This document shows, one piece after another, positions 1 through 64,000 of a DNA stretch of 64,000 bases. The position numbers and the translations under genes were made by a program. Location of the stretch: the NCBI RefSeq assembly GCF_005938215.1, contig NZ_VCPD01000001.1:558001-622000 (forward strand), written 5' to 3'. Numbering within the stretch: the stretch's first letter is position 1; each line of letters opens with the position of its first letter. The notes under the pieces are model-generated. The model saw only the letters and a list, made by a program, of their open reading frames with translations. It searched no databases and was not told the origin of the DNA. This DNA is from Ruegeria sediminis (GTDB lineage: Bacteria; Pseudomonadota; Alphaproteobacteria; Rhodobacterales; Rhodobacteraceae).

Positions 1-461
1 CCGTCGATCGCATCGATGTTTTGACAGGTCATCACGTACTCGGCGTGGAATTCGCTGTGAACCGCAGCGTGATCTTCCGCGTGCTCGGAGTGATCGTGTT
101 CTTCAGTGGCCTCGCCGGAATGGTCGCCTTCGGTTTCGTGCTCGCCGATCTGCGACATGGCCACAGAAACGTTGGCAGATTTGACGGTGCAGCCGGCCTC
201 GTCGGACACAACGAACAAGGTCAGCGGCTTGGCGAGGTCCGAAATCGCCGCCTGCACCAGGTCGCGATCCTCGGCCGTCACCGCCGCATGTTCGAAACCC
301 ACGATATCGGCGCCGGGCGCCTCCAGCGACAGCGAGAAGTCCGAACCGGAAAACGCGATCCCGACCGTGCCGGCTCCGTGCACATGCGCGTCGACGGACC
401 GGGTCTGTTCGGCGGAAAGGGCGGCGGGAAAAACGGACATGGCGAGAACGAGGTGTTTCAT
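1..461 (-). CDS. DUF2796/ZrgA-type periplasmic metal-binding protein, 3' end outside window
   Basis: The frame is open from an ATG at 461 to the window edge, giving 153 residues of an incomplete protein. The first 16 or so residues (MKHLVLAMSVFPAALS) look like a signal peptide. The mature start has an AHVHG motif (about residues 25-29), and residues 107-139 are very rich in His, Glu and Asp. This layout fits the DUF2796/ZrgA family, periplasmic proteins linked to zinc uptake. The His-rich stretch would be the metal-binding part (family knowledge). The C-terminal part lies beyond the left edge, and downstream partners such as an ABC transporter cannot be seen. Family call is good; the exact metal is inferred. 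Confidence 0.75.
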   Translation of the reverse strand, partial: MKHLVLAMSVFPAALSAEQTRSVDAHVHGAGTVGIAFSGSDFSLSLEAPGADIVGFEHAAVTAEDRDLVQAAISDLAKPLTLFVVSDEAGCTVKSANVSVAMSQIGEHETEGDHSGEATEEHDHSEHAEDHAAVHSEFHAEYVMTCQNIDAID

Positions 462-497
462 GGGCGGGTCTCCAAGGCTCCGGGAACTACGGCCGAC

Positions 498-527
498 ATT
501 AGTCAATGGATGTGACGGCACTGTCAA
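498..527 (-). promoter_or_regulatory. Candidate sigma-70-type promoter of the DUF2796 gene
   Basis: Read on the minus strand, TTGACA (522-527) and ACTAAT (498-503) are separated by 18 bases and lie 37-66 bases upstream of the ATG at 461. The -35 box is perfect and the -10 box is a weak match. No clear Zur-type palindrome was seen. Confidence 0.35.
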
Positions 528-830
528 AGGAAAGCGGTAGGGTCGGCCAGGAAGCGCGCAGGCATTCTCTAGACCTGAAATGCCGCGGAATAGCTGCCAA
601 TCAATATCAGCGAAGGGAGGCGTGGCGAACTTTGCCCAGTATTCGACTTTGCGCTTGGCCGGATACGGATGCCGATGCCGACTTTGCAGCAAGCGGAACT
701 CGCCCCGTTTCCGGTCCGGCCTTCAAGCGACTCAGCGGCTTCGTTTTTTTCGGTCTCCAAGCGTTGACCCGCGTGCGTGCGCCGGCCATGGACAGGAGCC
801 ATGAGGCGGTTAGGAGTTCTTGGTGATGGA
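528..830. other. Intergenic stretch with no recognisable gene
   Basis: Short open frames exist on both strands, but none has a recognisable domain, a good ribosome binding site or the composition of neighbouring genes. If 831-853 is a true distal attachment site, this stretch is the chromosomal flank that originally followed tRNA-Phe. Confidence 0.5.
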
Positions 831-853
831 TGGTGCCGGGGGCGGATCCGAAC
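831..853. repeat. Degenerate copy of the tRNA-Phe 3' end, candidate distal attachment site
   Basis: The 23 bases beginning TGGTGCCGGGGGCGG match the tRNA-Phe 3' terminus at 3147-3170 in the same orientation, with one missing C and two substitutions. The matching block runs from the CCA end into the T-arm. Geometry is right for a tRNA-integrating island: the integrase gene lies between the two copies, next to the intact tRNA. The match is imperfect and short, so chance or an old, drifted site are both possible. Confidence 0.4.
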
Positions 854-1045
854 AAGAATTTTTATTTGTTATATTTCAATTATTTACACGATTACCAAAG
901 TTAGCCCATACCCCGATTCAAACCACCGGAACCCAAACATACGAATCCGGAATCGAACAGGGGTATAGTCTGGGGTGTCAAACCCGGTCAAATTTTAGCA
1001 AAAATGACTTGCCAAATCTAGGCCGAGGTCTGCGGCATAGGGCCT
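854..1045. other. AT-rich non-coding stretch at island edge
   Basis: Bases are clearly more AT-rich than the flanking chromosome (for example the run around 855-905). No gene or RNA is recognised. Composition supports acquired or degenerating DNA. Confidence 0.4.
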
Positions 1046-1261
1046 TGCCAATTCCTGTCGGTCCAGCAGAGCCGTGGAGCCGCGTTGATCGCCGAAGACC
1101 TGCAGGAACTTCGTTCTAACGGCCAGGTCAAGGAATAGAAAAACCGCCTCAAGACCATCCAGCGCCAGCTACACGGTCGGGCGGTAATCAATCTGGTCAG
1201 AGCCCGGTTGCTGGGCGTTCTAACAGAAGCGGCGCCGGAGCTGCACCGAAATCTAAGTTAG
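1046..1261 (+). pseudogene. Remnant of an ISL3-like transposase C-terminus
   Basis: Translated from 1046, the frame reads ...LRSNGQVKE, a TAG stop at 1136-1138, then KNRLKTIQRQLHGRAVINL and VRARLLG before the terminal TAG at 1259-1261. The order 'SNGQVE...NRLKxIKRQMYGRAxxxLLRARLL' is the conserved tail of ISL3-family transposases (from memory of the family). The internal stop, missing N-terminal and catalytic regions and lack of inverted repeats mark it as dead. The match is short, so confidence is moderate. Confidence 0.45.
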
Positions 1262-1321
1262 AATCAAACTAGGATACCGATCAGCATCCAGCCCCCTTCT
1301 CGCCCTTGGCGAAAAACTGCT

Positions 1322-1813
1322 TCAGTTTGCTCGTGTTAGCGCGGCTTCCGAAATTCGGCCGCCCGCGCCGTTGCTGGGGCCATGGTCAAATTTTTCCACG
1401 GCCAAGACCAAAAGGATCTTTCTTAAGGTGTTCAGTTCCTTGGTCGTCGCACTCTTGGTGCGTTCGTCAGTTGACCCAGATACCGTCGCACGATCGATCG
1501 CCTCGCTCAGGGGCTTCGGTAGCTGAATTCCGGCATCCGACAGCAAGTCTCTCGCATCTTTCGGGCTTATCGACCTGGATTTGGCTGTCCCGTCATAGCG
1601 GGTATCGAGCACGTCTTGGATTTCCAGTACCAAGTTGCTTTGTTCATCACTAAGTTCAGGTGTCGCTTTGGAACGCCTGACCTTTTGGGGATCGCACCCC
1701 AACGCTAACCAACACATCTGGTCCACGTTCCAATGGGCGGCTCGCGCCCACAGTTCAGTCCTGATTTCGTAGCTCTCACTGTCTCTTTTGCTCAAGTGCC
1801 TTCTCCATTGCAA
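1322..1813 (-). CDS. Hypothetical island protein beside the integrase
   Basis: 163 residues, starting inside the last 38 bases of the integrase gene on the same strand, so probably co-transcribed with it. No catalytic motif is seen. The segment WNVDQMCWLALGCDPQKV near residue 28 and the C-terminal TKELNTLRKILLVLAV segment resemble uncharacterised proteins carried on phage, plasmid and island DNA, whose tails often read 'RNTLLKLIIGMA' (recollection, not searched). The stop falls earlier than in such proteins, so the C-terminus may be clipped. Role unknown. Confidence 0.5.
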   Translation of the reverse strand: MQWRRHLSKRDSESYEIRTELWARAAHWNVDQMCWLALGCDPQKVRRSKATPELSDEQSNLVLEIQDVLDTRYDGTAKSRSISPKDARDLLSDAGIQLPKPLSEAIDRATVSGSTDERTKSATTKELNTLRKILLVLAVEKFDHGPSNGAGGRISEAALTRAN

Positions 1814-2996
1814 CCCGTTGCAATTCGTCCAATTCGTCAGCCCACCACTGGGACATCTTCACACGCTCATCCCAATATGCCCCTCTTGCGTACGCGCGCC
1901 GGACTTCATTTCCTTCGACATGGGCCAAGGCTCGTTCGATCGCATCGGGATTCCAATGACCACTTTCGTTTGCAAGCGTGGAGAACGTTGCTCGAAACCC
2001 GTGTGCCGTCATTTCCTCGTTGCCGAAGCCCATCTTGCGAAGCGCCTGGTTGAAGGTGTTCTCGCTCAAAGGTTTGATCTTCAGGCTTTGAGACGGGAGG
2101 ACGAGAGCATCCGGATGCGAGTACGTCTTGAGTTCTTCCAGAACTAAGATGGCTTGGCGTGGGAGCGGTGCGACATGTTCAGTGCGCATCTTCATCCTCT
2201 CCGACGGGATGCTCCATTTAGCTGCGTCCAAGTCGAACTCATTCCAACCGGCTAGCCTCAGTTCTCCGGGACGAACATGGAGAATGGCCAGAAGTTTTAA
2301 GCCGAGTGCGACCACCCTGTATCCGCCATAGCTATCGATGGCAGCCATGAGTTCTCCGAGTCGGTCCTTGTCCGTGATTGCTGAGCGAGACTTGACACGC
2401 TTGCGTACAAGCGCGCCTTTCAACGGAATTGTCGGGTCGTTGGTGGTGATGCCGCTAGCAATGGCGTACCTGAAGACTTCTCCGATCGTCGTTCTCAATC
2501 TGCTAGCGGTTTCCAGGTTGCCGGTTTTTTCCTGCCTCTTCAGAACAGCAAGAACTTCGCTCGACGTGATCTCCATGATCGGGCGCCCTTCGAGATCCTT
2601 GTTGGCCATACCAAGCAGCCACGCCTTCTTCTTGACCGTTTGTTCGGCGCGTCCCTCAAGGCGATTTTTCTCCAGCAGTTCAGCCGCAAGAACGTCGAAA
2701 CGACCGCGAGCCTCCACTTCCGCCGCGCGTTTCCGTTCCTTTTTCACCGTTGAAGGGTCAATACCTTCAAGTAGCAGCTTGCGGTCCCTGTCGCGTTTGT
2801 CCCTGGCTTCCTTCAATGAAATCAGAGGGTAAGGACCGTATGACATCAGTTTTTCTTTGCTATTGAAGCGGTACTTCAGGTGCCAGTGCTTGGATCCGTT
2901 CGGTTTTACCAAAATGTACAGGCCATTTTGGTCTGAACGTTTGTAGGGGCGCTCAGAAGGTTGTAGGTTTTTCAATGCTATATCGGTCAGAGGCAT
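1776..2996 (-). CDS. P4-type tyrosine site-specific integrase
   Basis: 406 residues from ATG 2996 (MPLTDIALKN), chosen because the DUF4102 arm-binding domain starts there; the 28-codon upstream extension is low-complexity. Domains: DUF4102 (about 1-90), SAM-like core-binding (about 95-190), catalytic domain to the end. Catalytic residues are visible: Arg in HVRPGELRLAGW, His-x-x-Arg in TAHGFRATFSTLANE, His in ALAHVEG and the nucleophilic Tyr in the YARGAYW segment. It would recombine an island into the 3' end of a tRNA. The gene begins 150 bases from the 3' end of tRNA-Phe, the classic arrangement for this family. Appears intact. Confidence 0.92.
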   Translation of the reverse strand: MPLTDIALKNLQPSERPYKRSDQNGLYILVKPNGSKHWHLKYRFNSKEKLMSYGPYPLISLKEARDKRDRDRKLLLEGIDPSTVKKERKRAAEVEARGRFDVLAAELLEKNRLEGRAEQTVKKKAWLLGMANKDLEGRPIMEITSSEVLAVLKRQEKTGNLETASRLRTTIGEVFRYAIASGITTNDPTIPLKGALVRKRVKSRSAITDKDRLGELMAAIDSYGGYRVVALGLKLLAILHVRPGELRLAGWNEFDLDAAKWSIPSERMKMRTEHVAPLPRQAILVLEELKTYSHPDALVLPSQSLKIKPLSENTFNQALRKMGFGNEEMTAHGFRATFSTLANESGHWNPDAIERALAHVEGNEVRRAYARGAYWDERVKMSQWWADELDELQRVAMEKALEQKRQ

Positions 2997-3146
2997 GTCG
3001 TTTGATAGCAAATTGCAACCCCCACTTCCACCCCCAGATTTTTCGGCTGGAGGTGGACAAAACCGGAACACGCTGGACAATCAAAAGACGAAACATCAAT
3101 AATAACAGACACATCGGACGTTATCGGACTATCGTGGAGGTTGTAG

Positions 3147-3170
3147 TGGTGCCCGGGGGCGGAATCGAAC
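3147..3170. repeat. Candidate attL: 3' end of tRNA-Phe
   Basis: The 24 bases from the CCA end into the T-arm of tRNA-Phe are repeated in degenerate form at 831-853. With the adjacent integrase, this is the expected integrase-proximal attachment site. The crossover point within the block cannot be fixed from sequence. Confidence 0.45.
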
Positions 3171-3221
3171 CACCGACACGAGGATTTTCAATCCACTGCT
3201 CTACCCCTGAGCTACCCGGGC
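3147..3221 (-). tRNA. tRNA-Phe (anticodon GAA)
   Basis: Read on the minus strand, a 75-base cloverleaf begins GCCCGGGTAGCTCAGG and ends with encoded CCA. The 7-bp acceptor stem GCCCGGG pairs perfectly; the anticodon loop TTGAAAA lies between GGA-type arms and gives anticodon GAA. The T-arm contains GGTTCGATTCC. It is the terminal gene after yacG and serves as the integration site of the neighbouring island. A small stem-loop (AACGGC/GCCGTT, 3227-3242) lies just 5' of it. Confidence 0.97.
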
Positions 3222-3300
3222 ACGGGAACGGCGAGTGCCGTTGGGTGGAGGCCTTCTATGACTTGCTACAGGCGGTGTCCAGAGGATATTTGAGATTTTT

Positions 3301-3483
3301 TCAATGCGGGCGCGCGGGGTTTTCTTCGTCCGGAATTTCGCGTGCTTCCGCGTCGTCCTGCTCTGCCGAGGGCACTGCGTAGGACCCGTTCAGCCACTTG
3401 GCCAGGTCCAGGTCCGCGCAGCGTTTCGAGCAGAAGGGGCGGTATTTGCGCTCCGTTTTCTCGCCGCAGATCGGACAGCTCAT
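3301..3483 (-). CDS. yacG: DNA gyrase inhibitor YacG (zinc-finger protein)
   Basis: 60 residues from ATG 3483 (MSCPICGEK). The four cysteines of the family zinc site are visible as CPIC near the start and CSKRC about 17 residues on. YacG proteins bind zinc and inhibit DNA gyrase by binding GyrB (family knowledge). The acidic C-terminal tail is typical. The start overlaps the stop of the upstream RNase E/G-like gene as ATGA, so the two are translationally coupled; an upstream extension would run through that gene. This order (infA-maf-RNase-yacG-tRNA-Phe) is common in Rhodobacterales. Confidence 0.9.
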   Translation of the reverse strand: MSCPICGEKTERKYRPFCSKRCADLDLAKWLNGSYAVPSAEQDDAEAREIPDEENPARPH

Positions 3484-4502
3484 TTCAGCACCTCCGCCAG
3501 CGGCACGCGGCCGCGTTTGCGCTGCAGTTCGAAATGGCCGAGCGGCGTCCATCCGGCCAGCGTGGTCTCTTCACTGTCCGCCCTGAAAGCTGCGCGCAGG
3601 GCGGATTCGAACCCGCGCCGGTCTTTCTTGGCCATCGGCGCCAGGTCCAGCGTGATCTGCCCCCCCAATCCGCGTACACGCAGCGCCCGCGGCAGGGCCT
3701 TGGCGCAGGCGAAATTCGCCTTTTGCCCGGCCGCCAGCGAGGTGTCGGCGCCGGTATTCACGTCCACCGCGACCAGCGCGCGGGTCGGCTGCACATAAAG
3801 ATGCCCGCCGCCGGGCAGAGGCTCCGCGATCCCACGCGCCGTCTCCAGCGCATCCAGCACGCCATGAGTGGCAAAGCCGCCAGTCTCCGTCACGATCTCT
3901 GCCGGGTCGGTCCAGTCGCGCCAGGCCAGCGCATGCGGGCCATCCCCTTCGACCAGCGTCTCGGGCTCGGAGCCGGGGTCGTCCAGGATCTGCGCCGCCA
4001 GGGCGGACATGGCCGCGATGTCCTCGGCGATTTCGTCCGCCGACGCGTCGGCGCAGCAGGACCGCAGGATCAGGCCAAAGGCCGAGCCGTCCATCGCGTC
4101 ATGCGCGATCTCCAGCAGCCGGTCGCGCACGCCCTCGTCGCGGATGCTGCGCGAAACATTGAGGCCCGGCGCGTCGGGCGTGACGATGGCATAGCGGCTC
4201 TTGAACAGCAGGCGGCTTGTCACCGGGATCGCCTTGCCCGGCTCGGCGTAGCCGCCGACCTGCACCAGCAGTTGCGCGCCGGGCGCAAGGCCCTTGACCT
4301 GCCTCAGAAAGGCCGGGCCGTCCGGCGTGGACAGGAACATGCCGCCCTGTCCTTTCACGGGACGATCCGCGCGGGCCCGGTATATCGTTCCGGGCGGGGG
4401 CGCATCGCCTGCGATCAGGAAATCGTCGAGCTTGCCGTCCACCATCAGGGCGGCAGCTTCGCGGTTCTGGATGTGGTCCAGGATGATGGTGCGGCCTTTC
4501 AT
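3480..4502 (-). CDS. Short ribonuclease E/G family protein
   Basis: 340 residues from ATG 4502; an ATG three bases earlier (4505) overlaps the maf stop as ATGATGA and is equally possible. The N-terminus (ILDHIQNREAAALMVDGKL) matches the RNase G/E start. An S1-like RNA-binding segment lies at about residues 30-105. The catalytic motif VAVDVNTGAD, with the metal-binding Asp pair, is present near residue 250. RNase G is usually about 490 residues. This copy lacks the CPxC zinc-link and the small dimerisation domain, so its oligomeric state and activity may differ. Probably an endoribonuclease of rRNA or mRNA processing. Confidence 0.82.
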   Translation of the reverse strand: MKGRTIILDHIQNREAAALMVDGKLDDFLIAGDAPPPGTIYRARADRPVKGQGGMFLSTPDGPAFLRQVKGLAPGAQLLVQVGGYAEPGKAIPVTSRLLFKSRYAIVTPDAPGLNVSRSIRDEGVRDRLLEIAHDAMDGSAFGLILRSCCADASADEIAEDIAAMSALAAQILDDPGSEPETLVEGDGPHALAWRDWTDPAEIVTETGGFATHGVLDALETARGIAEPLPGGGHLYVQPTRALVAVDVNTGADTSLAAGQKANFACAKALPRALRVRGLGGQITLDLAPMAKKDRRGFESALRAAFRADSEETTLAGWTPLGHFELQRKRGRVPLAEVLK

Positions 4503-5077
4503 CATGCCCTCCCGTACAGCGGGTAGCCGGCCGCTTGCAGCAGCGCGGCGGTTTCCGACAGCGGCAGGCCCACGATACCGGTGAATGACCCGCTGATCCA
4601 CGGGATGAAGGCCCCGGCGGGTCCCTGGATCGCATAGGCACCAGCCTTGCCCTGCCAATCTCCGGTCGCCAGATAGGCGTTGATCTCTTGATCCGCCAGG
4701 CGCTTGACCTTGACCTGGCTCACCACGTCGCGCTCCCAGACCTTATCGCCCCGGCGCACCGCGACGGCGGTGATGACCCGGTGCCTGCGCCCCGACAGCG
4801 CAAAAAGGAACTCGGCCGCCTCGCCCGCATCGGCGGGCTTGCCCATGATGCGGCGACCGACGGCGACGGTGGTGTCGGCGCAAAGCACGATGTCCTCCGC
4901 ATCCGCCCGAACCGCCAGCACTTTTTCACGGGCGATCCGGGCGCAATACGGGCGCGGCTGCTCGCCGTTTCGCGGCGTCTCGTCGATGTCGGGAGGAAGC
5001 ACGGCGTCGGGCCGCACGCCAAGCTGAGCCAACAGGTCCAGCCGTCGCGGACTGCCCGATCCCAGGATGAACGCCAT
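4502..5077 (-). CDS. Maf-like nucleotide pyrophosphatase
   Basis: 191 residues, full length for the family. The N-terminal [12 protein letters not shown] phosphate-binding motif, the central CADTTVAVG segment with its catalytic Asp, [13 protein letters not shown] and the C-terminal [13 protein letters not shown] signature are all present. Maf proteins hydrolyse non-canonical or pyrimidine nucleoside triphosphates to monophosphates, a house-cleaning role in the cytoplasm. It sits 10 bases after infA and overlaps the RNase gene by a few bases, so it is part of one transcription unit. The dTTP/UTP versus m7GTP subgroup cannot be settled by eye. Confidence 0.92.
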
Positions 5078-5087
5078 TAGGCTGGCG

Positions 5088-5306
5088 TTATTTGAAGCGG
5101 TAGTTGATCCGACCCTTGGTCAGATCATAGGGGGTCATCTCGACCTGAACGCGGTCGCCAGCCAGAACACGGATGCGGTTCTTGCGCATCTTGCCTGCCG
5201 TATGTGCGATGATCTCATGGCCGTTTTCCAGCTCGACCCGAAACGTCGCATTCGGCAGGAGTTCCTTCACGACACCGGGAAATTCGAGCGTATCTTCCTT
5301 GGCCAT
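5088..5306 (-). CDS. infA: Translation initiation factor IF-1
   Basis: 72 residues, the standard length. The sequence is an S1/OB-fold protein with the conserved [20 protein letters not shown] start, [20 protein letters not shown] in the middle and [12 protein letters not shown] at the end. IF-1 binds the ribosomal A site of the 30S subunit and works with IF-2 and IF-3 in initiation. It starts the infA-maf-RNase-yacG unit. Confidence 0.98.
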
Positions 5307-5329
5307 GTTGTCTCCATAATTGCGTTTAG

Positions 5330-5346
5330 CCCGCAGAATCTGCGGG
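5330..5346. terminator. Stem-loop between the nitrilase-family gene and infA
   Basis: CCCGCAG-AAT-CTGCGGG forms a perfect 7-bp stem with a 3-base loop in the 69-base gap. No T-run follows on either strand, so it may be an attenuator, a processing site or a weak terminator rather than a classical one. Confidence 0.35.
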
Positions 5347-5375
5347 ACGTGTGTCTAAATGAGCGCATCTCCCCC

Positions 5376-6272
5376 TTATTTCAAGGGCTCAAATGCCTTC
5401 AGGCAACAGTTTGTGACCGATTGGACGCGGGGTTCCTGCTCGGACCAGTGCTTGCGGTTCAGCACTCTGCCGTCGGCGCGGACATGCGCGATCGCCTCGA
5501 GGTCGATCTCGGCATAGGTCCAGCCAGGCCGGTTCAATGCGCCTTCGGCCAGAACGCCGGTTTCGGGAAAGCCCACGTCGGGCGGGCCGAACACGCCGCC
5601 CATGCCGGTGTTCATGTCCACCGCCTCGGACCAGTCGTTGCTGCCGACCAGCGACGCCATCACCGTAACACATTGATTTTCCAGCGCTCTTGACATCGCC
5701 CCGATGCGGACGCGCCAGTATCCCGACAGCGCCTCGGTGCAGGACGGCACCAGGATCAGATCCGCGTCGCACAGTGCCCGGCCGAGCAGGGGAAACTCGC
5801 TGTCATAACAGATCAGGACGCCGATCCTGCCCAGTGCGGTGTCGAACAGTTTCAGCGGGCCGCCCGGTGCGATGTCCCATTGCTCGCGTTCGAACCGGGT
5901 CATGATCTGCTTGTCCTGATGGTCGTGGGTTCCGTCGGGGGTGAAGAGTTCGGCCCGGTTCACCGGCCGCCGGAATCCGGCGTCGACGGGCGCCGAAGCG
6001 CCCAGAATGTACAAATTGTACTCTTTCGCGAGCCGCATGTGCAGTTTTGTAACATCCTCCATGCGGTCGGAAACCGCGTGAATCGACCGTTCGAGGTCAC
6101 CCGCCACCCCGGCGCCGTCCAGGGTCGAAAGCTCCATCGCGCCGTACTCGGGAAAGACCAGCAGCTCGGCCCCCTGCCCGGCGGCTTCGGACACCCAGTT
6201 GGCCAGCTTGTCCTCGTACTGCGCCCAGCTGTCGAGCCAGTCGAGAGGATAGGCGGCGGTGGCGATCTTCAT
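5376..6272 (-). CDS. Carbon-nitrogen hydrolase (nitrilase superfamily)
   Basis: 298 residues with the nitrilase-superfamily Glu-Lys-Cys triad: Glu in LLVFPEYGAMEL (about residue 42), Lys in HQDKQIMTRFE (about 121) and Cys in GVLICYDSEFP (about 154). The family hydrolyses amides or nitriles in the cytoplasm. The closest type appears to be an aliphatic amidase/omega-amidase-like branch, but the substrate cannot be told from sequence. It stands alone, 69 bases upstream of infA and 67 bases downstream of the DUF4242 gene, and may be an insertion into the conserved murA-infA neighbourhood. Confidence 0.88.
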   Translation of the reverse strand: MKIATAAYPLDWLDSWAQYEDKLANWVSEAAGQGAELLVFPEYGAMELSTLDGAGVAGDLERSIHAVSDRMEDVTKLHMRLAKEYNLYILGASAPVDAGFRRPVNRAELFTPDGTHDHQDKQIMTRFEREQWDIAPGGPLKLFDTALGRIGVLICYDSEFPLLGRALCDADLILVPSCTEALSGYWRVRIGAMSRALENQCVTVMASLVGSNDWSEAVDMNTGMGGVFGPPDVGFPETGVLAEGALNRPGWTYAEIDLEAIAHVRADGRVLNRKHWSEQEPRVQSVTNCCLKAFEPLK

Positions 6273-6339
6273 GGCGGCGTTCCCATATGCAATTTGCCCG
6301 CGACATTAGTCGCGGCGGCCATGCTCTGTACAGTGCCGA

Positions 6340-6609
6340 TCAACCCGCGGTGGTCGGGTCGATCACGGTCTTGATTTCGGTGATCCTGGTAGCCGGAAAA
6401 CCGCTGAGTTCGGCGTGCTTGTGTATCGCGTCCTCGTTCTCGGCCAGATAGATGCAAAATGTCTTGTCGCCGGCGACGTAGGAGTGCTGCCACTGCACGC
6501 CCGGGATCTTATCCAGCGCGTCGTTCGATTTGGCCGACGCCCCGCCGAGTTCCTCTTGGGACATGGCCCCGACGCCCGGCAAATCGCGTTCGATGACGTA
6601 TCTTTTCAT
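6340..6609 (-). CDS. DUF4242 domain protein
   Basis: 89 residues from ATG 6609, preceded by a clear GGGAGGAA ribosome binding site that decides the start over longer upstream versions. The MKRYVIERDLPGVG start and YVAGDKTFCIYLAENEDAI segment are those of DUF4242, small ferredoxin-fold proteins of which one member has been reported to bind nickel. Function here is unknown. It lies just downstream of a truncated GNAT gene copy. Confidence 0.75.
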   Translation of the reverse strand: MKRYVIERDLPGVGAMSQEELGGASAKSNDALDKIPGVQWQHSYVAGDKTFCIYLAENEDAIHKHAELSGFPATRITEIKTVIDPTTAG

Positions 6610-6731
6610 GACAATTCCTCCCGGTGAAACGCGACCAGTATCCACTTTCCGGGTGAGTCGATCCAGCGCCGGGAAAAAAGACCGGCAAACGGCGCCTTGC
6701 CGAGGTAATTCCGGGCGAGCATCCCGCGGGT

Positions 6732-6852
6732 CCGGATCCAGAACAGCAGCGGCTTTTGCGTTTGTTCGTCGTCGCCCACGTCCTTCCACGCGAACTGCGC
6801 CACCGCCCCCGGCAGGGGCGCGTCGCTGCGCGTGCCGGAAGGCGTCGAGCGG
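6732..6852 (-). pseudogene. Truncated, frameshifted second copy of the GNAT gene C-terminus
   Basis: Translated on the minus strand this reads PLPGAVAQFAWKDVGDDEQT then QKPLLFWIR, matching PLSGAVAQFAWKDLGEDGET and QKPLQFWIR at the end of the GNAT gene 1.4 kb away (8147-8268). Bases align closely on both sides, including the GTCGAGCGG block. The copy lacks two bases near 6830 (frameshift), has no upstream acetyltransferase core and no stop after WIR. Confidence 0.7.
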
Positions 6853-6912
6853 GCGGGATATTGGCAGGGTATGTCTAATTTGAGCCCGAAGCGGACAATC
6901 GAAATATGATCG

Positions 6913-7629
6913 TTACTCCGCCGCCGCCAATTGCAGTGTGCCATCAACAGAGGCCAGGATCGACTTTGGCATCCATAGGTCGATCGTTCGTTCCAACACC
7001 TTATCGCCCGAAAAGAACATGCGCCCTTCAGAGACCTCGCGCGAAAAACTGGATCGGCCATAGAGAACAGCGCCAAATGACAACTTGGTCGTCTCAATGT
7101 ACAGATCTACGTCAAAGGCGGGCACGTCAACGCAGGCTTCTACGATCCTGCTACGAGGTTCATAGACAAGCCAGTAAACCGGGAATGGCCCCTCTTCGTC
7201 TGTGAAGTTCATGCGTACCACGACCCGCCGTTGGGGAAGTTCGTCGACGATGACGGCGCCGCGCAAACGCCACATGAGAAGTGAAAGGTCATAGCTGCAT
7301 ACAGCCAATTCCGCCTCGATATGCCGCTGGGCCCACTCGGCGAGAGCATCCAAGATCGGATTTAGTGCTTTGGCTTTGTCGGTGGGCAGGTAGTCGACGG
7401 TTCCCTTGGCTTTGTCTTCGACCCTCTCGATCAGACCAATCCGCTCCATCTCGGACAGTCGCTTAGACAGAATGGCTGGAGAGATGTTGCCAAGCACGCG
7501 CTTGATATCGCTGAACTTGGTGTAGCCGCCATACACCATTTCGGTAAGAATTGGGATTGTCCAACGAGGCGTCAGAATCTCGCAGGCCTTCGAAACGGGG
7601 CAAATTAGTCCATAGGATTTGGTGGGCAT
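6913..7629 (-). CDS. HxlR-family transcriptional regulator with C-terminal extension
   Basis: 238 residues. Residues about 10-100 are an HxlR winged helix-turn-helix (CPVSKACEILTPRWTIPIL, then KFSDIKRVLGNISPAILSKR). HxlR proteins are usually about 110-150 residues; here a further 130 residues form a predicted alpha/beta ligand-type domain of the sort seen in SCP2-like HxlR fusions (inference). Divergent from a DUF1127 gene across a 151-base gap containing a 9-bp inverted repeat, the probable operator. GC is lower than in the flanking operon, suggesting acquisition. Confidence 0.85.
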   Translation of the reverse strand: MPTKSYGLICPVSKACEILTPRWTIPILTEMVYGGYTKFSDIKRVLGNISPAILSKRLSEMERIGLIERVEDKAKGTVDYLPTDKAKALNPILDALAEWAQRHIEAELAVCSYDLSLLMWRLRGAVIVDELPQRRVVVRMNFTDEEGPFPVYWLVYEPRSRIVEACVDVPAFDVDLYIETTKLSFGAVLYGRSSFSREVSEGRMFFSGDKVLERTIDLWMPKSILASVDGTLQLAAAE

Positions 7630-7679
7630 AGTCGCAGTCCTCTCTCGCCTTCAGCGTACATCCTGCGTCGAGTTCCGAT

Positions 7680-7722
7680 CCAGTTCAGGAAATGTATCAC
7701 GGTTCGAATTGTACTGAACTGG
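7680..7722. promoter_or_regulatory. Widely spaced perfect inverted repeat, likely HxlR operator
   Basis: CCAGTTCAG (7680-7688) and CTGAACTGG (7714-7722) are perfect reverse complements separated by 25 bases, centred between the divergent HxlR (start 7629) and DUF1127 (start 7781) genes. Dimeric HxlR regulators bind such symmetric sites; the assignment is by position. Confidence 0.5.
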
Positions 7723-7780
7723 CCTGAGGCGGTTCCCGTGCGCCATGCTTTCTCGGAAACGAACCGGAGGACGAAGGCTG

Positions 7781-8035
7781 ATGACCGGCTTCCCAAATTC
7801 GCCCGCACTGACCCGTAGATGCCTGTTCCGCGCAAGTAACTTGTGGCGAAGCTTCCAAGCCCGCCGTGCCGAGCGGATCGAACACCGGAAGCTGAATGAA
7901 GCACTGCGCGAACTTAACACTGCCCAGTTGCGAGACATTGGGTTCGTCAGGAGCGAGTTTGCAGATAGCTGGAATTCCAAAAGTAATTCGGAACATCCCC
8001 GTGATCGCGCGAGAATAATCGAAATGATCTTTTGA
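7781..8035 (+). CDS. Small DUF1127-like protein
   Basis: 84 residues from ATG 7781, with GGAGGA ten bases upstream. The central block FQARRAERIEHRKLNEALREL followed by NTAQLRDIGF resembles the DUF1127 signature (basic helix, then 'L-D-x-x-L-x-D-I-G'). DUF1127 proteins are small, basic and often stress-induced; some bind RNA. It is divergent from the HxlR gene and therefore a likely target of it. The family match is short, so moderate confidence. Confidence 0.6.
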   Translation: MTGFPNSPALTRRCLFRASNLWRSFQARRAERIEHRKLNEALRELNTAQLRDIGFVRSEFADSWNSKSNSEHPRDRARIIEMIF

Positions 8036-8143
8036 GGTTGGCCAAGACCAGCCAGACATTAAAGAAAGAACCTTCGAGCTAAACTTCGCCGCGCACCATG
8101 TGCCGAATTTCCGCTCCGTCCCGCCCAGCGGACCAATTCGGAC

Positions 8144-8737
8144 TCACAAGTCCCGGATCCAGAACTGCAGCGGCTTCTGCGTTTCTCCGTCTTCGCCCAG
8201 GTCCTTCCACGCGAACTGCGCCACCGCCCCCGACAGGGGCGTGTAGCCGCGTGCGCGCCAGAAGGGGTCGAGCGGTCTGTAGCCTTCGGGGCGCATGGGA
8301 TGATCGGCCGGGCGTTGAACGCCGCAGAAGGCGACCTTGGCAAAGCCCAGGCCCCGCGCGTGATCCTCGCGCAGATCGAAGAACCGGTGCCCGATCCCCT
8401 GCCCGCGATAGCCCGGTTTCAGGACCGATTCCGCGCAATAGAAGATCTGGTTCAGGTCCAGCCCGGTGCCCTCGAAGGCCGCGCCGAAATCGTCGGCATG
8501 ATCGGCCAGCGGCATCCCGGTCGCGGCGCCGACAAGCCTGTCGCCGTCGAACGCGCCGACGACGATCGCGCCTTCGCTGTCGCGATAGGACTGCAGGTAT
8601 TCGCGCTCGTAGGCCAGGTCGCCGTCATAGAGATACGGCCAGGCGTGGAACACCTCGATGCGCAGACGCGCCACGTCGTCCAGTGCGGCCTCGAGGGCCG
8701 GCCCGGTCAGGGCGCGGACGTCCGTGACACTAGCCAT
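8144..8737 (-). CDS. GNAT-family N-acetyltransferase
   Basis: 197 residues. The GNAT motif A is seen as VLKPGYRGQGIGHRFFDLRE (about residues 107-126), the acetyl-CoA pyrophosphate loop being RGQGIG. N-terminal VTDVRALTG and central GAFDGDRLVGAATGMPL segments fit the fold. Substrate unknown. It overlaps the preceding SnoaL-like gene by 8 bases. A second, broken copy of its last 40 codons lies at 6732-6852. Confidence 0.88.
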   Translation of the reverse strand: MASVTDVRALTGPALEAALDDVARLRIEVFHAWPYLYDGDLAYEREYLQSYRDSEGAIVVGAFDGDRLVGAATGMPLADHADDFGAAFEGTGLDLNQIFYCAESVLKPGYRGQGIGHRFFDLREDHARGLGFAKVAFCGVQRPADHPMRPEGYRPLDPFWRARGYTPLSGAVAQFAWKDLGEDGETQKPLQFWIRDL

Positions 8738-9128
8738 TCGAGACCTGCTTCACCCAGTCCGCGAGGTTGTAGAAGGTGGTGACGCGGGTGATCTTGCCGT
8801 CCTCGAGGTTGAAGAACGACCCGGCCGGCAGGCGGTAGGTCTGACCATGCGCCGCGGGAAGCCCTTCGTCGGTGGCAAGATAGGTGCCGTTCACGGTGAA
8901 CTCGGCCGCGGCGCGGCGGCCGCCCTCGGCCTCGAAGATCACCATGTCGGTGAGATTTTCCTTGTAGCAGCGGTTCATGTGGGCGCAGAACTCGGCGAAT
9001 TTTTCCTTGCCGGTGCGAATCTTCCCTTCGTTCACGTGATGCGCCACATCGTCGGACAGGCAGGCCAGCATCCCATCGACATCGCCGGCGTTGAAGGCGT
9101 CGAAATAGCGTTTGACGGTCTCGTTCAT
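8730..9128 (-). CDS. SnoaL-like/ketosteroid isomerase-related protein
   Basis: 132 residues from ATG 9128 (MNETVKRYFDAFNAGDVDGM), chosen because that is the canonical start of the NTF2-like fold and because it overlaps the stop of the upstream phosphatase gene as ATGA. The segments LACLSDDVAHHVNEG and GSFFNLEDGKITRVTTFYN are typical of SnoaL/nuclear-transport-factor-2 proteins. Enzymatic role unknown. Sits between the phosphatase and the GNAT gene, all overlapping. Confidence 0.82.
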   Translation of the reverse strand: MNETVKRYFDAFNAGDVDGMLACLSDDVAHHVNEGKIRTGKEKFAEFCAHMNRCYKENLTDMVIFEAEGGRRAAAEFTVNGTYLATDEGLPAAHGQTYRLPAGSFFNLEDGKITRVTTFYNLADWVKQVSNG

Positions 9129-9583
9129 GGTGTCTCCAAAGGCTCTCCCCAGCGGTCCTTGAGGTGCTGGACGATCTGATCTCGGGTTTGTCGATAGTGG
9201 TGTAGCTTCTCGGCGCGCGTCTCGCCGAGCCCAGTAGGGTCCATTATTGGCCAATAATCGACATCGAGGTGAAAAAACCGGGTGAGCTCCAGCGCCTTGC
9301 GCTGGCTGGCGGGGGACAGGGCGATGATCAGGTCGAAGGAGCTGAGGTCGTCACCCCACTGCTCCATCTCGTCGAAGGAGCGCGACCGGTGGCGCGAGAG
9401 TTCGACGCCGATCTCGTGGCAGACCGCGATGCAGAAGCCGTCGATCTCCATGTCGTCGCGAACGCCCGCGGACTGGACGTAGGTGCCCTTGCCGTAGAAC
9501 TTCTTCATGATGCCTTCGGCCATCGGGGAACGGACCGAATTGTGGTCGCAGCAGAACAGGACCGAGTTCGGAAGCTGCTGCAC
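9125..9583 (-). CDS. Low-molecular-weight protein tyrosine phosphatase-type protein
   Basis: 152 residues. The N-terminal P-loop CCDHNSVRSPMAEG contains the C-x5-R(S/T) phosphate-binding nucleophile motif, and a C-terminal DPTGLGE segment supplies the general-acid Asp. The same fold serves tyrosine phosphatases and arsenate reductases; no extra arsenate-reductase cysteines are obvious, so a phosphatase is preferred. It follows UPF0262 by two bases, a conserved position in this group. Confidence 0.85.
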   Translation of the reverse strand: MQQLPNSVLFCCDHNSVRSPMAEGIMKKFYGKGTYVQSAGVRDDMEIDGFCIAVCHEIGVELSRHRSRSFDEMEQWGDDLSSFDLIIALSPASQRKALELTRFFHLDVDYWPIMDPTGLGETRAEKLHHYRQTRDQIVQHLKDRWGEPLETP

Positions 9584-9585
9584 TC

Positions 9586-10065
9586 TCAGCCCCCGAAATG
9601 CAGCACGCAGATCAGCGTGAACAGGCGGCGGGCGGTGTCGGTGTCGATCTCGGCCTTGCCTTCGAGCCGTTCCTGCAGGACCCGGCTGCCTTCGTTGTGA
9701 ATGCCGCGCCGCGCCATGTCGATGGTTTCGATCTGGCTGGGCGGCATGGTCTTGACCGCCTTGAAGTAGCTTTCGCAGATCTGGAAATAGTCCTTGACGA
9801 CCTGGCGGAACGGACCGAGCGACAGGTGGAACTCGGCCGCCTTCTGGTGATCCTCGGTCTCGACATCGAAGACCAGTCGCTTGTCGCGGATCGACAGCTG
9901 CACGTGATACGGCCCATCGGGCACCGCCCGGTCATCGCGCGGCGGCAGCTTGAACGAGTTTTCCTCGAGCAGATCGTAGATGGCGACCTTGCGTTCCTGC
10001 TCGATCTCCGGCGTCGGCGGCGGCAGGTTGCGGTCGTCCAGCTCTATGTGGGTAATTCGGCTCAT
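9586..10065 (-). CDS. UPF0262 family protein
   Basis: 159 residues from ATG 10065 (MSRITHIELDDRNLPPPTPE). The LGPFRQVVKDYFQICESYF and IDMARRGIHNEGS segments identify UPF0262, a protein family found mainly in alphaproteobacteria and of unknown function. It lies between hisD and the phosphatase gene, the usual Rhodobacterales order. Length is normal. Confidence 0.88.
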   Translation of the reverse strand: MSRITHIELDDRNLPPPTPEIEQERKVAIYDLLEENSFKLPPRDDRAVPDGPYHVQLSIRDKRLVFDVETEDHQKAAEFHLSLGPFRQVVKDYFQICESYFKAVKTMPPSQIETIDMARRGIHNEGSRVLQERLEGKAEIDTDTARRLFTLICVLHFGG

Positions 10066-10171
10066 GATTTTCGGAACTCTGGGTCGGGACCGGGTCAGAC
10101 CTACAACAACGGCACTGGATGGGCAATGCGGGCTTCCGCGCACATCTTGCCGCCGGTCCGGCAACCCGACG

Positions 10172-11473
10172 TCAGCCGTTCAACCGGTCGAGGCGGGCCC
10201 GGACCGAAAGCCCGTGCGCCTCGAGGCTTTCCGACTTTGCCAGGCATTCCGCGGCCGGTCCGATGGCGCGCAGCGCCTCGGGGGTCATGCGGCTGAGGGT
10301 GGTGCGTTTGAGGAAGTCCATCACCGACAGGCCGGACGAGAACCGGGCCGAGCGGGCGGTCGGCAGGACGTGGTTCGGGCCGCCGACATAGTCGCCGATC
10401 GCCTCGGGCGTGTACTGGCCCATGAAGATCGCTCCGGCATGGATGGTCTTCGCGCCAAGCCCCACCGGGTCCGCGACGCACAGTTCGAGGTGTTCGGGCG
10501 CGATGCGGTTCGACAAGGCCGCCGCCTCGTCCAGGTCGCGGACGGTGATGACGGCGCCGAAGTCGCGCCAGCTGGCCCCGGCGATCGCGCGCCGCTCGAG
10601 CGTTTCGAGCCGCTTGTCCACCGCCTGCGCCACCGCGCGGCCGAAACCGGCGTCGTCGGTGATCAGGATGGATTGCGCGCTTTCATCGTGCTCGGCCTGG
10701 CTGAGCAGGTCGAGCGCGATCCAGTCCGGGTCGTTGTCCTTGTCCGCGATCACCAGGATTTCGGACGGCCCCGCGATCATGTCGATGCCGACCTTGCCGA
10801 AAACCCGCCGCTTGGCCGCCGCGACGAAGGCGTTGCCGGGGCCGGTGATCTTGTCCACCGGCGCGATGGTCCGGGTGCCGTAGGCCAGCGCGGCGATCGC
10901 CTGCGCGCCGCCGATGCGGTAGATCTCGTCCACGCCGGAAATCCGCGCGGCCAGCAGCACCAGCGGGTTGACCTGCCCGTCCGGCGTCGGCACCGCGACG
11001 GCCAGCCGTCCGACCCCTGCGACCTTGGCGGGAATGGCGTTCATCAGCACCGAGGACGGGTATGAGGCCAGCCCGCCCGGCACGTAGAGCCCCGCCGCCG
11101 ACACCGCCGACCAGCGCCAGCCCAGAGTCGCGCCGGTCTCGTCGGTCCATTCCTGGTCCTGCGGCATCTGGCGTTCGTGATAGGCGCGGATGCGGTCCGC
11201 GGCCAGTTCCAGCGCCTGCCGTTCCTCGCCGGGCACGCCTTCGATCGCGGCGTCCACCTCGGCGGCGGTGAAGGCCAGTGTTTCGGGCGTCAGCTCCAGC
11301 CGGTCGAATTTCGAGGTCAGTTCGATCACCGCGGCGTCGCCGCGGTTGCGCACGTCGTCGATGATCCGGGCGACGGTCGCATCCACGTCCGGGCTGTCCT
11401 CGCGCTTGGCCGACAGCAGGGCTGTGAAACGCTCTTCAAAGTCCGGGGCGCTGGCGTCGAGAAACTGGGGCAT
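10172..11473 (-). CDS. hisD: Histidinol dehydrogenase
   Basis: 433 residues from ATG 11473 (MPQFLDASAPDFEERF); further upstream the frame is arginine-rich and unlike the family. HisD oxidises L-histidinol to L-histidine in two NAD-dependent steps, the end of histidine synthesis. Visible motifs: GPGNAFVAAAKR, the zinc-ligand region DLLSQAEHDE, the catalytic IAPEHLEL and the C-terminal zinc-ligand His in YVGGPNHVLPT. Followed 106 bases later by UPF0262 and preceded by DUF2948 with a 180-base gap. Confidence 0.97.
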   Translation of the reverse strand: MPQFLDASAPDFEERFTALLSAKREDSPDVDATVARIIDDVRNRGDAAVIELTSKFDRLELTPETLAFTAAEVDAAIEGVPGEERQALELAADRIRAYHERQMPQDQEWTDETGATLGWRWSAVSAAGLYVPGGLASYPSSVLMNAIPAKVAGVGRLAVAVPTPDGQVNPLVLLAARISGVDEIYRIGGAQAIAALAYGTRTIAPVDKITGPGNAFVAAAKRRVFGKVGIDMIAGPSEILVIADKDNDPDWIALDLLSQAEHDESAQSILITDDAGFGRAVAQAVDKRLETLERRAIAGASWRDFGAVITVRDLDEAAALSNRIAPEHLELCVADPVGLGAKTIHAGAIFMGQYTPEAIGDYVGGPNHVLPTARSARFSSGLSVMDFLKRTTLSRMTPEALRAIGPAAECLAKSESLEAHGLSVRARLDRLNG

Positions 11474-11653
11474 CGGCGATCTCCTTTGCCGCTGCATAGC
11501 GTTGCGGCGAGGCAGCCTCAAGCGGTTAGCCGAAATGCCGGATCGCCGCGTCAGCGCCCGGATCCCCAAGCCGGTCGCGCGCCGGAGGATGATCCGGTCG
11601 CCTTCGTTCGGCGGAAACAAAGAAATCAGGCGCAGGCGACGGTCGCTGCGGCC

Positions 11654-12126
11654 TCAGCCGTGGTCCGGCACATGCCCGGACGGCGCCCGATAGGGCCGGG
11701 TGACGTCCTTGAGCCTGCTTTCGAGCGCCTCGACCGACAGCCGGATCGCGCCATCGCCGGCGAGCGTCAGCAAGATCTGCCCCGCCCCGTCCTCCGCCGC
11801 CTCGAAATCGACCGACAGCAGCGACAGGATCATGTCCTCGTCCCTGCGGTCCACGCCCTGGCTTGCCACCGCCAAGACATTGTCGAAGACCAGAAGGGAC
11901 TGCACCCTCTCGAAGGGCCGGCCCCGCCGTTCGGCGGCATCGCGATCCTCCCACCGGAACCGGTTGAGCAGCAGGGCGAAGCGGCGCTCGGACGGGCGCC
12001 ACGACATCTCGGTCACGGGAAACACCGCATCCTGCGTCAGGGTCGAGATCACCTGCAGGTCCTCGGCATCCTCGGCCCCGAGATTCAACGGGGCCTCGCG
12101 CCCGTCTTCAAAGGTTGCGTCCGCCA

Positions 12127-12127
<1 letters not shown>
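11654..12127 (-). CDS. DUF2948 family protein
   Basis: 157 residues. Its segments EDAEDLQVISTLTQDAVFP and RRFALLLNRFRWEDRD are those of DUF2948, a family of unknown function restricted mostly to alphaproteobacteria and usually placed between murA and hisD, as here. Its start overlaps the murA stop by one base (TGATG), indicating translational coupling. No catalytic motif is apparent. Confidence 0.88.
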
Positions 12128-13392
<1,265 letters not shown>

Positions 13393-13398
13393 CTGCTC

Positions 13399-13560
13399 CT
13401 AGCCTTCGTCCTGACCGGCCTTGCCGCCCGCCGTGGCGCGCGCTTTCGCCTTCGCCTGCGCCTTGCGCCGCGCGAGATTGGCCTTGAGCGCCGCCTTCAG
13501 ACGGTCCTCGCGCGCATCGCCGGGTTTGCCGTGTTTTTTGGATGGGTTTTTGTCTGACAT
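13399..13560 (-). CDS. Small basic protein upstream of murA
   Basis: 53 residues: MSDKNPSKKHGKPGDARED followed by an Ala/Lys/Arg-rich helix (RLKAALKANLARRKAQAKAK) and a short acidic tail. It stops six bases before murA on the same strand, so it is probably the first gene of the murA unit. Short proteins of this composition are commonly found before murA in Roseobacter-group genomes (recollection). Could bind nucleic acid; function unknown. Confidence 0.65.
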   Translation of the reverse strand: MSDKNPSKKHGKPGDAREDRLKAALKANLARRKAQAKAKARATAGGKAGQDEG

Positions 13561-13643
13561 GGTCTTTCTCTACAGGAGGCGAAAAAAACCGTCCAGATGC
13601 CCTTGCGCCCCGTTTCGTTTGAGTCTAATCACCCGCACACCGC

Positions 13644-13718
<75 letters not shown>

Positions 13719-13979
13719 TCCCAACATCTTCCGACAACGAACGCCCCCAGGCGCGGGCTTTGGCCGGGTTGTTTCCGTAGCGTGATTTTTGCAACGGCAG
13801 GGCCGGGAATGTGGCCGCAACTCGACGTAGCGGGCCGTGGAACCTACAATTTTCTTTGGCCGGGCAATCGGCTTCGGTTTAGTCTTTTTTGAAATGCCTA
13901 TTGGCCACGGCGCCACAACGATTGGAGTTTCAGTCAGATTTCGGAACCACACGGCCTATTGCGAAAACGGGAATTGCCC

Positions 13980-14993
13980 ATGCGAACCAATGGCACAGCC
14001 GGCGTCGGAGCGAGCGTGTCCATCGTGGTGCCCTGCTTCAACGAGGAAGAGGTGCTGCCGGCGGCCAGCGAGCGGTTGCTGGGGCTGGCCGACCGCGCCA
14101 AGGGCTACGAGTTCGAGTTCATCTTCGTGGACGACGGCAGTTCGGACGGCACCCTTGGCTTTCTGCGGCGCCTTGCCGACAAGGACGACCGTGTCCGGGT
14201 GCTTACGTTCTCGCGGAATTTCGGGCACCAGATCGCTGTGTCGGCGGGCATCGACGCGGCCACGGGCGACTGTGCCGTGCTGATCGACGCCGATCTGCAG
14301 GACCCGCCGGAGGTCGTGCTGCGGATGCTGGAGAAATGGCGGGAGGGTTTCGATGTCGTCTACGGCGTCCGCGAAAGCCGGCCCGGCGAGACCCATTTCA
14401 AACGGGGGTCTGCCCGGATCTTCTACCGGCTTCTGAACCGGCTGTCCGACGTCCCGATACCGCTCGACACGGGCGATTTCCGGCTGATGAGCCGCCCGGT
14501 GGTCGAGGTGCTGAAGACGATGCCCGAGAAACACCGCTTTGTGCGGGGCATGGTCGCCTGGGCCGGGTTTCGGCAATACGCGCTGCCCTATGAACGCGAG
14601 GAGCGTCGGGCCGGCGTCTCGAAATACCCGCTGCGCAAGATGATCCAGTTCGCGTCGGACGGCATCGTTTCGTTTTCGTCCAAACCGCTTCGGCTTGCGA
14701 CCAACCTGGGGCTCTTGGCCTCGGGGCTGGCGATCGTCGGCATCTTCTACGCCCTGGCGATGCGGATATTCACGTCAATCTGGGTCGAAGGCTGGACGGC
14801 GCTGATGATCGCCGTGCTGTTCATCGGCGGCGTGCAACTGATCTCGCTGGGGGTCATCGGCGAATATATCGGCCGCGTCTACGAGGAAACCAAGAAGCGC
14901 CCCCTCTACATCGTGCGCGAGCGCATCGGGTTTCCGGACGCCGCGGCGGAACAGGACGCGGCAAAGACGCCCGCTGAATCGGGTGCGGGCTGA
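13980..14993 (+). CDS. Polyprenyl-phosphate-type GT2 glycosyltransferase with two membrane segments
   Basis: 337 residues from ATG 13980. The GT-A catalytic domain shows VSIVVPCFNEEEVLP, FIFVDDGSSDGT and the metal/nucleotide-sugar motif LIDADLQDPPE. C-terminal residues about 235-300 hold two hydrophobic segments (LGLLASGLAIVGIFYALAM and TALMIAVLFIGGVQLISLG), the layout of GtrB/ArnC/dolichol-phosphate-mannose synthase-like enzymes. These move a sugar from a nucleotide donor to undecaprenyl phosphate on the cytoplasmic face. First gene of a four-gene operon with overlapping junctions. Confidence 0.9.
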   Translation: MRTNGTAGVGASVSIVVPCFNEEEVLPAASERLLGLADRAKGYEFEFIFVDDGSSDGTLGFLRRLADKDDRVRVLTFSRNFGHQIAVSAGIDAATGDCAVLIDADLQDPPEVVLRMLEKWREGFDVVYGVRESRPGETHFKRGSARIFYRLLNRLSDVPIPLDTGDFRLMSRPVVEVLKTMPEKHRFVRGMVAWAGFRQYALPYEREERRAGVSKYPLRKMIQFASDGIVSFSSKPLRLATNLGLLASGLAIVGIFYALAMRIFTSIWVEGWTALMIAVLFIGGVQLISLGVIGEYIGRVYEETKKRPLYIVRERIGFPDAAAEQDAAKTPAESGAG

Positions 14994-15976
14994 TGGGCAA
15001 AAGAAAAGGGTTTCAGGTCGCGTTCGGCCTGGTGCTGTCCTGCGCCTTCATCTGGCTGATCCTGCGGTCGATTCCGGCCGGCGACCTGCTGTCGGCGCTG
15101 GCCACGGTGCGGGCGGACATGGTTGCGGCGGGCGTCGGGTTCTTCATCCTGGGCTACACATGCCGCATCGTCCGCTGGCAGCTGATGCTGAGGATCGACA
15201 ACCCGGCCCTGCCGTTCCATCGCGCCGGCGTCCCCTTCATGATTTCGATAGCGGCCAACAATGTCCTGCCGCTGCGCGCCGGCGACGTGATGCGCGCCTT
15301 CGCCTTTTCCAGGTGGCTTTCGGTGCCGTCTTCCGGCGTGCTGGCGACGCTGGTTTCGGAGCGGCTGCTCGACCTGTTGTCCCTGCTGCTGTTCCTGGCG
15401 CTGGCCCTGGCCTATCTGGGACTGTCGGCGGACAGCGCCGCGGCCCTGCTCGGCGTCGGTTCGGCGGGTCTGTTCGCCCTGGCGGTGATGGTCGCGCTGG
15501 TCTTTGGGTTTCCGCAGGTCTTTCAGCCGGTGGTCATGTTCTTCGTCCTCCGGATCGCTGCCTTGGCCGGCAACGCGGGCGAGCGCCTGACGCGCGCGAT
15601 GGAGAACCTGTTCCGGACGTTGCAAAAGGTGACGCGCAGCGGACGGACGCTTGCGCTGATCGCGATGTCCGTTCTCGCCTGGTCGGCGGAGGCGATCGTG
15701 TTCTACTGCGCGGCGCTGGCGGTGCCGGCGATCACCGAGCCGCAGGCCGCATGGCTGGCCATGCCGGTGGGCACCCTGTCGACGCTGCTGCCCTCATCTC
15801 CCGGCTATCTGGGAACGTTCCACTATTTCGTGATCGAAGCGACCAAGCTGGTGGGCAACGCGCCTGCCGCCGCTGCCGCCTTCGCGGTGCTGGTGCATCT
15901 GATCCTGTGGGTTACCGCCACGCTCATCGGTGGCATCTGTTTCGTTTATTGGACTGTTTTTGGGATTAGATCATGA
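14993..15976 (+). CDS. UPF0104/LPG-synthase-transmembrane-domain protein, possible flippase
   Basis: 327 residues, almost entirely hydrophobic with about eight transmembrane segments. The conserved pieces are GYTCRIVRWQLMLR, NNVLPLRAGDVMRAF, a (V)SERLLDLLSLLL segment and LPSSPGYLGTFHYFV. This is the PF03706-type integral membrane family (AglD/MprF N-terminal-like). Members are linked to lipid-linked sugar transfer or flipping. The start overlaps the GT2 stop as TGATG. By context it may flip or modify the polyprenyl-linked sugar made by the GT2 enzyme. Confidence 0.82.
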   Translation: MGKRKGFQVAFGLVLSCAFIWLILRSIPAGDLLSALATVRADMVAAGVGFFILGYTCRIVRWQLMLRIDNPALPFHRAGVPFMISIAANNVLPLRAGDVMRAFAFSRWLSVPSSGVLATLVSERLLDLLSLLLFLALALAYLGLSADSAAALLGVGSAGLFALAVMVALVFGFPQVFQPVVMFFVLRIAALAGNAGERLTRAMENLFRTLQKVTRSGRTLALIAMSVLAWSAEAIVFYCAALAVPAITEPQAAWLAMPVGTLSTLLPSSPGYLGTFHYFVIEATKLVGNAPAAAAAFAVLVHLILWVTATLIGGICFVYWTVFGIRS

Positions 15977-17373
15977 AACTTGAAAATGGCGCCACGTTCG
16001 GCCCGGACGAGACCGCCGCACCGCGCAGCCGAAAAACGGCGACCGTGATCGGCGCCGGTTTCGCGGGCTTGTCGGCGGCCTATGAACTGGGCAAGGCGGG
16101 ATTCCATGTCACCGTCCTGGAGGCCGCGGACAGCGTCGGCGGGCTGGCCTCATCCTTCGAGACCGAGGGAGAGCGGCTGGACAGGTTCTATCACCACTGG
16201 TTCACCAACGATCTGGAAGTGTCGGACCTGATCGCCGAGCTTGGCCTTTCGGACAACGTGGTCACCAACCCGACCAATACCGGCCTCTACTACGCGAACA
16301 CGATCTTCCGCCTGTCCACGCCGATGGACCTGTTGCGGTTCTCCGCGCTGCGTTTCACGGACCGCATTCGCCTGGGCCTGCTGACGCTCAGGGCCCGGCG
16401 CGTCGAGAACTGGATGGAGCTGGAACAGCTCACCGCCGCCGAATGGCTGCGCAGGCTGGGCGGCGACAGGGTCTACGAGGTGGTCTGGGAGCCGCTGCTG
16501 AAGGGCAAGTTCGGCCCCTATGCCGAGAAGATCTCGGCTGTGTGGTTCTGGAACAAGCTCAAGCTTCGCGGCGGCAGCCGGGGCAACAAGGGCGAAGAGC
16601 GGCTGGCCTATCTGGAGGGGAGCTTCGCCAAGCTCGCCGAAGAGATCGCAGGGGCCATCCGCGGCATGGGTGGCGAGGTCAGGCTGAACTGCGGCGTCGA
16701 TGAGGTCCGCCGCAACGGCAGCCGCTGGACCTGCGCCGGGTCCTGGGGCAGCATCGACAGCGATCTGGTGATCGCCACGCCGGCGCTGCCGCTGGTCGCC
16801 GGCATGATCGAAGGATGGGCCGCGCCCGACTACCTGGCGCAGTTGCGGCGCATCGACTACCTGGCCAACATCTGCCTGGTGCTGCAGCTGAACCGGTCGC
16901 TTTCGTCCACCTACTGGCTGAACGTCAACGATCCGGGGTTTCCCTTCGTCGGCGTGATCGAGCACACGAATTTCCGGCCGGCGGACAAATACGGCGGGCG
17001 GCACGTGGTCTATCTGTCGAAATACCTTCCGCATACAGACGCTCTCTACAACATGACCGATGAAGAGGTGGTCGAGTTTTCGATCCCGCATCTTGAACGC
17101 ATGTTCCCCGAATTCGACCGGACCTGGGTCGAAGCCTGCAACGTCTGGCGCGCGCGCTGGTCGCAGCCGGTGGTGGAAAGGAACTTTACGGCGCTGATCC
17201 CCGCCGAGGACGGCCCGTTGCCCGGGTTCCACATCTGCTCGATGGCCCAGATCTATCCCGAGGACCGCGGCACCAACTACGCCATCCGCGAAGGGCGCAA
17301 GATCGGCAGGCGGCTTGCGCGCGCGATGCGCGACGGTCAACAGGCCCGGACGAACGAGGCGCACGATGGCTGA
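15973..17373 (+). CDS. FAD-dependent oxidoreductase of the protoporphyrinogen oxidase/amine oxidase type
   Basis: 466 residues. The N-terminal dinucleotide-binding motif is VIGAGFAGLSAAYELGKAGF followed by VLEAADSVGGLASSFE. The FYHHWFTND segment and WEPLLKGKFGPYAEKISAVW resemble a family of 'NAD(P)/FAD-dependent oxidoreductases' near UDP-galactopyranose mutase that are often found in polysaccharide loci. It overlaps the preceding gene (ATGA) and the next. Likely acts on a sugar or isoprenoid intermediate; no transmembrane segment. Substrate unknown. Confidence 0.85.
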   Translation: MKLENGATFGPDETAAPRSRKTATVIGAGFAGLSAAYELGKAGFHVTVLEAADSVGGLASSFETEGERLDRFYHHWFTNDLEVSDLIAELGLSDNVVTNPTNTGLYYANTIFRLSTPMDLLRFSALRFTDRIRLGLLTLRARRVENWMELEQLTAAEWLRRLGGDRVYEVVWEPLLKGKFGPYAEKISAVWFWNKLKLRGGSRGNKGEERLAYLEGSFAKLAEEIAGAIRGMGGEVRLNCGVDEVRRNGSRWTCAGSWGSIDSDLVIATPALPLVAGMIEGWAAPDYLAQLRRIDYLANICLVLQLNRSLSSTYWLNVNDPGFPFVGVIEHTNFRPADKYGGRHVVYLSKYLPHTDALYNMTDEEVVEFSIPHLERMFPEFDRTWVEACNVWRARWSQPVVERNFTALIPAEDGPLPGFHICSMAQIYPEDRGTNYAIREGRKIGRRLARAMRDGQQARTNEAHDG

Positions 17374-19018
17374 CGCGCCGAGGATCCCGGATTTCGGCAG
17401 CCGCCTTGCGCTTGGCGGCCGCGCAGCGTCCGCCTGGTTCCTGGCCGTGGTCGTGACCGCGCTGCTCGGGTTCCTGGCGTTCGTCTACGGCCGCCCCGTA
17501 AGCCATTCGGCCGTGTTCGTCGAGGACAGCTTCGTGTTCTTCGACGGCATCCACCGCGTCGCGCATGGCAAGACGCCGCATGTGGATTTCTCGACCCCCG
17601 TCGGAGCCCTGGCCTATTGGCTGCCCTATCTCGGACATGTCCTTGCCGGAGGCTATGCGGGCGCGATCGAGTTCGCCTCGCTCTTGCTGGCCGCGGTCGT
17701 GGTGCCGATCGGGGCGGTGCTGATCTGGCGGCGCGCAGCCCCCGCGATGGCGCTGGCCGTGCTGGCGACGATTGCCGGCATCATCGTCGTTCCCCTGGTG
17801 CCGGGATGGGTGCCCGAGGAAGTGTCGCACGCGATGCACTACAACCGATGGTCCTGGGGGGTGATCCTTGCCCTGTTCCTTCTGGGTTTGCCGCCAGCGC
17901 CGGATGATCCTCCGGGTTGGTTGCGCGGATCGCTGGCCGCCCTGCTTCTGTCGGCGCTGTTCCTGACCAAGATCACCTATTTCGCCGTCGGATCGGTCTA
18001 TCTGATCCTGCTGCTGGCCTATCCGGACACCCGCCGCCGCGACGCCGTGGTGGCATTTGCCGGGACCGCCCTGATGCTGGGCATCTGCGTCGTTGCGACC
18101 GGCGGCATGGTCTTTTCCTACCTCGCCGATCTCGCCCAGGCGCTCGAAGTCGACGAGGCGGTGCGCGGGTCCTACCTGAGCGTCGCGATGATCAGTCGCA
18201 ACAGCCTGATCCTGCTGGTCCTCGCTGCCTACGCGGCGGTGCTGAAGGGAAATCTCAGGTGGCAGGATCTTCTGGTCGCGGGCTATGTCGGGGCCTCGGG
18301 GCTGGCGATCATCGACCAGAATTTCCAGTACACCTTCATCGTGTCGCTGCCGGCCGCCTTCGCCCTGCTTGCCGCGCCGCAGGGCACGGCAAGCGACGCC
18401 ATCCGCATCGGCAATTCGGTCATCATCGCCGCGTGTTTCGCGATGCTGCTGCCCTACGCGGCCGATTGGGCCCGCGTGACCCTACGGCACATGCAACCGG
18501 CGCCTGCCGGGTCGTTCACGACGCTCGATCTGCCGGGATTCAGGGGGATCCACGTTTACGACCGCAACAAGCAGGAACCCTCGGAAACGTCGACGCGGTC
18601 AGGCCCGGTCGACGCGAAGGCGTATCTGCGCGGCGAAACGAAGATCACCTGGCTGAACCAGCGAGACAACCTGCCTGCGTTCGAAGACGGCGTCCGGCTT
18701 TTGCAGTCGGCGGGGGTGAAGGACGCCACGATCTTCACGCTGGACTATTCCAACGTCATGCCGGTCCTCGTGGACGCCCCGCGCGAGCCCTATGGCTATT
18801 CCTGGTATCATTTCGGCCGCAACGTCAGCGAGGAGACATTGCCGGACGGGCCGGAGATGTTCGAAGGCGTGGACTACGTGATGGCGCCGCTGAAGTCCTA
18901 TTCCCTTGTCGCGGACTACTTCCGGGACATCTACGGGGACTACCTTGCCGGCACCCTGACCGAGGTCGCGCAATCCGACAGCTGGATCCTGTTCCGTCAC
19001 GCCCCGGAACGGGATTAG
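17366..19018 (+). CDS. Large polytopic membrane protein of unknown family
   Basis: 550 residues from ATG 17366, overlapping the previous gene by 8 bases. Residues about 20-370 contain roughly nine to ten hydrophobic segments; residues 375-550 form a soluble, probably periplasmic tail (DLPGFRGIHVYDRNKQEPSE onward). The layout (an early SAVFVEDSFVFFDGIHRVAHG loop, many helices, a C-terminal soluble domain) is that of GT-C glycosyltransferase/PMT-like proteins, which use polyprenyl-linked sugars. I do not recognise a specific family. Last gene of the operon. Confidence 0.7.
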   Translation: MADAPRIPDFGSRLALGGRAASAWFLAVVVTALLGFLAFVYGRPVSHSAVFVEDSFVFFDGIHRVAHGKTPHVDFSTPVGALAYWLPYLGHVLAGGYAGAIEFASLLLAAVVVPIGAVLIWRRAAPAMALAVLATIAGIIVVPLVPGWVPEEVSHAMHYNRWSWGVILALFLLGLPPAPDDPPGWLRGSLAALLLSALFLTKITYFAVGSVYLILLLAYPDTRRRDAVVAFAGTALMLGICVVATGGMVFSYLADLAQALEVDEAVRGSYLSVAMISRNSLILLVLAAYAAVLKGNLRWQDLLVAGYVGASGLAIIDQNFQYTFIVSLPAAFALLAAPQGTASDAIRIGNSVIIAACFAMLLPYAADWARVTLRHMQPAPAGSFTTLDLPGFRGIHVYDRNKQEPSETSTRSGPVDAKAYLRGETKITWLNQRDNLPAFEDGVRLLQSAGVKDATIFTLDYSNVMPVLVDAPREPYGYSWYHFGRNVSEETLPDGPEMFEGVDYVMAPLKSYSLVADYFRDIYGDYLAGTLTEVAQSDSWILFRHAPERD

Positions 19019-19038
19019 AGAACCCGGGCGCGAAGTCC

Positions 19039-19284
19039 CTACCCGCCCCGGAGACGCTGCATCAGGTAGACCTCGCTGCCCTCGGGGATCGGTTCGGTCA
19101 GGCCGCTGGCGATGACGCGCCCGTCTATGGCCACGGACACACCCGCGTCGATCGGCCCCTCGAGCTGCGGATAGGCCCGGACCAGTGCGCGCAGCAACTC
19201 GCCGGTGTTGGAGGCCTCGACCTCCACCACCTCGCGGCCCCCGGTCAAGGACCGGAGGCCGGACCAGAGATGGACCTCAACCAT
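19039..19284 (-). CDS. MoaD/ThiS-like sulfur-carrier protein
   Basis: 81 residues with a beta-grasp pattern and the diagnostic C-terminal Gly-Gly (VYLMQRLRGG). MoaD/ThiS proteins are thiocarboxylated at that glycine and donate sulfur. It overlaps the end of the molybdopterin-binding subunit gene by 8 bases and is the last gene of that operon, so a dedicated role in molybdenum-cofactor supply or in maturation of this hydroxylase is plausible (inference). Confidence 0.85.
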   Translation of the reverse strand: MVEVHLWSGLRSLTGGREVVEVEASNTGELLRALVRAYPQLEGPIDAGVSVAIDGRVIASGLTEPIPEGSEVYLMQRLRGG

Positions 19285-21538
19285 TGCCTTTCAGGGCCGC
19301 CAGAACGCGCGGCGGCGACATCGGCAGCTGGCGCATCCGCAGGCCCGCCGCGTTCGACACCGCGTTGGCGATGGCCGCCAGCGGCGGCACGATGCCGGTC
19401 TCTCCGACGCCGCGCACGCCGAACGGGTGGCCCGGATTGGGCACTTCGACGATCACCGTGTCGATCATCGGCAGGTCGCTGGCGACAGGAATGCGGTAGT
19501 CGAGGAAGATCGAGTTCTGCAGCCGCCCGTCCTCGCCATAGATGTATTCCTCGTTCAGCGCCCAGCCAATGCCCTGCGCCGCGCCGCCCTGGTACTGGCC
19601 TTCGACATAGGCCGGGTGGATCGCCTTGCCCGCGTCCTGAATGACGGTGTAGCGGGTGATCGTGGTCCTGCCGGTCTCGCGGTCGACCTCGGCATCGACG
19701 ATATGGGTGCCGAAGGATACGCCCGCCCCTTCGGGCGTCGCCTCGAAATGGCCCGAGATCGGCCCGCCGGTGCGCCCCATGCTGGCGGTGATCTCGGCCA
19801 GCGGCATCGGGTCGAAATCGCCGGCGTTGGGGCCCGAAGGCACGGCGCAGCCGTTTTCCCATTTCACCGCATCGACCGGGATGCCCCATTTCGCCGCCGC
19901 GCGCTCGCACAGTTTCTCGACCGCGTTGCGCGCCGCCTTGATCGTCGCCAGGCCGGACGCGTAGGTCACGCGCGAGCCGTGCGACACGTCGTTGTAGCCC
20001 AGCGTTGCGGTGTCGGCGACGGTGACGCGGATGTTCTCGTAGGGGATGCCCAGAACCTCGGCCGCCATCAGCGCCATCGACGCACGCGAGCCGCCGATGT
20101 CGGGCGTGCCCACCATGACCTGCGCCGAGCCGTCCTCGGACAGCGCCAGCGACACGCTGGTTTCGCCGCCGTGGTTGAACCAGAACCCGCAGGAGATGCC
20201 GCGGCCCTGCCCCGGCTTCAGCGGCGCCGAGTAATGCGGATGCGCCTTGGCGGCCTCCAGCGTCTCGACCAGGCCGATGCGTTCGTAGCGCGGGCCGTAG
20301 CTGGCCTTGGTGCCCTCGTGCGCGGCGTTCTTGAGGCGCACGTCGATCGGGTCGAGGCCCAGCTTGTTGCACAGCTCGTCGATCACCGATTCCACCGCAA
20401 AGGCCCCCATCGGAGCGCCCGGCGCGCGATAGGCCGCCTGTTTCGGGCGGTTGGTCATCACGTCATAGCCGACCTGCCGCACGTTGGTCAGGTGGTAGGG
20501 CGCAAAGGCGCACATGGCGGTCATGTCGCCCGGCGCGCCGGGGAAAGCGCCGCCCTGCAGGCGGAAGACCCCTTGGGCGGCGGTGATGGTGCCGTCCTTC
20601 TTCATGCCGATCCTGACATCCATCGAGGCCGAGGCGGTCGGTCCGGTGGCGCGGAACACCTCGGACCGGCTCATCACCAGCTTCACCGGTCGGTTGGCCT
20701 TGCGCGACAGCGCCAGCGCCACCGGTTCGATGAACACGGTGGTCTTGCCGCCGAAGCCGCCGCCGATTTCCGATGCGGTCACGCGCAGCTGCGAGGTCTC
20801 GATGCCCAAAAGCGCCGCACAGGTCTTTTGCACGATCCAGTGCCCCTGCGTGCAGCACCACAGCTCGCCCTTGCCGTCATTGCCCAGCGTGGCGAGGCAG
20901 GCGTGGGGTTCGATATAGCCCTGATGGGTGGCCTCGGTCACGAAATGGTCCTCGATCACCAGGTCCGCCTCGGCGAATCCGGCCTCGACATCGCCATGTC
21001 CGCTTTCGTGATAGCGCACCACGTTCGGATGCATCCCCTCGGGCACCGAATAGTCGGCGGCGCCTTCGCGGATCACCGGCGCGTCCGGCTGCATCGCCTT
21101 GTCCACGTCGGTGACATGCGGCAGCACCTCGTATTCCACCTCGATCAGCTTGAGCGCATCGCGCGCCGCCAGCGCCGAGGTCGCGGCCACCGCCGCCACC
21201 GCATGACCGTCATAAAGCGCCTTCTCGCCCGCCATGACGTTTTCCAGAACGTTCCAGAATTCGCCCTTGAGGCCCGGCTTGAACGCCACCTTGTCCGAGA
21301 AATCGGCGCGGGTGACCACCGCCTTGACGTCCTTGAGCGCCTCGGCCCTGGAGGTGTCGATCCTGACGATCCGCGCATGGGCGTGCGGCGAGCGCAGGAT
21401 CGCGCCGTGCAGCATTCCGGGCGCATGGGCATCGGCGCCGAACTTGGCCCGGCCCGTCACCTTGTCCAGACCGTCGGGACGGTCGGGCCGGGTGCCTACG
21501 AACTTGAACTCGGATTTACGGTCATCGAGCGCCATCAC
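19277..21538 (-). CDS. Molybdenum hydroxylase large subunit (xanthine dehydrogenase family)
   Basis: 753 residues. Conserved molybdopterin-binding features: GGGFGGKTTVFIEPVALALS, QAAYRAPGAPMGAFAVES and the C-terminal GVGETGIVPPLAAIANAV containing the catalytic Glu. The YRAPG loop lacks the Cys of the aerobic CO dehydrogenase active-site loop, so it is not a CO dehydrogenase. It would hydroxylate an aldehyde, purine or N-/O-aromatic compound. Coupled by a 4-base overlap to the 2Fe-2S subunit gene. Follows the reductive dehalogenase on the same strand. Confidence 0.92.
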   Translation of the reverse strand: MMALDDRKSEFKFVGTRPDRPDGLDKVTGRAKFGADAHAPGMLHGAILRSPHAHARIVRIDTSRAEALKDVKAVVTRADFSDKVAFKPGLKGEFWNVLENVMAGEKALYDGHAVAAVAATSALAARDALKLIEVEYEVLPHVTDVDKAMQPDAPVIREGAADYSVPEGMHPNVVRYHESGHGDVEAGFAEADLVIEDHFVTEATHQGYIEPHACLATLGNDGKGELWCCTQGHWIVQKTCAALLGIETSQLRVTASEIGGGFGGKTTVFIEPVALALSRKANRPVKLVMSRSEVFRATGPTASASMDVRIGMKKDGTITAAQGVFRLQGGAFPGAPGDMTAMCAFAPYHLTNVRQVGYDVMTNRPKQAAYRAPGAPMGAFAVESVIDELCNKLGLDPIDVRLKNAAHEGTKASYGPRYERIGLVETLEAAKAHPHYSAPLKPGQGRGISCGFWFNHGGETSVSLALSEDGSAQVMVGTPDIGGSRASMALMAAEVLGIPYENIRVTVADTATLGYNDVSHGSRVTYASGLATIKAARNAVEKLCERAAAKWGIPVDAVKWENGCAVPSGPNAGDFDPMPLAEITASMGRTGGPISGHFEATPEGAGVSFGTHIVDAEVDRETGRTTITRYTVIQDAGKAIHPAYVEGQYQGGAAQGIGWALNEEYIYGEDGRLQNSIFLDYRIPVASDLPMIDTVIVEVPNPGHPFGVRGVGETGIVPPLAAIANAVSNAAGLRMRQLPMSPPRVLAALKGNG

Positions 21539-22014
21539 GAAGCCTCCCGCATTTCCGCCGCCGTATCCATCACGGCGCGGATGATCTTGTCATATCCGGT
21601 GCAGCGGCACAGGTTGCCGGCCAGCCAGTACCGGGTTTCCTCCTCGGTCGGGTCGGGGTTCTTTTCCAGCAGCGCCTTGGCCGCGACCAGAACCCCGGGC
21701 GTGCAGATGCCGCATTGCAGGGCGGCATGTTCGATGAACTTCTTCTGCAGCGGGTGCAGGACGTCGCCGTCCGCCATGCCTTCGACGGTTTCGATCTTCT
21801 TGCCCTCGGCCTCGACCCCCAGCATCAGGCAGGAACAGACGAGGCGGCCATCGACCGTGACCGAACAGGCGCCGCAGTCGCCGGTGCCGCAGCCTTCCTT
21901 GGCGCCGGTCAGGTTCAGCCTGTCGCGCAGGCAGTCAAGCAGGGTCTCGCGCGGGTCGCAGAGGTAATCGACCGCGTCACCGTTGACGGTGGTGGATACG
22001 TGGATCTTGCTCAT
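21535..22014 (-). CDS. Molybdenum hydroxylase 2Fe-2S subunit
   Basis: 159 residues with both iron-sulfur clusters: the plant-type cluster EGCGTGDCGACSVTVDG with a later CSC, and the helical cluster QCGICTPGV and NLCRCTGYD. This small subunit (CoxS/XdhA-N type) carries electrons from the molybdenum site to FAD. Overlaps both neighbours by 4 bases. No export signal. Confidence 0.95.
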   Translation of the reverse strand: MSKIHVSTTVNGDAVDYLCDPRETLLDCLRDRLNLTGAKEGCGTGDCGACSVTVDGRLVCSCLMLGVEAEGKKIETVEGMADGDVLHPLQKKFIEHAALQCGICTPGVLVAAKALLEKNPDPTEEETRYWLAGNLCRCTGYDKIIRAVMDTAAEMREAS

Positions 22015-22877
22015 GCTTTTTCTCCCTTCGCGCGGGCATAGGCGATCCTGGCCGCGCGTTTGGCCAGGACGCCCGCGACCTCGGTCCGGAACTCGATGGT
22101 GCCGCGCTTGTCGTTGATCGGATTGCAGGCCGCCGAGGCCGCCGCGGCCAGGGCGTCCAGCGCCGCCTCGTCGAGCGTGGTGCCGAGGATCGCCTTGGCG
22201 CAGTCCTCGACCAAGAGAACGGTCGGCGCCACGGCCCCCAGCGACACGCGCGCCTCGGTGATCGTCTCACCGTCCAGCCGCAGGTTCACCCCGCAGCCCA
22301 CGACGGCGATGTCCATTTCGGTGCGGGGGATGAAGCGCAGGTAGGCGTCGCCTCCATTGGCGCCGCGCGCCGGCACGTTGACCGCCGAGACCACCTCGCC
22401 CTTGGCCAGCGAGGTGCGGCCCGGCGCGGTCGGGATCTGTTCGACCGGCACCTCGCGGACGCCGTCCGGGCCGGTCACGCTGATCGTCACCTCGGCGGCG
22501 ACCATCGCCGGCACGGCGTCCGCCGCGGGCGAGGCGTTGCACAGGTTGCCGGTCAGCGTCGCGCGGCCCTGAACCTGGGTCGAGCCGATCAGGTCCATCG
22601 CCTCGACCAGGCCGGGCCATTCGCGGCCCAGCTCGGGGTGTTCGCTCATTTCGGCGCCGGTCACTGCGACGCCGATGGTCCAGCTTCCGTCAGCGTTCCG
22701 GGTGATGTCGCGCACGCCGCCGATCTTCTTGATGTCGATCAGCGTATCGGGCGTCACGATGTCCGAGCGCAGCTGCACCAGAACATCGGTTCCGCCGGCA
22801 AGAAAGCGGGTCGTGCCGGTCGCCTTGGCGGCCAGCGCCGAAGCCTCGGCGAAACTGGCGGGGCTGTGGTAGTCCAT
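22011..22877 (-). CDS. Molybdenum hydroxylase FAD-binding subunit
   Basis: 288 residues from ATG 22877 (MDYHSPASFAEA). CoxM-type FAD subunit with the flavin-binding motifs FLAGGTDVLVQLRSD and TLTGNLCNASPAADAVPAMV. It passes electrons from the 2Fe-2S subunit to an acceptor. First of the M-S-L-MoaD genes; separated by 158 bases from the upstream dehalogenase gene, so it may have its own promoter or be co-transcribed. Confidence 0.92.
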   Translation of the reverse strand: MDYHSPASFAEASALAAKATGTTRFLAGGTDVLVQLRSDIVTPDTLIDIKKIGGVRDITRNADGSWTIGVAVTGAEMSEHPELGREWPGLVEAMDLIGSTQVQGRATLTGNLCNASPAADAVPAMVAAEVTISVTGPDGVREVPVEQIPTAPGRTSLAKGEVVSAVNVPARGANGGDAYLRFIPRTEMDIAVVGCGVNLRLDGETITEARVSLGAVAPTVLLVEDCAKAILGTTLDEAALDALAAAASAACNPINDKRGTIEFRTEVAGVLAKRAARIAYARAKGEKA

Positions 22878-23035
22878 GATCTTACCTCGCACCTGTGGAT
22901 CAGGAGTTCATCTGAGTTTTGGGGGACGTTAGTGCAGCAAATCCGCCGCGTCCATGACATGAACGACGGTTTTTTTCGCAACGGAATGTCGTTTCCGGAC
23001 CATGCGGGGGGTCCGGCCGCGACCGCGCCGGGGCG

Positions 23036-26000
23036 CTAGAGGTCGATCTCGATCACGCCGTTCTCGGTGGCGGCGCGGCTCTGGCAGAGGATGATCGCGC
23101 GCTCGCGCTGTTTCTTCGACAGAACGAAATCGCGATGTTCGACTTCACCCGAGATCAGGCCGCATTTGCAGACCCCGCAGATGCCGTCAGAGCATTTGAC
23201 GTCCACGTGAATCCCCGCCTCGTTCAGCACCTGGGCGGCATCCTTGTCCTCTGGCACCGCAAGCGCGCGGCCGGACCGGGCCAGTTTCAGGGTGAAGGGG
23301 CGATTCAAGTAGTCCGGCTGTTCGGGAACCGAGAAATACTCCAGATGCCGCGCCTCTTCGGGAAAGCCCTGCCGCTCGGCCGCCTGAATGACGCCGTCCA
23401 TGTAGCGGTCCGGCCCGCAGGTGTAGACGTGCCAGCCATCCCGGTATCCCGCCAAGACGGCATCCAGATCGGCGCGCGTCCCTTCGTCGGAGAAATGGTA
23501 ATGCACCCGATCCGCCCAAGGCGCATCGGCGAGGTCATCCAGGTATCCCGCCGCCGCCCGCGTGCTGGCCGAGTAATGCAGCTCGAACTCGGCGCCCAGG
23601 CTGTGCAGGCGGTGCGCGAAGGCGATCATCGGCGTGATGCCGATGCCGCCGCCCATCAGGAAGGTTTTCGCTGCCGTCTCGTCCAGTTCGAAATGGTTGA
23701 TGGGCTTCGAGATGAAGACCTTGCGCCCCTCGCTGAAGATCCGGTGCAGCAGGGCCGAACCTCCGCGCCCGGCATCCTCGCGCAGGACGCCGATCTGGTA
23801 TTTCGACCGGTCGGACGGGTCGCCGGACATCGAATACTGGCGCAGGAATTCCGGCGCCACCAGGACGTCGAGATGCGCGCCCGCCGTCCATTCCGGCAGC
23901 GGCACGCCGTTCGGCGCTTTGAACTCGTACTTGCTCACGTCCGCGGTCATCTTCTCGACCCGGGCCAGTTCGACCCGCATCACCGGCGCGTCGCCCGCGA
24001 TCCGGTAGCGATGCACGACCGAAATGTCGCCGGCAGCCAGCCGGGCCTTGTACTCATCGGCCGTCACCAACGCCTGATAGGCGGCGATCCCGGCCTCGCG
24101 GTCCATCGCGAAAGGATAGGGCCAGGGGTGCGGCGCCAGGGGGGCGGGATAGACAGCCAGCGTCTGATCCTCGTATTTCAGGTCCAGATCCCGTTGCAGG
24201 CCGCGCCGGTTCAGCGGGTGCTGGGACGGACGATAGGCGCCGTCCGGCTGCAACTCGATATCCCACCACCATTTCTTGACGTCGTTGAGGCCACCGTTGC
24301 CCACGGCATCGTCAAGCCTCGCCAGCGCCGGCGCGGCGGCGGGAATGTTCATCGCGGCCCAGCGGAAGGGGCGTTCGGCGAACAGCCCTTCGAGGTTCCA
24401 CGGGCAGGTCTTCATGCAGCGCCCGCACATCGCGCCGCCCGGGGTGGTGATCCGGTAGGTGGCGCATTTCTGGCTGTCGGATTTCCAGATCTCGTAGCCG
24501 TTGAACATCAGCTTCGGTCCGGCGGTGATCGCCCCCGACGGGCATTCCCGCGCGCATTTGTTGCAAGCCTCGCAGAATTTCTGCAGGCCGAAGTCGATGG
24601 GCCGGTCATGGCTCATCGGCATGTCGGTCGTCACCACGCCGGATTTCAGGCGCGGGCCGAGATAGGGGTTCAGGATGACCTCGCCGATGCGGCTGACCTC
24701 GCCCAGACCGGAAAGCAGCAGCAGCGGCGGCTGCAGCACCTCGCCATCCATCACCGTATGCGCCTTGGCCTTGTAGCCGAGGTTGCGGATCTGCTGCGCG
24801 ATCACGCCGCCCAGCAGCGAAAACCGCAGATAGGCGCGCATCGACTGGGCGACGCTGATCCAGTCGTCGCCCGACGCGCCTTCCATCGTCTCGTAACCCT
24901 GGTCGATGATCATGCTGACCGCCTGGTCGTGGGGCGGCACGATCCTTTCACCGGTGGCGTCGTGCGAATACCACGTCCAGTCCGGGCAGCGGCTGAGGCC
25001 GACCGCATCGACGCCCAGGAAATAGCTTGCCGCCTTGACGTTCGCCGCGTTGCGTTCGGCGTCTGTGGGTTTCGGGACGGCTGCGCTGTCGCCGTCCTGC
25101 AGCAGCACGAACGCCCCCAGCGCCCGCCGCTGGGCAAAGCTGGGCGCGGCCTTGCGGGCGTAATGGCCGCCCCTGGCCCCGTCCTGCACCGCCTTGCCCA
25201 TGTCGCCGAACTGGGCGCGGGCGAACATGTCGGCGCGTTTCGGCACGCGCGCCACGTTGGCCTCGTCGATGTAGGTGGTCGGGTTCTCGACCCGCTTGAG
25301 CTTTTCGAACGGATGCGTCCCGTCCCTGTAGCGGCGTCTGGCATAGGGGTCGCAGTTCAGCGCGTTCCTGGCAAATCCCTTGCCCAGCCACCAGGCCGGG
25401 CCTTGCGTGCGGAACCAGGGCTGCTGCGACATGGGCGCCAGCGGCCGGTCATGGGCGATCTCCATCGTGGTCGTCACCGCCGCAAGGCCGAACCGCTCGC
25501 CCAGCCAGGGCGCGACCAGCCTGCCGCCCTCGTCCGAGACCAACCCGGCCGCCACCGCCAGCCTGCCCAGATCGACATCCGACGAGGTTGCGGTATGCGC
25601 CCGCGCATCGAAACCCAAAAGGCGGATGTAGTTGGCGATCACCACCGCGTTTTCGGTCGCCAGCAGGCAGGCGCGGTGATCCTGCGCATCGAGGATCCAG
25701 TCGGAGCCCGGCTCGTCCGGGTCCGGGTCGCGGTTGTGCTGGTAGAGGAACACGATCGCGTGCCTGTGGCCGTCGATCGAGGCGGGCTCGGCCTCCATGC
25801 TGTCCTTGAGGTCGGCCATGATCAGGTCGATGCCCGAGGCCAGCGTCTTGGTCTGGCGGGTCTTCAGCGCATGGGCCAGCCGGTCGATGTCAGGGTTGCG
25901 GCGCGGTACGGCCAGCAGGGCTTCGGGCGGCAGCGGGCCGCAGCCCATCATCGAGGCATCGTTGAAATAGCCGAAGGCTTTCAGATGGTTGGCGCGTTCC

Positions 26001-26248
26001 ACCGGATCGCCGGGAATTTCCGCCCTGGCCGGGTTGACGAACCCGTCGCGGATCGCGTCCATCATCGCCTGGAACTCGCCCATCGCGTTGACGATGCTGT
26101 CCGGCCGCTCGGGGCGATGAAAGCCGAGTTCCGCCATGGGCGGCACACCCGACAGGTCCGGCACGGCACCCCGCCGCTCAAGCCGCTCCAGCGGGTAATG
26201 TCCCATGTTGACGGGCCGGTTCCTGTCCGAGAAAAAGCGGATACCCAT
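23036..26248 (-). CDS. Self-sufficient reductive dehalogenase fused to an FMN/NAD/2Fe-2S reductase
   Basis: 1070 residues from ATG 26248 (MGIRFFSDRNRPVNMGHYPL). Residues 1 to about 690 match the RdhA family: an N-terminal half (about 90-270) that resembles a second corrinoid domain (about 400-555), then two 4Fe-4S motifs, FCEACNKCARECPSGAI (first Cys about 559) and CGRCMKTCPWN (about 610). From about 735 a phthalate-dioxygenase-reductase-like module follows: FMN (RQYSMSGDP), NAD (GGGIGITPM) and a C-terminal 2Fe-2S ferredoxin (CSDGICGVCKCG). No Tat or Sec signal, so cytoplasmic. This is the BhbA-like aerobic, NADPH-driven type that dehalogenates hydroxylated haloaromatics; the substrate here is inferred. 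Divergent LysR gene at 26323. Confidence 0.9.
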   Translation of the reverse strand: MGIRFFSDRNRPVNMGHYPLERLERRGAVPDLSGVPPMAELGFHRPERPDSIVNAMGEFQAMMDAIRDGFVNPARAEIPGDPVERANHLKAFGYFNDASMMGCGPLPPEALLAVPRRNPDIDRLAHALKTRQTKTLASGIDLIMADLKDSMEAEPASIDGHRHAIVFLYQHNRDPDPDEPGSDWILDAQDHRACLLATENAVVIANYIRLLGFDARAHTATSSDVDLGRLAVAAGLVSDEGGRLVAPWLGERFGLAAVTTTMEIAHDRPLAPMSQQPWFRTQGPAWWLGKGFARNALNCDPYARRRYRDGTHPFEKLKRVENPTTYIDEANVARVPKRADMFARAQFGDMGKAVQDGARGGHYARKAAPSFAQRRALGAFVLLQDGDSAAVPKPTDAERNAANVKAASYFLGVDAVGLSRCPDWTWYSHDATGERIVPPHDQAVSMIIDQGYETMEGASGDDWISVAQSMRAYLRFSLLGGVIAQQIRNLGYKAKAHTVMDGEVLQPPLLLLSGLGEVSRIGEVILNPYLGPRLKSGVVTTDMPMSHDRPIDFGLQKFCEACNKCARECPSGAITAGPKLMFNGYEIWKSDSQKCATYRITTPGGAMCGRCMKTCPWNLEGLFAERPFRWAAMNIPAAAPALARLDDAVGNGGLNDVKKWWWDIELQPDGAYRPSQHPLNRRGLQRDLDLKYEDQTLAVYPAPLAPHPWPYPFAMDREAGIAAYQALVTADEYKARLAAGDISVVHRYRIAGDAPVMRVELARVEKMTADVSKYEFKAPNGVPLPEWTAGAHLDVLVAPEFLRQYSMSGDPSDRSKYQIGVLREDAGRGGSALLHRIFSEGRKVFISKPINHFELDETAAKTFLMGGGIGITPMIAFAHRLHSLGAEFELHYSASTRAAAGYLDDLADAPWADRVHYHFSDEGTRADLDAVLAGYRDGWHVYTCGPDRYMDGVIQAAERQGFPEEARHLEYFSVPEQPDYLNRPFTLKLARSGRALAVPEDKDAAQVLNEAGIHVDVKCSDGICGVCKCGLISGEVEHRDFVLSKKQRERAIILCQSRAATENGVIEIDL

Positions 26249-26303
26249 CGCGTGCTCCTGTTGCCGCCATTCACCTAGCCGGAAATGGACAGCAAAACCA
26301 TTC

Positions 26304-26315
26304 ATGATTAATCAT
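26304..26315. promoter_or_regulatory. Perfect 12-bp palindrome between the dehalogenase and LysR genes
   Basis: ATGATTAATCAT lies 55 bases upstream of the dehalogenase start and 7 bases upstream of the LysR ATG, in an AT-rich 74-base gap. Position and symmetry suit a LysR operator for a divergent target and autoregulation. Confidence 0.45.
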
Positions 26316-26322
26316 ATATGAC

Positions 26323-27225
26323 ATGAGCAAAATCGATTTCACCGATCTCGACGGCAAGGTCCTGCGTGCCTTTCTGACCATTCTCGAGGAAAGCTCGGTC
26401 TCCCGGGCCGCCGACCGGTTGGGCGTCACCCAATCGGCGGTCAGCCACACGCTGTCCAAGCTGCGGGCGGTTCTGGGCGACCCGCTGTTCGTGCGCTCGG
26501 GCCAGGGGCTGATGCCCACCGAGCGGGCGCTGGCGCTGAAGGACCCGGTGCAACGGGTGCTGGACGGGATGCGCGCGCTGACCGACGGGCGGCCCTTCGA
26601 CCCGCTTGGCGAAGAGATGCGGTTCCGGATCGCCGCAAACGACCTGCAGCGCGAGTTGATCTTTCCGGACCTGCTGAACGCGGCCCGCGCCGAGGGGATC
26701 CGGCTGCGGCTGAACTTCGTGCCGTCAGGTGTGCCCGACGCGACCATCCTGCGGAACGACAGGTGCCAGATGATGCTGACGCCGCTGCCGCCCGACGGGC
26801 CGGACATCTTTCAGAAGCGGCTGCTGACCAGCCCGCTGATGGTCTATTACGACGCCGGCCGCCGCGCGCCGCCGCAAAGCTGGGAGGACTATTGCGCCGC
26901 CGAACATGTCGAGGTGCGCTTTGCCGACGGGCGCAGCGCCAGCATGGTCATGCGCGGCGTGGACAGAAGCCAGATCAGGCCACCCACCGTCACCCTGCCG
27001 CATTTCAACGCCATCCCGTCCTTCGTCAGGGGCAGCGACCTGATTTCCACCGACACCGCCCTGATGAAGAAGGGTCCGCTGGCCGTGCTCGACTGCGCGC
27101 CCCTGCCCTTCGACTGCGAATCGGTGCCGATCTACATGGTCTGGCACGAACGCTCGACCGGAGACCCGGCGCATCGGTGGCTGCGGGACAGGATCGAAGG
27201 GATCGCGGCCGGGCTTCAGCCCTGA
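26323..27225 (+). CDS. LysR-family regulator, divergent from the dehalogenase
   Basis: 300 residues. Winged helix-turn-helix at about 7-65 (LRAFLTILEESSVSRAADRL then GVTQSAVSHTLSKLR), effector domain from about 90. The N-terminus most resembles NodD/LeuO/PcpR-type LysR proteins with 'SVSRAADRLGVTQSAVSHTL' (PcpR controls chlorophenol degradation; resemblance only). The very short leader, with a palindrome almost touching the start codon, suggests autorepression. Likely activator of the dehalogenase and molybdenum hydroxylase genes. Confidence 0.9.
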   Translation: MSKIDFTDLDGKVLRAFLTILEESSVSRAADRLGVTQSAVSHTLSKLRAVLGDPLFVRSGQGLMPTERALALKDPVQRVLDGMRALTDGRPFDPLGEEMRFRIAANDLQRELIFPDLLNAARAEGIRLRLNFVPSGVPDATILRNDRCQMMLTPLPPDGPDIFQKRLLTSPLMVYYDAGRRAPPQSWEDYCAAEHVEVRFADGRSASMVMRGVDRSQIRPPTVTLPHFNAIPSFVRGSDLISTDTALMKKGPLAVLDCAPLPFDCESVPIYMVWHERSTGDPAHRWLRDRIEGIAAGLQP

Positions 27226-28067
27226 GATTTCAGCCAGTCGCGCATGGCCGCGACCAGGTCCGGCTGGCGTGGCTGGCGCGGCGCGACGATGTAGAAGCCG
27301 GGATCGGTGCTGAGGCTGTCCGGCAGGGGCCGCACCAGCCGGCCCGACGCCAGCTCCGACGACACCAGCGGCGCATTGGCAAGCGCGAACCCCTGCCCGG
27401 CAACCGCCGCGTCGATCGCCAGGCTGGTCTGGCTGAAGTTCATCATCCGCGGTTTGCCGGACGCGCCGAGCCGCTCCAGGAACAGCGGCCACAGCCCGTG
27501 GGCGTCGTTCAGCAGCACCTGCCGCACCAGGTCTCCGGGGCCGGAGATGCGCGCGGCCAGGTCCGGACTGCACACCACCACGTATTCGGTGCCGAACAGC
27601 GGCTCGGCCACCAGCCCCGGCCCAAAGGGCGGGCGCCCCTGCCGGACCGCGATGTCGATGCCGTCGCTCTGGAAATTGGCTAGGCGTTCGCCGGCGTCCA
27701 CCTGCACCGCAATGTCCGGATGCCGTTCGGTGAAATCGCCCAGGCGCGGCACCAGCCACTTTGCGGCGAAGCTGGGCGTGACCGAGATGGTCAGGCCGCG
27801 TTCCCCGTGCAGGTCCCCGGCTGCTTCCTCGATCAGGCGGAAGGCGCGGCGCAGCGGCGCGTGAAACCGGCGCCCCGCCTCGGTCAGGCGCAACCCGCGC
27901 GGCAGGCGGTCGAAAAGCTGCACGCCAAGCCGCGCCTCGAGCCCCCTGACCTGCTGCGCCACGGCACCCTGGGTCACGCCCATCTCGTCGGCCGCCAGCC
28001 GGAAATTCAGGTGCCGCCCGGCGGCTTCGAAGGCGCGCAGGGCGTTCAGGGGCGGGAGCGTCGGCAT
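27216..28067 (-). CDS. LysR-family regulator, GcvA-like
   Basis: 283 residues from ATG 28067 (MPTLPPLNALRAFEAAGRHL); the upstream extension lacks similarity. Helix-turn-helix LNFRLAADEMGVTQGAVAQQ followed by VRGLEARLGVQLFDRLPRGL is the GcvA-type subgroup. Effector domain to the end. Convergent with the previous LysR (10-base overlap of 3' ends) and divergent from the SDR gene over a 103-base gap with an inverted repeat, so the SDR gene is the likely target. Confidence 0.9.
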   Translation of the reverse strand: MPTLPPLNALRAFEAAGRHLNFRLAADEMGVTQGAVAQQVRGLEARLGVQLFDRLPRGLRLTEAGRRFHAPLRRAFRLIEEAAGDLHGERGLTISVTPSFAAKWLVPRLGDFTERHPDIAVQVDAGERLANFQSDGIDIAVRQGRPPFGPGLVAEPLFGTEYVVVCSPDLAARISGPGDLVRQVLLNDAHGLWPLFLERLGASGKPRMMNFSQTSLAIDAAVAGQGFALANAPLVSSELASGRLVRPLPDSLSTDPGFYIVAPRQPRQPDLVAAMRDWLKSQG

Positions 28068-28075
28068 GAATTCAC

Positions 28076-28094
28076 CCTGTAGGATTTCTACAGG
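28076..28094. promoter_or_regulatory. Inverted repeat, likely LysR operator
   Basis: CCTGTAG (28076-28082) and CTACAGG (28088-28094) are perfect reverse complements around a 5-base spacer, just upstream of the GcvA-like LysR start and 77 bases before the SDR ATG. The spacing fits the LysR T-N11-A type box. Confidence 0.5.
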
Positions 28095-28170
28095 ATTACC
28101 GCAGCAGAACTGATTGGTCAAACGGCGGGAAAGGCGTCACATTCCCCGCACTGGAAAAAGGAGTTCCGAC

Positions 28171-28875
28171 ATGACTGACAAAGTGGCCCTGATCTCTGCC
28201 GGCGGCAGCGGCATGGGGGCGGATGCGGCGCGGCGGCTGGCGGCGGATGGATTCAAGGTCGGGATCCTGTCTTCGTCCGGCAAGGGCGAGGCGTTGGCAA
28301 AGGAACTGGGCGGCGTCGGCGTCACCGGTTCGAACCGGTCGAACGACGATCTGCAGCGGCTCGTCGATGCGGCGATGGCAGAGTGGGGCCGCATCGACGT
28401 GCTGGTCAATTCGGCTGGCCACGGCCCCCGCGCGCCGGTGCTTGAGCTGACCGATGAGGACTGGCACCAGGGGATGGAGGTCTATTTCCTCAACGCGGTG
28501 CGCCCCACGCGGTTGGTGACACCGATCATGCAGAAACAGGGCGGCGGTGCGATCATCAACATCTCGACCTTCGCGGCCTTCGAGCCCGATCCGGTCTTCC
28601 CGACCTCGGGCGTGTTCCGCGCCGGGCTGGCGGCCTTTGCCAAGCTCTACTCGGACAAATACGCCGCCGACAACATCCGCATGAACAACGTCCTGCCCGG
28701 CTTCATCGACAGCCTGCCGGAGAAGGAAGAGTTCCGCGCCCGCATCCCCATGGGCCGCTACGGCCGGAGCTATGACGAGATCGCCGCGGTCATCGCCTTT
28801 CTCGCCTCCGAAGGCGGCGGCTATGTCACCGGGCAGAACATCCGGGTGGATGGCGGCATCACGCGCTCGGTCTGA
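28171..28875 (+). CDS. SDR-family protein with altered catalytic motif
   Basis: 234 residues from ATG 28171, with AAAGGAG upstream. Rossmann features are present: ALISAGGSGMGADAARRLA (glycine-rich cofactor loop), VNSAGHGP (NAG-type motif), IINISTFAAFEP with the catalytic-type Ser, and PGFID. At the place of YxxxK the sequence is TSGVFRAGLAAFAK: Tyr is Ser and Lys is Arg. It may be a non-canonical SDR or a binding protein. Other SDRs with this substitution are annotated as 3-oxoacyl-ACP reductase-like; activity is uncertain. Divergent from a LysR gene. Confidence 0.82.
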   Translation: MTDKVALISAGGSGMGADAARRLAADGFKVGILSSSGKGEALAKELGGVGVTGSNRSNDDLQRLVDAAMAEWGRIDVLVNSAGHGPRAPVLELTDEDWHQGMEVYFLNAVRPTRLVTPIMQKQGGGAIINISTFAAFEPDPVFPTSGVFRAGLAAFAKLYSDKYAADNIRMNNVLPGFIDSLPEKEEFRARIPMGRYGRSYDEIAAVIAFLASEGGGYVTGQNIRVDGGITRSV

Positions 28876-28878
28876 CCG

Positions 28879-30150
28879 CTAGAGACGCGCCTTGACCAGA
28901 TGGGTCAGCGCCGCGCCGGTTTCGAAAAAGGCGCGGCGCACGCCTGTCCAGCTTTCCCGGTGTTCGTCCGAGACCGGCAGCGGCAGGCGCGCCGGATCAT
29001 CGTTCAGCAGGCTTTCGGCCATCATCCGGCCGAACACCGTGCCGGGTCCGATGCCGCGCCCGGAATACCCGTGCGCGGACAGCGCGTTCGGCCCGATCCG
29101 GACGATCTTGGGAATGTGGTCCGACGTCATCGCGATGCGGCCGTGCCAGCCTTGGTCCAGGGGCTGACCGGCAAGCGCCGGAAAGATCTCGGCCAGCTTG
29201 CGGCGGATCCAGCCCCGGTGGGCAAAGCTGCCGGCATGACCCAGATCACCCATCGCCCCGATCACCAGCCGCCCGGCCTGATCCATGCGGAAGGAGGTCA
29301 TGATCAACCCGGTGTCCCAGCAGCCTTCGCCGCCCGGCAGGATCGAAGCGCGCAGATCCTCCGCCAGAGGCGCGGTCGCGTGCTGGAAGTAGTAGACCGG
29401 CACGTAGTTCTGCGCCGTGGCGGCAAGGCCGGTGTGATAGGCGTTGGTCGCCTGGATCAGCGCCCTGGTCCTGACCGATCCGCGCGGCGTGCGCAGATGC
29501 CATAGATCGCCGTCGTGCCGCAGTTCAAGAACCGGGCTTTGCGCGTGAATATGCGCACCGGCTGCGGCCGCGGCCCGCGCCAGCCCCTGCACATAGGCCA
29601 GCGGCTGGATCGTTCCCGCGCGGGGGTCGAACAGGGCGCCGTGAAAGGCGGCGCTGCCGGTGCGGCGGGCGGTTTCCTCCGCCGGCAACAGCTGGACCGG
29701 CGCCCCCGCCGCGCAAAGCTGCGCCCGGCGGGTTTCCAGATCCCGCAGCCCCGACGGCGAATGCGCCAGGTGCAAGGTGCCGTTCCGCACCGCTTCGCAG
29801 TCGATCCCATGCGTTTCGATCAGCCGGAACACCTCGGCGGGGGCCGCTGCCAGCAGGTCGATCAGCCGATCCGCCGGGCCGCGCCCCAGATGCGCGCGAA
29901 TATCCTCCGGCGGCAGCCAGAGCCCGGCATTGACCAGCCCGACATTGCGGCCCGAGCCGCCATGCCCGATCTCGCGCGCATCGAGCAGACAGACCGACGC
30001 CCCGGCCTGCGCCGCATTGAGGGCCGCCGAACAACCCGTGTAGCCGCCGCCGATAACGGCGAGGTCCACCGTGACCTCACCGTTCAGGACGGGCGTTTCG
30101 ACCCGCTCGCGGCTGGTCTCTTTCCAGAGGCTCTGGGCATGGTCGGTCAT
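28879..30150 (-). CDS. PuuB-like FAD-dependent oxidoreductase (DAO family)
   Basis: 423 residues. The N-terminal FAD motif is DLAVIGGGYTGCSAALNAAQ, with GHGGSGRNVGLVNAG downstream, typical of the gamma-glutamylputrescine oxidase/glycine oxidase branch of the DAO fold. The C-terminal SAHGYSGRGIGPGTVFGRMM is the second FAD-contact motif. Such enzymes oxidise amines or amino acids with O2, releasing H2O2. No glutamine-synthetase-like partner (PuuA) is present, so the substrate is open. Its stop is 4 bases from the convergent SDR stop. Confidence 0.87.
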   Translation of the reverse strand: MTDHAQSLWKETSRERVETPVLNGEVTVDLAVIGGGYTGCSAALNAAQAGASVCLLDAREIGHGGSGRNVGLVNAGLWLPPEDIRAHLGRGPADRLIDLLAAAPAEVFRLIETHGIDCEAVRNGTLHLAHSPSGLRDLETRRAQLCAAGAPVQLLPAEETARRTGSAAFHGALFDPRAGTIQPLAYVQGLARAAAAAGAHIHAQSPVLELRHDGDLWHLRTPRGSVRTRALIQATNAYHTGLAATAQNYVPVYYFQHATAPLAEDLRASILPGGEGCWDTGLIMTSFRMDQAGRLVIGAMGDLGHAGSFAHRGWIRRKLAEIFPALAGQPLDQGWHGRIAMTSDHIPKIVRIGPNALSAHGYSGRGIGPGTVFGRMMAESLLNDDPARLPLPVSDEHRESWTGVRRAFFETGAALTHLVKARL

Positions 30151-30196
30151 CGCGAGTCGGCCTTTCCTTCACGTCGCGGGCACATTTCAGAACTGC

Positions 30197-31231
30197 TCAG
30201 CCGGTGACAAGGGCCCTCTGATCCTCCCGGCCCATCGAAACCAGAAGCGGGGATTCGTCCTGGCGTTTCCTGAACCCGGCCTTGTCGGACATGCCGTGCC
30301 AGTTCGCCAGCACCAGCGACTGCGCCACCGCGCCGCCCAGCGTGCTGCCGGGGCCGGTGACGATGAACAGGTCGGGCGCGAATTCGCGGGCCGCCGTCTG
30401 CACGGCGCGGGTGAAATCGTAGGGCTCGGTCACCTGATGCCCCAGCGTGTAGTCCCACAGCGCGCCGGTGTCGGTCGCCCAAGGCCACCAGATCTTGCCG
30501 CGCCCGTCGATCAGCGGCAGGTCGGGCTGGCCGAACAGACCGGCGGGCAGGCGCGCGCGGCCTTCGGCCGCGACAGGCGCCTGCAAACGGGTGTGAAAGG
30601 CCGCGTGGTTGGCCAGCCGCATCGGGAAACGCTCCTGCGCAACGGGCTGCGACGCCTCGAAGGCTTTCAGCCCCGCCTCGTTCCCTGCCAGGACCACCAT
30701 GCCGCCAAGATCGATCGACAGCGCAAGGTCATGGTCGGGCAGGGCGTCGATCCGCGCCACGTCGACCAGAATTTCGGCCTTGCGCGCCGGGTCGTCGGCC
30801 CAGTCCTCGGCGGTGAAGGGATAGACCAGTTGCCCGCCGATCAGGTGCTCCTGCATCAGAGTGCCCATCGTGTTGACGACCCGGAAGCCGTTTTCGGGCG
30901 ACAGCGCCCCGGCGGCGGCTAGCGAGATGTACCAGCCCATCGAGTTGCCGGTGACCGCGACCACCTCGATGTCGTCCGCCAGCGCCTGCGCATCGGCCAG
31001 CGACGCGGCGTAGATCAGGGGCGAGGCCACGTCGCCGCGCGAATACCGGGCGACCGAGAACCGGTTCGCGCCATCCAGTTCGGTCACCGCCTCCTGCCCG
31101 GTTTCGGCGCGGATGACGTCGAATTCGCGAAACAGGTCCATCCGGTCCGCGTGGTGGCGGTGCAGGTAGCCCAGTTCGGACTTGTTGTAGGTGCCCCGTC
31201 CGGGGCAGATCACGACGGCGGTGCGGGTCAT
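30197..31231 (-). CDS. FabD-like acyltransferase
   Basis: 344 residues from ATG 31231 (MTRTAVVICPGRGTYNKSEL), overlapping the upstream E1 gene by 4 bases. Malonyl-CoA:ACP transacylase-type fold: the Ser nucleophile lies in VTGNSMGWYISLAAAGAL (GNSMG instead of the usual GHSLG), and the catalytic His in LANHAAFHTRL. C-terminal GPGSTLGGAVAQS is typical. The usual GQGSQ oxyanion loop is PGRGTY here, so it is a divergent member. It probably moves an acyl group made by the E1 protein to an ACP, CoA or another acceptor (inference). Confidence 0.82.
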   Translation of the reverse strand: MTRTAVVICPGRGTYNKSELGYLHRHHADRMDLFREFDVIRAETGQEAVTELDGANRFSVARYSRGDVASPLIYAASLADAQALADDIEVVAVTGNSMGWYISLAAAGALSPENGFRVVNTMGTLMQEHLIGGQLVYPFTAEDWADDPARKAEILVDVARIDALPDHDLALSIDLGGMVVLAGNEAGLKAFEASQPVAQERFPMRLANHAAFHTRLQAPVAAEGRARLPAGLFGQPDLPLIDGRGKIWWPWATDTGALWDYTLGHQVTEPYDFTRAVQTAAREFAPDLFIVTGPGSTLGGAVAQSLVLANWHGMSDKAGFRKRQDESPLLVSMGREDQRALVTG

Positions 31232-33417
31232 TTCGCGGCTCCGGTCAGGCTGAGGGCGGCGGCGACGATGCCGTCTTTCGACGGCAGCGGGGCGGCATAG
31301 GCGGGGCCGGTGGCGATGAAGCAATCCTCGGCCACCACGCGGGCGGCGGGAATGCCGGACTGTTCGGCAAACAGCGTCATCAGCGCCTCGGACTGGCTAC
31401 CGGTGCGGCGGCATTCGTCCACGATCAGCACGTGCTTGCAGCCTTTGGTGGCCTCCAGCAGCGCCTCGGCGGGCAGCGGGGCCAGCCAGCGCATGTCGAT
31501 GATCCGGGTCTTCAGCCCGGCGGCCTGCAGTTCGGGAAGCGCCTGCCTGGACAGGTAGTGGCCGTTGCCGTAGGTCACGATCGCCAGATCCTTGCCGTCG
31601 CCGTGAACGCCGATCTCGCCCAGCCCGATCCGCTGATCGGGTGAGGGATAGACCGTCATCCAGCCGCCATCCTGCGCCTCGTGCAGATCGCGCATCGGGT
31701 AAAGCGCGATGGGTTCCAGGAACACCACCACCCGCTGCTCCTCGCGCGCCAGCCGCACGCATTCGCGCAGCATTTGCGCGGCGTCCGCCCCGCTGGACGG
31801 GCAGGCGATGATCACGCCCGGAATGTCGCGCAGAACCGCCAGCGAGTTGTCGTTGTGGAAATGTCCGCCAAAGCCCTTCTGATAGCCCAGCCCGGCGATG
31901 CGCAGCACCATCGGGTTGGTGAACTGGCCGTTGGAAAAGAACGGCAGCGTCGCCGCCTCGCCCCTTATCTGATCCTCGGCATTGTGCAGATAGGCGAGGA
32001 ACTGGATTTCCGGGATCGGCACGAACCCGTTGTGCCCCATGCCGATGGCGAGGCCGAGGATGGACTGTTCGTCCAGAAGCGTGTCGATCACCCGGTCGGG
32101 GCCGAAACGCTGCTGCAGCTTCTGCGTGACGCCATAGACGCCACCCTTGCGGCCCACATCCTCGCCCATGCAGACGATCTCGCCATGTTCCAGCATCAGG
32201 TCGGTGAGCGCCCAGTTGATCAGGCGGCTCATCGGCTGCGGATCCTCCATCGCCCGCAGGTCGCCGCCGAACGCGGCGGCGCGCGCCTCGGCGCCGGGGC
32301 CGTTGGTGGGCTTGCAGACCCGCTTCGGCGGGATGAGGCTGGCCGCGACTTCCTGCGCGTTCGCCAGATGCGGGCGGGTCGCGGCCTGCGCCGAGATGCG
32401 GTCGGTGCGTGCGCAGGTGTCCTTGTAGATCTCAAGCGCCTGATCGGGCGACAGCGCCCCGGCCTGGTCCAGCAGGCGCACGCTGTGCAGCAACGGATCG
32501 TTGGCCTCGTCGGCCTCGACCTCGACCTTGCTGAGATAGGTGGTCGGAACGTCGGCCCCCGCATGGCCATAGAGCCGCACGGTCTTCAGGTGCAGGAAGG
32601 CGGGCTTGCGGCGGGTGCGGACATAGTCGGCGGCCTGCCGCGCCACCGCGTAGGTCTCGAAGATGTCCAGCCCGTTGGCCTGGAAATACCTGATCCCGGG
32701 CCGGTGCTGCATCGACGCCTGGATCCACCCCTTGGGCGTTTTCACCGAAATGCCGATGCCGTTGTCCTCGCAGACGAAGAGCAGCGGCAGCGGAATGGAC
32801 TGCACGCTGGTCCAGCCCGCCGTGTTGATCGCCCCCTGCGCGGTCGAATGGTTCGCCGAGGCATCCCCGAAAGAGCACATGGCGATGCCGTCCTCGGGCA
32901 GCTGCCGATGCTCGGGCGGGTGCCGCCGCGCCGCGCCAAGGCTGTAGGCCGCGCCGACCGCCTTGGGCAGGTGGCTGGCGATGGTCGAGGTCTGCGGCGG
33001 GATCGTCAGCGCCCTGGACCCCAGAACCTTGTGCCGCCCGCCCGAGGTCGGATCCTCGCTGGAGCATGCAAAGCTCAAGAGCATGTCCCAGGCGATCTGC
33101 TGGCCCGGCACCTGATCGGCGCGGGCGATCTGAAAGGCCGCGTCGCGATAGTGCAGGAAGGCGATGTCGGTCGGGCGCAGGGCATGGGCCACCGCTGCCA
33201 TGCCTTCGTGCCCGGACGAGCCGATGGTGTAGAACCCCTGCCCCGCCTTCTGCATCGCCCGGCTGGTGCGGTCCAGCGCGCGGCTGAGCACCTGCGCGCG
33301 GTAAAGCGCCACCGCCTCCGGGTTGCTCAGCCCGGGCAGCGGCGGCGCGCCGCCCGGCAGGTCGCGGCTGGCGACCCGGGAAAGGAAGTTCTCGTGAACG
33401 ATCTGGGCGCGGTCCAT
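31228..33417 (-). CDS. Fused alpha-beta 2-oxoacid dehydrogenase E1 (TPP-dependent)
   Basis: 729 residues from ATG 33417 (GTG at 33420 is in frame; GGGGA precedes). Residues about 20-350 are E1-alpha: AFLHYRDAAFQIARAD, and the TPP motif FGDASANHSTAQGAINTAGW ending in VCEDN. Residues about 385-729 are E1-beta: EIVCMGEDVGRKGGVYGVT, then LDEQSILGLAIGMGHNGFVP. It decarboxylates a 2-oxo acid, probably branched-chain type. No E2 or E3 gene is nearby; instead a FabD-like protein overlaps and an aminotransferase precedes it by 24 bases. Confidence 0.88.
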   Translation of the reverse strand: MDRAQIVHENFLSRVASRDLPGGAPPLPGLSNPEAVALYRAQVLSRALDRTSRAMQKAGQGFYTIGSSGHEGMAAVAHALRPTDIAFLHYRDAAFQIARADQVPGQQIAWDMLLSFACSSEDPTSGGRHKVLGSRALTIPPQTSTIASHLPKAVGAAYSLGAARRHPPEHRQLPEDGIAMCSFGDASANHSTAQGAINTAGWTSVQSIPLPLLFVCEDNGIGISVKTPKGWIQASMQHRPGIRYFQANGLDIFETYAVARQAADYVRTRRKPAFLHLKTVRLYGHAGADVPTTYLSKVEVEADEANDPLLHSVRLLDQAGALSPDQALEIYKDTCARTDRISAQAATRPHLANAQEVAASLIPPKRVCKPTNGPGAEARAAAFGGDLRAMEDPQPMSRLINWALTDLMLEHGEIVCMGEDVGRKGGVYGVTQKLQQRFGPDRVIDTLLDEQSILGLAIGMGHNGFVPIPEIQFLAYLHNAEDQIRGEAATLPFFSNGQFTNPMVLRIAGLGYQKGFGGHFHNDNSLAVLRDIPGVIIACPSSGADAAQMLRECVRLAREEQRVVVFLEPIALYPMRDLHEAQDGGWMTVYPSPDQRIGLGEIGVHGDGKDLAIVTYGNGHYLSRQALPELQAAGLKTRIIDMRWLAPLPAEALLEATKGCKHVLIVDECRRTGSQSEALMTLFAEQSGIPAARVVAEDCFIATGPAYAAPLPSKDGIVAAALSLTGAAK

Positions 33418-33441
33418 CACATGTCCCCGGTATCTGGTCGA

Positions 33442-34608
33442 TTACAGTTTGGCGGTCGCGTCCGCGATGCGGCGCAGCCCTTCTTGCAGGCTTTTCGTGG
33501 CATAGGCGAAGGACAGGCGCAAATGCCCAGGCATCCCGAAGGCCCGCCCAGGCACCAGCGCAACGCCCGCCTCGTCCAGCAGGTACCGGCAGAATTCGTG
33601 ATCCACCGGCATTTTCGCCGGCGTCCTCGGGAACGCGTAGAACGCCCCGTCCGGCAGCGCGCAATCGAGCCCGGCGTCGTTCAGCCCCCGGACCACCAGG
33701 TCGCGCCGCGCCCGCATCTCGGCCCGGCGTTCCGCCAGCAGATCCTGCGGACCGGTGATCGCGGCAAGCGCCGCCGCCTGCGCGATGGAGCAGGCGCCCG
33801 AGGTGATCTGTCCCTGCACCTCGACCATCGCCTTGATCAGCGGCGCGGGGCCGATGCCCCAGCCGATCCGCCAGCCGGTCATGGAATAGGCCTTGGAAAC
33901 GCCGTTCACCGTCAGGGTACGGCCCGCCAGCGCGGGAACCGCCTGAACGAACGGAGTGAAGGGGACATAGGCAAGATGCCGATAGATCTCGTCCGAGATC
34001 ACCCAGACCTGGGGATGCCTTTCCAGCACCGCGCCCAGCGCCTGCAGTTCGGCCTTGGAATAGACCGCGCCCGTGGGGTTCGACGGCGTGTTGAGCAGCA
34101 GCCAGCGGGTGCGCGGGGTGATCGCCGCCTCCAACTGGACCGGCGTCAGCTTGAACCCCTGCGCAGGCGGGCAGTCCAGCACCACCGGCACACCGCCGGC
34201 CAGTTTCACCATGTCGGCATAGCTGGTCCAGAACGGCGCGGCGGCGATCACCTCGTCGCCCGGATCGAGCGAGGCGAGGAACGCGCCCGCCAGCACCTGC
34301 TTGGCCCCGGTCGAGACGATCACGTTCGCGGGCTCCGCCCCGGCCTCGGCGGCGATGGCGGCGCGCAGCGCGGGCGTTCCGGCGGTGGGCGGGTAACGGG
34401 TCTGCCCGTCCTGCGCCGCCCGGTGCGCGGCCTCGACCACGTGCGGCGGCGTCGGAAAATCGGGTTCGCCGGTGCTGAGCGCGATCACGTCCACGCCCTG
34501 CGCCCGCAGTTGCGCCGCGCGTTCCGTGATCCGCACGATTTCAGACAGTTCGATCCCGTCAAGCCGCCCGGCCCGGCGGAACCCGCCCAAGCTGTTCTGA
34601 ATGGTCAT
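33442..34608 (-). CDS. Class I/II PLP-dependent aminotransferase
   Basis: 388 residues from ATG 34608 (MTIQNSLGGFRRAGRLD). Fold type I motifs: STGEPDFPTPPHV, NTPSNPTGAVYS, VISDEIYRHLAY and the PLP-Lys motif NGVSKAYSMTGWRIGW. This is the aspartate/aromatic subgroup 1-gamma layout. It interconverts an amino acid and a 2-oxo acid, and in this operon it could supply the 2-oxo acid for the following E1 protein. Divergent from a LysR gene. Confidence 0.92.
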   Translation of the reverse strand: MTIQNSLGGFRRAGRLDGIELSEIVRITERAAQLRAQGVDVIALSTGEPDFPTPPHVVEAAHRAAQDGQTRYPPTAGTPALRAAIAAEAGAEPANVIVSTGAKQVLAGAFLASLDPGDEVIAAAPFWTSYADMVKLAGGVPVVLDCPPAQGFKLTPVQLEAAITPRTRWLLLNTPSNPTGAVYSKAELQALGAVLERHPQVWVISDEIYRHLAYVPFTPFVQAVPALAGRTLTVNGVSKAYSMTGWRIGWGIGPAPLIKAMVEVQGQITSGACSIAQAAALAAITGPQDLLAERRAEMRARRDLVVRGLNDAGLDCALPDGAFYAFPRTPAKMPVDHEFCRYLLDEAGVALVPGRAFGMPGHLRLSFAYATKSLQEGLRRIADATAKL

Positions 34609-34678
34609 GGCATCCTCGCTGTGCAACCCTGGCCGTTTCCGCCCTTCATCGCGCTGGATCAATGCGAATGCCAGTGAT

Positions 34679-34696
34679 ATTCCTTTTACAAGGTAT
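34679..34696. promoter_or_regulatory. Imperfect inverted repeat, likely LysR operator
   Basis: ATTCCTT (34679-34685) and AAGGTAT (34690-34696) pair at 6 of 7 positions around TTAC, immediately upstream of the LysR start (34710) and about 70 bases from the divergent aminotransferase start. Position suggests control of both directions. Confidence 0.4.
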
Positions 34697-34709
34697 GAGG
34701 ATAAATCAT

Positions 34710-35624
34710 ATGATCGCGCCCCGCCGTTTCCTGCCTTCGATCTCGTCCCTGCTTGCGCTCGAAGCGGTGGACCGGCTCGGCAGCGCCTCGGCGGCGGCCG
34801 AGGAACTGTCGCTGACCCAAAGCGCCATCAGCCGCCAGTTGAAGGTGATGGAGGAACAACTGGGCGTCGCCCTGATCCAGCGGACGCAGATGCGGCTGCA
34901 GCTGACGCCGGCGGCAAGGGAATACGTCGAAACCGCCCGCGCGGCGTTGCAGCAACTGGCGCAGGCGTCACTCAAGCTCAAGGCGAACCCGACCGGCGGC
35001 TCGCTGCACCTGTCCATCCTGCCCGCCTTCGGGATGCACTGGCTGGCCCCGCGCCTGCAGGATTTCGCGCGGCGGCACCCCGAGGTGACGGTAAACCTGA
35101 GCACGCGCCTGAAGCCCTTCGATTTCGCCGCCGAGCCCTTCGACGCGGCGATCCATTTCGGCCGCAGGGACTGGGCCGGGGTGAACCACCTGCGGATCAT
35201 GCGCGAAGAGGTGGTTCCGGTCTGCGCGCCGGACCTTGCGCAGGATGCGGACGGCCCGGACTGGCTGCTGACCGCGCCCCTGCTGCATCTGGACACGCGG
35301 CCCGACGCCTGGGAGCGGTGGTTCGCCGCGCAGGGGCTGGACGCGCCGGGCCTGCGCGGGATGCTGTTCGACCAGTTCTCGACGATGATTCAGGCGACGA
35401 TCCACGGCCTGGGCGTGGCGCTGCTGCCCAGCTACCTGATCACGGCCGAGTTGGAAACCGGCCGTCTGGTCCCGGCCTGGCGGGGACCGGCCGTCAGCCT
35501 TGGCGACTACTACCTCGTCTGGCCGCAGGACCGTGCGGAACCGGCGCCGCTGGCTTCGTTTCGCAGGTGGTTGGAGGGACAGTTGCCGGAATCCTCTGCG
35601 GACGTGCCGCGGGAGAGGGGGTAG
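34710..35624 (+). CDS. LysR-family regulator, GcvA-like
   Basis: 304 residues from ATG 34710 (MIAPRRFLPSISSLLALEAV), selected because GAGGAT lies 8 bases upstream. HTH: SASAAAEELSLTQSAISRQL. Effector-binding domain from about residue 95. It is divergent from the aminotransferase-E1-FabD-like operon and is its probable regulator. The stop codon lies inside a GC-rich hairpin (35616-35632). Confidence 0.9.
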   Translation: MIAPRRFLPSISSLLALEAVDRLGSASAAAEELSLTQSAISRQLKVMEEQLGVALIQRTQMRLQLTPAAREYVETARAALQQLAQASLKLKANPTGGSLHLSILPAFGMHWLAPRLQDFARRHPEVTVNLSTRLKPFDFAAEPFDAAIHFGRRDWAGVNHLRIMREEVVPVCAPDLAQDADGPDWLLTAPLLHLDTRPDAWERWFAAQGLDAPGLRGMLFDQFSTMIQATIHGLGVALLPSYLITAELETGRLVPAWRGPAVSLGDYYLVWPQDRAEPAPLASFRRWLEGQLPESSADVPRERG

Positions 35625-35632
35625 CGCCCCCT
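35616..35632 (+). terminator. Stop-codon-overlapping hairpin after the LysR gene
   Basis: AGGGGG-TAGCG-CCCCCT forms a 6-bp stem with a 5-base loop that includes the TAG stop of the LysR gene. A T-run is lacking, so termination strength is uncertain. Confidence 0.4.
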
Positions 35633-35997
35633 GCTGACTGAATTGCGGTGATCAAGACGAAGGAAGAAGGTCGAGCACTACCTGGAAAGTTGGCAAGTTT
35701 TCCTGGGCGCGGCTCCAATCCCATAGCGGAACGGACGTCAGCAGGCACCGGGCTTCACGGCGAACAATTCGAAAAAGTTGTTGAACCCGTGGGGTCAAAT
35801 CTTCTTATCATTCTTGTGAAACGATCGCTGGTCACGGAGAATTCAGTACCGATGAAGAAGCGAAGCTGTGCTTGGCACTCAACAAAAGTCCGTCTGGTGC
35901 AGGCCTGTTTCACCGCCAACCTCCGCAATTGCCGTGAAGCCCGCAACGCCGGTCGGAATGCAGATGCGTTGCGCTTGCGACGCGAGAAGTCGATCTG
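35633..35997. other. Lower-GC intergenic stretch, no recognised gene
   Basis: About 365 bases, noticeably more AT-rich than the flanks. One open frame runs to the next start codon but encodes nothing recognisable and has no good ribosome binding site. It may hold the promoter of the extensin-like gene or be a relic of past insertion. Confidence 0.4.
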
Positions 35998-36777
35998 ATG
36001 CGGGTTTTGGTCGCCTCATTGATGCTTTGCGCAAACATGGCGGGTGCCGAACCGGATTGCGCCGAAAGTCCGCTCGCGCATCCGTCCCACCTTCTTGCGT
36101 ATGAGCCGGTTGGCGGCGCTGCCATGCTTCCAGGAGAGGCATCCGCGACAGTCGCCGCTGCACCTTGGCAAGAGGTCGTGATTTCACCGAGGCCCGCGCT
36201 GCGGCCCTGCAAGTTTCGCAATTTCGCCCTTGGACGTGAACGTATGCGCCAGCGCGGTGCGGTGTGTGGCGATTGGACGATTTTGGGTGAGACACTCAAG
36301 TCTTTTTCAGGGAAATATCGAGGATGCGGAATTGCCGACCCTGTTCGGGTCCGCAGGGTTTCCGACGTCTACCTCAGCCAGCTTGCGCTGATGGATTGCA
36401 TGACTGCGGTTACGCTCAAGACGTGGATCGAAACCACGGCCAAACCTGCTTTTGCGGACCAAGGCGGTGGCTTGAAGGGCCTGCGTCTGGCCGGGCACTA
36501 TTCCTGCCGGACGCAGAACAACCTGCCTCGCGCCCGAATTTCCGAGCATGCCAGGGGCCGGGCAATCGACATATCCGCCTTTGTGCTGTGGGACGGCACC
36601 GAGATCACCGTTGGCAACGGGTGGAACGCAGAAGACTCGGGCGACGTTTTGCGCAAGCTGCACGCCGGCGCTTGCGGTCTGTTTGGCACGGTGCTGGGCC
36701 CGAACTCGGATCGGTTTCACAAGGGGCACTTTCATTTCGATACGGCCCGTCGCCGCAGCGGCCCTCTCTGCCGATGA
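35998..36777 (+). CDS. Extensin-like family exported protein
   Basis: 259 residues with a signal peptide (MRVLVASLMLCANMAGA). Residues about 90-255 match the extensin-like C-terminal family PF06904: CGIADPVRVRRV, a DCMTAVTLKTWIE segment, HYSCRTQNNLPRARISEHAR, GRAIDISAF and the final HKGHFHFDTARR. The conserved His/Asp residues resemble the D-Ala-D-Ala carboxypeptidase (VanY/M15) metal site, so a peptidoglycan-related periplasmic role is likely. Stand-alone gene. Confidence 0.87.
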   Translation: MRVLVASLMLCANMAGAEPDCAESPLAHPSHLLAYEPVGGAAMLPGEASATVAAAPWQEVVISPRPALRPCKFRNFALGRERMRQRGAVCGDWTILGETLKSFSGKYRGCGIADPVRVRRVSDVYLSQLALMDCMTAVTLKTWIETTAKPAFADQGGGLKGLRLAGHYSCRTQNNLPRARISEHARGRAIDISAFVLWDGTEITVGNGWNAEDSGDVLRKLHAGACGLFGTVLGPNSDRFHKGHFHFDTARRRSGPLCR

Positions 36778-36812
36778 CGGCCTTGGACCACCGGCACCGC
36801 CCGTGATGCGAA

Positions 36813-36832
36813 CGGCGGGCAGGAGCCCGCCG
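36813..36832. terminator. GC-rich bidirectional terminator-like hairpin
   Basis: CGGCGGGC-AGGA-GCCCGCCG makes a perfect 8-bp stem in the 63-base gap between two convergent genes. No strong T-run follows on either strand. Confidence 0.5.
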
Positions 36833-36840
36833 CCGCCCCC

Positions 36841-37998
36841 TCACACGTCCATCGACCGCGCGATCAGTTCCTTCATCACCTCGTTGGTGCCGCCATAGAT
36901 CATCTGCACGCGGGCGTCGGCGTAGAGGCGGGCGATGGGGTATTCCATCATGAAGCCGTAGCCGCCGAACAGTTGCAGGCATTCGTTCATGATCTCGTTC
37001 TGCACCTCTGAACCCCAGTATTTCACCATCGACGCGGTGGCGGCGTCCAGTTGCCCCTGTTCCAGCTTGGCGATGCAGTCGTTGACGAAGCTGCGCAGAA
37101 CCTCGGCCTTGGTCTTGCATTCGGCCAGCTTGAAGCGGGTGTTCTGGAAATCCATCACCCGCTGGCCGAAGGCCTTGCGCTCCTGCACGTATTTCACCGT
37201 CTCGGCGATGGCGAAGTCGATCGCGCCCAGCGCCATGATGCCGATGGTCAAACGCTCCCACGGCAGCTGTTTCATCAGCTGGTAGAATCCCTGCCCCTCT
37301 TCCGGCCCGATCAGGTTGGTCATCGGCACCTTCACGTCCTCGAAGAACAGCTCGGCGGTGTCGTTGGCCTTCATGCCCAGCTTCTTGAGGTTGCGGCCCC
37401 GGCGGAAGCCTTCGGCGCCCTCGGTTTCCACGGCGATCAGCGAGACGCCCTTGGCGCCCTGCCCCTTGTCGGTCTTGGCCACCACGATGACCAGGTCGGC
37501 GCTCTGGCCGTTGGTGATGAAGATCTTGGAGCCGTTGATCCGGTAGCTGTTGCCGTCCTTCTCGGCGGTGGTGCGCACCGCCTGCAGGTCGGACCCGGTT
37601 CCGGGCTCGGTCATGGCGATGGCGCCGACCATCTCGCCCGAGGCCAGCTTGGGCAGCCATTTCGCCTTTTGGTCGTCGCTGCCATAGGCGGTGATGTAAT
37701 GGGTCACGATGGACTGGATGCCATAGCCCCAGCCCGCGTCCCCGCGCGAGGTCTGTTCGTAGATGGTCACGGCGTCAAAGCCCATGCCGCCGCCGACCCC
37801 GCCGAATTCCTCGGGGATCGATCCGGCCATCAGGCCGGTTTCGCCGGCCTTGCGCCAGAACGCCCTGTCGACCACGCCGTTGTCGACCCAGGCTTCGATG
37901 TTCGGCACGAGTTCGTCGTCCAGAAAACGGCCCGCCATCTCGGAGAACATCCGGTGCTCGTCGGTGACCCACGATGCGGTGCTGGTGAAAAGAGACAT
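36841..37998 (-). CDS. Acyl-CoA dehydrogenase
   Basis: 385 residues from ATG 37998 (MSLFTSTASWVTDEHRMF). FAD-dependent acyl-CoA dehydrogenase motifs: GAIAMTEPGTGSDLQAVRTT, FITNGQSADLVIVVAKTD and the C-terminal LFGGYGFMMEYPIARLYADA. At the position of the MCAD catalytic Glu the sequence reads IYGGTNEV (Gly), so the base is probably in the other helix, as in isovaleryl-CoA-type enzymes. It lies 106 bases downstream of the TIGR03084 gene on the same strand and probably works with the carboxylase operon, like AtuD/LiuA. Confidence 0.9.
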   Translation of the reverse strand: MSLFTSTASWVTDEHRMFSEMAGRFLDDELVPNIEAWVDNGVVDRAFWRKAGETGLMAGSIPEEFGGVGGGMGFDAVTIYEQTSRGDAGWGYGIQSIVTHYITAYGSDDQKAKWLPKLASGEMVGAIAMTEPGTGSDLQAVRTTAEKDGNSYRINGSKIFITNGQSADLVIVVAKTDKGQGAKGVSLIAVETEGAEGFRRGRNLKKLGMKANDTAELFFEDVKVPMTNLIGPEEGQGFYQLMKQLPWERLTIGIMALGAIDFAIAETVKYVQERKAFGQRVMDFQNTRFKLAECKTKAEVLRSFVNDCIAKLEQGQLDAATASMVKYWGSEVQNEIMNECLQLFGGYGFMMEYPIARLYADARVQMIYGGTNEVMKELIARSMDV

Positions 37999-38104
37999 GT
38001 TGCGTTGCTCCAAGCTGAGATTGCCCGCAGGCTACAATCGCCGCCGATTCAAGCCAATCCGAGTGACGCGGCGTCCTGACCGCGCAACGCAACGTCCTTT
38101 GGTC

Positions 38105-38896
38105 TCAGCCGCCGGTCCTGTGGCGCGCGCCCATGGCCGGCGGCGTCTCGGGACCGCCCGCAAAGCACTGGGCGATCGACATCCATTCGGCCGCGATGGG
38201 GCCTTCGACCCGCAGCGACGTGTCGGCGATGTTGCGGGTCTGCGCGACCACGCGCGCGAAATCGACCGCCGGGCCGCTGATCCGGTTCTCGCCGGGCTCG
38301 CCGTATTCCCAACGCGCGCCCGATGGCGCGGTCAGCTCCAGCCGGGGCATGACCTCGGGCGCGTCGCGGCCATGCACCTTAAAGGACCAGCCAAAGGTGT
38401 TCACCCCCAGCACCACGATGTTCCTGATCCTGTCCGTCTCCCACCGCTCGACCCCGAGGATGTCGAACACTTCCTGCCCGTGGGCCCAGGTCTCCATCTG
38501 CCGCGCGGTGATGGAGGAACGCACCGACATCTCGGGGCCGGCCCATTTCACCCGGCGACGTGGGTCGAGCCGGGCCCAGCTTTCGCCCATCTGCGTGTAA
38601 AGCGACCGCCAGGCCGCGCGCAGGTCCTCGCCCCGCTCGGGGACCATCGCGTTTTCGGTGGCGCGGAACCCGCTGGACCGGATGCCAGCAAAGGTTTCGG
38701 CGACGCGCGCCTGAAACGCGGTCTCGTCGGTCAGCGACAGTTCGGCCATCCCGTTCCAGAAATGCAGGTGAACCAACACGTCGTTCAGCGTCCAGCCCTT
38801 GAACTGGGTCACCGTATCCCACTGATCGCCGGTCACGTTTGCCAGAACCGCGTGCAGCGCCTCGCTTTCCTCCAGGAAATCCCGTGCCTGTTCCAT
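38105..38896 (-). CDS. TIGR03084-type DinB-like metal-binding protein
   Basis: 263 residues from ATG 38896 (MEQARDFLEESEALHAVLAN), two bases after the nitronate monooxygenase stop codon. Residues 1-150 are the mycothiol maleylpyruvate isomerase N-terminal/DinB-like helix bundle with metal-ligand His in LVHLHFWNGMAE and ETWAHGQEVFD. The C-terminal half is a small wHTH/SCP-like domain. The TIGR03084 family is often found beside acyl-CoA carboxylase/AtuA genes. Activity is unknown. Proteobacteria usually lack mycothiol, so the thiol partner, if any, is different. Confidence 0.75.
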   Translation of the reverse strand: MEQARDFLEESEALHAVLANVTGDQWDTVTQFKGWTLNDVLVHLHFWNGMAELSLTDETAFQARVAETFAGIRSSGFRATENAMVPERGEDLRAAWRSLYTQMGESWARLDPRRRVKWAGPEMSVRSSITARQMETWAHGQEVFDILGVERWETDRIRNIVVLGVNTFGWSFKVHGRDAPEVMPRLELTAPSGARWEYGEPGENRISGPAVDFARVVAQTRNIADTSLRVEGPIAAEWMSIAQCFAGGPETPPAMGARHRTGG

Positions 38897-38898
38897 CC

Positions 38899-40029
38899 CT
38901 ACTCCTCCAAGGTGGCCATCAGCCGCTCGGCGGCGTCCAGATAGTCCTGCTTGAATTCCTGAACGACCGCTCCGGCCGAGGTCATCCGGTTCATCAGCCC
39001 GACCCCCTGTCCGACCCAGTAGGTCGCCAGATCGGCCGCGCCTTCGTGCCCGCCTTCGGCCAGCTTCTCGATCTTGCCCAGCGCCGGTTCCGAAATCAGC
39101 GACTGCAGCGGCATCGGCAGCGGATCGGGACCGCCCGCCTCCCACGCCTCGGTCCAGGCCGAACGCAGCTGGCGCGAGGTCTTGCCGGTGCGCGACCGCG
39201 ACCGGATCGTGTCGGAGCAGGAGGCCGCCAGCATCTTGTCCTTGATCCGCTGGCCCGGCTCGCCCTCGGCCGTGGTCAGCCAGACCGACCCGCACCAGGC
39301 CCCCGCCGCGCCCATCGCCACGGCTGCGGCCATCTGGCGGCCGGTGACGATGCCGCCCGCCGCCAAAACCGGCGTGTCGCCCGCGACCGACACCACCTCG
39401 GGCACCAGCACCATCGTCGAGACCTCGCCGCAATGACCGCCGGCCTCGCCGCCTGCGGCCACCAGGATGTCCACCCCGGCGGCGATCTGCCGCTCGGCAT
39501 GTTTCTTCGATCCCACCAGCGCGGCCACGGTCACGCCGGCCTCGCGGGCGCGGTCCAGCATGATCTGCGGCGGCGTGCCCAGCGCGTTGGCGATCAGCCG
39601 GACCGGAAAGGAAAACGCCACGTCCAGCATCTCCTCCGCGCCCGCGGTGTTGAGGTTGTGCGAGACATGCAACAGCGCCCTGCGCCGTTCGGCAAGGTCA
39701 TCCGCGGGAACGCCGTTCCGGGCCAGAACGCTTTCCACGAACTCCAGATGCTCGCGCGGCAGCGCGCCCAGCAGTTGCTCGTCCGACGGGCCGCCCTCCT
39801 CCTGCCGCTGCAGCGAGGTGGGCACGATCAGATCGACGCCATAGGGTTTGCCGCCACAATGGGCGTCGATCCATTCCAATTCGGTCCTCAACTGGTCGGG
39901 CGTGTAAAGCACCGCCCCGAACACGCCCATTCCGCCCGCGCGGCTGACGGCGGCCACCACGTCGCGGCAATGGCTGAAGGCGAAAAGCGGGAATTCGATG
40001 CCGAGCTTCCGGCAGAGGGCCGAGTTCAT
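38899..40029 (-). CDS. Nitronate monooxygenase-family flavoprotein
   Basis: 376 residues; a TIM-barrel FMN enzyme. Conserved parts: GIEFPLFAFSHCRDVVAAVS, VAAGGEAGGHCGEVSTMVLV with the His of the class, TPVLAAGGIVTGRQMAAAVA and GAWCGSVWLTTAEG. Family members oxidise alkyl nitronates, but many act as enoyl reductases or have unknown activity. Here, inside an acyl-CoA carboxylase operon (4 bases after the biotin carboxylase gene), an acyl-CoA or terpenoid substrate is as likely as a nitronate. Confidence 0.85.
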   Translation of the reverse strand: MNSALCRKLGIEFPLFAFSHCRDVVAAVSRAGGMGVFGAVLYTPDQLRTELEWIDAHCGGKPYGVDLIVPTSLQRQEEGGPSDEQLLGALPREHLEFVESVLARNGVPADDLAERRRALLHVSHNLNTAGAEEMLDVAFSFPVRLIANALGTPPQIMLDRAREAGVTVAALVGSKKHAERQIAAGVDILVAAGGEAGGHCGEVSTMVLVPEVVSVAGDTPVLAAGGIVTGRQMAAAVAMGAAGAWCGSVWLTTAEGEPGQRIKDKMLAASCSDTIRSRSRTGKTSRQLRSAWTEAWEAGGPDPLPMPLQSLISEPALGKIEKLAEGGHEGAADLATYWVGQGVGLMNRMTSAGAVVQEFKQDYLDAAERLMATLEE

Positions 40030-40033
40030 CCGG

Positions 40034-42004
40034 TCATTCCTCCTCGATCTCGATCATCACCTCGCCCGAGGCCAGTTGCTGCCCCGCCGCGACATGCACC
40101 GCCTTCACGACCCCCGCGGCCGAGGCGGTGATCTGGTGCTGCATCTTCATCGCCTCCAGAACCGCCAGCTTGCCGCCCCTGGCCACGGTCGCGCCGGGCG
40201 CCACCTCGACCGCCAGCACCAGCCCCGGCATCGGCGCCGTCACGCGCCCGCCGCCTGCGCGCGCCTCGTCCTGCGACCCGGCGCGTAGCCGACGGAACGC
40301 AAGGCGCCGGGCACCCACGGCAATCTGCACCGCGTCGCCGGCGACGCGCGCCACCGCCTCGACCCGGTGCCCGTCGATCCGGGCGCTCAGGTCGTTACCG
40401 TTCACCGCAAGTTCAACGTCGAAAACCGCCTCGCCGATCCCGACGCTCCATCCGCCGGGAAAGGCGCCGACCGTCGCGTCGATCCGCCGGTCCCCCTCGG
40501 CCAGCGTCAGCCCGCGCGGCAACAGCGGCGCGCTGGACCAGCCGAGCTGATCGGCCGAGACGTAGCCCGCCCGCGCCAGCGCCGCGTCGCGGTCATGCTG
40601 CATCAAGGCGGCGACGGCCAGCGCGGTGTCCCGCGGGCGCGTCTCGGCGGCGGGGAACCCTTCGGGATAGACCTGGTCGAGCAGCCCTGTCGTGGCCTCG
40701 CCCGCAGTGAATTTCTCCTGCCCCAGCACGTCGGCCAGGAACTCGGCATTTGTCACCGTACCCAGAAGCACCGTTTCCCTGACCGCACGGATCAGCCGTG
40801 TCCGCGCGACCTCGCGCGTCGGGCCGTGGGCGATGATCTTGGCCAGCATCGGGTCGTAGAAGGGTGAGATCTCCTGCCCTTCGACGATGCCCGCATCGAT
40901 GCGGATGCCGGGGCCCGTCGCGGGCCGCCACAGGTCCACCGGGCCGGTCGCGGGCAGGTAACCGTTGGCCGGGTCCTCGGCATAGAGCCGAACCTCGATG
41001 GCGTGGCCGTCGAGGCGCACCTCGTCCTGCGTCACCGGCAGCGGCGAACCCTGCGCGACGGCAATCTGCATCGCCACCAGATCGAGCCCGGTAATCATCT
41101 CGGTCACGGGGTGTTCGACCTGCAGCCGCGTGTTCATTTCGAGGAAATAAAACGCGCCCGACGCGTCCAGCAGGAACTCCACCGTTCCCGCACCGCGATA
41201 GGCCACCGCCCGCGCCGCCTCGACCGCCGCCGTGCCCATGCGGGCGCGCAGCTCGGGCGTCATGACGGGGCATGGGGCCTCTTCCACCACCTTCTGATGC
41301 CGGCGCTGCACCGAACAGTCGCGCTCGCCCAGATGGACGATGTTGCCGTGGGCGTCGGCAAAGACCTGAATCTCGACATGGCGCGGCAGGGTGATGGCCC
41401 GCTCAAGGATCAGCTCGTCCGAGCCGAAGGCGTTCGCCGCCTCGGAACGCGCGGCGGCCAGCGCCGCCGCCAGGTCCGCGCCGTTGCGCACGACCCGCAT
41501 TCCGCGCCCGCCGCCGCCCGCAGCGGCCTTGACCATCAGCGGAAAGCCGATCTTTTGCGCCGCCGCCGTCAGGGCCGCGTCCGACTGGTCCTCGCCCTCG
41601 TATCCCGGCACGCAGGGCACCCCGGCGGCGATCATCAGGCGCTTGGCCTCGGCCTTGTTGCCCATGACGCGGATCGCCTCCGGCCCGGGCCCGATGAAGG
41701 TCAGACCCGCCGCCTCGACCGCACGGGCGAATTCCGCGTTCTCGGACAGGAACCCGTAGCCCGGATGGATCGCCCCCGCGCCGGTTTCCCGTGCCGCGGC
41801 GATGATCCTTGCGCCGTCCAGATAGCTGTCGCCGACCGGCCCTTCGCCGATCCAGACCGCCGCATCCGCCAGCGCGACATGCGGTGCCTTGGCGTCCGCC
41901 GTGGTATGGACGGCCACCGTGCGCAGCCCCATCTCGCGGGCCGTGCGGATCACCCGCGCGGCGATCTCGCCCCGGTTGGCCACAAGTATCGTGTCGAACG
42001 CCAT
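40034..42004 (-). CDS. Acyl-CoA carboxylase biotin-carboxylase/biotin-carrier subunit (AtuF/LiuD-like)
   Basis: 656 residues from ATG 42004 (MAFDTILVANRGEIAARVIR). Biotin carboxylase domain (1 to about 450) with the glycine-rich ATP loop KAAAGGGGRGMRVV and the ERDCSVQRRHQKVVEEAP catalytic segment. The C-terminal carrier domain has the biotinylation motif VLEAMKMQHQI with the target Lys. It carboxylates biotin with bicarbonate and ATP. With the carboxyltransferase gene ending 2 bases upstream it forms a two-subunit carboxylase of methylcrotonyl-CoA/geranyl-CoA type. Confidence 0.93.
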   Translation of the reverse strand: MAFDTILVANRGEIAARVIRTAREMGLRTVAVHTTADAKAPHVALADAAVWIGEGPVGDSYLDGARIIAAARETGAGAIHPGYGFLSENAEFARAVEAAGLTFIGPGPEAIRVMGNKAEAKRLMIAAGVPCVPGYEGEDQSDAALTAAAQKIGFPLMVKAAAGGGGRGMRVVRNGADLAAALAAARSEAANAFGSDELILERAITLPRHVEIQVFADAHGNIVHLGERDCSVQRRHQKVVEEAPCPVMTPELRARMGTAAVEAARAVAYRGAGTVEFLLDASGAFYFLEMNTRLQVEHPVTEMITGLDLVAMQIAVAQGSPLPVTQDEVRLDGHAIEVRLYAEDPANGYLPATGPVDLWRPATGPGIRIDAGIVEGQEISPFYDPMLAKIIAHGPTREVARTRLIRAVRETVLLGTVTNAEFLADVLGQEKFTAGEATTGLLDQVYPEGFPAAETRPRDTALAVAALMQHDRDAALARAGYVSADQLGWSSAPLLPRGLTLAEGDRRIDATVGAFPGGWSVGIGEAVFDVELAVNGNDLSARIDGHRVEAVARVAGDAVQIAVGARRLAFRRLRAGSQDEARAGGGRVTAPMPGLVLAVEVAPGATVARGGKLAVLEAMKMQHQITASAAGVVKAVHVAAGQQLASGEVMIEIEEE

Positions 42005-42006
42005 GC

Positions 42007-43626
42007 TCAGAACCTCGCCACGCCGTAGGAGCCCGGCTTGACCCTGCGGGCGCGGCCTTCCAGGCTGGTTTCGAGGCAGAAGCCCAGCACCCGCCGCGTG
42101 TCGCGCGGGTCGATGACGCCGTGATCCAGGCACCGGCCCGAGGTGTGGAACGCCCCCGCCTGCCGGTCGAAATGCGCGGCGATCATCGCGCTTTGTTTGG
42201 CGAGCCGGTCCTCGTCGATCTCCTCGCCCTTGCGTCTGGCCCCGGCGCGGGCGACCATCGCCATGGTTCCGGCGGCCTGTTCGCCGCCCATCACGCCGGT
42301 CGTGGCATTCGGCCAGGCGAACAGGAAATCGGGCTCGTAGGCATAGCCGGACATGCCGTAGTTCCCGGCCCCGAAGCTCGCCCCGATATAAAGCGTGATG
42401 CGCGGCACATCGACCGAAGTGACCGCCTGGATCATCTTGGCCCCGTGCTTGATCATGCCCGCCTGCTCGTATTGCGTGCCGACCATGTAGCCGGTGGTGT
42501 TGTTCAGGAAGATCAGCGGAATATCCGCCTGCCCGCACAGCTGGATGAACTGCGCCGCCTTTGTCGCGCCCGCCGGGTCGATGGGGCCGTTGTTGCCGAT
42601 GATCCCCACCGAAATGCCGTTGACCGCTGCCTGAAGGCAGACCGTCGAGACGCCGTAGAGCGGTTTGAAATCCTCGAACTCCGAGCCGTCCACGATCCGC
42701 GCCACCACCTCGCGCACATCGTAGGGAATCCGGTAGTCGGTCGGCACCAGACCGGCGATGTCGTCGATGTCATGGCGCGGCTCGGCAAAGGCGTGGGCGG
42801 CGCGCGGCGGCAGCGACTTGTTCCAGTCGAGCCGGGCGATCACGTCGCGGGCGATCTCGACCCCGTGGGCGTCGTCCTCGGCCAGGTATTCCACCAGCCC
42901 CGAGGTCGATGCGTGCATCTCGGAGCCGCCAAGGTCGCGGTCGTCGGCCTTTTCGCCGGTCGCGGCATGAACCAGCGCGGCCCCGGCCAAGGCGGCCATG
43001 CCGTTCTTCTTGACCCCGATCACGTAGTCGGCCAGTCCCGGCATATAGGCGCCGCCCGCCGTCGACGGCCCGTGCAGCACGGCAAGGTTCGGCAGCCCCG
43101 CCGCCGACAGGCGGGCGAGGTTGCGGAACAGCCTGCCGCCCTTGGCCCAGAATTCGACCTTGTATTCCATCAGGTTGGCCCCGGCGCTTTCCACCAGATG
43201 CACGAAGGGCAGGTTCTGCCGCAGCGCCATCTCCTGCGCCGACAGGAAGGCCGCGGCGGTCATCTCGGCCATCGCGCCGGCCTTGATGCCGCTGTCATCG
43301 ACCACGACCATGCAGCGCGCGCCCGCGATGAAACCGATCCCGATGATGACCGAGGCTCCGGGCACCGATGCCTCGGGGTCATCGCTGTCGACCATGTATC
43401 CGGCCAGGCTGTGCAGTTGCAAAAACGGCATCCCCGGGTCCAGAAGCCGCGCCAGCCGGTCGCGCGGAGTGATCTGGCCGCGCGCCTCCATCCGTTCGCG
43501 GCGCTTCTCGGACAGGGCGGCGGGCCGCGCCTCGAGGTCGCGCAACTCCTGCACCAGCGCCAGCATGTCGGCCCGGTTCCGGGCAAAGGTTTCGCTGTCT
43601 CGGACAACCTGGCTGACAAATCCCAT
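42007..43626 (-). CDS. Acyl-CoA carboxylase carboxyltransferase subunit (AtuC/LiuB-like)
   Basis: 539 residues, full length for MCC/GCC beta subunits. Oxyanion-hole and CoA-binding features: SPGA-type GASVIIGIGFIAGARCMVVV, STAGGAYMPGLADYVIG and a C-terminal ASFGAGNYGMSGYAYEPDFL segment. Transfers the carboxyl group from biotin to an unsaturated acyl-CoA. Gly/Ala choice at the geranyl-versus-methylcrotonyl selectivity position cannot be judged without alignment. AtuA lies 13 bases upstream. Confidence 0.92.
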   Translation of the reverse strand: MGFVSQVVRDSETFARNRADMLALVQELRDLEARPAALSEKRRERMEARGQITPRDRLARLLDPGMPFLQLHSLAGYMVDSDDPEASVPGASVIIGIGFIAGARCMVVVDDSGIKAGAMAEMTAAAFLSAQEMALRQNLPFVHLVESAGANLMEYKVEFWAKGGRLFRNLARLSAAGLPNLAVLHGPSTAGGAYMPGLADYVIGVKKNGMAALAGAALVHAATGEKADDRDLGGSEMHASTSGLVEYLAEDDAHGVEIARDVIARLDWNKSLPPRAAHAFAEPRHDIDDIAGLVPTDYRIPYDVREVVARIVDGSEFEDFKPLYGVSTVCLQAAVNGISVGIIGNNGPIDPAGATKAAQFIQLCGQADIPLIFLNNTTGYMVGTQYEQAGMIKHGAKMIQAVTSVDVPRITLYIGASFGAGNYGMSGYAYEPDFLFAWPNATTGVMGGEQAAGTMAMVARAGARRKGEEIDEDRLAKQSAMIAAHFDRQAGAFHTSGRCLDHGVIDPRDTRRVLGFCLETSLEGRARRVKPGSYGVARF

Positions 43627-43639
43627 CGTTCCCTCTCCG

Positions 43640-45403
43640 TCAGGAATTCACGATCAGCCCCGCCGGCATCTTTACCGGCAGGGACAGGAGTTTCTGGGCA
43701 AACGCCTTGCCCTGCGGATCGTTGCGCAGACTGGCGACGCCGCCGCCGCCCAGAACCCGCGTCATCAGGATGTTCATCGCGCAGGTGCCGGGCAAGAAAA
43801 ACCGCGCGACTTCGCCCTGCAGTTCTTCGGCAAAGACCGTCGCGACCGCCTCGGGCGTGAGCGCCGCCCAGATGTGCGGCATGTAGGCCGGGTGCCGCGC
43901 GATCACCCCGATATTGGCGCTGTCGCCCTTGTCGCCGGACCGCGCCCAGGCCAGCGCCTCAAGCGGGCGCATGACGGTTTCCGCCGCAGGCTCGGCCTCT
44001 GGCGGCGATTTCGGCTTGGACGGACCGATTTCCCGCACCGGCAGTTCGGGCGGGTCGAACGGCACCGGCTTTCCATCGATCGTCACCCGGCAAGCCAGCG
44101 CGTTTGCATCGACGAGGAACGAGAACAGCGCCACCACCGGTGACGGCTTCGGCCGGCCGCCGCCGGTGAAGAAATGCAGCCCCGGCGGCGTGGCCAGCGC
44201 GCCGCCGATCAGTTCCTTCAGAAACAGCCCGACCGCGCGCGCATCGTCGTGCCGGACCGCGGCCTTGAAGGCGATTTCTTCGTACGCGCCCGATCCCGGC
44301 CTTCCTCCGAACGCCTCGAAGGACACCTCGCGGTAGTCCACCGCGTGCATCCGGGCCAGCCTCGCCCGCGCCCGGTCCAGCCCCGCCTGCGCGAAGGCCC
44401 GCGCCTTTTTCCGCGCGTCGCGCCCGCTCATCTGGAACACCATCCCGGCGCGGTAGCCGTCGGCCCATGTTGCCGACACCTTGAGACGCCCCGAAGGCGC
44501 CCGCCCCTGCGCACCCGTCACGCGCACCCGCTCCGGCCCGTCCTGCGCCATCCGCACCTCGGAAAAATCGCAGATCACGTCCGGCAGAAGATAGGCCTGC
44601 GGGTCGCCGATCTCGTACAGCATCTGCTCGCCGACCGAGGCGGGCGTGACGATGCCGGTCGTCCCTTCGGGCTTGGTCAGCACCAGGGCGCCATCGCCCG
44701 CGACCTCGGCGATCGGATAGCCGATCCGCGCCGGATCTCCCGCCTGCTCCCAGTCGGTGAAATTGCCGCCGGTCGATTGCGGCCCGCATTCCAGCAGATG
44801 CCCCGCCAGCGAGCCCGCCGCCAAAAGGTCGTGATCGCCCGCCGTCCAGCCGAAGCGGTGCATGCAGGCGGCAAGCGTCAGCGCGCTGTCGGCGCAGCGC
44901 CCGGTCAGGACGATATCCGCCCCGGCCTCCAGCGCCGCCACGACCGGAAACGCGCCGACATAGGCGTTCATCGAGGCGATCCTGTCCAGCGGCGGCATCG
45001 GCTCGCCCGAGAACATCTCGACCTCTTCCACAAACTCGCCGGCGCGCGGCAGCAAGTCGTCGCCTTCGACCACGGCGACCGACAGCGACAATCCCGCCTC
45101 AGCGATCCGGGCCCGCAGCGCCGCGGCGCAGGCTTGCGGATTCACCCCGCCCGCATTGGACAGGACCCGCACGCCTTGCGCCGCAATCGCGGGCAGGTTC
45201 GGCCCCATCGCCTCGGTCACGAAATCGGTGGCATAACCCAGCGCGGCATCCTTCATCCGGGCCCGGGCCAGGATCGACATGGTGATCTCGGCCAGGTAGT
45301 CGTAGACCAGAACGTCCACCCCAGCGCCCAAAAGCTGCGCGGTGGCGTGGGGCGCTTCGCCCCAGAACCCGCTGGCTCCTCCGATGCGCAGGATATCCGT
45401 CAC
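43640..45403 (-). CDS. AtuA-family protein (DUF1446), acyclic terpene utilisation
   Basis: 587 residues. The start MTDILRIGGASGFWGEAPHA and segments LVYDYLAEITMSILARARM, VRVLSNAGGVNPQACA and VLTGRCADSALTLAACMHRF define the DUF1446/AtuA domain; the C-terminal 100 residues (RPLEALAWARSGDKGDSANI) are the AtuA extension. AtuA is required for citronellol/geraniol breakdown in Pseudomonas but its reaction is unknown. First gene of the leftward carboxylase operon, divergent from a TetR gene. Confidence 0.9.
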   Translation of the reverse strand: MTDILRIGGASGFWGEAPHATAQLLGAGVDVLVYDYLAEITMSILARARMKDAALGYATDFVTEAMGPNLPAIAAQGVRVLSNAGGVNPQACAAALRARIAEAGLSLSVAVVEGDDLLPRAGEFVEEVEMFSGEPMPPLDRIASMNAYVGAFPVVAALEAGADIVLTGRCADSALTLAACMHRFGWTAGDHDLLAAGSLAGHLLECGPQSTGGNFTDWEQAGDPARIGYPIAEVAGDGALVLTKPEGTTGIVTPASVGEQMLYEIGDPQAYLLPDVICDFSEVRMAQDGPERVRVTGAQGRAPSGRLKVSATWADGYRAGMVFQMSGRDARKKARAFAQAGLDRARARLARMHAVDYREVSFEAFGGRPGSGAYEEIAFKAAVRHDDARAVGLFLKELIGGALATPPGLHFFTGGGRPKPSPVVALFSFLVDANALACRVTIDGKPVPFDPPELPVREIGPSKPKSPPEAEPAAETVMRPLEALAWARSGDKGDSANIGVIARHPAYMPHIWAALTPEAVATVFAEELQGEVARFFLPGTCAMNILMTRVLGGGGVASLRNDPQGKAFAQKLLSLPVKMPAGLIVNS

Positions 45404-45440
45404 GCGACGTCCTTTCCTCTCCCTGGCCGCGCGGCACTTT

Positions 45441-45458
45441 ACAGACCGCCCGTTCTGT
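45441..45458. promoter_or_regulatory. 18-bp inverted repeat, likely TetR operator
   Basis: ACAGACCG-CC-CGTTCTGT matches its own reverse complement at 7 of 8 arm positions. It lies in the 121-base gap between the divergent AtuA gene (start 45403) and TetR gene (start 45525), so it could control both operons. Confidence 0.55.
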
Positions 45459-45524
45459 TTTTAAGTTGCCCGCAACCTTTTCACCGGTCAAGCGGGCTCG
45501 GCCCGGAACGACGCGACGGAACGA

Positions 45525-46157
45525 ATGGCGGCCACGGACAAACCCACGACGCAGGACCAGCGCTCCAGGGCGATGCAGGCAAAGGTGGTCCGCGCCGCCA
45601 TCGCCTGCCTCGACACGCTGGGCTATGCCGAGACCAGCTTTGCCAGGGTGCAGGCGCAGGCGGGCGTGTCGCGCGGCGCCATCACCCATCACTTCCCGAC
45701 CAAGCAGGCGCTGGTCGCGGCCACGGCGATGGAGCTTCTGGCCAATGCGCTGGGGCCGGTCGAACGCCGCCCCGGCCCGCCGGACGGCAATCCGGCCCCG
45801 GTCTACGACCTGATCATGACGGCCTGGGACAGGGTGGTGAACTCGCCCGGCGGCCGCGCCATGGTCGAGATCCTCGTGGCCTGCCGCACCGACCCCGATC
45901 TCTACGACCTGCTGAAGCACCGTCTGCACGACTGGGACCGGCAAAGCCGCGCATCGATCGCCCGCAGCTATGTCGGCAACGGTCCCGACCCCGACGACGC
46001 GGAACTGCTGTGGAGCATGGCCCGGAACTTCCTGCGCGGGCTGGTGCTGCACGACAAGTTCGTCTCGGACCCGGCCTATCTGGCGCGGATGGTCGACCGG
46101 TTCGCCCGGATGATGGAAACGCAACTGACCGTCCTGCCCGCAAAGGAGACGCCATGA
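45525..46157 (+). CDS. TetR-family regulator of the carboxylase locus
   Basis: 210 residues. N-terminal helix-turn-helix: FARVQAQAGVSRGAITHHFP then TKQALVAATAMELL; the rest is an all-helical ligand domain. Ends with an ATGA overlap into the acyl-CoA dehydrogenase gene. Divergent from AtuA with an 18-bp inverted repeat between them. Probably a repressor relieved by an acyl-CoA, as AtuR is. Confidence 0.9.
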   Translation: MAATDKPTTQDQRSRAMQAKVVRAAIACLDTLGYAETSFARVQAQAGVSRGAITHHFPTKQALVAATAMELLANALGPVERRPGPPDGNPAPVYDLIMTAWDRVVNSPGGRAMVEILVACRTDPDLYDLLKHRLHDWDRQSRASIARSYVGNGPDPDDAELLWSMARNFLRGLVLHDKFVSDPAYLARMVDRFARMMETQLTVLPAKETP

Positions 46158-47311
46158 CCTGCCCTTCCCCCTTCATGACCCCCGAGCGCGAAGCCTGGCG
46201 CGGCAACCTGAAACGCTTTTTCGACGCCGAGGTGAAACCCCATGTCGAAGAGTGGGAGGCGAACCGCTCGGTCCCGTGGGAGCTGCATGAAAAACTGGGC
46301 GATCTGGGCGTGTTCGGCTTCGGCATCCCCGAGGAATACGGCGGATTGGGCTTCGACGACGCCTTCATGCGCGCCGACTATGCCGAACTGGCCTTCGGCT
46401 GCGGCGCCTCCGGGGTGGCGGCCGCGGTCGGGGGGCGGATGATCTCGCTGGGTCCCATCGCGCGCTTTGCGCCCGAGGAGTTCCGGCGCACGGTCCTGCC
46501 CCAGATCGTGGGCGGGCGGATGAACTCGGCGCTGGCGATCACCGAGCCGGGCGGCGGCTCGGACGTGGCGAACCTGACCACGGGCGCGAAGCGCACCGCG
46601 AAAGGCTGGGCGCTGAACGGCGCCAAGGCCTACATCACCGGCGGCATGGATGCGCAATGGTTCGTCGTCGGCGCCCGCACCGGCGGCCCGGGGCTCGCCG
46701 GCATCTCGCTGTTCCTGGTCGAGGCCGGCGCGCCCGGTTTCACCCGCACGCCGCTGGGCGGCAAGATGGGCTGGCACTGCTCGGAACAGGCGATGCTGCA
46801 TTTCGACGATTGCGAGGTGCCGGAAACCGCGCTGATCGGCCCCGAGAACAAGGGCTTCATCGCGATCATGAACAATTTCAACCACGAGCGTCTCGCCATG
46901 ATCGCGGGCAGCCTTGGCATGATGCGGGTCTGCTACGACGCCGCGCTGGACTGGGCGCGCGAACGCGTGACCTTCGGACGGCGGCTGATCGAACACCAGG
47001 TCATCGCGCACAAGTTCGCTGAGATGTCCGCGAGGATCGACATGATCGAAGCCTGGCTGGAACGCATCTGCTGGGCGATGAACCAGGGGCTCATGCCCGC
47101 GGCCGAGATCGCCAAGGCCAAGGTGCAGGCGACCAAGGCGCTGGAATTCACGGCCTCGGAAGCCATGCAGATCTTCGGCGGCGCGGGCTATCTGACCGGC
47201 AACCCGGTGGAACGGGTCTGGCGCGAGGTCAAGGTGATGGCGATCGGCGGCGGGTCCGAGGAGATCCTGCGCGACCTGGCCGTGCGGCAGATGGGGCTGG
47301 CGGGGCAGTAG
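46154..47311 (+). CDS. Acyl-CoA dehydrogenase (AtuD-like position)
   Basis: 385 residues, coupled to the TetR gene (ATGA) with AAAGGAGA upstream. Motifs: GIPEEYGGLGFDDAFMRADY, SALAITEPGGGSDVANLTTG and GAKAYITGGMDAQWFVVGAR for flavin/substrate contact; a C-terminal IFGGAGYLTGNPVERVWREV segment. The residue at the MCAD catalytic Glu position is Gly (IGGGSEEIL), so the base is likely elsewhere. With the second dehydrogenase at 36841-37998 it gives the locus two alpha-beta dehydrogenation steps. Confidence 0.9.
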   Translation: MTCPSPFMTPEREAWRGNLKRFFDAEVKPHVEEWEANRSVPWELHEKLGDLGVFGFGIPEEYGGLGFDDAFMRADYAELAFGCGASGVAAAVGGRMISLGPIARFAPEEFRRTVLPQIVGGRMNSALAITEPGGGSDVANLTTGAKRTAKGWALNGAKAYITGGMDAQWFVVGARTGGPGLAGISLFLVEAGAPGFTRTPLGGKMGWHCSEQAMLHFDDCEVPETALIGPENKGFIAIMNNFNHERLAMIAGSLGMMRVCYDAALDWARERVTFGRRLIEHQVIAHKFAEMSARIDMIEAWLERICWAMNQGLMPAAEIAKAKVQATKALEFTASEAMQIFGGAGYLTGNPVERVWREVKVMAIGGGSEEILRDLAVRQMGLAGQ

Positions 47312-47535
47312 TGGTTTGCACATTCCGATCGGAGTAGTGATCCGCGAGAAGAATGCTGTGCGGGTTCGTCTGTATTGCGGGACTGAGAGATCCGTTTCTG
47401 CGGGCAGGCAACGGATTTGGGCTGCCTGATACAGAACAATCGAACAACCGAATGCGTGGCAGGAACCCTTTTGGCGGGGTAGCGTCTCCGGGCAAAACGT
47501 GGTTGACGTGTGTGGAAAAAAAATCGGATCGCACT

Positions 47536-48390
47536 ATGACGGCATTTCCTGACAATGCACTGAAGACGCATCAAAATGAAGTCCAGAGATTGCTGGGGAG
47601 ATGTTTGTTGCGGTTACAAGCATACGAACGTTTGCTCAAAGCTGTCATCGCCCATCACGAAATCTCTGGGCCGATTCATGGCTTGAAGGCAGTACGAGAC
47701 ACTCGTACTGAAAGCGCTGCCCGCAAGACTCTCGGAACCTTGGTCGGCGATCTGTTCGAGTCGAATGTTGTTACGCACAAAATCGACACACCCAATACAA
47801 TGAAGATCGATTTTCCGGAGAACAGCGTTTCCTACAGCAGTCGGGTTGTTCTGAATTTACCGGACGTGGAATTCGCCCGAATAGAAAGTGAACTGAAGGA
47901 ATTTGTCACTCTACGAAACAATTTGGTGCACCATTTCATTGGCCAGCATGACCTTGGAAGCCTGGAGGGGTGCCGTGACGGTCGCGACGCCCTGGTCGCT
48001 GCCGGCGACCAAATCAATCACCACTACGAACAGCTTCGGGAGTGGGCGACAGACATGCAACAATGTCGACGGGCGCTTGCAGAGTTCCTCCGGTCGGATG
48101 AGTTTCGCGAATTTCTGGTCAATGGCACGAGAATCTGGTCTGGCTCAGAAATTGTGCTTGCATTGAAGGAGGCTGCGGGTGAATTGGCCGTCGATGGATG
48201 GACAACCGTCGCGGAGGCTGAAGAATGGATTGCCGAGCGGTACCCCGAACAACTGCCCGCGGAATATGGATGCAGCAGTTGGCGGCAGGTCGTCCATGAG
48301 TCGCGTATGTTCGAGCTCCGGTATTTTACAATAAATGGACTACGTTCCGCCAAGTATCGGGAAATAAAACGTCCTAAGAACTCAAGTTGA
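47536..48390 (+). CDS. HEPN-like plus OST-HTH/LOTUS-like domain protein
   Basis: 284 residues from ATG 47536. Residues 1 to about 185 are helical and contain FVTLRNNLVHHFIG: Arg127 and His132 make the Rx4H motif with Asn after Arg, the hallmark of HEPN ribonucleases. Residues about 215-280 (GWTTVAEAEEWIAERYPEQL, then YGCSSWRQVVHES, then MFELRYFTINGLRSAKYRE) fit the OST-HTH/LOTUS RNA-binding winged helix seen in many bacterial accessory proteins. Base composition is clearly lower in GC than both flanks, and it stands alone between two fatty-acid operons, so it is probably acquired. Likely acts on RNA; no antitoxin gene is visible. Confidence 0.65.
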   Translation: MTAFPDNALKTHQNEVQRLLGRCLLRLQAYERLLKAVIAHHEISGPIHGLKAVRDTRTESAARKTLGTLVGDLFESNVVTHKIDTPNTMKIDFPENSVSYSSRVVLNLPDVEFARIESELKEFVTLRNNLVHHFIGQHDLGSLEGCRDGRDALVAAGDQINHHYEQLREWATDMQQCRRALAEFLRSDEFREFLVNGTRIWSGSEIVLALKEAAGELAVDGWTTVAEAEEWIAERYPEQLPAEYGCSSWRQVVHESRMFELRYFTINGLRSAKYREIKRPKNSS

Positions 48391-48654
48391 GTTTCGCTTG
48401 CGGCATAGATTCTTGTTGGTGCCATTCGTTTTGGCGTGTGGATCCGATCCGAGGGTCCTGTTTGGACTTCATGCTGACTTTCACAAGCTACAGGCTCACG
48501 CATTGGTCCATTCATCGGTTTCGCATCAAAACCGGCGCGAAATCTAAACCAAACGCCGCTACGCGACGTCACAACTCAAATGCCGCGACTGTCCTGTTGG
48601 GGAATCGCGGGGCCTCGCCCTACGCTCCGCGCAATCGGATCAGGAGGAGAGACG
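48391..48654. other. Lower-GC gap before the thiolase gene
   Basis: 264 bases with no recognised gene. The AT-rich part belongs compositionally to the preceding accessory gene. The last 15 bases carry AGGAGGAGAG, a strong ribosome binding site for the thiolase. Confidence 0.4.
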
Positions 48655-49863
<1,209 letters not shown>

Positions 49864-49875
49864 GGGAGACAGGAC

Positions 49876-52020
49876 ATGGGCGAATTCGCTTACGAAAAGG
49901 ACGCCGACGGCATCGTCACCGTCACCATGGACATGGACGGCCCGGTCAACGCGATGAACGCGCAGTTCTGGCCGCTGTTTTCCGACACGATGGACCGGAT
50001 CGAGGCCGAACAGGACCTCAGGGGCGTGATCTGGACCTCGGCCAAGGACACGTTCTTTGCCGGGGGCGATCTGAACATGCTCAAAAGCATCGAGCTCGAC
50101 GGCGTCGAAGAGCTGTTCCTGTCGGTTGAGGCCACCAAGGCCATCATGCGGCGGCAGGAAAAGCTGCCGGTTCCCGTGGTCGCCGCCATCAACGGTGCGG
50201 CCCTGGGCGGCGGGTTCGAGATCTGCCTGGCCTGCCACCGCCGCATCGCCGCCGACGACCCGAAAACCAGGATCGGCCTGCCCGAGGTGACGCTCGGCCT
50301 GCTGCCGGGCGGCGGCGGCGTCGTGCGCCTGACCTGGCTGCTGGGGCTTGAGGCCGCGATGCCCTTCCTGCTGGAAGGGCGCCAGGTCTCGCCCGACAAG
50401 GCGCTGCAAGCGGGCCTGATCCACGAGGTCGTGCCCGCCGACCGGTTGTTGAGCCGCGCGAAGGAGTGGATCCTGTCGGTTCAGGGCGACGAGGCGGCGG
50501 TGACGCAGCCCTGGGACGACAAGGGCTACAGGATACCCGGCGGCCCCTCGACCGCGCCCAAGAACATGACCCGCATCGCCGGCGCGGCGGCGATGCTGTT
50601 CAAGAAGACGCGCGGGTTGATGCCCGCCCCGGCCAAGATCCTCGACATCATGACCGAGGCGGCGGGCAAGGTCGATTTCGACACGGCGCAACGGTATGAA
50701 AGCCGCAAGTTCGTGTCGCTGACGCCGCTGGCCAGCACCAAGAACATGATCGAAACGCTGTTCTTCGGCATGAACAAGGTCAACGGCGGGGCCAGCCGGC
50801 CGAAGGGCGTGCCGCCGTCCAGGGTCGAATGTCTGGGCATCCTGGGCGCCGGCATGATGGGTCAGGGCATCGCCTTTTCGGCGGCCATGGCGGGCCTGCC
50901 GGTGGTGCTCAAGGACATGTCGATAGAGGCGGCCGAGCGCGGCAAGGCCTATACCGCCAAGCTGCTGGACAAGCGCGTCGGCCAGGGCCGCATGACAGGG
51001 GAACAACGCGACGCCGTGCTGGCCCTGATCACGCCGACGGACAAATCCGGCGACCTGAAGGGCTGCGACCTGATCATCGAGGCGGTGTTCGAAAAGATCG
51101 ACGTCAAGGACGCGGTGCTGGCCGAGCATGAATCGCTGCTGGCCGAGAACGGCATCTGGGGCTCGAACACCTCGACCCTGCCGATCACCCGGCTGGCGAC
51201 CGGATCGGCGAATCCTGCGAATTTCGTCGGCCTGCATTTCTTTTCGCCGGTCGACAAGATGCCGCTCTTGGAGATCATCGCGGGCGAAAAGACTTCGGAC
51301 GAGACGCTGGCCCGCGCCTTCGACTTCGCCCGCCAGATCAGGAAGACGCCGATCATCGTCGGCGACAGCACCGGCTTCTACACCTCGCGCACCATCGGCA
51401 CCAAGATCATCGAAGCGGTGGAACTGGTGGCCGAGGGGCACGACCCGGTGCGGGTGGACAACCTTTCGCGCCAGACCGGAATGCCGACGGGGATGCTGTC
51501 GCTGCTCGACGAGGTTCAGATCAAGCTGGTGGTGGACATCTACGACACGCAGGTCGAGATGGGGCTGCTGGATCCCGAGCGCGAACAGAACCCCGCAGCC
51601 CGCGCCATGCTGGCCGAGATGATCAGTCAGCACGGACGCCACGGCCGGGCCACCGGCAAGGGGTTCTACGACTATTCCGACCAGGGCAAGACGATCTGGC
51701 CCGGTCTGGCCGCATGGCGCAAGGAAGACGCCCAAATCAGCGACCGGGACATCCAGGACCGCATCCTGTTCCGCGCCGTGCTGGAAAGCCTGCGCTGCCT
51801 CGAGGAAGGCGTGCTGCGCACCGTCGCGGACGGCAATGTCGGCTCGATCCTCGGCATCGGCGCGCCGGTGCATACGGGCGGCTACATCCAGTTCGTCAAC
51901 ACCTATGGCCCCGAACGGTTCCTGGCCCGGTGCGAGGAACTGGCCGCGCAATACGGTCCGCGCTTCGACCCGCCCGAGATCCTGAAACGGCACGTGGCCG
52001 AAGACAGGGCTTTCGCCTGA
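49876..52020 (+). CDS. fadJ: Multifunctional enoyl-CoA hydratase/3-hydroxyacyl-CoA dehydrogenase
   Basis: 714 residues. N-terminal crotonase domain ([20 protein letters not shown], with the later [20 protein letters not shown] containing catalytic Glu). From about residue 315, the NAD-dependent dehydrogenase: [20 protein letters not shown] and [19 protein letters not shown] with the catalytic His. It hydrates enoyl-CoA and oxidises the 3-hydroxy product; with the upstream thiolase it completes the beta-oxidation cycle. Ends at a GC-rich hairpin. Confidence 0.95.
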
Positions 52021-52026
52021 GAACCG

Positions 52027-52046
52027 GGGGCGCGGCGACGCGCCCC
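52027..52046. terminator. GC-rich hairpin with GNRA-type loop between convergent genes
   Basis: GGGGCGCG-GCGA-CGCGCCCC forms a perfect 8-bp stem with a GCGA tetraloop in the 28-base gap between the fadJ and TetR stop codons. It could end transcription from both sides; a U-tract is absent. Confidence 0.55.
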
Positions 52047-52048
52047 GT

Positions 52049-52615
52049 TCACCCCGCCAGCGCCGCGTCGAGCAGAACCTGCGCCGCCGCCTTGGCGTCC
52101 TGCGCCGGTTCGCAGCTGTTCAGCAGCACGGCGGTGACGATCGCCCCTTCCTTCAGCAGCAGGATCTGACAGCCCAGCCGTTCCGGATCGCGCGCCCCCG
52201 CCGCACGGGCCAGCCGCGTGAAATGTTCCAGCAGCAGCCGCTTGTGTTCCGCCGCCTGCACGTGGATCGGGTGGTCCTTGTCCTGATACTCGGCCCCCGC
52301 CTTGATGAACATGCAGCCGCGGAACTTGTCCTCCCGGAACCACTCGCCCAGGGCGTCGAACCCGGCGATCAGCTGCCCGGCGGGCGTATTGGACAGCTCT
52401 TCGATACGGCGCAGGAACCAGTTGCGGAAATTCTCGTCGCGCAGGCGCAGCGCCGCCAGAATCAGCTCTTCCTTGGTGCGGAAATGCTTGTACATCGACG
52501 TCTTGGAAACGCCCGTCTCGACGACCAGCTTGTCCATTCCCGTGGCGTGAAACCCGTCACGGTAGAACACCTCGAGCGCCTTTCGCACCAGTTCGTCGCG
52601 TTTGTTCGGCCGCAT
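52049..52615 (-). CDS. TetR-family regulator
   Basis: 188 residues from ATG 52615 (MRPNKRDELVRKALEVFYRD). HTH: MDKLVVETGVSKTSMYKHF followed by RTKEELILAAL. The C-terminal GCMFIKAGAEYQDKDHPIHV segment places it with the AcrR/YcdC-like group that often guards detoxification genes. Three operator-like repeats lie in the 208-base divergent region, one right at its own promoter, so autoregulation and repression of the rightward genes are likely. Confidence 0.92.
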   Translation of the reverse strand: MRPNKRDELVRKALEVFYRDGFHATGMDKLVVETGVSKTSMYKHFRTKEELILAALRLRDENFRNWFLRRIEELSNTPAGQLIAGFDALGEWFREDKFRGCMFIKAGAEYQDKDHPIHVQAAEHKRLLLEHFTRLARAAGARDPERLGCQILLLKEGAIVTAVLLNSCEPAQDAKAAAQVLLDAALAG

Positions 52616-52630
52616 GATTCGGCTCCTATC

Positions 52631-52646
52631 TTTACCGATCCGTACA
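52631..52646. promoter_or_regulatory. TetR operator copy 1
   Basis: TTTACCGATCCGTACA lies 16 bases upstream of the TetR start codon. It shares 13 of 16 positions with copies 2 and 3 (consensus TTWACCGATCNGTAMA). Confidence 0.65.
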
Positions 52647-52761
52647 TAATACTGCAAATCCTGGAGTGCAAATCAAGGCACCCAACCCTTTGTAATAAAT
52701 GAGCTTCAGGCATCCGGCGCGGAGAACGGCGAAAATTTCTGCCGCTCAGCCCTTGAAATTA

Positions 52762-52777
52762 TTAACCGATCGGTACA
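52762..52777. promoter_or_regulatory. TetR operator copy 2
   Basis: TTAACCGATCGGTACA contains the perfect 10-bp palindrome ACCGATCGGT. It sits directly after a TTGAAA box and before the AT-rich CACATATAAC stretch, within the likely rightward promoter. Confidence 0.7.
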
Positions 52778-52792
52778 CATATAACCCATGAG

Positions 52793-52808
52793 TTAACCGA
52801 TCTGTAAA
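52793..52808. promoter_or_regulatory. TetR operator copy 3
   Basis: TTAACCGATCTGTAAA is a direct repeat of copy 2, with start points 31 bases (about three helical turns) apart, so dimers could sit on the same DNA face. It lies 16 bases before the short peptide gene. Confidence 0.65.
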
Positions 52809-52823
52809 CCAAGGATCAGCCCG

Positions 52824-52907
52824 ATGCGCCGTCATTCATCCCTGTTCCCGACCCGACACATTCACGTGCTGCTTGCGCTGGCCCTGCTGGCCGCCGTCCT
52901 CGCCTGA
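52824..52907 (+). CDS. 27-residue hydrophobic peptide
   Basis: MRRHSSLFPTRHIHVLLALA followed by LLAAVLA and a stop. A basic N-terminus precedes one hydrophobic helix, giving the look of a tiny membrane peptide or a signal-peptide-like leader. AAGGATC lies upstream of the ATG. It is the first open frame after the TetR-controlled promoter, 18 bases before the SnoaL-like gene. Could be a real small protein, a translated leader or chance. Confidence 0.4.
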   Translation: MRRHSSLFPTRHIHVLLALALLAAVLA

Positions 52908-52925
52908 ACCGCCTGCGAGACCACC

Positions 52926-53390
52926 ATGCCCCGTCCCCCGCTGCCCCCTTTCACCGCCGAAACCGCCGCCGAAAAGGTCCGGCTGGCCGAGAACGCCTGG
53001 AACAGCCGCGACGCCGACATCGTGACCCCGGCCTACACGGATGACAGCCAATGGCGGAACCGGGCCGAGTTCCTGTCCGGTCACGGCCAGATCCACGCCT
53101 TTCTGACCCGCAAGTGGAGGAAGGAACTGGACTATCGCCTGATCAAGGAACTCTGGTCCTTTTCCGGCACCCGGATCGCCGTGCGCTACGCCTATGAATG
53201 GCGCGACGACAGCGGGCAATGGTTCCGCTCCTACGGCAACGAGAACTGGGAATTCGCGGCCGACGGGCGCATGGCCGAACGCCACGCCTCGCTGAACGAC
53301 CTGCCGATCTCCGAGACCGAGCGCCTGTTCCACTGGCCGCTCGGCCCCCGCCCCGACGATCACCCCGGCCTCTCCGAGCTTGGCCTGTGA
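52926..53390 (+). CDS. DUF1348/SnoaL-like (nuclear transport factor 2 fold) protein
   Basis: 154 residues. The DUF1348 signature is clear: [56 protein letters not shown] and [18 protein letters not shown]. The family is small, cytoplasmic and uncharacterised, often near TetR genes and flavin-type oxidases, as here. It is in the TetR-regulated rightward unit and 13 bases before the PNPOx-like gene. Confidence 0.88.
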
Positions 53391-53403
53391 CAGGAGAAAC
53401 CCG

Positions 53404-54024
53404 ATGCCCCGCGCCTTTGCACAACTGACTTTCACCCCCGCCGTCCGCGCCCAGCAGGAGCGGATGGGATCGGCCGGATCCTATGCCAAGTTCATCGACT
53501 CCGGCCCGCAGCAGGGACACCTGATCGGCGAGGCCGAGAAAGCCTTCATCGAGGCGCGCGACGGCTTCTACCAGGCGACCGTGTCCGAGACCGGCTGGCC
53601 CTATGTCCAGTATCGTGGCGGCCCGGCCGGGTTTCTCAGGGTGCTGGGGCCGCAGACCATCGGCTACGCGGATTTTTCGGGCAACCGCCAGTACATCTCG
53701 CGCGGCAATCTGGATGGCAACGACCGGATCTCGATGATCCTGATGGACTACGCCAACCGGCGCCGCCTGAAGATCCTGGGCCGGGTGGAAATCACCGAAG
53801 GCGCCAGCGCCGCCGCCAGCCTTCATCCGCAGGGCGTCGAAGCCCCGGCCGAGCGCGCCGTTCTCATCAGGGTCGAGGCCCTGGACTGGAACTGCCCCCG
53901 CCACATCACGCCGCGCTTCACCGAGGCCGAACTGAAGCCGCATCTCGACGCGCTCGGAGTCCAGTTGGCCCAGCTTCAGGCCGAGAACGAAAGGCTGAAA
54001 CAGGACCTGGCCGCGGCCCGCTAG
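53404..54024 (+). CDS. Pyridoxamine 5'-phosphate oxidase-family flavin-binding protein
   Basis: 206 residues from ATG 53404 (MPRAFAQLTFTPAVRAQQER), with CAGGAG upstream. The split-barrel FMN fold shows FIEARDGFYQATVSETGWPY, VQYRGGPAGFLRVLGPQTI and ILMDYANRRRLKILGRVEI. These are typical of PNPOx-like proteins with an unknown substrate, not of true PdxH. The C-terminal 30 residues (LAQLQAENERLKQDLAAAR) form a probable coiled coil. Likely oxidative or electrophile stress function under TetR control. Confidence 0.87.
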   Translation: MPRAFAQLTFTPAVRAQQERMGSAGSYAKFIDSGPQQGHLIGEAEKAFIEARDGFYQATVSETGWPYVQYRGGPAGFLRVLGPQTIGYADFSGNRQYISRGNLDGNDRISMILMDYANRRRLKILGRVEITEGASAAASLHPQGVEAPAERAVLIRVEALDWNCPRHITPRFTEAELKPHLDALGVQLAQLQAENERLKQDLAAAR

Positions 54025-54081
54025 GGCCCCGGAAACCCGCTACGTCACCCCGTCAACCGAGACCAGAAGGATACCGCTGAC

Positions 54082-54381
54082 ATGCTCCGCAAGATCGTCC
54101 ATGCCGTTGCGGCTTGCGCCGCCGGTACCGCATTCGCCGCCGCCGCCATGGCGATCGGCTTCGTCGCCTCGCCGGCGGCCGTTCGCACGCCGCTGCCCAG
54201 CGCGACGCAGATCCTGCTGCCTCTCGACCAGGCCGAGATTCCCCTGATCGCCCGCCCGCAGACCGGCAGGCTGTCCATTCCCGCCGGCCGGCCGACGCGC
54301 CGCGTCGCGCTTTCGGCGCGGGTGACCGGCGATCTGGTCCGGGATCTGGCCCAGATCCACCCCGGATTGCCCGGCCTCTAG
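54082..54381 (+). CDS. Small exported protein of unknown function
   Basis: 99 residues. MLRKIVHAVAACAAGTAFAA plus further Ala-rich sequence forms a signal peptide or membrane anchor; the mature part (LPLDQAEIPLIARPQTGRLS and on) has no known motif. Start supported by AAGGATA upstream. Lies 57 bases after the PNPOx-like gene on the same strand, possibly in the same unit. Confidence 0.5.
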   Translation: MLRKIVHAVAACAAGTAFAAAAMAIGFVASPAAVRTPLPSATQILLPLDQAEIPLIARPQTGRLSIPAGRPTRRVALSARVTGDLVRDLAQIHPGLPGL

Positions 54382-54444
54382 GTGAAAGCCAGGCCGGACG
54401 CCGCCCCCCGAGTGCCCGAAGCACCAGACCCAAAGGACTGACCC

Positions 54445-54807
54445 ATGAAACCCGAGCTGTTCAACACCGCCGTGGCGGTGACCGCCGCCCTTTTGCTTGC
54501 ATTGCCCGGTGCCGCCGACCAGGGAAAGGGAATTTCTGCGCATGACTCGCTGGCGGCGGAACCATCCGCCGCTGAGGAAACGGGCCAACACGCGGCCCAT
54601 CAGGGCGGGCGGCTTGCGGAGACCGCTGAGGCGCGCCGGTACAGCGTAACCCGCAGTAGCGGCGCCCCTCAGGTCACGCGGCAATGGCGTCAAACCGCGG
54701 CCAAGCCCGACGAGGCACCCGCGCGGATGATGCGGGCCATGCCGGACAAGCGGTTTTTCAACCCGGACAACCCCTACGCGCCGGGGCCCTTGATCAGCGA
54801 CAGGTAA
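54445..54807 (+). CDS. Small exported protein of unknown function
   Basis: 120 residues with a signal peptide (MKPELFNTAVAVTAALLLAL, cut near residue 25). The mature part is hydrophilic with a C-terminal DKRFFNPDNPYAPGPLISDR. No recognised domain. AAAGGA precedes the ATG. Its place after another small exported gene suggests a pair of secreted proteins. Confidence 0.5.
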   Translation: MKPELFNTAVAVTAALLLALPGAADQGKGISAHDSLAAEPSAAEETGQHAAHQGGRLAETAEARRYSVTRSSGAPQVTRQWRQTAAKPDEAPARMMRAMPDKRFFNPDNPYAPGPLISDR

Positions 54808-54829
54808 GGGCCGGGCAACGCCGCGCGCC

Positions 54830-56521
54830 TCACCCCATCCACCGCCGCACCGGCGCGTTGCTTTCCTCGAGCGGCTGGCAGACCACGTCCACCAGGGTCG
54901 GTCCGTCATGCGCCACCGCCTCGGCCAGAACCTTTTCCAGATCGTCCGGGTTCTCGACCCGCCACGACTTGACCCCGTAGGCCGCCGCCACCGCCGCCTG
55001 ATCGGTGCGGCTGAAATCCACGTTGTAATAGCGCGCGTCCTTGTCCGCGAACTGGCTGGCCTTGATCCAGCCGAAATTCGCGTTCGAGAACACGACGAAA
55101 GTGACCGGCGCGCCGACGCGGCAGACGGTTTCCAGCTCGCCGCAGGTGAAACCGAAGGATCCGTCGCCCATCAGCGCAACCGTCTTGGACGCAGGCCGCC
55201 CGTACCACGCGCCCAGCGCCGCCGACAGCGAATAGCCCAGCGCCCCGTGCGCGCGGTTGGTGATGAAATGCCGGCCGGGTTTCGGCAGCTGGTAGTAGGC
55301 CGAGAAATAGGGGCAGCTGGTGCCCGGGTCCGAGACCACGGTGGCATCCTCGGGCAACACCTTCATCAGCGCCGATATCACCCGCTCAGGCCGGATCGGG
55401 GCCTGCGGCGACCGCGCCAGCCTGTCGAACTGTTCGAACTTGCGCTTCTTCTTGTCGGCGACCGCGGCGGCGCCTCCGAACGTGTCCGCCCCCTGCCCGC
55501 GCGCATCCAGCACCGCGTTCACCTCGGCCAGCGCCAGCCGAAGGTCTCCGACCACCGCCACTTCAGTTTGGTAATTGGCGTTCATCACCATCGGGTCATT
55601 GTCGAAATGCACGATGCGCGTCCCCGGCTTCGGCGCCTCCCAGCGCGCGGTCGTGGTGGACCCGGCCCTGCATCCCATGAACACCACCAGATCGGCGGCC
55701 TCCATCATCTCCCAGGTCTCGTCGGTGCCACCATTCGACCCCACCACGCCAAGGCAGTTGGGATGGGTTTCCGCCAGCGAGCCCTGCCCCGAGATCGAGG
55801 TCGCGACGGGAATGTCCAGCCGGGTCGCCAGCCGGTCAAGCTCGTCCCAGGCCTGCGCGATCACCACGCCGCCGCCGCAGACGATCAGCGGGTTGCTGGC
55901 CGACAGGATCGCCTCGACCGCCGCCTGCGCCGCGCCGGGGGCCGGGGCTTGGCGGTAGGCCGGATAGGTGGCGGTGGCGCCGTCGGCCCAGATGTCGGAC
56001 ATGTCCACCGGGTCATACTGCACGTCGTAGGGCAGCCCGATATGCGCCGCGCCCGACCGGCCCGTCGTCATCGCCCGGAACGCCGCCCGCACCATGCGCG
56101 GGATATGGTCGGCGCGGCGGATCACCGTGTTCCACTTGGTCAACGGCGCCATCAGCCGTTCCTGATCGACCTCGGTCAGGGGGTACTTGCCGTAGGACGC
56201 CACCGAGATGTCGGTGGTGATGCCCAGCACCGCGTAAGAGCTTTCCGACGCCTCGATCAGCCCCGGCAGGATATAGGTGGCGCCGCCGCCCGACGGCCCC
56301 TCGGCCACTCCGACGCGCCCGGTCACCCGCGAATAGCCGTCGGCCATGTAAGTCGCCGAACGCTCGTCGCGGGTCAGGACATGGGTGATGCCGTGATCGA
56401 GCCGCAGCATCGCATCGTAGAACGGCAGCGTCGTATCCCCGCACAGGCCAAAGATATGCCGCACCCCCTGCGCCTCGAGCATGCGCACCATCGCCTCGGC
56501 GCCGTTCATCCGGTTGCTCAT
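54830..56521 (-). CDS. Acetolactate synthase-like TPP enzyme
   Basis: 563 residues from ATG 56521 (MSNRMNGAEAMVRMLEAQGV), preceded by GGCAGGTGAG; an ATG 27 bases earlier lacks a ribosome site. TPP-binding fold in three domains: N-terminal Pyr domain with the catalytic-type Glu in THVLTRDERSATYMADGYSR, central domain, and C-terminal PP domain with ALMGDGSFGFTCGELETVCR. No partner regulatory subunit is present, so it is not a standard IlvB; a carboligase or decarboxylase such as a sulfopyruvate/oxalyl/benzoylformate type is possible. Divergent from GntR. Confidence 0.85.
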   Translation of the reverse strand: MSNRMNGAEAMVRMLEAQGVRHIFGLCGDTTLPFYDAMLRLDHGITHVLTRDERSATYMADGYSRVTGRVGVAEGPSGGGATYILPGLIEASESSYAVLGITTDISVASYGKYPLTEVDQERLMAPLTKWNTVIRRADHIPRMVRAAFRAMTTGRSGAAHIGLPYDVQYDPVDMSDIWADGATATYPAYRQAPAPGAAQAAVEAILSASNPLIVCGGGVVIAQAWDELDRLATRLDIPVATSISGQGSLAETHPNCLGVVGSNGGTDETWEMMEAADLVVFMGCRAGSTTTARWEAPKPGTRIVHFDNDPMVMNANYQTEVAVVGDLRLALAEVNAVLDARGQGADTFGGAAAVADKKKRKFEQFDRLARSPQAPIRPERVISALMKVLPEDATVVSDPGTSCPYFSAYYQLPKPGRHFITNRAHGALGYSLSAALGAWYGRPASKTVALMGDGSFGFTCGELETVCRVGAPVTFVVFSNANFGWIKASQFADKDARYYNVDFSRTDQAAVAAAYGVKSWRVENPDDLEKVLAEAVAHDGPTLVDVVCQPLEESNAPVRRWMG

Positions 56522-56550
56522 CTCACCTGCCTCACTACTTGCGTTCATTA

Positions 56551-56560
56551 CTGTATACAG
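56551..56560. promoter_or_regulatory. Palindromic GntR-type operator
   Basis: CTGTATACAG is a perfect palindrome in the 102-base gap between the divergent TPP enzyme and GntR genes. It is close to the FadR-subfamily N-y-GT-N3-AC pattern and lies about 30 bases from the TPP enzyme start. Confidence 0.55.
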
Positions 56561-56623
56561 CTATGCATTAACTCTTGCGCACATGTCAATCCCGCCATAA
56601 TCTCGGCGCCGAAAGGAACCCGC

Positions 56624-57313
56624 ATGGCCAAGTCCGAAAGCAACGTCGACCGGATCTACGAGGCGCTCAGGCGCATGGCGGCCGATTTCGCCTTCAAGCC
56701 CGACGCCCGGATCAACGAAAGCGCGCTGGCGCAGCAACTCGACGCCTCGCGCACCCCGATCCGCGAGGCGCTCAACCGTCTGGTGGCCGAGGGTTTTCTG
56801 ACCTTCCAGTCGGGGCGCGGCTTTTTCTGCCGGTCGCTGTCGCCCGAACTGGTCATGGACCTCTACGAGGCCCGCGTCGCGGTCGAGGTCGAGGCGGTGC
56901 GCCTGGCCTGCGCGCGCGGATCGGATCAGGCCATCGCCGCGCTGACCCGGGAACTCGACGAGATCGCGCCGGATTACACCCCCGACGCCGACGCCGAATC
57001 GCTGCTGGCGATGGACGAGCGGTTCCACGGACAGCTCTGCCGGCTTTCCGGCAATGCCGAGCTGTGCCGGATCCTCGCCAATCTCAACGACCGCATCCGC
57101 TACCTGCGCCTGATCGACCTGCGCCGCCTGCGCGAAACCGCCTCGGACGAACGCACCATGGTCTCGGCCCATCGCGGCATTCTCGACGCGGTGGCGCGCC
57201 GCGACGCCGACGAGGCCGCCGCGCGGATGCGCGCCCATATCGAACGCCGCCGCGAAGGCGCGACGCAGGCGGTGCGCGACGCCTATGCCCAGCTTTACGT
57301 CCCCGATCTCTGA
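56624..57313 (+). CDS. GntR-family regulator, FadR/FCD subfamily
   Basis: 229 residues from ATG 56624 (GAAAGGA upstream). Winged HTH: INESALAQQLDASRTPIREA then LNRLVAEGFL. The FCD effector domain has the expected Asp/His metal-site residues in MDERFHGQLCR, a SAHRGILDAV segment and RMRAHIERRR. Probably controls the divergent TPP enzyme and the following catabolic genes in response to a small acid. Confidence 0.92.
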   Translation: MAKSESNVDRIYEALRRMAADFAFKPDARINESALAQQLDASRTPIREALNRLVAEGFLTFQSGRGFFCRSLSPELVMDLYEARVAVEVEAVRLACARGSDQAIAALTRELDEIAPDYTPDADAESLLAMDERFHGQLCRLSGNAELCRILANLNDRIRYLRLIDLRRLRETASDERTMVSAHRGILDAVARRDADEAAARMRAHIERRREGATQAVRDAYAQLYVPDL

Positions 57314-57320
57314 GGTTCCC

Positions 57321-58061
57321 ATGTCCGTTCATTCCGGTGGAAAAACCGTCTTTGGCGCCGCCGTCGGCATCCTGATGCTGGAAACCCGCTTCCCGCGCAT
57401 CCTTGGCGACATGGGCAACGCGATGACCTGGCCGTTCCCGGTCCACTACCGCGTCGTGCGCGGCGCCTCGCCCGACAGGGTGGTGCGCGGCGACCCAAGG
57501 GCGCTGCTGGACGCCTTCATCGACGCGGGGCGCGATCTGGTGGCCACCGGCGCGGACGGGATCACCACCAATTGCGGCTTCCTGGCGCTGGTCCAGGATG
57601 AATTGCGCGACGCCCTGGGGGTTCCGGTTGCCACATCCTCGCTGATGCAGGTGCCGATGGTGCAGGCCATGCTGCCGCCCGGCAAAAGGACCGTGATCCT
57701 TACCATCTCAAAGGCCACCCTCACCGACGCGCACCTGGCCGCCGCAGGGGTGCCGACGGACACGCCGGTCTACGGCACCGATGACGGCCGCGCCTTCACC
57801 CGCGACATTCTGGGCGACGCGCCGCGGATCGACTTTGCCGCCTGCCGGCAAGACCTGCTGGACGCCGCCGACGCGATCGTCGCCGGCGAACCGGATGCGG
57901 GCGCCATCGTGCTGGAATGCACCAACATGGTGCCCTACGCCGCCGACATCCGCAGGCGCACCGGGCTGCCGGTCTATTCGATCTACACGATGGTCCAATG
58001 GTTTCAGGCCGGCCTGATGCCGCGAAAATTCGCGCCGGAGTTGGACGACCCGCGCGCCTGA
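57321..58061 (+). CDS. Aspartate/glutamate racemase-family protein
   Basis: 246 residues from ATG 57321, 7 bases after the GntR stop. Two conserved Cys positions of the racemase family are visible, in GITTNCGFLALVQ and IVLECTNMVPYAA. The first 40 residues (KTVFGAAVGILMLETRFPRI) are atypical for glutamate racemase and fit the hydantoin/arylmalonate-type branch. Probably acts on an amino or dicarboxylic acid of the catabolic cluster. Confidence 0.82.
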   Translation: MSVHSGGKTVFGAAVGILMLETRFPRILGDMGNAMTWPFPVHYRVVRGASPDRVVRGDPRALLDAFIDAGRDLVATGADGITTNCGFLALVQDELRDALGVPVATSSLMQVPMVQAMLPPGKRTVILTISKATLTDAHLAAAGVPTDTPVYGTDDGRAFTRDILGDAPRIDFAACRQDLLDAADAIVAGEPDAGAIVLECTNMVPYAADIRRRTGLPVYSIYTMVQWFQAGLMPRKFAPELDDPRA

Positions 58062-58176
58062 CCCGGCCCCCGTCACCCGGACGCGCTTGCGGGGTTGCCC
58101 TCGGGCGCAAGCTTTGCTTTGTCTTGGCCGACCACTCCGGCCGGGGGAGAGGCCGGTCAGCCGAAAGGATCACCAG

Positions 58177-59049
58177 ATGGCAAAAGTCGCATTCCTTGGC
58201 CTCGGCGTCATGGGTTACCCCATGGCCGGGCACCTTCAGGCCGCCGGGCACGATGTCACGGTCTACAACCGCACCGCCGCCAAGGCCGAAGCCTGGGTGG
58301 CGCAGCACCGCGGCGCGATGGCGGCAACGCCGCAAGAGGCCGCCCGCGGGGCCGAGTTCGTCATGTCCTGCGTCGGCAACGACGACGACCTGCGCCAGGT
58401 CTGCACCGGCGAGGGCGGCGCGTTTCACGGCATGGCCCGGGGCGCGGTCTACGTCGATCACACCACCGTCTCGGCCCAGGTGACGCGCGAGCTTTACGAG
58501 GCCGGCAAGGCGCAGGGCATCGCCTTTGTCGATGCGCCGATCTCGGGCGGACAGGCCGGGGCCGAGAACGGCGTGCTGTCGATCATGTGCGGCGGCGACC
58601 AGCCCGCCTATGACGCCGCCGAACCGGTGATGCAGGTCTATGCCCGGATCTGCCGCCGCATCGGCGTCAGCGGCGCGGGCCAGATGACCAAGATGTGCAA
58701 CCAGATCGCCATCGCCGGCCTGGTGCAGGGCCTTTCCGAGGCGCTGCATTTCGCCGAAAAGGCCGGGCTGGACGGCCGCGCGGTGGTCGAGGTGATCAGC
58801 CAGGGCGCCGCCGGAAGCTGGCAGATGTCGAACCGCTACGAGACCATGCTGGACGATCATTTCGACCACGGCTTCGCGGTGGACTGGATGCGCAAGGATC
58901 TGGGCATCTGCCTGCAGACCGCCAACGAGACCGGCGCGTCGCTGCCGGTGACCGCCCTTGTCGATCAGTTCTACAAGGACGTGCAGAAACTGGGCGGCGG
59001 ACGCTGGGACACCTCGTCCCTGATCAAGCGTCTGCGGGCGCTGGGTTGA
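58177..59049 (+). CDS. 3-Hydroxyisobutyrate dehydrogenase-like NAD(P) oxidoreductase
   Basis: 290 residues from ATG 58177 (MAKVAFLGLGVMGYPMAGHL, with GAAAGGA upstream). N-terminal Rossmann motif GLGVMGYPMAGHLQAAG; substrate-binding motif DAPISGGQAGAENGVLSIMC; catalytic Lys in TKMCNQIAIAGLVQGLSEAL. Oxidises a beta-hydroxy acid such as 3-hydroxyisobutyrate, tartronate semialdehyde-type or a sulfonate analogue. It fits with the adjacent decarboxylase and racemase; precise substrate unknown. Confidence 0.9.
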   Translation: MAKVAFLGLGVMGYPMAGHLQAAGHDVTVYNRTAAKAEAWVAQHRGAMAATPQEAARGAEFVMSCVGNDDDLRQVCTGEGGAFHGMARGAVYVDHTTVSAQVTRELYEAGKAQGIAFVDAPISGGQAGAENGVLSIMCGGDQPAYDAAEPVMQVYARICRRIGVSGAGQMTKMCNQIAIAGLVQGLSEALHFAEKAGLDGRAVVEVISQGAAGSWQMSNRYETMLDDHFDHGFAVDWMRKDLGICLQTANETGASLPVTALVDQFYKDVQKLGGGRWDTSSLIKRLRALG

Positions 59050-59100
59050 ACGCATCGCCCCCTGGCGTGGCCGCGGGCCAATCGAAGGACATCTGAACGC

Positions 59101-62100
59101 ATGAGCAACGACGTGGAATTCTGGGCCCGCGCCCTGCGGCAGCACTGGGGCATCGCCGCCAGCCTCAGCCGTCTGGATGGCGAGTACGATCTGAACTTCC
59201 TGGCCGAGGCCGCGAACGGTCAGGACTACGTGCTCAAGGTCATGCGCCCGGGCTGCGACGCGGGACTGGTGGACCTGCAGATCAAGGCGCTGGAGCATAT
59301 CGCGGCGCAGGCCCCGGGCCTGCCCTTTCCGGCGGTGATCCCGGCGCTGGACGGAACCGCGCTGCCCGAGATTGCCGACGAAACCGGCGCGCCGCGGCTG
59401 GTCTGGCTGCAGGAACGGCTGCCGGGTCGCTGCTACGCGAAATCCACGCCGAAATCCGAGGACCTGATCCTCAAGCTGGGGCGGGTGCTGGGGGCGACCG
59501 GCCGGGCGCTGCAACGGTTCAGCCATGACGGCCTGCATCGCAGGGACTTCAAGTGGGACCTGACGCAGGCCGGCTGGATCGCGAACGAACTGGACGCAGT
59601 CACCGACCCGGCGCGCCGCGCGCTGCTGCACCAGATCGCCGCCGGCTATGCCGCCATTTCCGACGACCTGGCCGGGCTGCCCCGGCAGGCCATCCACAAC
59701 GACGCCAACGACTACAACATTCTGGTCGAAGGCGACCTGGGAGAACGCCGGACGATCTCGGGCCTGATCGATCTGGGCGACATGTGCGCCGCCCCGCGGG
59801 TCTGCGACCTTGCCATTGCCGGGGCCTACGTGGTTCTCGATCATCCCAAACCCGAGCGGGCGCTTGCCGCGCTGGTCCGCGGCTACCACGCCGCCAACCG
59901 CCTGACTGGCGAAGAAATAGACCTGATCTGGCCGCTGCTGCGCATGCGGCTGGCAGTGTCGGTGGTGAACTCCACCCTCATGGCCATCGAGAATCCCGGC
60001 GATCCCTACGTGACGGTCAGCCAGGCCCCGGCCTGGCGGTTCCTTGAAAACGGCGCGGTCAATGGCGGGCTGATGCCGGCCCGCCTGCGCGCCGCCTGCC
60101 ATCTGCCGGTGACGGACGGGGCCCAGCGCATCCACGCCTATCTGAACGACCACCGCGGCGAGTTCGCGCAGCTTCTGGGCGAAGACCTGGGCGACGCGCC
60201 GCTGGGCTCGCTTTCGGTCGAGAATTCGACCTGGCCGCGTGACCCGTTCCACCTGCCGCCCGACGAGGCCGCCCGCGTGGGCGAGGAATTCGGAGACGGC
60301 ATCTGGCTTGGTTACTACAACGAACCGCGCCTGATCTACGCGGCACCGGCCTTCCGCAAGGGGCCGTGGAAAGCCTCGGACCGGCGCACGGTGCATCTGG
60401 CGGTCGATGTCTTCGCCCCCGCCGGGACCACGCTCTACGCGCCGCTCAGCGGCCGGGTCGAGGCGGTCGAGAACCGCGACAACCACCTGGATTACGGCGG
60501 CGTCGTGATCCTGCACCACGAAACCCCCGAGGGCGATCCGTTCTACACGCTCTATGGCCATCTCGAACCCGAGGTCTGCGACCGGCTGAAACCCGGCGAT
60601 CCTGTGGCGCAGGGCGCGGCCTTCGCTCGGCTGGGCGACCCCGCCCAGAACGGCGGCTGGGCGCCGCATGTGCATTTCCAGCTGGCCCTGACCACCGACG
60701 GCATGGAAAACGACTGGCCCGGCGTCGGCGACCCGGACGAGCTTGACCTGTGGCATGGCGTTTGCCCGAACCCGGCGGCGCTGCTGAACCTGCCCGACGA
60801 CAAGGTGTTCTACCGCCCGACCGACAAGGGCGCGGTGCTGCAGGGGCGGCGCGACCATTTCGGCGGCAATCTCAGCCTCACCTATGACGATCCGGTCATG
60901 CTGGTGCGCGGCTGGCGGCATCACCTGTTCGACGAATGGGGCCGGCCCTATCTGGACGCCTACAACAACGTGCCGCACGTCGGCCACGCGCATCCGCGCA
61001 TCAGGGCCGTGGCGGCGGATCAGCTGGGGCGGATGAATTCGAACACCCGCTATCTGCACCCGGCGCAGACCGCCTTTGCCGAAAAGCTGCTGTCCAAGCT
61101 GCCGGATCACCTGCAGGTCTGCTTTTTCGTCAACTCCGGCACCGAGGCCAACGAACTGGCCCTGCGCCTGGCGCGCGCCCATACCGGGGTCAGGGGGATG
61201 GTGACGCCGGATCACGGCTATCACGGCAACACCACCGGCGCGATCGACATTTCGGCCTACAAGTTCAACAAGCCGGGCGGGCCCGGACAGCCCGACTGGG
61301 TAGAGCTGGTCGAGGTGGCCGACGACTATCGCGGTTCGTTCCGGCGCGACGACCCCGAGCGGGCGCGGAAATTCGCGGATCTCGTGGACCCCGCCATCGC
61401 CGCGCTGGAAGAGAAAGGCCACGGCGTCGCGGGTTTCATCGCCGAAACCTTCCCCTCGGTCGGCGGCCAGATCATTCCGCCCAAGGGCTATCTGCCGGCG
61501 GTCTACGAAAAGATCCGCGCGGCGGGCGGCATCTGCATCGCCGACGAGGTGCAGACCGGGCTGGGACGGCTGGGCGAGTATTACTTCGGGTTCGAGCATC
61601 AGGGCGCGCTGCCCGACATCGTCGTTCTGGGCAAGCCGATCGGCAACGGCCATCCGCTGGGCGTGCTGGTCACGACCCGGGAAATCGCCGACAGCTTCGC
61701 CAGGGGGCCTGAGTTCTTTTCCACCTTCGGCGGCTCGACCCTGTCCTGCCGGATCGGCGACGAGGTTCTGGACATCGTCGACGACGAGGGCCTGCAGGAC
61801 AACGCCCGCCTGATGGGCAATCGCCTGATCGAGGGCCTGCGCCGGATCGAATCCGATTTCGCTTGCGTCGGCGACGTGCGCGGCATGGGGCTGTTCCTGG
61901 GGGTGGAACTGGTCAATTCCGACGGCAGCGAAGGCACCGAGATCTGCGGATACGTCAAGAACCGGATGCGCGACCACCGCATCCTGATCGGCAGCGAAGG
62001 GCCCAGGGACAACATCCTCAAGATCCGCCCGCCCCTGACCATCGAGGCCGAGGACGTGGACATGATCCTGTGGGCCCTGCGCGACGTGCTGGCCGAGGTG

Positions 62101-62169
62101 GGCGACAAGGCCCCCGCGCCCGTGTGCGACCACGGCCACCACCATCATCACGGCTGCGGCTGCTGCTGA
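59101..62169 (+). CDS. Trifunctional fusion: APH-type kinase, M23-type domain, class III aminotransferase/phospho-lyase
   Basis: 1022 residues. Residues 1 to about 320: aminoglycoside-phosphotransferase-like kinase with catalytic AIHNDANDYNILV (about 198) and ISGLIDLGDMC. About 400-560: M23-peptidase-like domain with VHLAVDVFAPAG, FYTLYGHLEPE and HVHFQL metal ligands. About 590-1000: class III aminotransferase with NSGTEANELALRLARAHTG, IADEVQTGLGRLG and the PLP Lys in VVLGKPIGNGHPLG (about 844). The tail is CDHGHHHHHGCGCC. Kinase plus phospho-lyase resembles the hydroxylysine kinase/5-phosphohydroxylysine phospho-lyase and ethanolamine-phosphate phospho-lyase pairs, so the protein may phosphorylate then eliminate an amino alcohol. 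Last gene of the cluster. Confidence 0.88.
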   Translation: MSNDVEFWARALRQHWGIAASLSRLDGEYDLNFLAEAANGQDYVLKVMRPGCDAGLVDLQIKALEHIAAQAPGLPFPAVIPALDGTALPEIADETGAPRLVWLQERLPGRCYAKSTPKSEDLILKLGRVLGATGRALQRFSHDGLHRRDFKWDLTQAGWIANELDAVTDPARRALLHQIAAGYAAISDDLAGLPRQAIHNDANDYNILVEGDLGERRTISGLIDLGDMCAAPRVCDLAIAGAYVVLDHPKPERALAALVRGYHAANRLTGEEIDLIWPLLRMRLAVSVVNSTLMAIENPGDPYVTVSQAPAWRFLENGAVNGGLMPARLRAACHLPVTDGAQRIHAYLNDHRGEFAQLLGEDLGDAPLGSLSVENSTWPRDPFHLPPDEAARVGEEFGDGIWLGYYNEPRLIYAAPAFRKGPWKASDRRTVHLAVDVFAPAGTTLYAPLSGRVEAVENRDNHLDYGGVVILHHETPEGDPFYTLYGHLEPEVCDRLKPGDPVAQGAAFARLGDPAQNGGWAPHVHFQLALTTDGMENDWPGVGDPDELDLWHGVCPNPAALLNLPDDKVFYRPTDKGAVLQGRRDHFGGNLSLTYDDPVMLVRGWRHHLFDEWGRPYLDAYNNVPHVGHAHPRIRAVAADQLGRMNSNTRYLHPAQTAFAEKLLSKLPDHLQVCFFVNSGTEANELALRLARAHTGVRGMVTPDHGYHGNTTGAIDISAYKFNKPGGPGQPDWVELVEVADDYRGSFRRDDPERARKFADLVDPAIAALEEKGHGVAGFIAETFPSVGGQIIPPKGYLPAVYEKIRAAGGICIADEVQTGLGRLGEYYFGFEHQGALPDIVVLGKPIGNGHPLGVLVTTREIADSFARGPEFFSTFGGSTLSCRIGDEVLDIVDDEGLQDNARLMGNRLIEGLRRIESDFACVGDVRGMGLFLGVELVNSDGSEGTEICGYVKNRMRDHRILIGSEGPRDNILKIRPPLTIEAEDVDMILWALRDVLAEVGDKAPAPVCDHGHHHHHGCGCC

Positions 62170-62175
62170 TACCGG

Positions 62176-62199
62176 GTCCCGGCTCGGCCGAGCCGGGAC
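62176..62199. terminator. 24-bp perfect palindrome, bidirectional terminator-like
   Basis: GTCCCGGCTCGG paired with CCGAGCCGGGAC makes a full 12-bp inverted repeat between the convergent fusion gene and the hemP-partner gene. Very stable hairpin; no U-tract. Confidence 0.6.
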
Positions 62200-62216
62200 G
62201 CGATCTCAATGGCCGG

Positions 62217-62669
62217 TCAATGAACGACCGCGGGCGCCGCGCACCGGCCCGCCATCCGCCGCAGCATCAGGCCGAACTGTTCGGACAGGGCCACCAGCGC
62301 CGGAGCCAGATCCGGGCGCACGATCAGCAGGGCCATCATAAGCGCATCGTCATGCTCGCCTTCGGCCGCCGCCGCAATCATCTGGGCAAAGCAGTTTTCA
62401 TCGGCGCCCAGACAGACGCAACCCGATCCGTGCCGGATCAGCGGACGCCGCCCGTGCAGGGCGCACAGCCCGAAGATCTGATCCAGAATCGCCAGTGCCG
62501 ATCTGCCGCCGTCCGCGCCCAGCGCAATGGCGAAATCGCGCGCCATCTCGGCGCGGCCCGGGGCCCCGTCGCTCCACAGGCGCAGATACAGGACCGCTCC
62601 GGCTTCGACCGGGTTCAGGTCCGATATCCTGCCAATGGCCGCCCCACCGCGATTCGTTGCGGCGCTCAT
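62217..62669 (-). CDS. Hypothetical protein paired with hemP
   Basis: 150 residues, start overlapping the hemP stop as ATGA. No signal peptide; a mainly helical Ala/Leu-rich protein with scattered Cys (GSGCVCLGADENCFAQM). I recognise no domain. Its coupling to hemP suggests it is expressed together with iron/haem uptake genes. Confidence 0.65.
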   Translation of the reverse strand: MSAATNRGGAAIGRISDLNPVEAGAVLYLRLWSDGAPGRAEMARDFAIALGADGGRSALAILDQIFGLCALHGRRPLIRHGSGCVCLGADENCFAQMIAAAAEGEHDDALMMALLIVRPDLAPALVALSEQFGLMLRRMAGRCAAPAVVH

Positions 62670-62833
62670 TTCGTCAGGATCAGCTTGCCGGCGCGGGTGA
62701 TGCGCAGCGTATACAGCTGGTCTCCCAGCTCGATATGGGCAAGGTTTCCGCCCTTGGTCAGGTCCTCGGCCTTGTGCGCGGGCAGCATCGAAACGGGGTA
62801 GCCTTGGGTCGGTGTCGGGTTCTGGGCATTCAT
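62666..62833 (-). CDS. hemP: Hemin uptake protein HemP
   Basis: 55 residues from ATG 62833, with GGAGATG upstream. The core GGNLAHIELGDQLYTLRITR followed by AGKLILTK is the HemP family. These small proteins accompany haem-uptake systems and are iron-regulated in many alphaproteobacteria. No haem receptor or transporter is within this window. The 274-base region upstream, divergent from the MBL gene, should hold the promoter; I could not fix an Irr or Fur box with confidence. Confidence 0.85.
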   Translation of the reverse strand: MNAQNPTPTQGYPVSMLPAHKAEDLTKGGNLAHIELGDQLYTLRITRAGKLILTK

Positions 62834-63107
62834 CGGGTCATCTCCAGAGCTTGCGGCGCGAGCGGGTTTCGGTCCGGCCCCGGTTCCGGCGCCATCGCCC
62901 GGACTGATCGAGCCCTGCCTGTTCACGTCTCGCACCCTTGGTTTGCGTCTGGCTGACCCGGCGAAAACGGGTTGGCTGACATCGCTGCGCCGTAATCTGA
63001 TTAAAACACTAAGGTATGTCAAGCGGCGATTTCGCGCGAAAAGACCCGCGGGAACCATTGTTATTCGCATTATTGAATGTCATGACTCGGGCGAGGAGGA
63101 CTTGCCG

Positions 63108-64000
63108 ATGACCCTGACCCGCCGCACCGTCCTGAAGGGCGCCGGGGCCGCGTTTGCAGCGCTGGCCGCGCGCCCTGTCTGGGCCGCCACCGAACTGACG
63201 CTCGGAGACACCCGGATCTTTAGCCTCAGCGACGGGCACCTGACGCTGCCGCCCGAGTTCATCTTCGCGCCGATGCCGAAACGGGAACTGGCCCCGATTC
63301 TGGCCGAACACGGTCTGGGCGACGCCCCCCTGACCCCGCCCTGCAACGTGACCCTGATGCAAAGCGGCGACCGGCTGGTGCTGTTCGACGCCGGCTCCGG
63401 GCTGTCCTTCCAGGACAGCGCCGGCAAACTGCCCGACGCGCTGGACGCCGTGGGCCTTGCACCCGGGGACGTGACCCATGTGGTGTTCACCCACGGCCAC
63501 CCGGACCACCTGTGGGGCGTGCTCGACGATTTCGACGAGCCGCTTTTTGCCAATGCCGAACACATGATCGGCAAGGCCGAGTGGGACTATTGGTGGAATC
63601 CGAACACCGTGGAGGAGATCGGCGCCGAGCGGACCGCGATGGCGGTCGGCGCCAAGCGCAGGCTCGAGGCGCTGGAGGATGCGGTCAGCTTCTTCGAGGA
63701 TGGCCAGGAAATCCTGCCCGGCGTCGCCGCCCTCGCCACCTTCGGCCATACCCCCGGCCACATGTCCTTCGAGCTTCGGTCGGGTGGCGACTCCGTCCTC
63801 GTGGTCGGCGACGCCATCGGCAATCACCACGTCGCCTTCGAGCGGCCCGACTGGCCCTCGGGTTCGGATCAGGACCAACCCACCGCCGCCGCCACACGCT
63901 CCCGCCTTCTGGACCGGCTGGCGGCCGAACGGATGCGTATGATCGGATTCCACCTGCCTGCAGGCGGCATGGGGCATGTGGAGCGCAAGGGCGCCGCCTA
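63108..64000 (+). CDS. Tat-exported MBL-fold metallo-hydrolase, C-terminus outside window
   Basis: 297 residues seen, open at the right edge; GAGGAGG precedes ATG 63108. The start TLTRRTVLKGAGAAFAALAA is a twin-arginine signal peptide. The metal site is clear: VFTHGHPDHLWG (HxHxDH), FGHTPGHMS and VGDAIGNHHV with the bridging Asp. Periplasmic metallo-beta-lactamase-fold enzymes of this kind include lactonases and other hydrolases; the substrate cannot be told. Divergent from hemP. Confidence 0.9.
   Translation, partial: MTLTRRTVLKGAGAAFAALAARPVWAATELTLGDTRIFSLSDGHLTLPPEFIFAPMPKRELAPILAEHGLGDAPLTPPCNVTLMQSGDRLVLFDAGSGLSFQDSAGKLPDALDAVGLAPGDVTHVVFTHGHPDHLWGVLDDFDEPLFANAEHMIGKAEWDYWWNPNTVEEIGAERTAMAVGAKRRLEALEDAVSFFEDGQEILPGVAALATFGHTPGHMSFELRSGGDSVLVVGDAIGNHHVAFERPDWPSGSDQDQPTAAATRSRLLDRLAAERMRMIGFHLPAGGMGHVERKGAA

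Follow-up and report, generated by a model that had tools for sequence, protein, structure and literature searches.

The rdhA locus and its fusion protein

The window (the whole stretch of 64,000 nucleotides that was analysed) carries, on its reverse strand, a reading frame for a reductive dehalogenase fused to a reductase module. The host is a Ruegeria, which agrees with the alphaproteobacterial origin proposed in the earlier note made from the letters alone. The features on which the argument depends are the following, with the evidence in brackets:

19277..22892, minus strand: three-subunit molybdenum hydroxylase (FAD subunit 22011-22892, 2Fe-2S subunit 21535-22014, Mo subunit 19277-21538), judged to lie outside the rdhA unit
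23036..26248, minus strand: rdhA, self-sufficient RdhA-PDOR fusion reductive dehalogenase, 1,070 aa (TIGR02486, NpRdhA and 2pia matches, motifs, dN/dS)
23048..23983, minus strand: phthalate-dioxygenase-reductase-type module (FMN, NAD(P), 2Fe-2S), residues ~756-1067 (2pia match, motifs)
24404..24574, minus strand: two 4Fe-4S motifs, residues 559-615, with R599 between them (motif scan)
24596..24931, minus strand: active B12-domain copy, residues 440-551, with Y473 (predicted proton donor) and K535 (alignment with NpRdhA Y426/K488)
25439..25768, minus strand: vestigial B12-binding domain copy, residues 161-270 (internal match to residues 440-551)
26255..26259, minus strand: AGGAG, likely ribosome-binding site of rdhA, just 5' of the ATG at 26248 (sequence reading)
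26286..26318, no strand assigned: conserved operator/promoter-like block with the palindrome ATGATTAATCAT at 26304-26315 (intergenic alignment)
26323..27225, plus strand: LysR1, divergent LysR-type regulator, predicted to be dedicated to rdhA (PF00126, PF03466)

The start at 26248 is supported by the AGGAG just upstream and by the length of the homologues, 1,044-1,089 aa among the 120 matches listed. An alternative, longer start, an ATG at 26305 giving a 1,089-aa version, falls within the conserved intergenic block. Comparison of 18 of 20 congeneric copies gave dN/dS values of 0.061-0.119 (L020, one codon longer, and L016, which begins FYS where FFS is expected, were omitted); the gene is therefore under strong purifying selection and is no chance reading frame.

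The earlier note had read this frame as a complete, self-sufficient fusion of the BhbA type, and its modules are all in place. The RDH model TIGR02486 scores 192.4 bits on the product, over its curated cut-off of 160.35, and the QueG model TIGR00276 only 23.4 bits where its cut-off demands 200, so that the N-terminal half belongs with RdhA and not, as the note had allowed, outside it or with QueG only. Searches against the PDB give NpRdhA (E 3.8e-156) and, for the reductase half, phthalate dioxygenase reductase 2pia (E 4.1e-57). The profile PF13486 is absent from the Pfam list of the window and has no match in this genome; 14 control genomes are equally silent. The structure prediction that had been suggested points the same way: the best PDB match of the AlphaFold model is NpRdhA (E 1.3e-49, TM 0.83 by target length), at a moderate confidence (pLDDT 72.2) that falls below 50 over residues 500-528, a stretch immediately preceding the catalytic K535.

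The loss of corrinoid-binding and catalytic residues, also envisaged beforehand, is not what we see. F342, S469, M470, Y473, K535 and R599 align with F291, S422, M423, Y426, K488 and R552 of NpRdhA, all identical, and these six key positions, Y473 and K535 included, are invariant across 200 aligned rows (120 database proteins, the window protein among them, and 80 family loci). The roles of S422, K488, R552 and Y426 in NpRdhA are described in the available part of PMC7565698. Residues 161-270 repeat residues 440-551 (41 of 112 positions identical, E 1e-16); such a vestigial B12-domain copy is a hallmark of catabolic RdhAs (PMC10463259, excerpt). The 4Fe-4S motifs read CX2CX2CX3C at 559-569 and C595 plus CX2CX3C at 608-615, each of the eight cysteines being invariant in 200 of 200 aligned rows, and the reductase module shows RQYS at 803, GGGIGITP at 866 and CX4CX2C at 1019-1027 with C1055, the fourth 2Fe-2S cysteine, invariant in alignments of 13 and 38 rows. 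Inspection by eye finds no twin-arginine motif in the N-terminus, MGIRFFSDRNRP, as expected from the claim that a signal peptide is lacking. This protein thus combines what distinguishes catabolic RdhAs (no TAT motif by eye, a vestigial B12 copy, the Y/K dyad, serine and arginine contacts to the phenol) with what distinguishes PDOR-fused ones, a C-terminal FMN/NAD/2Fe-2S reductase in one chain. Its gene is real and under selection, and its fusion design has already been characterised.

Regulator, neighbours and inheritance

A divergent LysR gene had been noticed from the outset as the locus's own regulator, and comparison across the genus bears this out: wherever a genome of the genus has a close orthologue (at least 76%; 34 of 34 genomes), LysR1 stands 73-77 bp from rdhA, facing outward. 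The sole genus genome without rdhA is also without LysR1. Because LysR1 is missing from three rdhA-bearing genomes of the genus, and just 8 of the 394 genomes searched in the family gave a LysR1 relative, the regulator claim is limited to the Ruegeria group. The BsrA-type LysR model NF050187 reaches 131.7 bits, under its cut-off of 480. Conservation of the intergenic region averages 0.84 in the LysR-side half versus 0.60 in the rdhA-side half (23 distinct sequences, 19 from the genus and 4 from other genera); the palindrome keeps 6 of its 6 dyad pairs in 4 of the 23, 5 in 10, 4 in 7 and 3 in 2. From this arrangement LysR1 is likely to be a regulator tied to rdhA, predicted to control it. In the literature searched we found no earlier report of a LysR-operator pairing with rdhA. 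A search of the window for RNA elements returned two tRNAs only, and no cobalamin riboswitch.

A conserved catabolic neighbourhood across the family was considered and rejected, since even the commonest non-rdhA cluster is present at just 8 of the 81 loci, clusters being built from ~8 kb on each side with a crude ORF caller, 40% identity and single linkage. In some genera a MarR-type gene lies directly before rdhA in place of LysR. Among the genes scanned from 15973 to 35641 we recognised none for aromatic breakdown, and no family of that kind recurs among the 25 commonest shown of 92 upstream and 88 downstream (79 first neighbours per side); PF01494, which includes some aromatic hydroxylases, appears as one first neighbour upstream and one downstream. 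No earlier report of so scattered an rdhA context was found in the literature searched. In this genome, BluB, pobA and hmgA score over cut-off, pobA and hmgA on contigs other than that of the window.

The fusion had been called much rarer than the respiratory type, a description that does not suit this group: rdhA matches were found in 37 of the 38 genus genomes and 152 of the 394 family genomes searched. In a sample of the class as a whole, few genomes (9 of 385) carry the RdhA-reductase fusion. Strict vertical inheritance is not supported: for 70 genomes, the tree of rdhA agrees with that of rpoB in 4 of 67 splits (11 of 81 genomes were omitted because rpoB was not found, fragmentary, not fetched or not searched). 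Within-gene controls share 11 and 17 splits for two parts of rpoB, 10 and 17 for two parts of rdhA; there is noise in the trees, yet the discord between the genes exceeds it. Their distances nevertheless correlate (Mantel r 0.39, the highest of 999 permutations being 0.35), which speaks against free transfer. From all this, the enzyme resembles a portable single-gene function that comes together with one regulator here and another there. Tentatively, and with chances we put only a little short of even, we propose that the roseobacter family holds a neighbour-independent dehalogenase that moves between genera and replicons under whichever phenol-sensing regulators are available (LysR in Ruegeria, MarR elsewhere), and that in Ruegeria it would have settled as a near-core LysR1-rdhA switch whose conserved operator responds to natural bromo- and iodophenols.

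Predicted chemistry and rival readings

We are fairly confident that the 1,070-residue dehalogenase-reductase fusion would act as an NADPH-dependent ortho-halophenol debrominase/deiodinase, likely under LysR control. The most likely reaction is an NADPH-driven debromination or deiodination of phenols at the ortho position, because of the 83% identity to a protein taken as JtRdhA, the published debrominase of Jhaorihella thermophila, and the 52% identity to BhbA. To judge from the sequence, modules, residues, vestigial domain, purifying selection and the fixed LysR1 pairing in the genus are all present; activity, halogen range and inducer are what we infer. By transfer from NpRdhA and JtRdhA, a hydride from NADPH would reduce FMN, and single electrons would then reach base-off cobalamin by way of the 2Fe-2S cluster and both 4Fe-4S clusters. 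The phenol oxygen would be held by S469, K535 and R599, the ortho halogen would bind cobalt, and Y473, tuned by K535, would protonate the carbon. The dehalogenated product might serve as a carbon source through 4-hydroxybenzoate and tyrosine-type routes.

The same machinery might instead be aimed at chlorinated hydroxyaromatics and so dechlorinate aromatic pollutants. NpRdhA, with the same catalytic residues, does reduce chlorinated compounds (PMC10463259, excerpt), and three of the listed database relatives bear the name "3-chloro-4-hydroxyphenylacetate reductive dehalogenase precursor"; yet the pocket of the window protein follows JtRdhA, not NpRdhA, and JtRdhA showed no turnover of any chlorinated compound tested, which makes the chlorinated substrates named in the earlier note less likely here and this reading, on the whole, improbable. 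We give very little credit to a non-halogen reduction by the RdhA fold, as in epoxyqueuosine reductase: the weak QueG match speaks for it, against the much stronger RDH score, the identity of the substrate-binding residues with those of NpRdhA and the debromination measured for a close relative (PMC10463259, excerpt).

A further possibility joins rdhA to the molybdenum hydroxylase in one dehalogenation-hydroxylation pathway. The trio is xanthine-dehydrogenase / 4-hydroxybenzoyl-CoA-reductase-like, all its matches being below equivalog cut-offs. It lies on the same strand as rdhA, 143 bp downstream, its FAD subunit adjoins rdhA in 19 of 20 genus loci, and the trio occurs in 24 of 80 named loci. 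A scan for intrinsic terminators found none between rdhA and the trio, its single hit lying at another place. It persists, however, in a congener without rdhA (G006), and at L050, L051 and L053 rdhA and LysR1 persist with no trio found nearby. We have therefore rejected the operon as a functional unit and hold a common pathway to be quite unlikely. More serious, if somewhat less than an even bet, is the view that the enzyme serves chiefly to detoxify natural bromo- and iodophenols or to recycle their halide, and less to supply carbon, the phenol product being incidental; this is compatible with the predicted chemistry. Aromatic-breakdown families do not recur among the 25 commonest families of first neighbours, whereas BhbA adjoins protocatechuate dioxygenase genes, and a general protective trait would fit near-universal presence in the genus; against this, the genome has pobA and hmgA, so that the products could be used.

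Anaerobes at polluted sites are the best-known carriers of reductive dehalogenases. Here a complete fused enzyme with a regulator gene predicted to be dedicated to it is a near-standard part of one marine genus, which includes laboratory strains suited to a study of its natural role. Were the activity as predicted, removal of bromine and iodine from natural phenols would be routine for these seawater bacteria, and the LysR1-operator pair a potential ready-made bromophenol sensor. If rdhA is indeed a portable function, ordinary aerobic marine heterotrophs would contribute permanently to the cycling of bromine and iodine.

Comparison with known systems

Parallels to the LysR and MarR genes adjoining rdhA are found in Pigmentiphaga kullae, where BhbR1 (LysR) and BhbR2 (MarR) both respond to 3-bromo-4-hydroxybenzoate. 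In the available part of that source (PMC12016517) their targets are hydroxylase operons, with no RdhA, and BhbR1 and BhbR2 are likened to LysR1 by regulator type, not by orthology.

Within the genus, the RdhA of Ruegeria pomeroyi (84.2% identity) is an orthologue; we found no functional work on it in the literature searched. It is presumably the R. pomeroyi DSS-3 protein AAV93904, which in the excerpt of PMC10463259 appears in the tree legend only. NpRdhA from Nitratireductor pacificus (PDB 4ras, 6zxu; 46.2% identity over 502 columns) has the catalytic residues and the vestigial B12 domain in common with the window protein; unlike it, NpRdhA is without a reductase module (both domain statements from PMC10463259, excerpt) and has a pocket with A419, K307 and F310. 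At NpRdhA position 307 the residue of the window protein depends on the alignment (A in one, G in another).

BhbA, from plasmid pBHB of Comamonas sp. 7D-2, is likewise a full-length RdhA-PDOR fusion (51.8% identity over 1,063 columns) with the same F291/S/M/Y/K/R set; it differs at NpRdhA positions 290, 310, 311, 419 (S in BhbA) and 452. The plasmid is conjugative, and its BhbA gene has genes for protocatechuate 4,5-dioxygenase and for a transporter binding protein as neighbours, whereas that of the window faces a divergent LysR.

Closest among the measured enzymes is the J. thermophila protein, taken as JtRdhA by organism name and description and not by accession WP_104007082, with 83.1% identity over 1,069 columns, full length. 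Domain order, catalytic residues and the valine of the second-halogen pocket (position 419) are common to both; they differ at position 311, V in JtRdhA and A in the window protein, and in that activity is measured for the former and predicted for the latter. According to PMC10463259 (excerpt), JtRdhA is an NADPH-dependent debrominase with a kcat of 600 per min and tight NADPH coupling that works in air, accepts bromo- and iodophenols, is inhibited by the chlorinated compounds tested, with zero turnover, and enabled E. coli W to grow on 3-bromo-4-hydroxyphenylacetate.

A predicted single-chain dehalogenase and its likely start codon

The open reading frame that the earlier note had placed at 23036-26248 on the minus strand is present as stated. 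It codes for a 1,070-residue protein, and the features that matter here are as follows.

19277-22892, minus strand: three-subunit molybdenum hydroxylase (FAD, 2Fe-2S and Mo subunits), below the xanthine dehydrogenase and 4-hydroxybenzoyl-CoA reductase cut-offs
23036-26248, minus strand: rdhA, a self-sufficient RdhA-reductase fusion gene
26323-27225, plus strand: LysR1, a divergent LysR-type gene
28879-34662, minus strand: DAO-type oxidase, a protein without Pfam match (1e-10), a two-part E1 and an aminotransferase

Translation of rdhA most likely starts at ATG 26248. A longer version, from ATG 26305, is unlikely, because AGGAG lies just 5′ of ATG 26248, because of the length of homologues (1,044-1,089 residues in the 120 listed), and because 26305 falls within an operator- or promoter-like intergenic block (26286-26318) that is conserved. 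The strand opposite rdhA is also open, over 1,047 residues (23135-26278, plus strand), which most likely results from the high GC content (0.67) together with codon usage.

The protein scores above the cut-off of TIGR02486 (reductive dehalogenase), and its single chain aligns with NpRdhA of Nitratireductor pacificus, then with phthalate dioxygenase reductase. Its catalytic residues are kept: NpRdhA F291, S422, M423, Y426, K488 and R552 align with identical residues at F342, S469, M470, Y473, K535 and R599, and these six do not vary across an alignment of 200 rows that includes the protein itself. The remaining motifs are present as well, namely two 4Fe-4S motifs, RQYS and GGGIGITP (which we take to bind FMN and NAD, respectively) and the 2Fe-2S cysteines. 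The chain also contains an internal repeat, residues 161-270 matching 440-551 with 41/112 identities (E 1e-16). Its first copy is the vestigial B12 domain, the mark of catabolic RdhAs according to PMC10463259; in the internal alignment a cysteine of this copy occupies the position of Y473 in the active one.

Distribution, possible transfer and neighbourhood

The host had been thought alphaproteobacterial, and the closest named relatives, all Ruegeria sequences, assign it to Ruegeria. A match spanning at least residues 4-1070 occurs in 37 of 38 genus genomes (36/37 in one search, with G103 added from the family search), G006 being the sole genome without an rdhA match. Within the family, sampled at almost one genome per genus, matches with an E value of 1e-100 or lower were obtained in 152 of 394 genomes; among the matches listed, all except G199:C272, G400, G159, G162, G329 and G347 cover at least residues 8-1040. 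The class-wide sample gave matches in 31/385 genomes: nine are full-length fusions, five of them from Ruegeria's family (own genome counted), and the remaining 22 match over the RdhA part only, sometimes at a contig end. The fused gene is therefore uncommon at class level, frequent within the family and nearly fixed in the genus. This breadth is already known, since a statement in PMC13101508 has putative bhbA homologues widely distributed in the Roseobacter clade; the present counts add scale to it.

Plasmid records with the fused gene are few (8/72,556), and include an 822-kb Ruegeria plasmid, two Tritonibacter records and a 60-kb Jannaschia plasmid. The rdhA tree conflicts with the rpoB tree by more than the methodological noise. 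This conflict fits repeated transfer of rdhA between genera, but the noise is large and the distances of the two genes are still correlated. A congener, G030, has three full-length copies (89, 72 and 69% identical to the window copy), so that paralogues or acquired copies exist. A full-length copy, 73% identical, was also met in a metagenome-assembled genome labelled as belonging to the gammaproteobacterial family Granulosicoccaceae, reflecting either a distant transfer or a binning error.

Gene context is scattered: even the commonest neighbour cluster reaches at most 8 of the 81 loci compared, which are the window and 80 fetched ones. Searches of open-licence PMC papers gave no earlier account of this, which is weak evidence of absence. 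The large subunit of the molybdenum hydroxylase was present in all six genus genomes checked, own genome counted. In G006 the DAO, Fab-like and E1 genes come straight after the hydroxylase trio: about 135 bp separate the hydroxylase FAD gene from the DAO gene (locus L146, 7990-8126), with rdhA, LysR1, LysR2 and the SDR gene absent between them, the last two being likewise missing in some rdhA-bearing congeners. The run at 28879-34662, where the oxidase is L-pipecolate-oxidase-like (below cut-off) and E1 is a fused two-part 2-oxoacid dehydrogenase E1, looks like a cluster for amine or amino-acid breakdown; some of these genes are found close to rdhA in Seohaeicola as well. In 5/79 loci the first gene downstream of rdhA encodes a DUF3572 protein, and no functional link was seen there. 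In the own genome pobA, hmgA and BluB score above cut-off, all on other contigs.

LysR1 and other putative regulators

Of the 38 genus genomes, own counted, 34 have a close orthologue of LysR1 (at least 76%), in every case divergent from rdhA at a spacing of 73-77 bp. Three genomes (G012, G022, G027) have rdhA without LysR1, G006 has neither, and two have an additional relative at 58-60%, located elsewhere. The family search (E 1e-70), which scored six candidates per genome and may have missed some, matched 8/394 genomes: six matches at 73% or more adjoin rdhA, and the other two, at 50-54%, lie on contigs other than that of rdhA. Among 23 distinct intergenic sequences, conservation is 0.84 on the LysR side against 0.60 on the rdhA side. 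The region contains an ATGA-N4-TCAT dyad, of a kind favoured by LysR proteins, perfect in the window and three other sequences, with five of six pairs in 10, four in 7 and three in 2. Searches of open-licence PMC papers likewise gave no account of a LysR-operator unit dedicated to a fused RdhA, again weak evidence of absence.

Other regulators also adjoin rdhA. The first upstream neighbour, scored in 79 of the 80 fetched loci, is MarR-type in nine and LysR-type in six; LysR1 itself is found in six fetched loci, of which two belong to the genus and four do not. Ten upstream genes scanned again gave seven MarR-type (six co-directional with rdhA, one divergent) and three without match. Five of the six co-directional genes, in L112, L113, L115, L118 and L119, are MarR genes of one family that lie 4-31 bp 5′ of rdhA on the same strand, so that the enzyme is met with a second kind of regulator arrangement. 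On the Jannaschia plasmid a MarR gene is divergent from rdhA at a distance of 81 bp, and a LysR gene follows rdhA. PMC12016517 offers a precedent for regulator swapping of this kind: in another bacterium, LysR and MarR regulators both respond to 3-bromo-4-hydroxybenzoate. We infer that the regulators encoded beside rdhA would sense halophenols.

Comparison with studied relatives

An AlphaFold model built from 38 sequences is of moderate quality (pLDDT 72.2, pTM 0.67; residues 500-528 below 50). NpRdhA chains take the top 14 places among its PDB matches (best E 1.3e-49); its reductase part matches 2pia (E 3.4e-27). Identity is 84.2% with R. pomeroyi P0042, 51.8% with BhbA of Comamonas sp. 7D-2, taken from plasmid pBHB, and 83.1% over 1,069 columns with Jhaorihella thermophila P0052. 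The latter is the best experimentally studied relative, being taken, by organism and description, to be the debrominase JtRdhA. As described in PMC10463259, JtRdhA catalyses NADPH-dependent debromination and deiodination of phenols and is active in air, and the chloro compounds tested were inhibitory only.

The roles of the NpRdhA residues are those given in PMC7565698. Position 419 (NpRdhA numbering) is valine in both JtRdhA and the window protein, but serine in BhbA and alanine in NpRdhA; position 311 is valine in JtRdhA and alanine in the window protein. Since the pocket follows JtRdhA rather than BhbA or NpRdhA, our best guess is that the substrate range would be that of JtRdhA. The product of rdhA is another example of an already known enzyme type.
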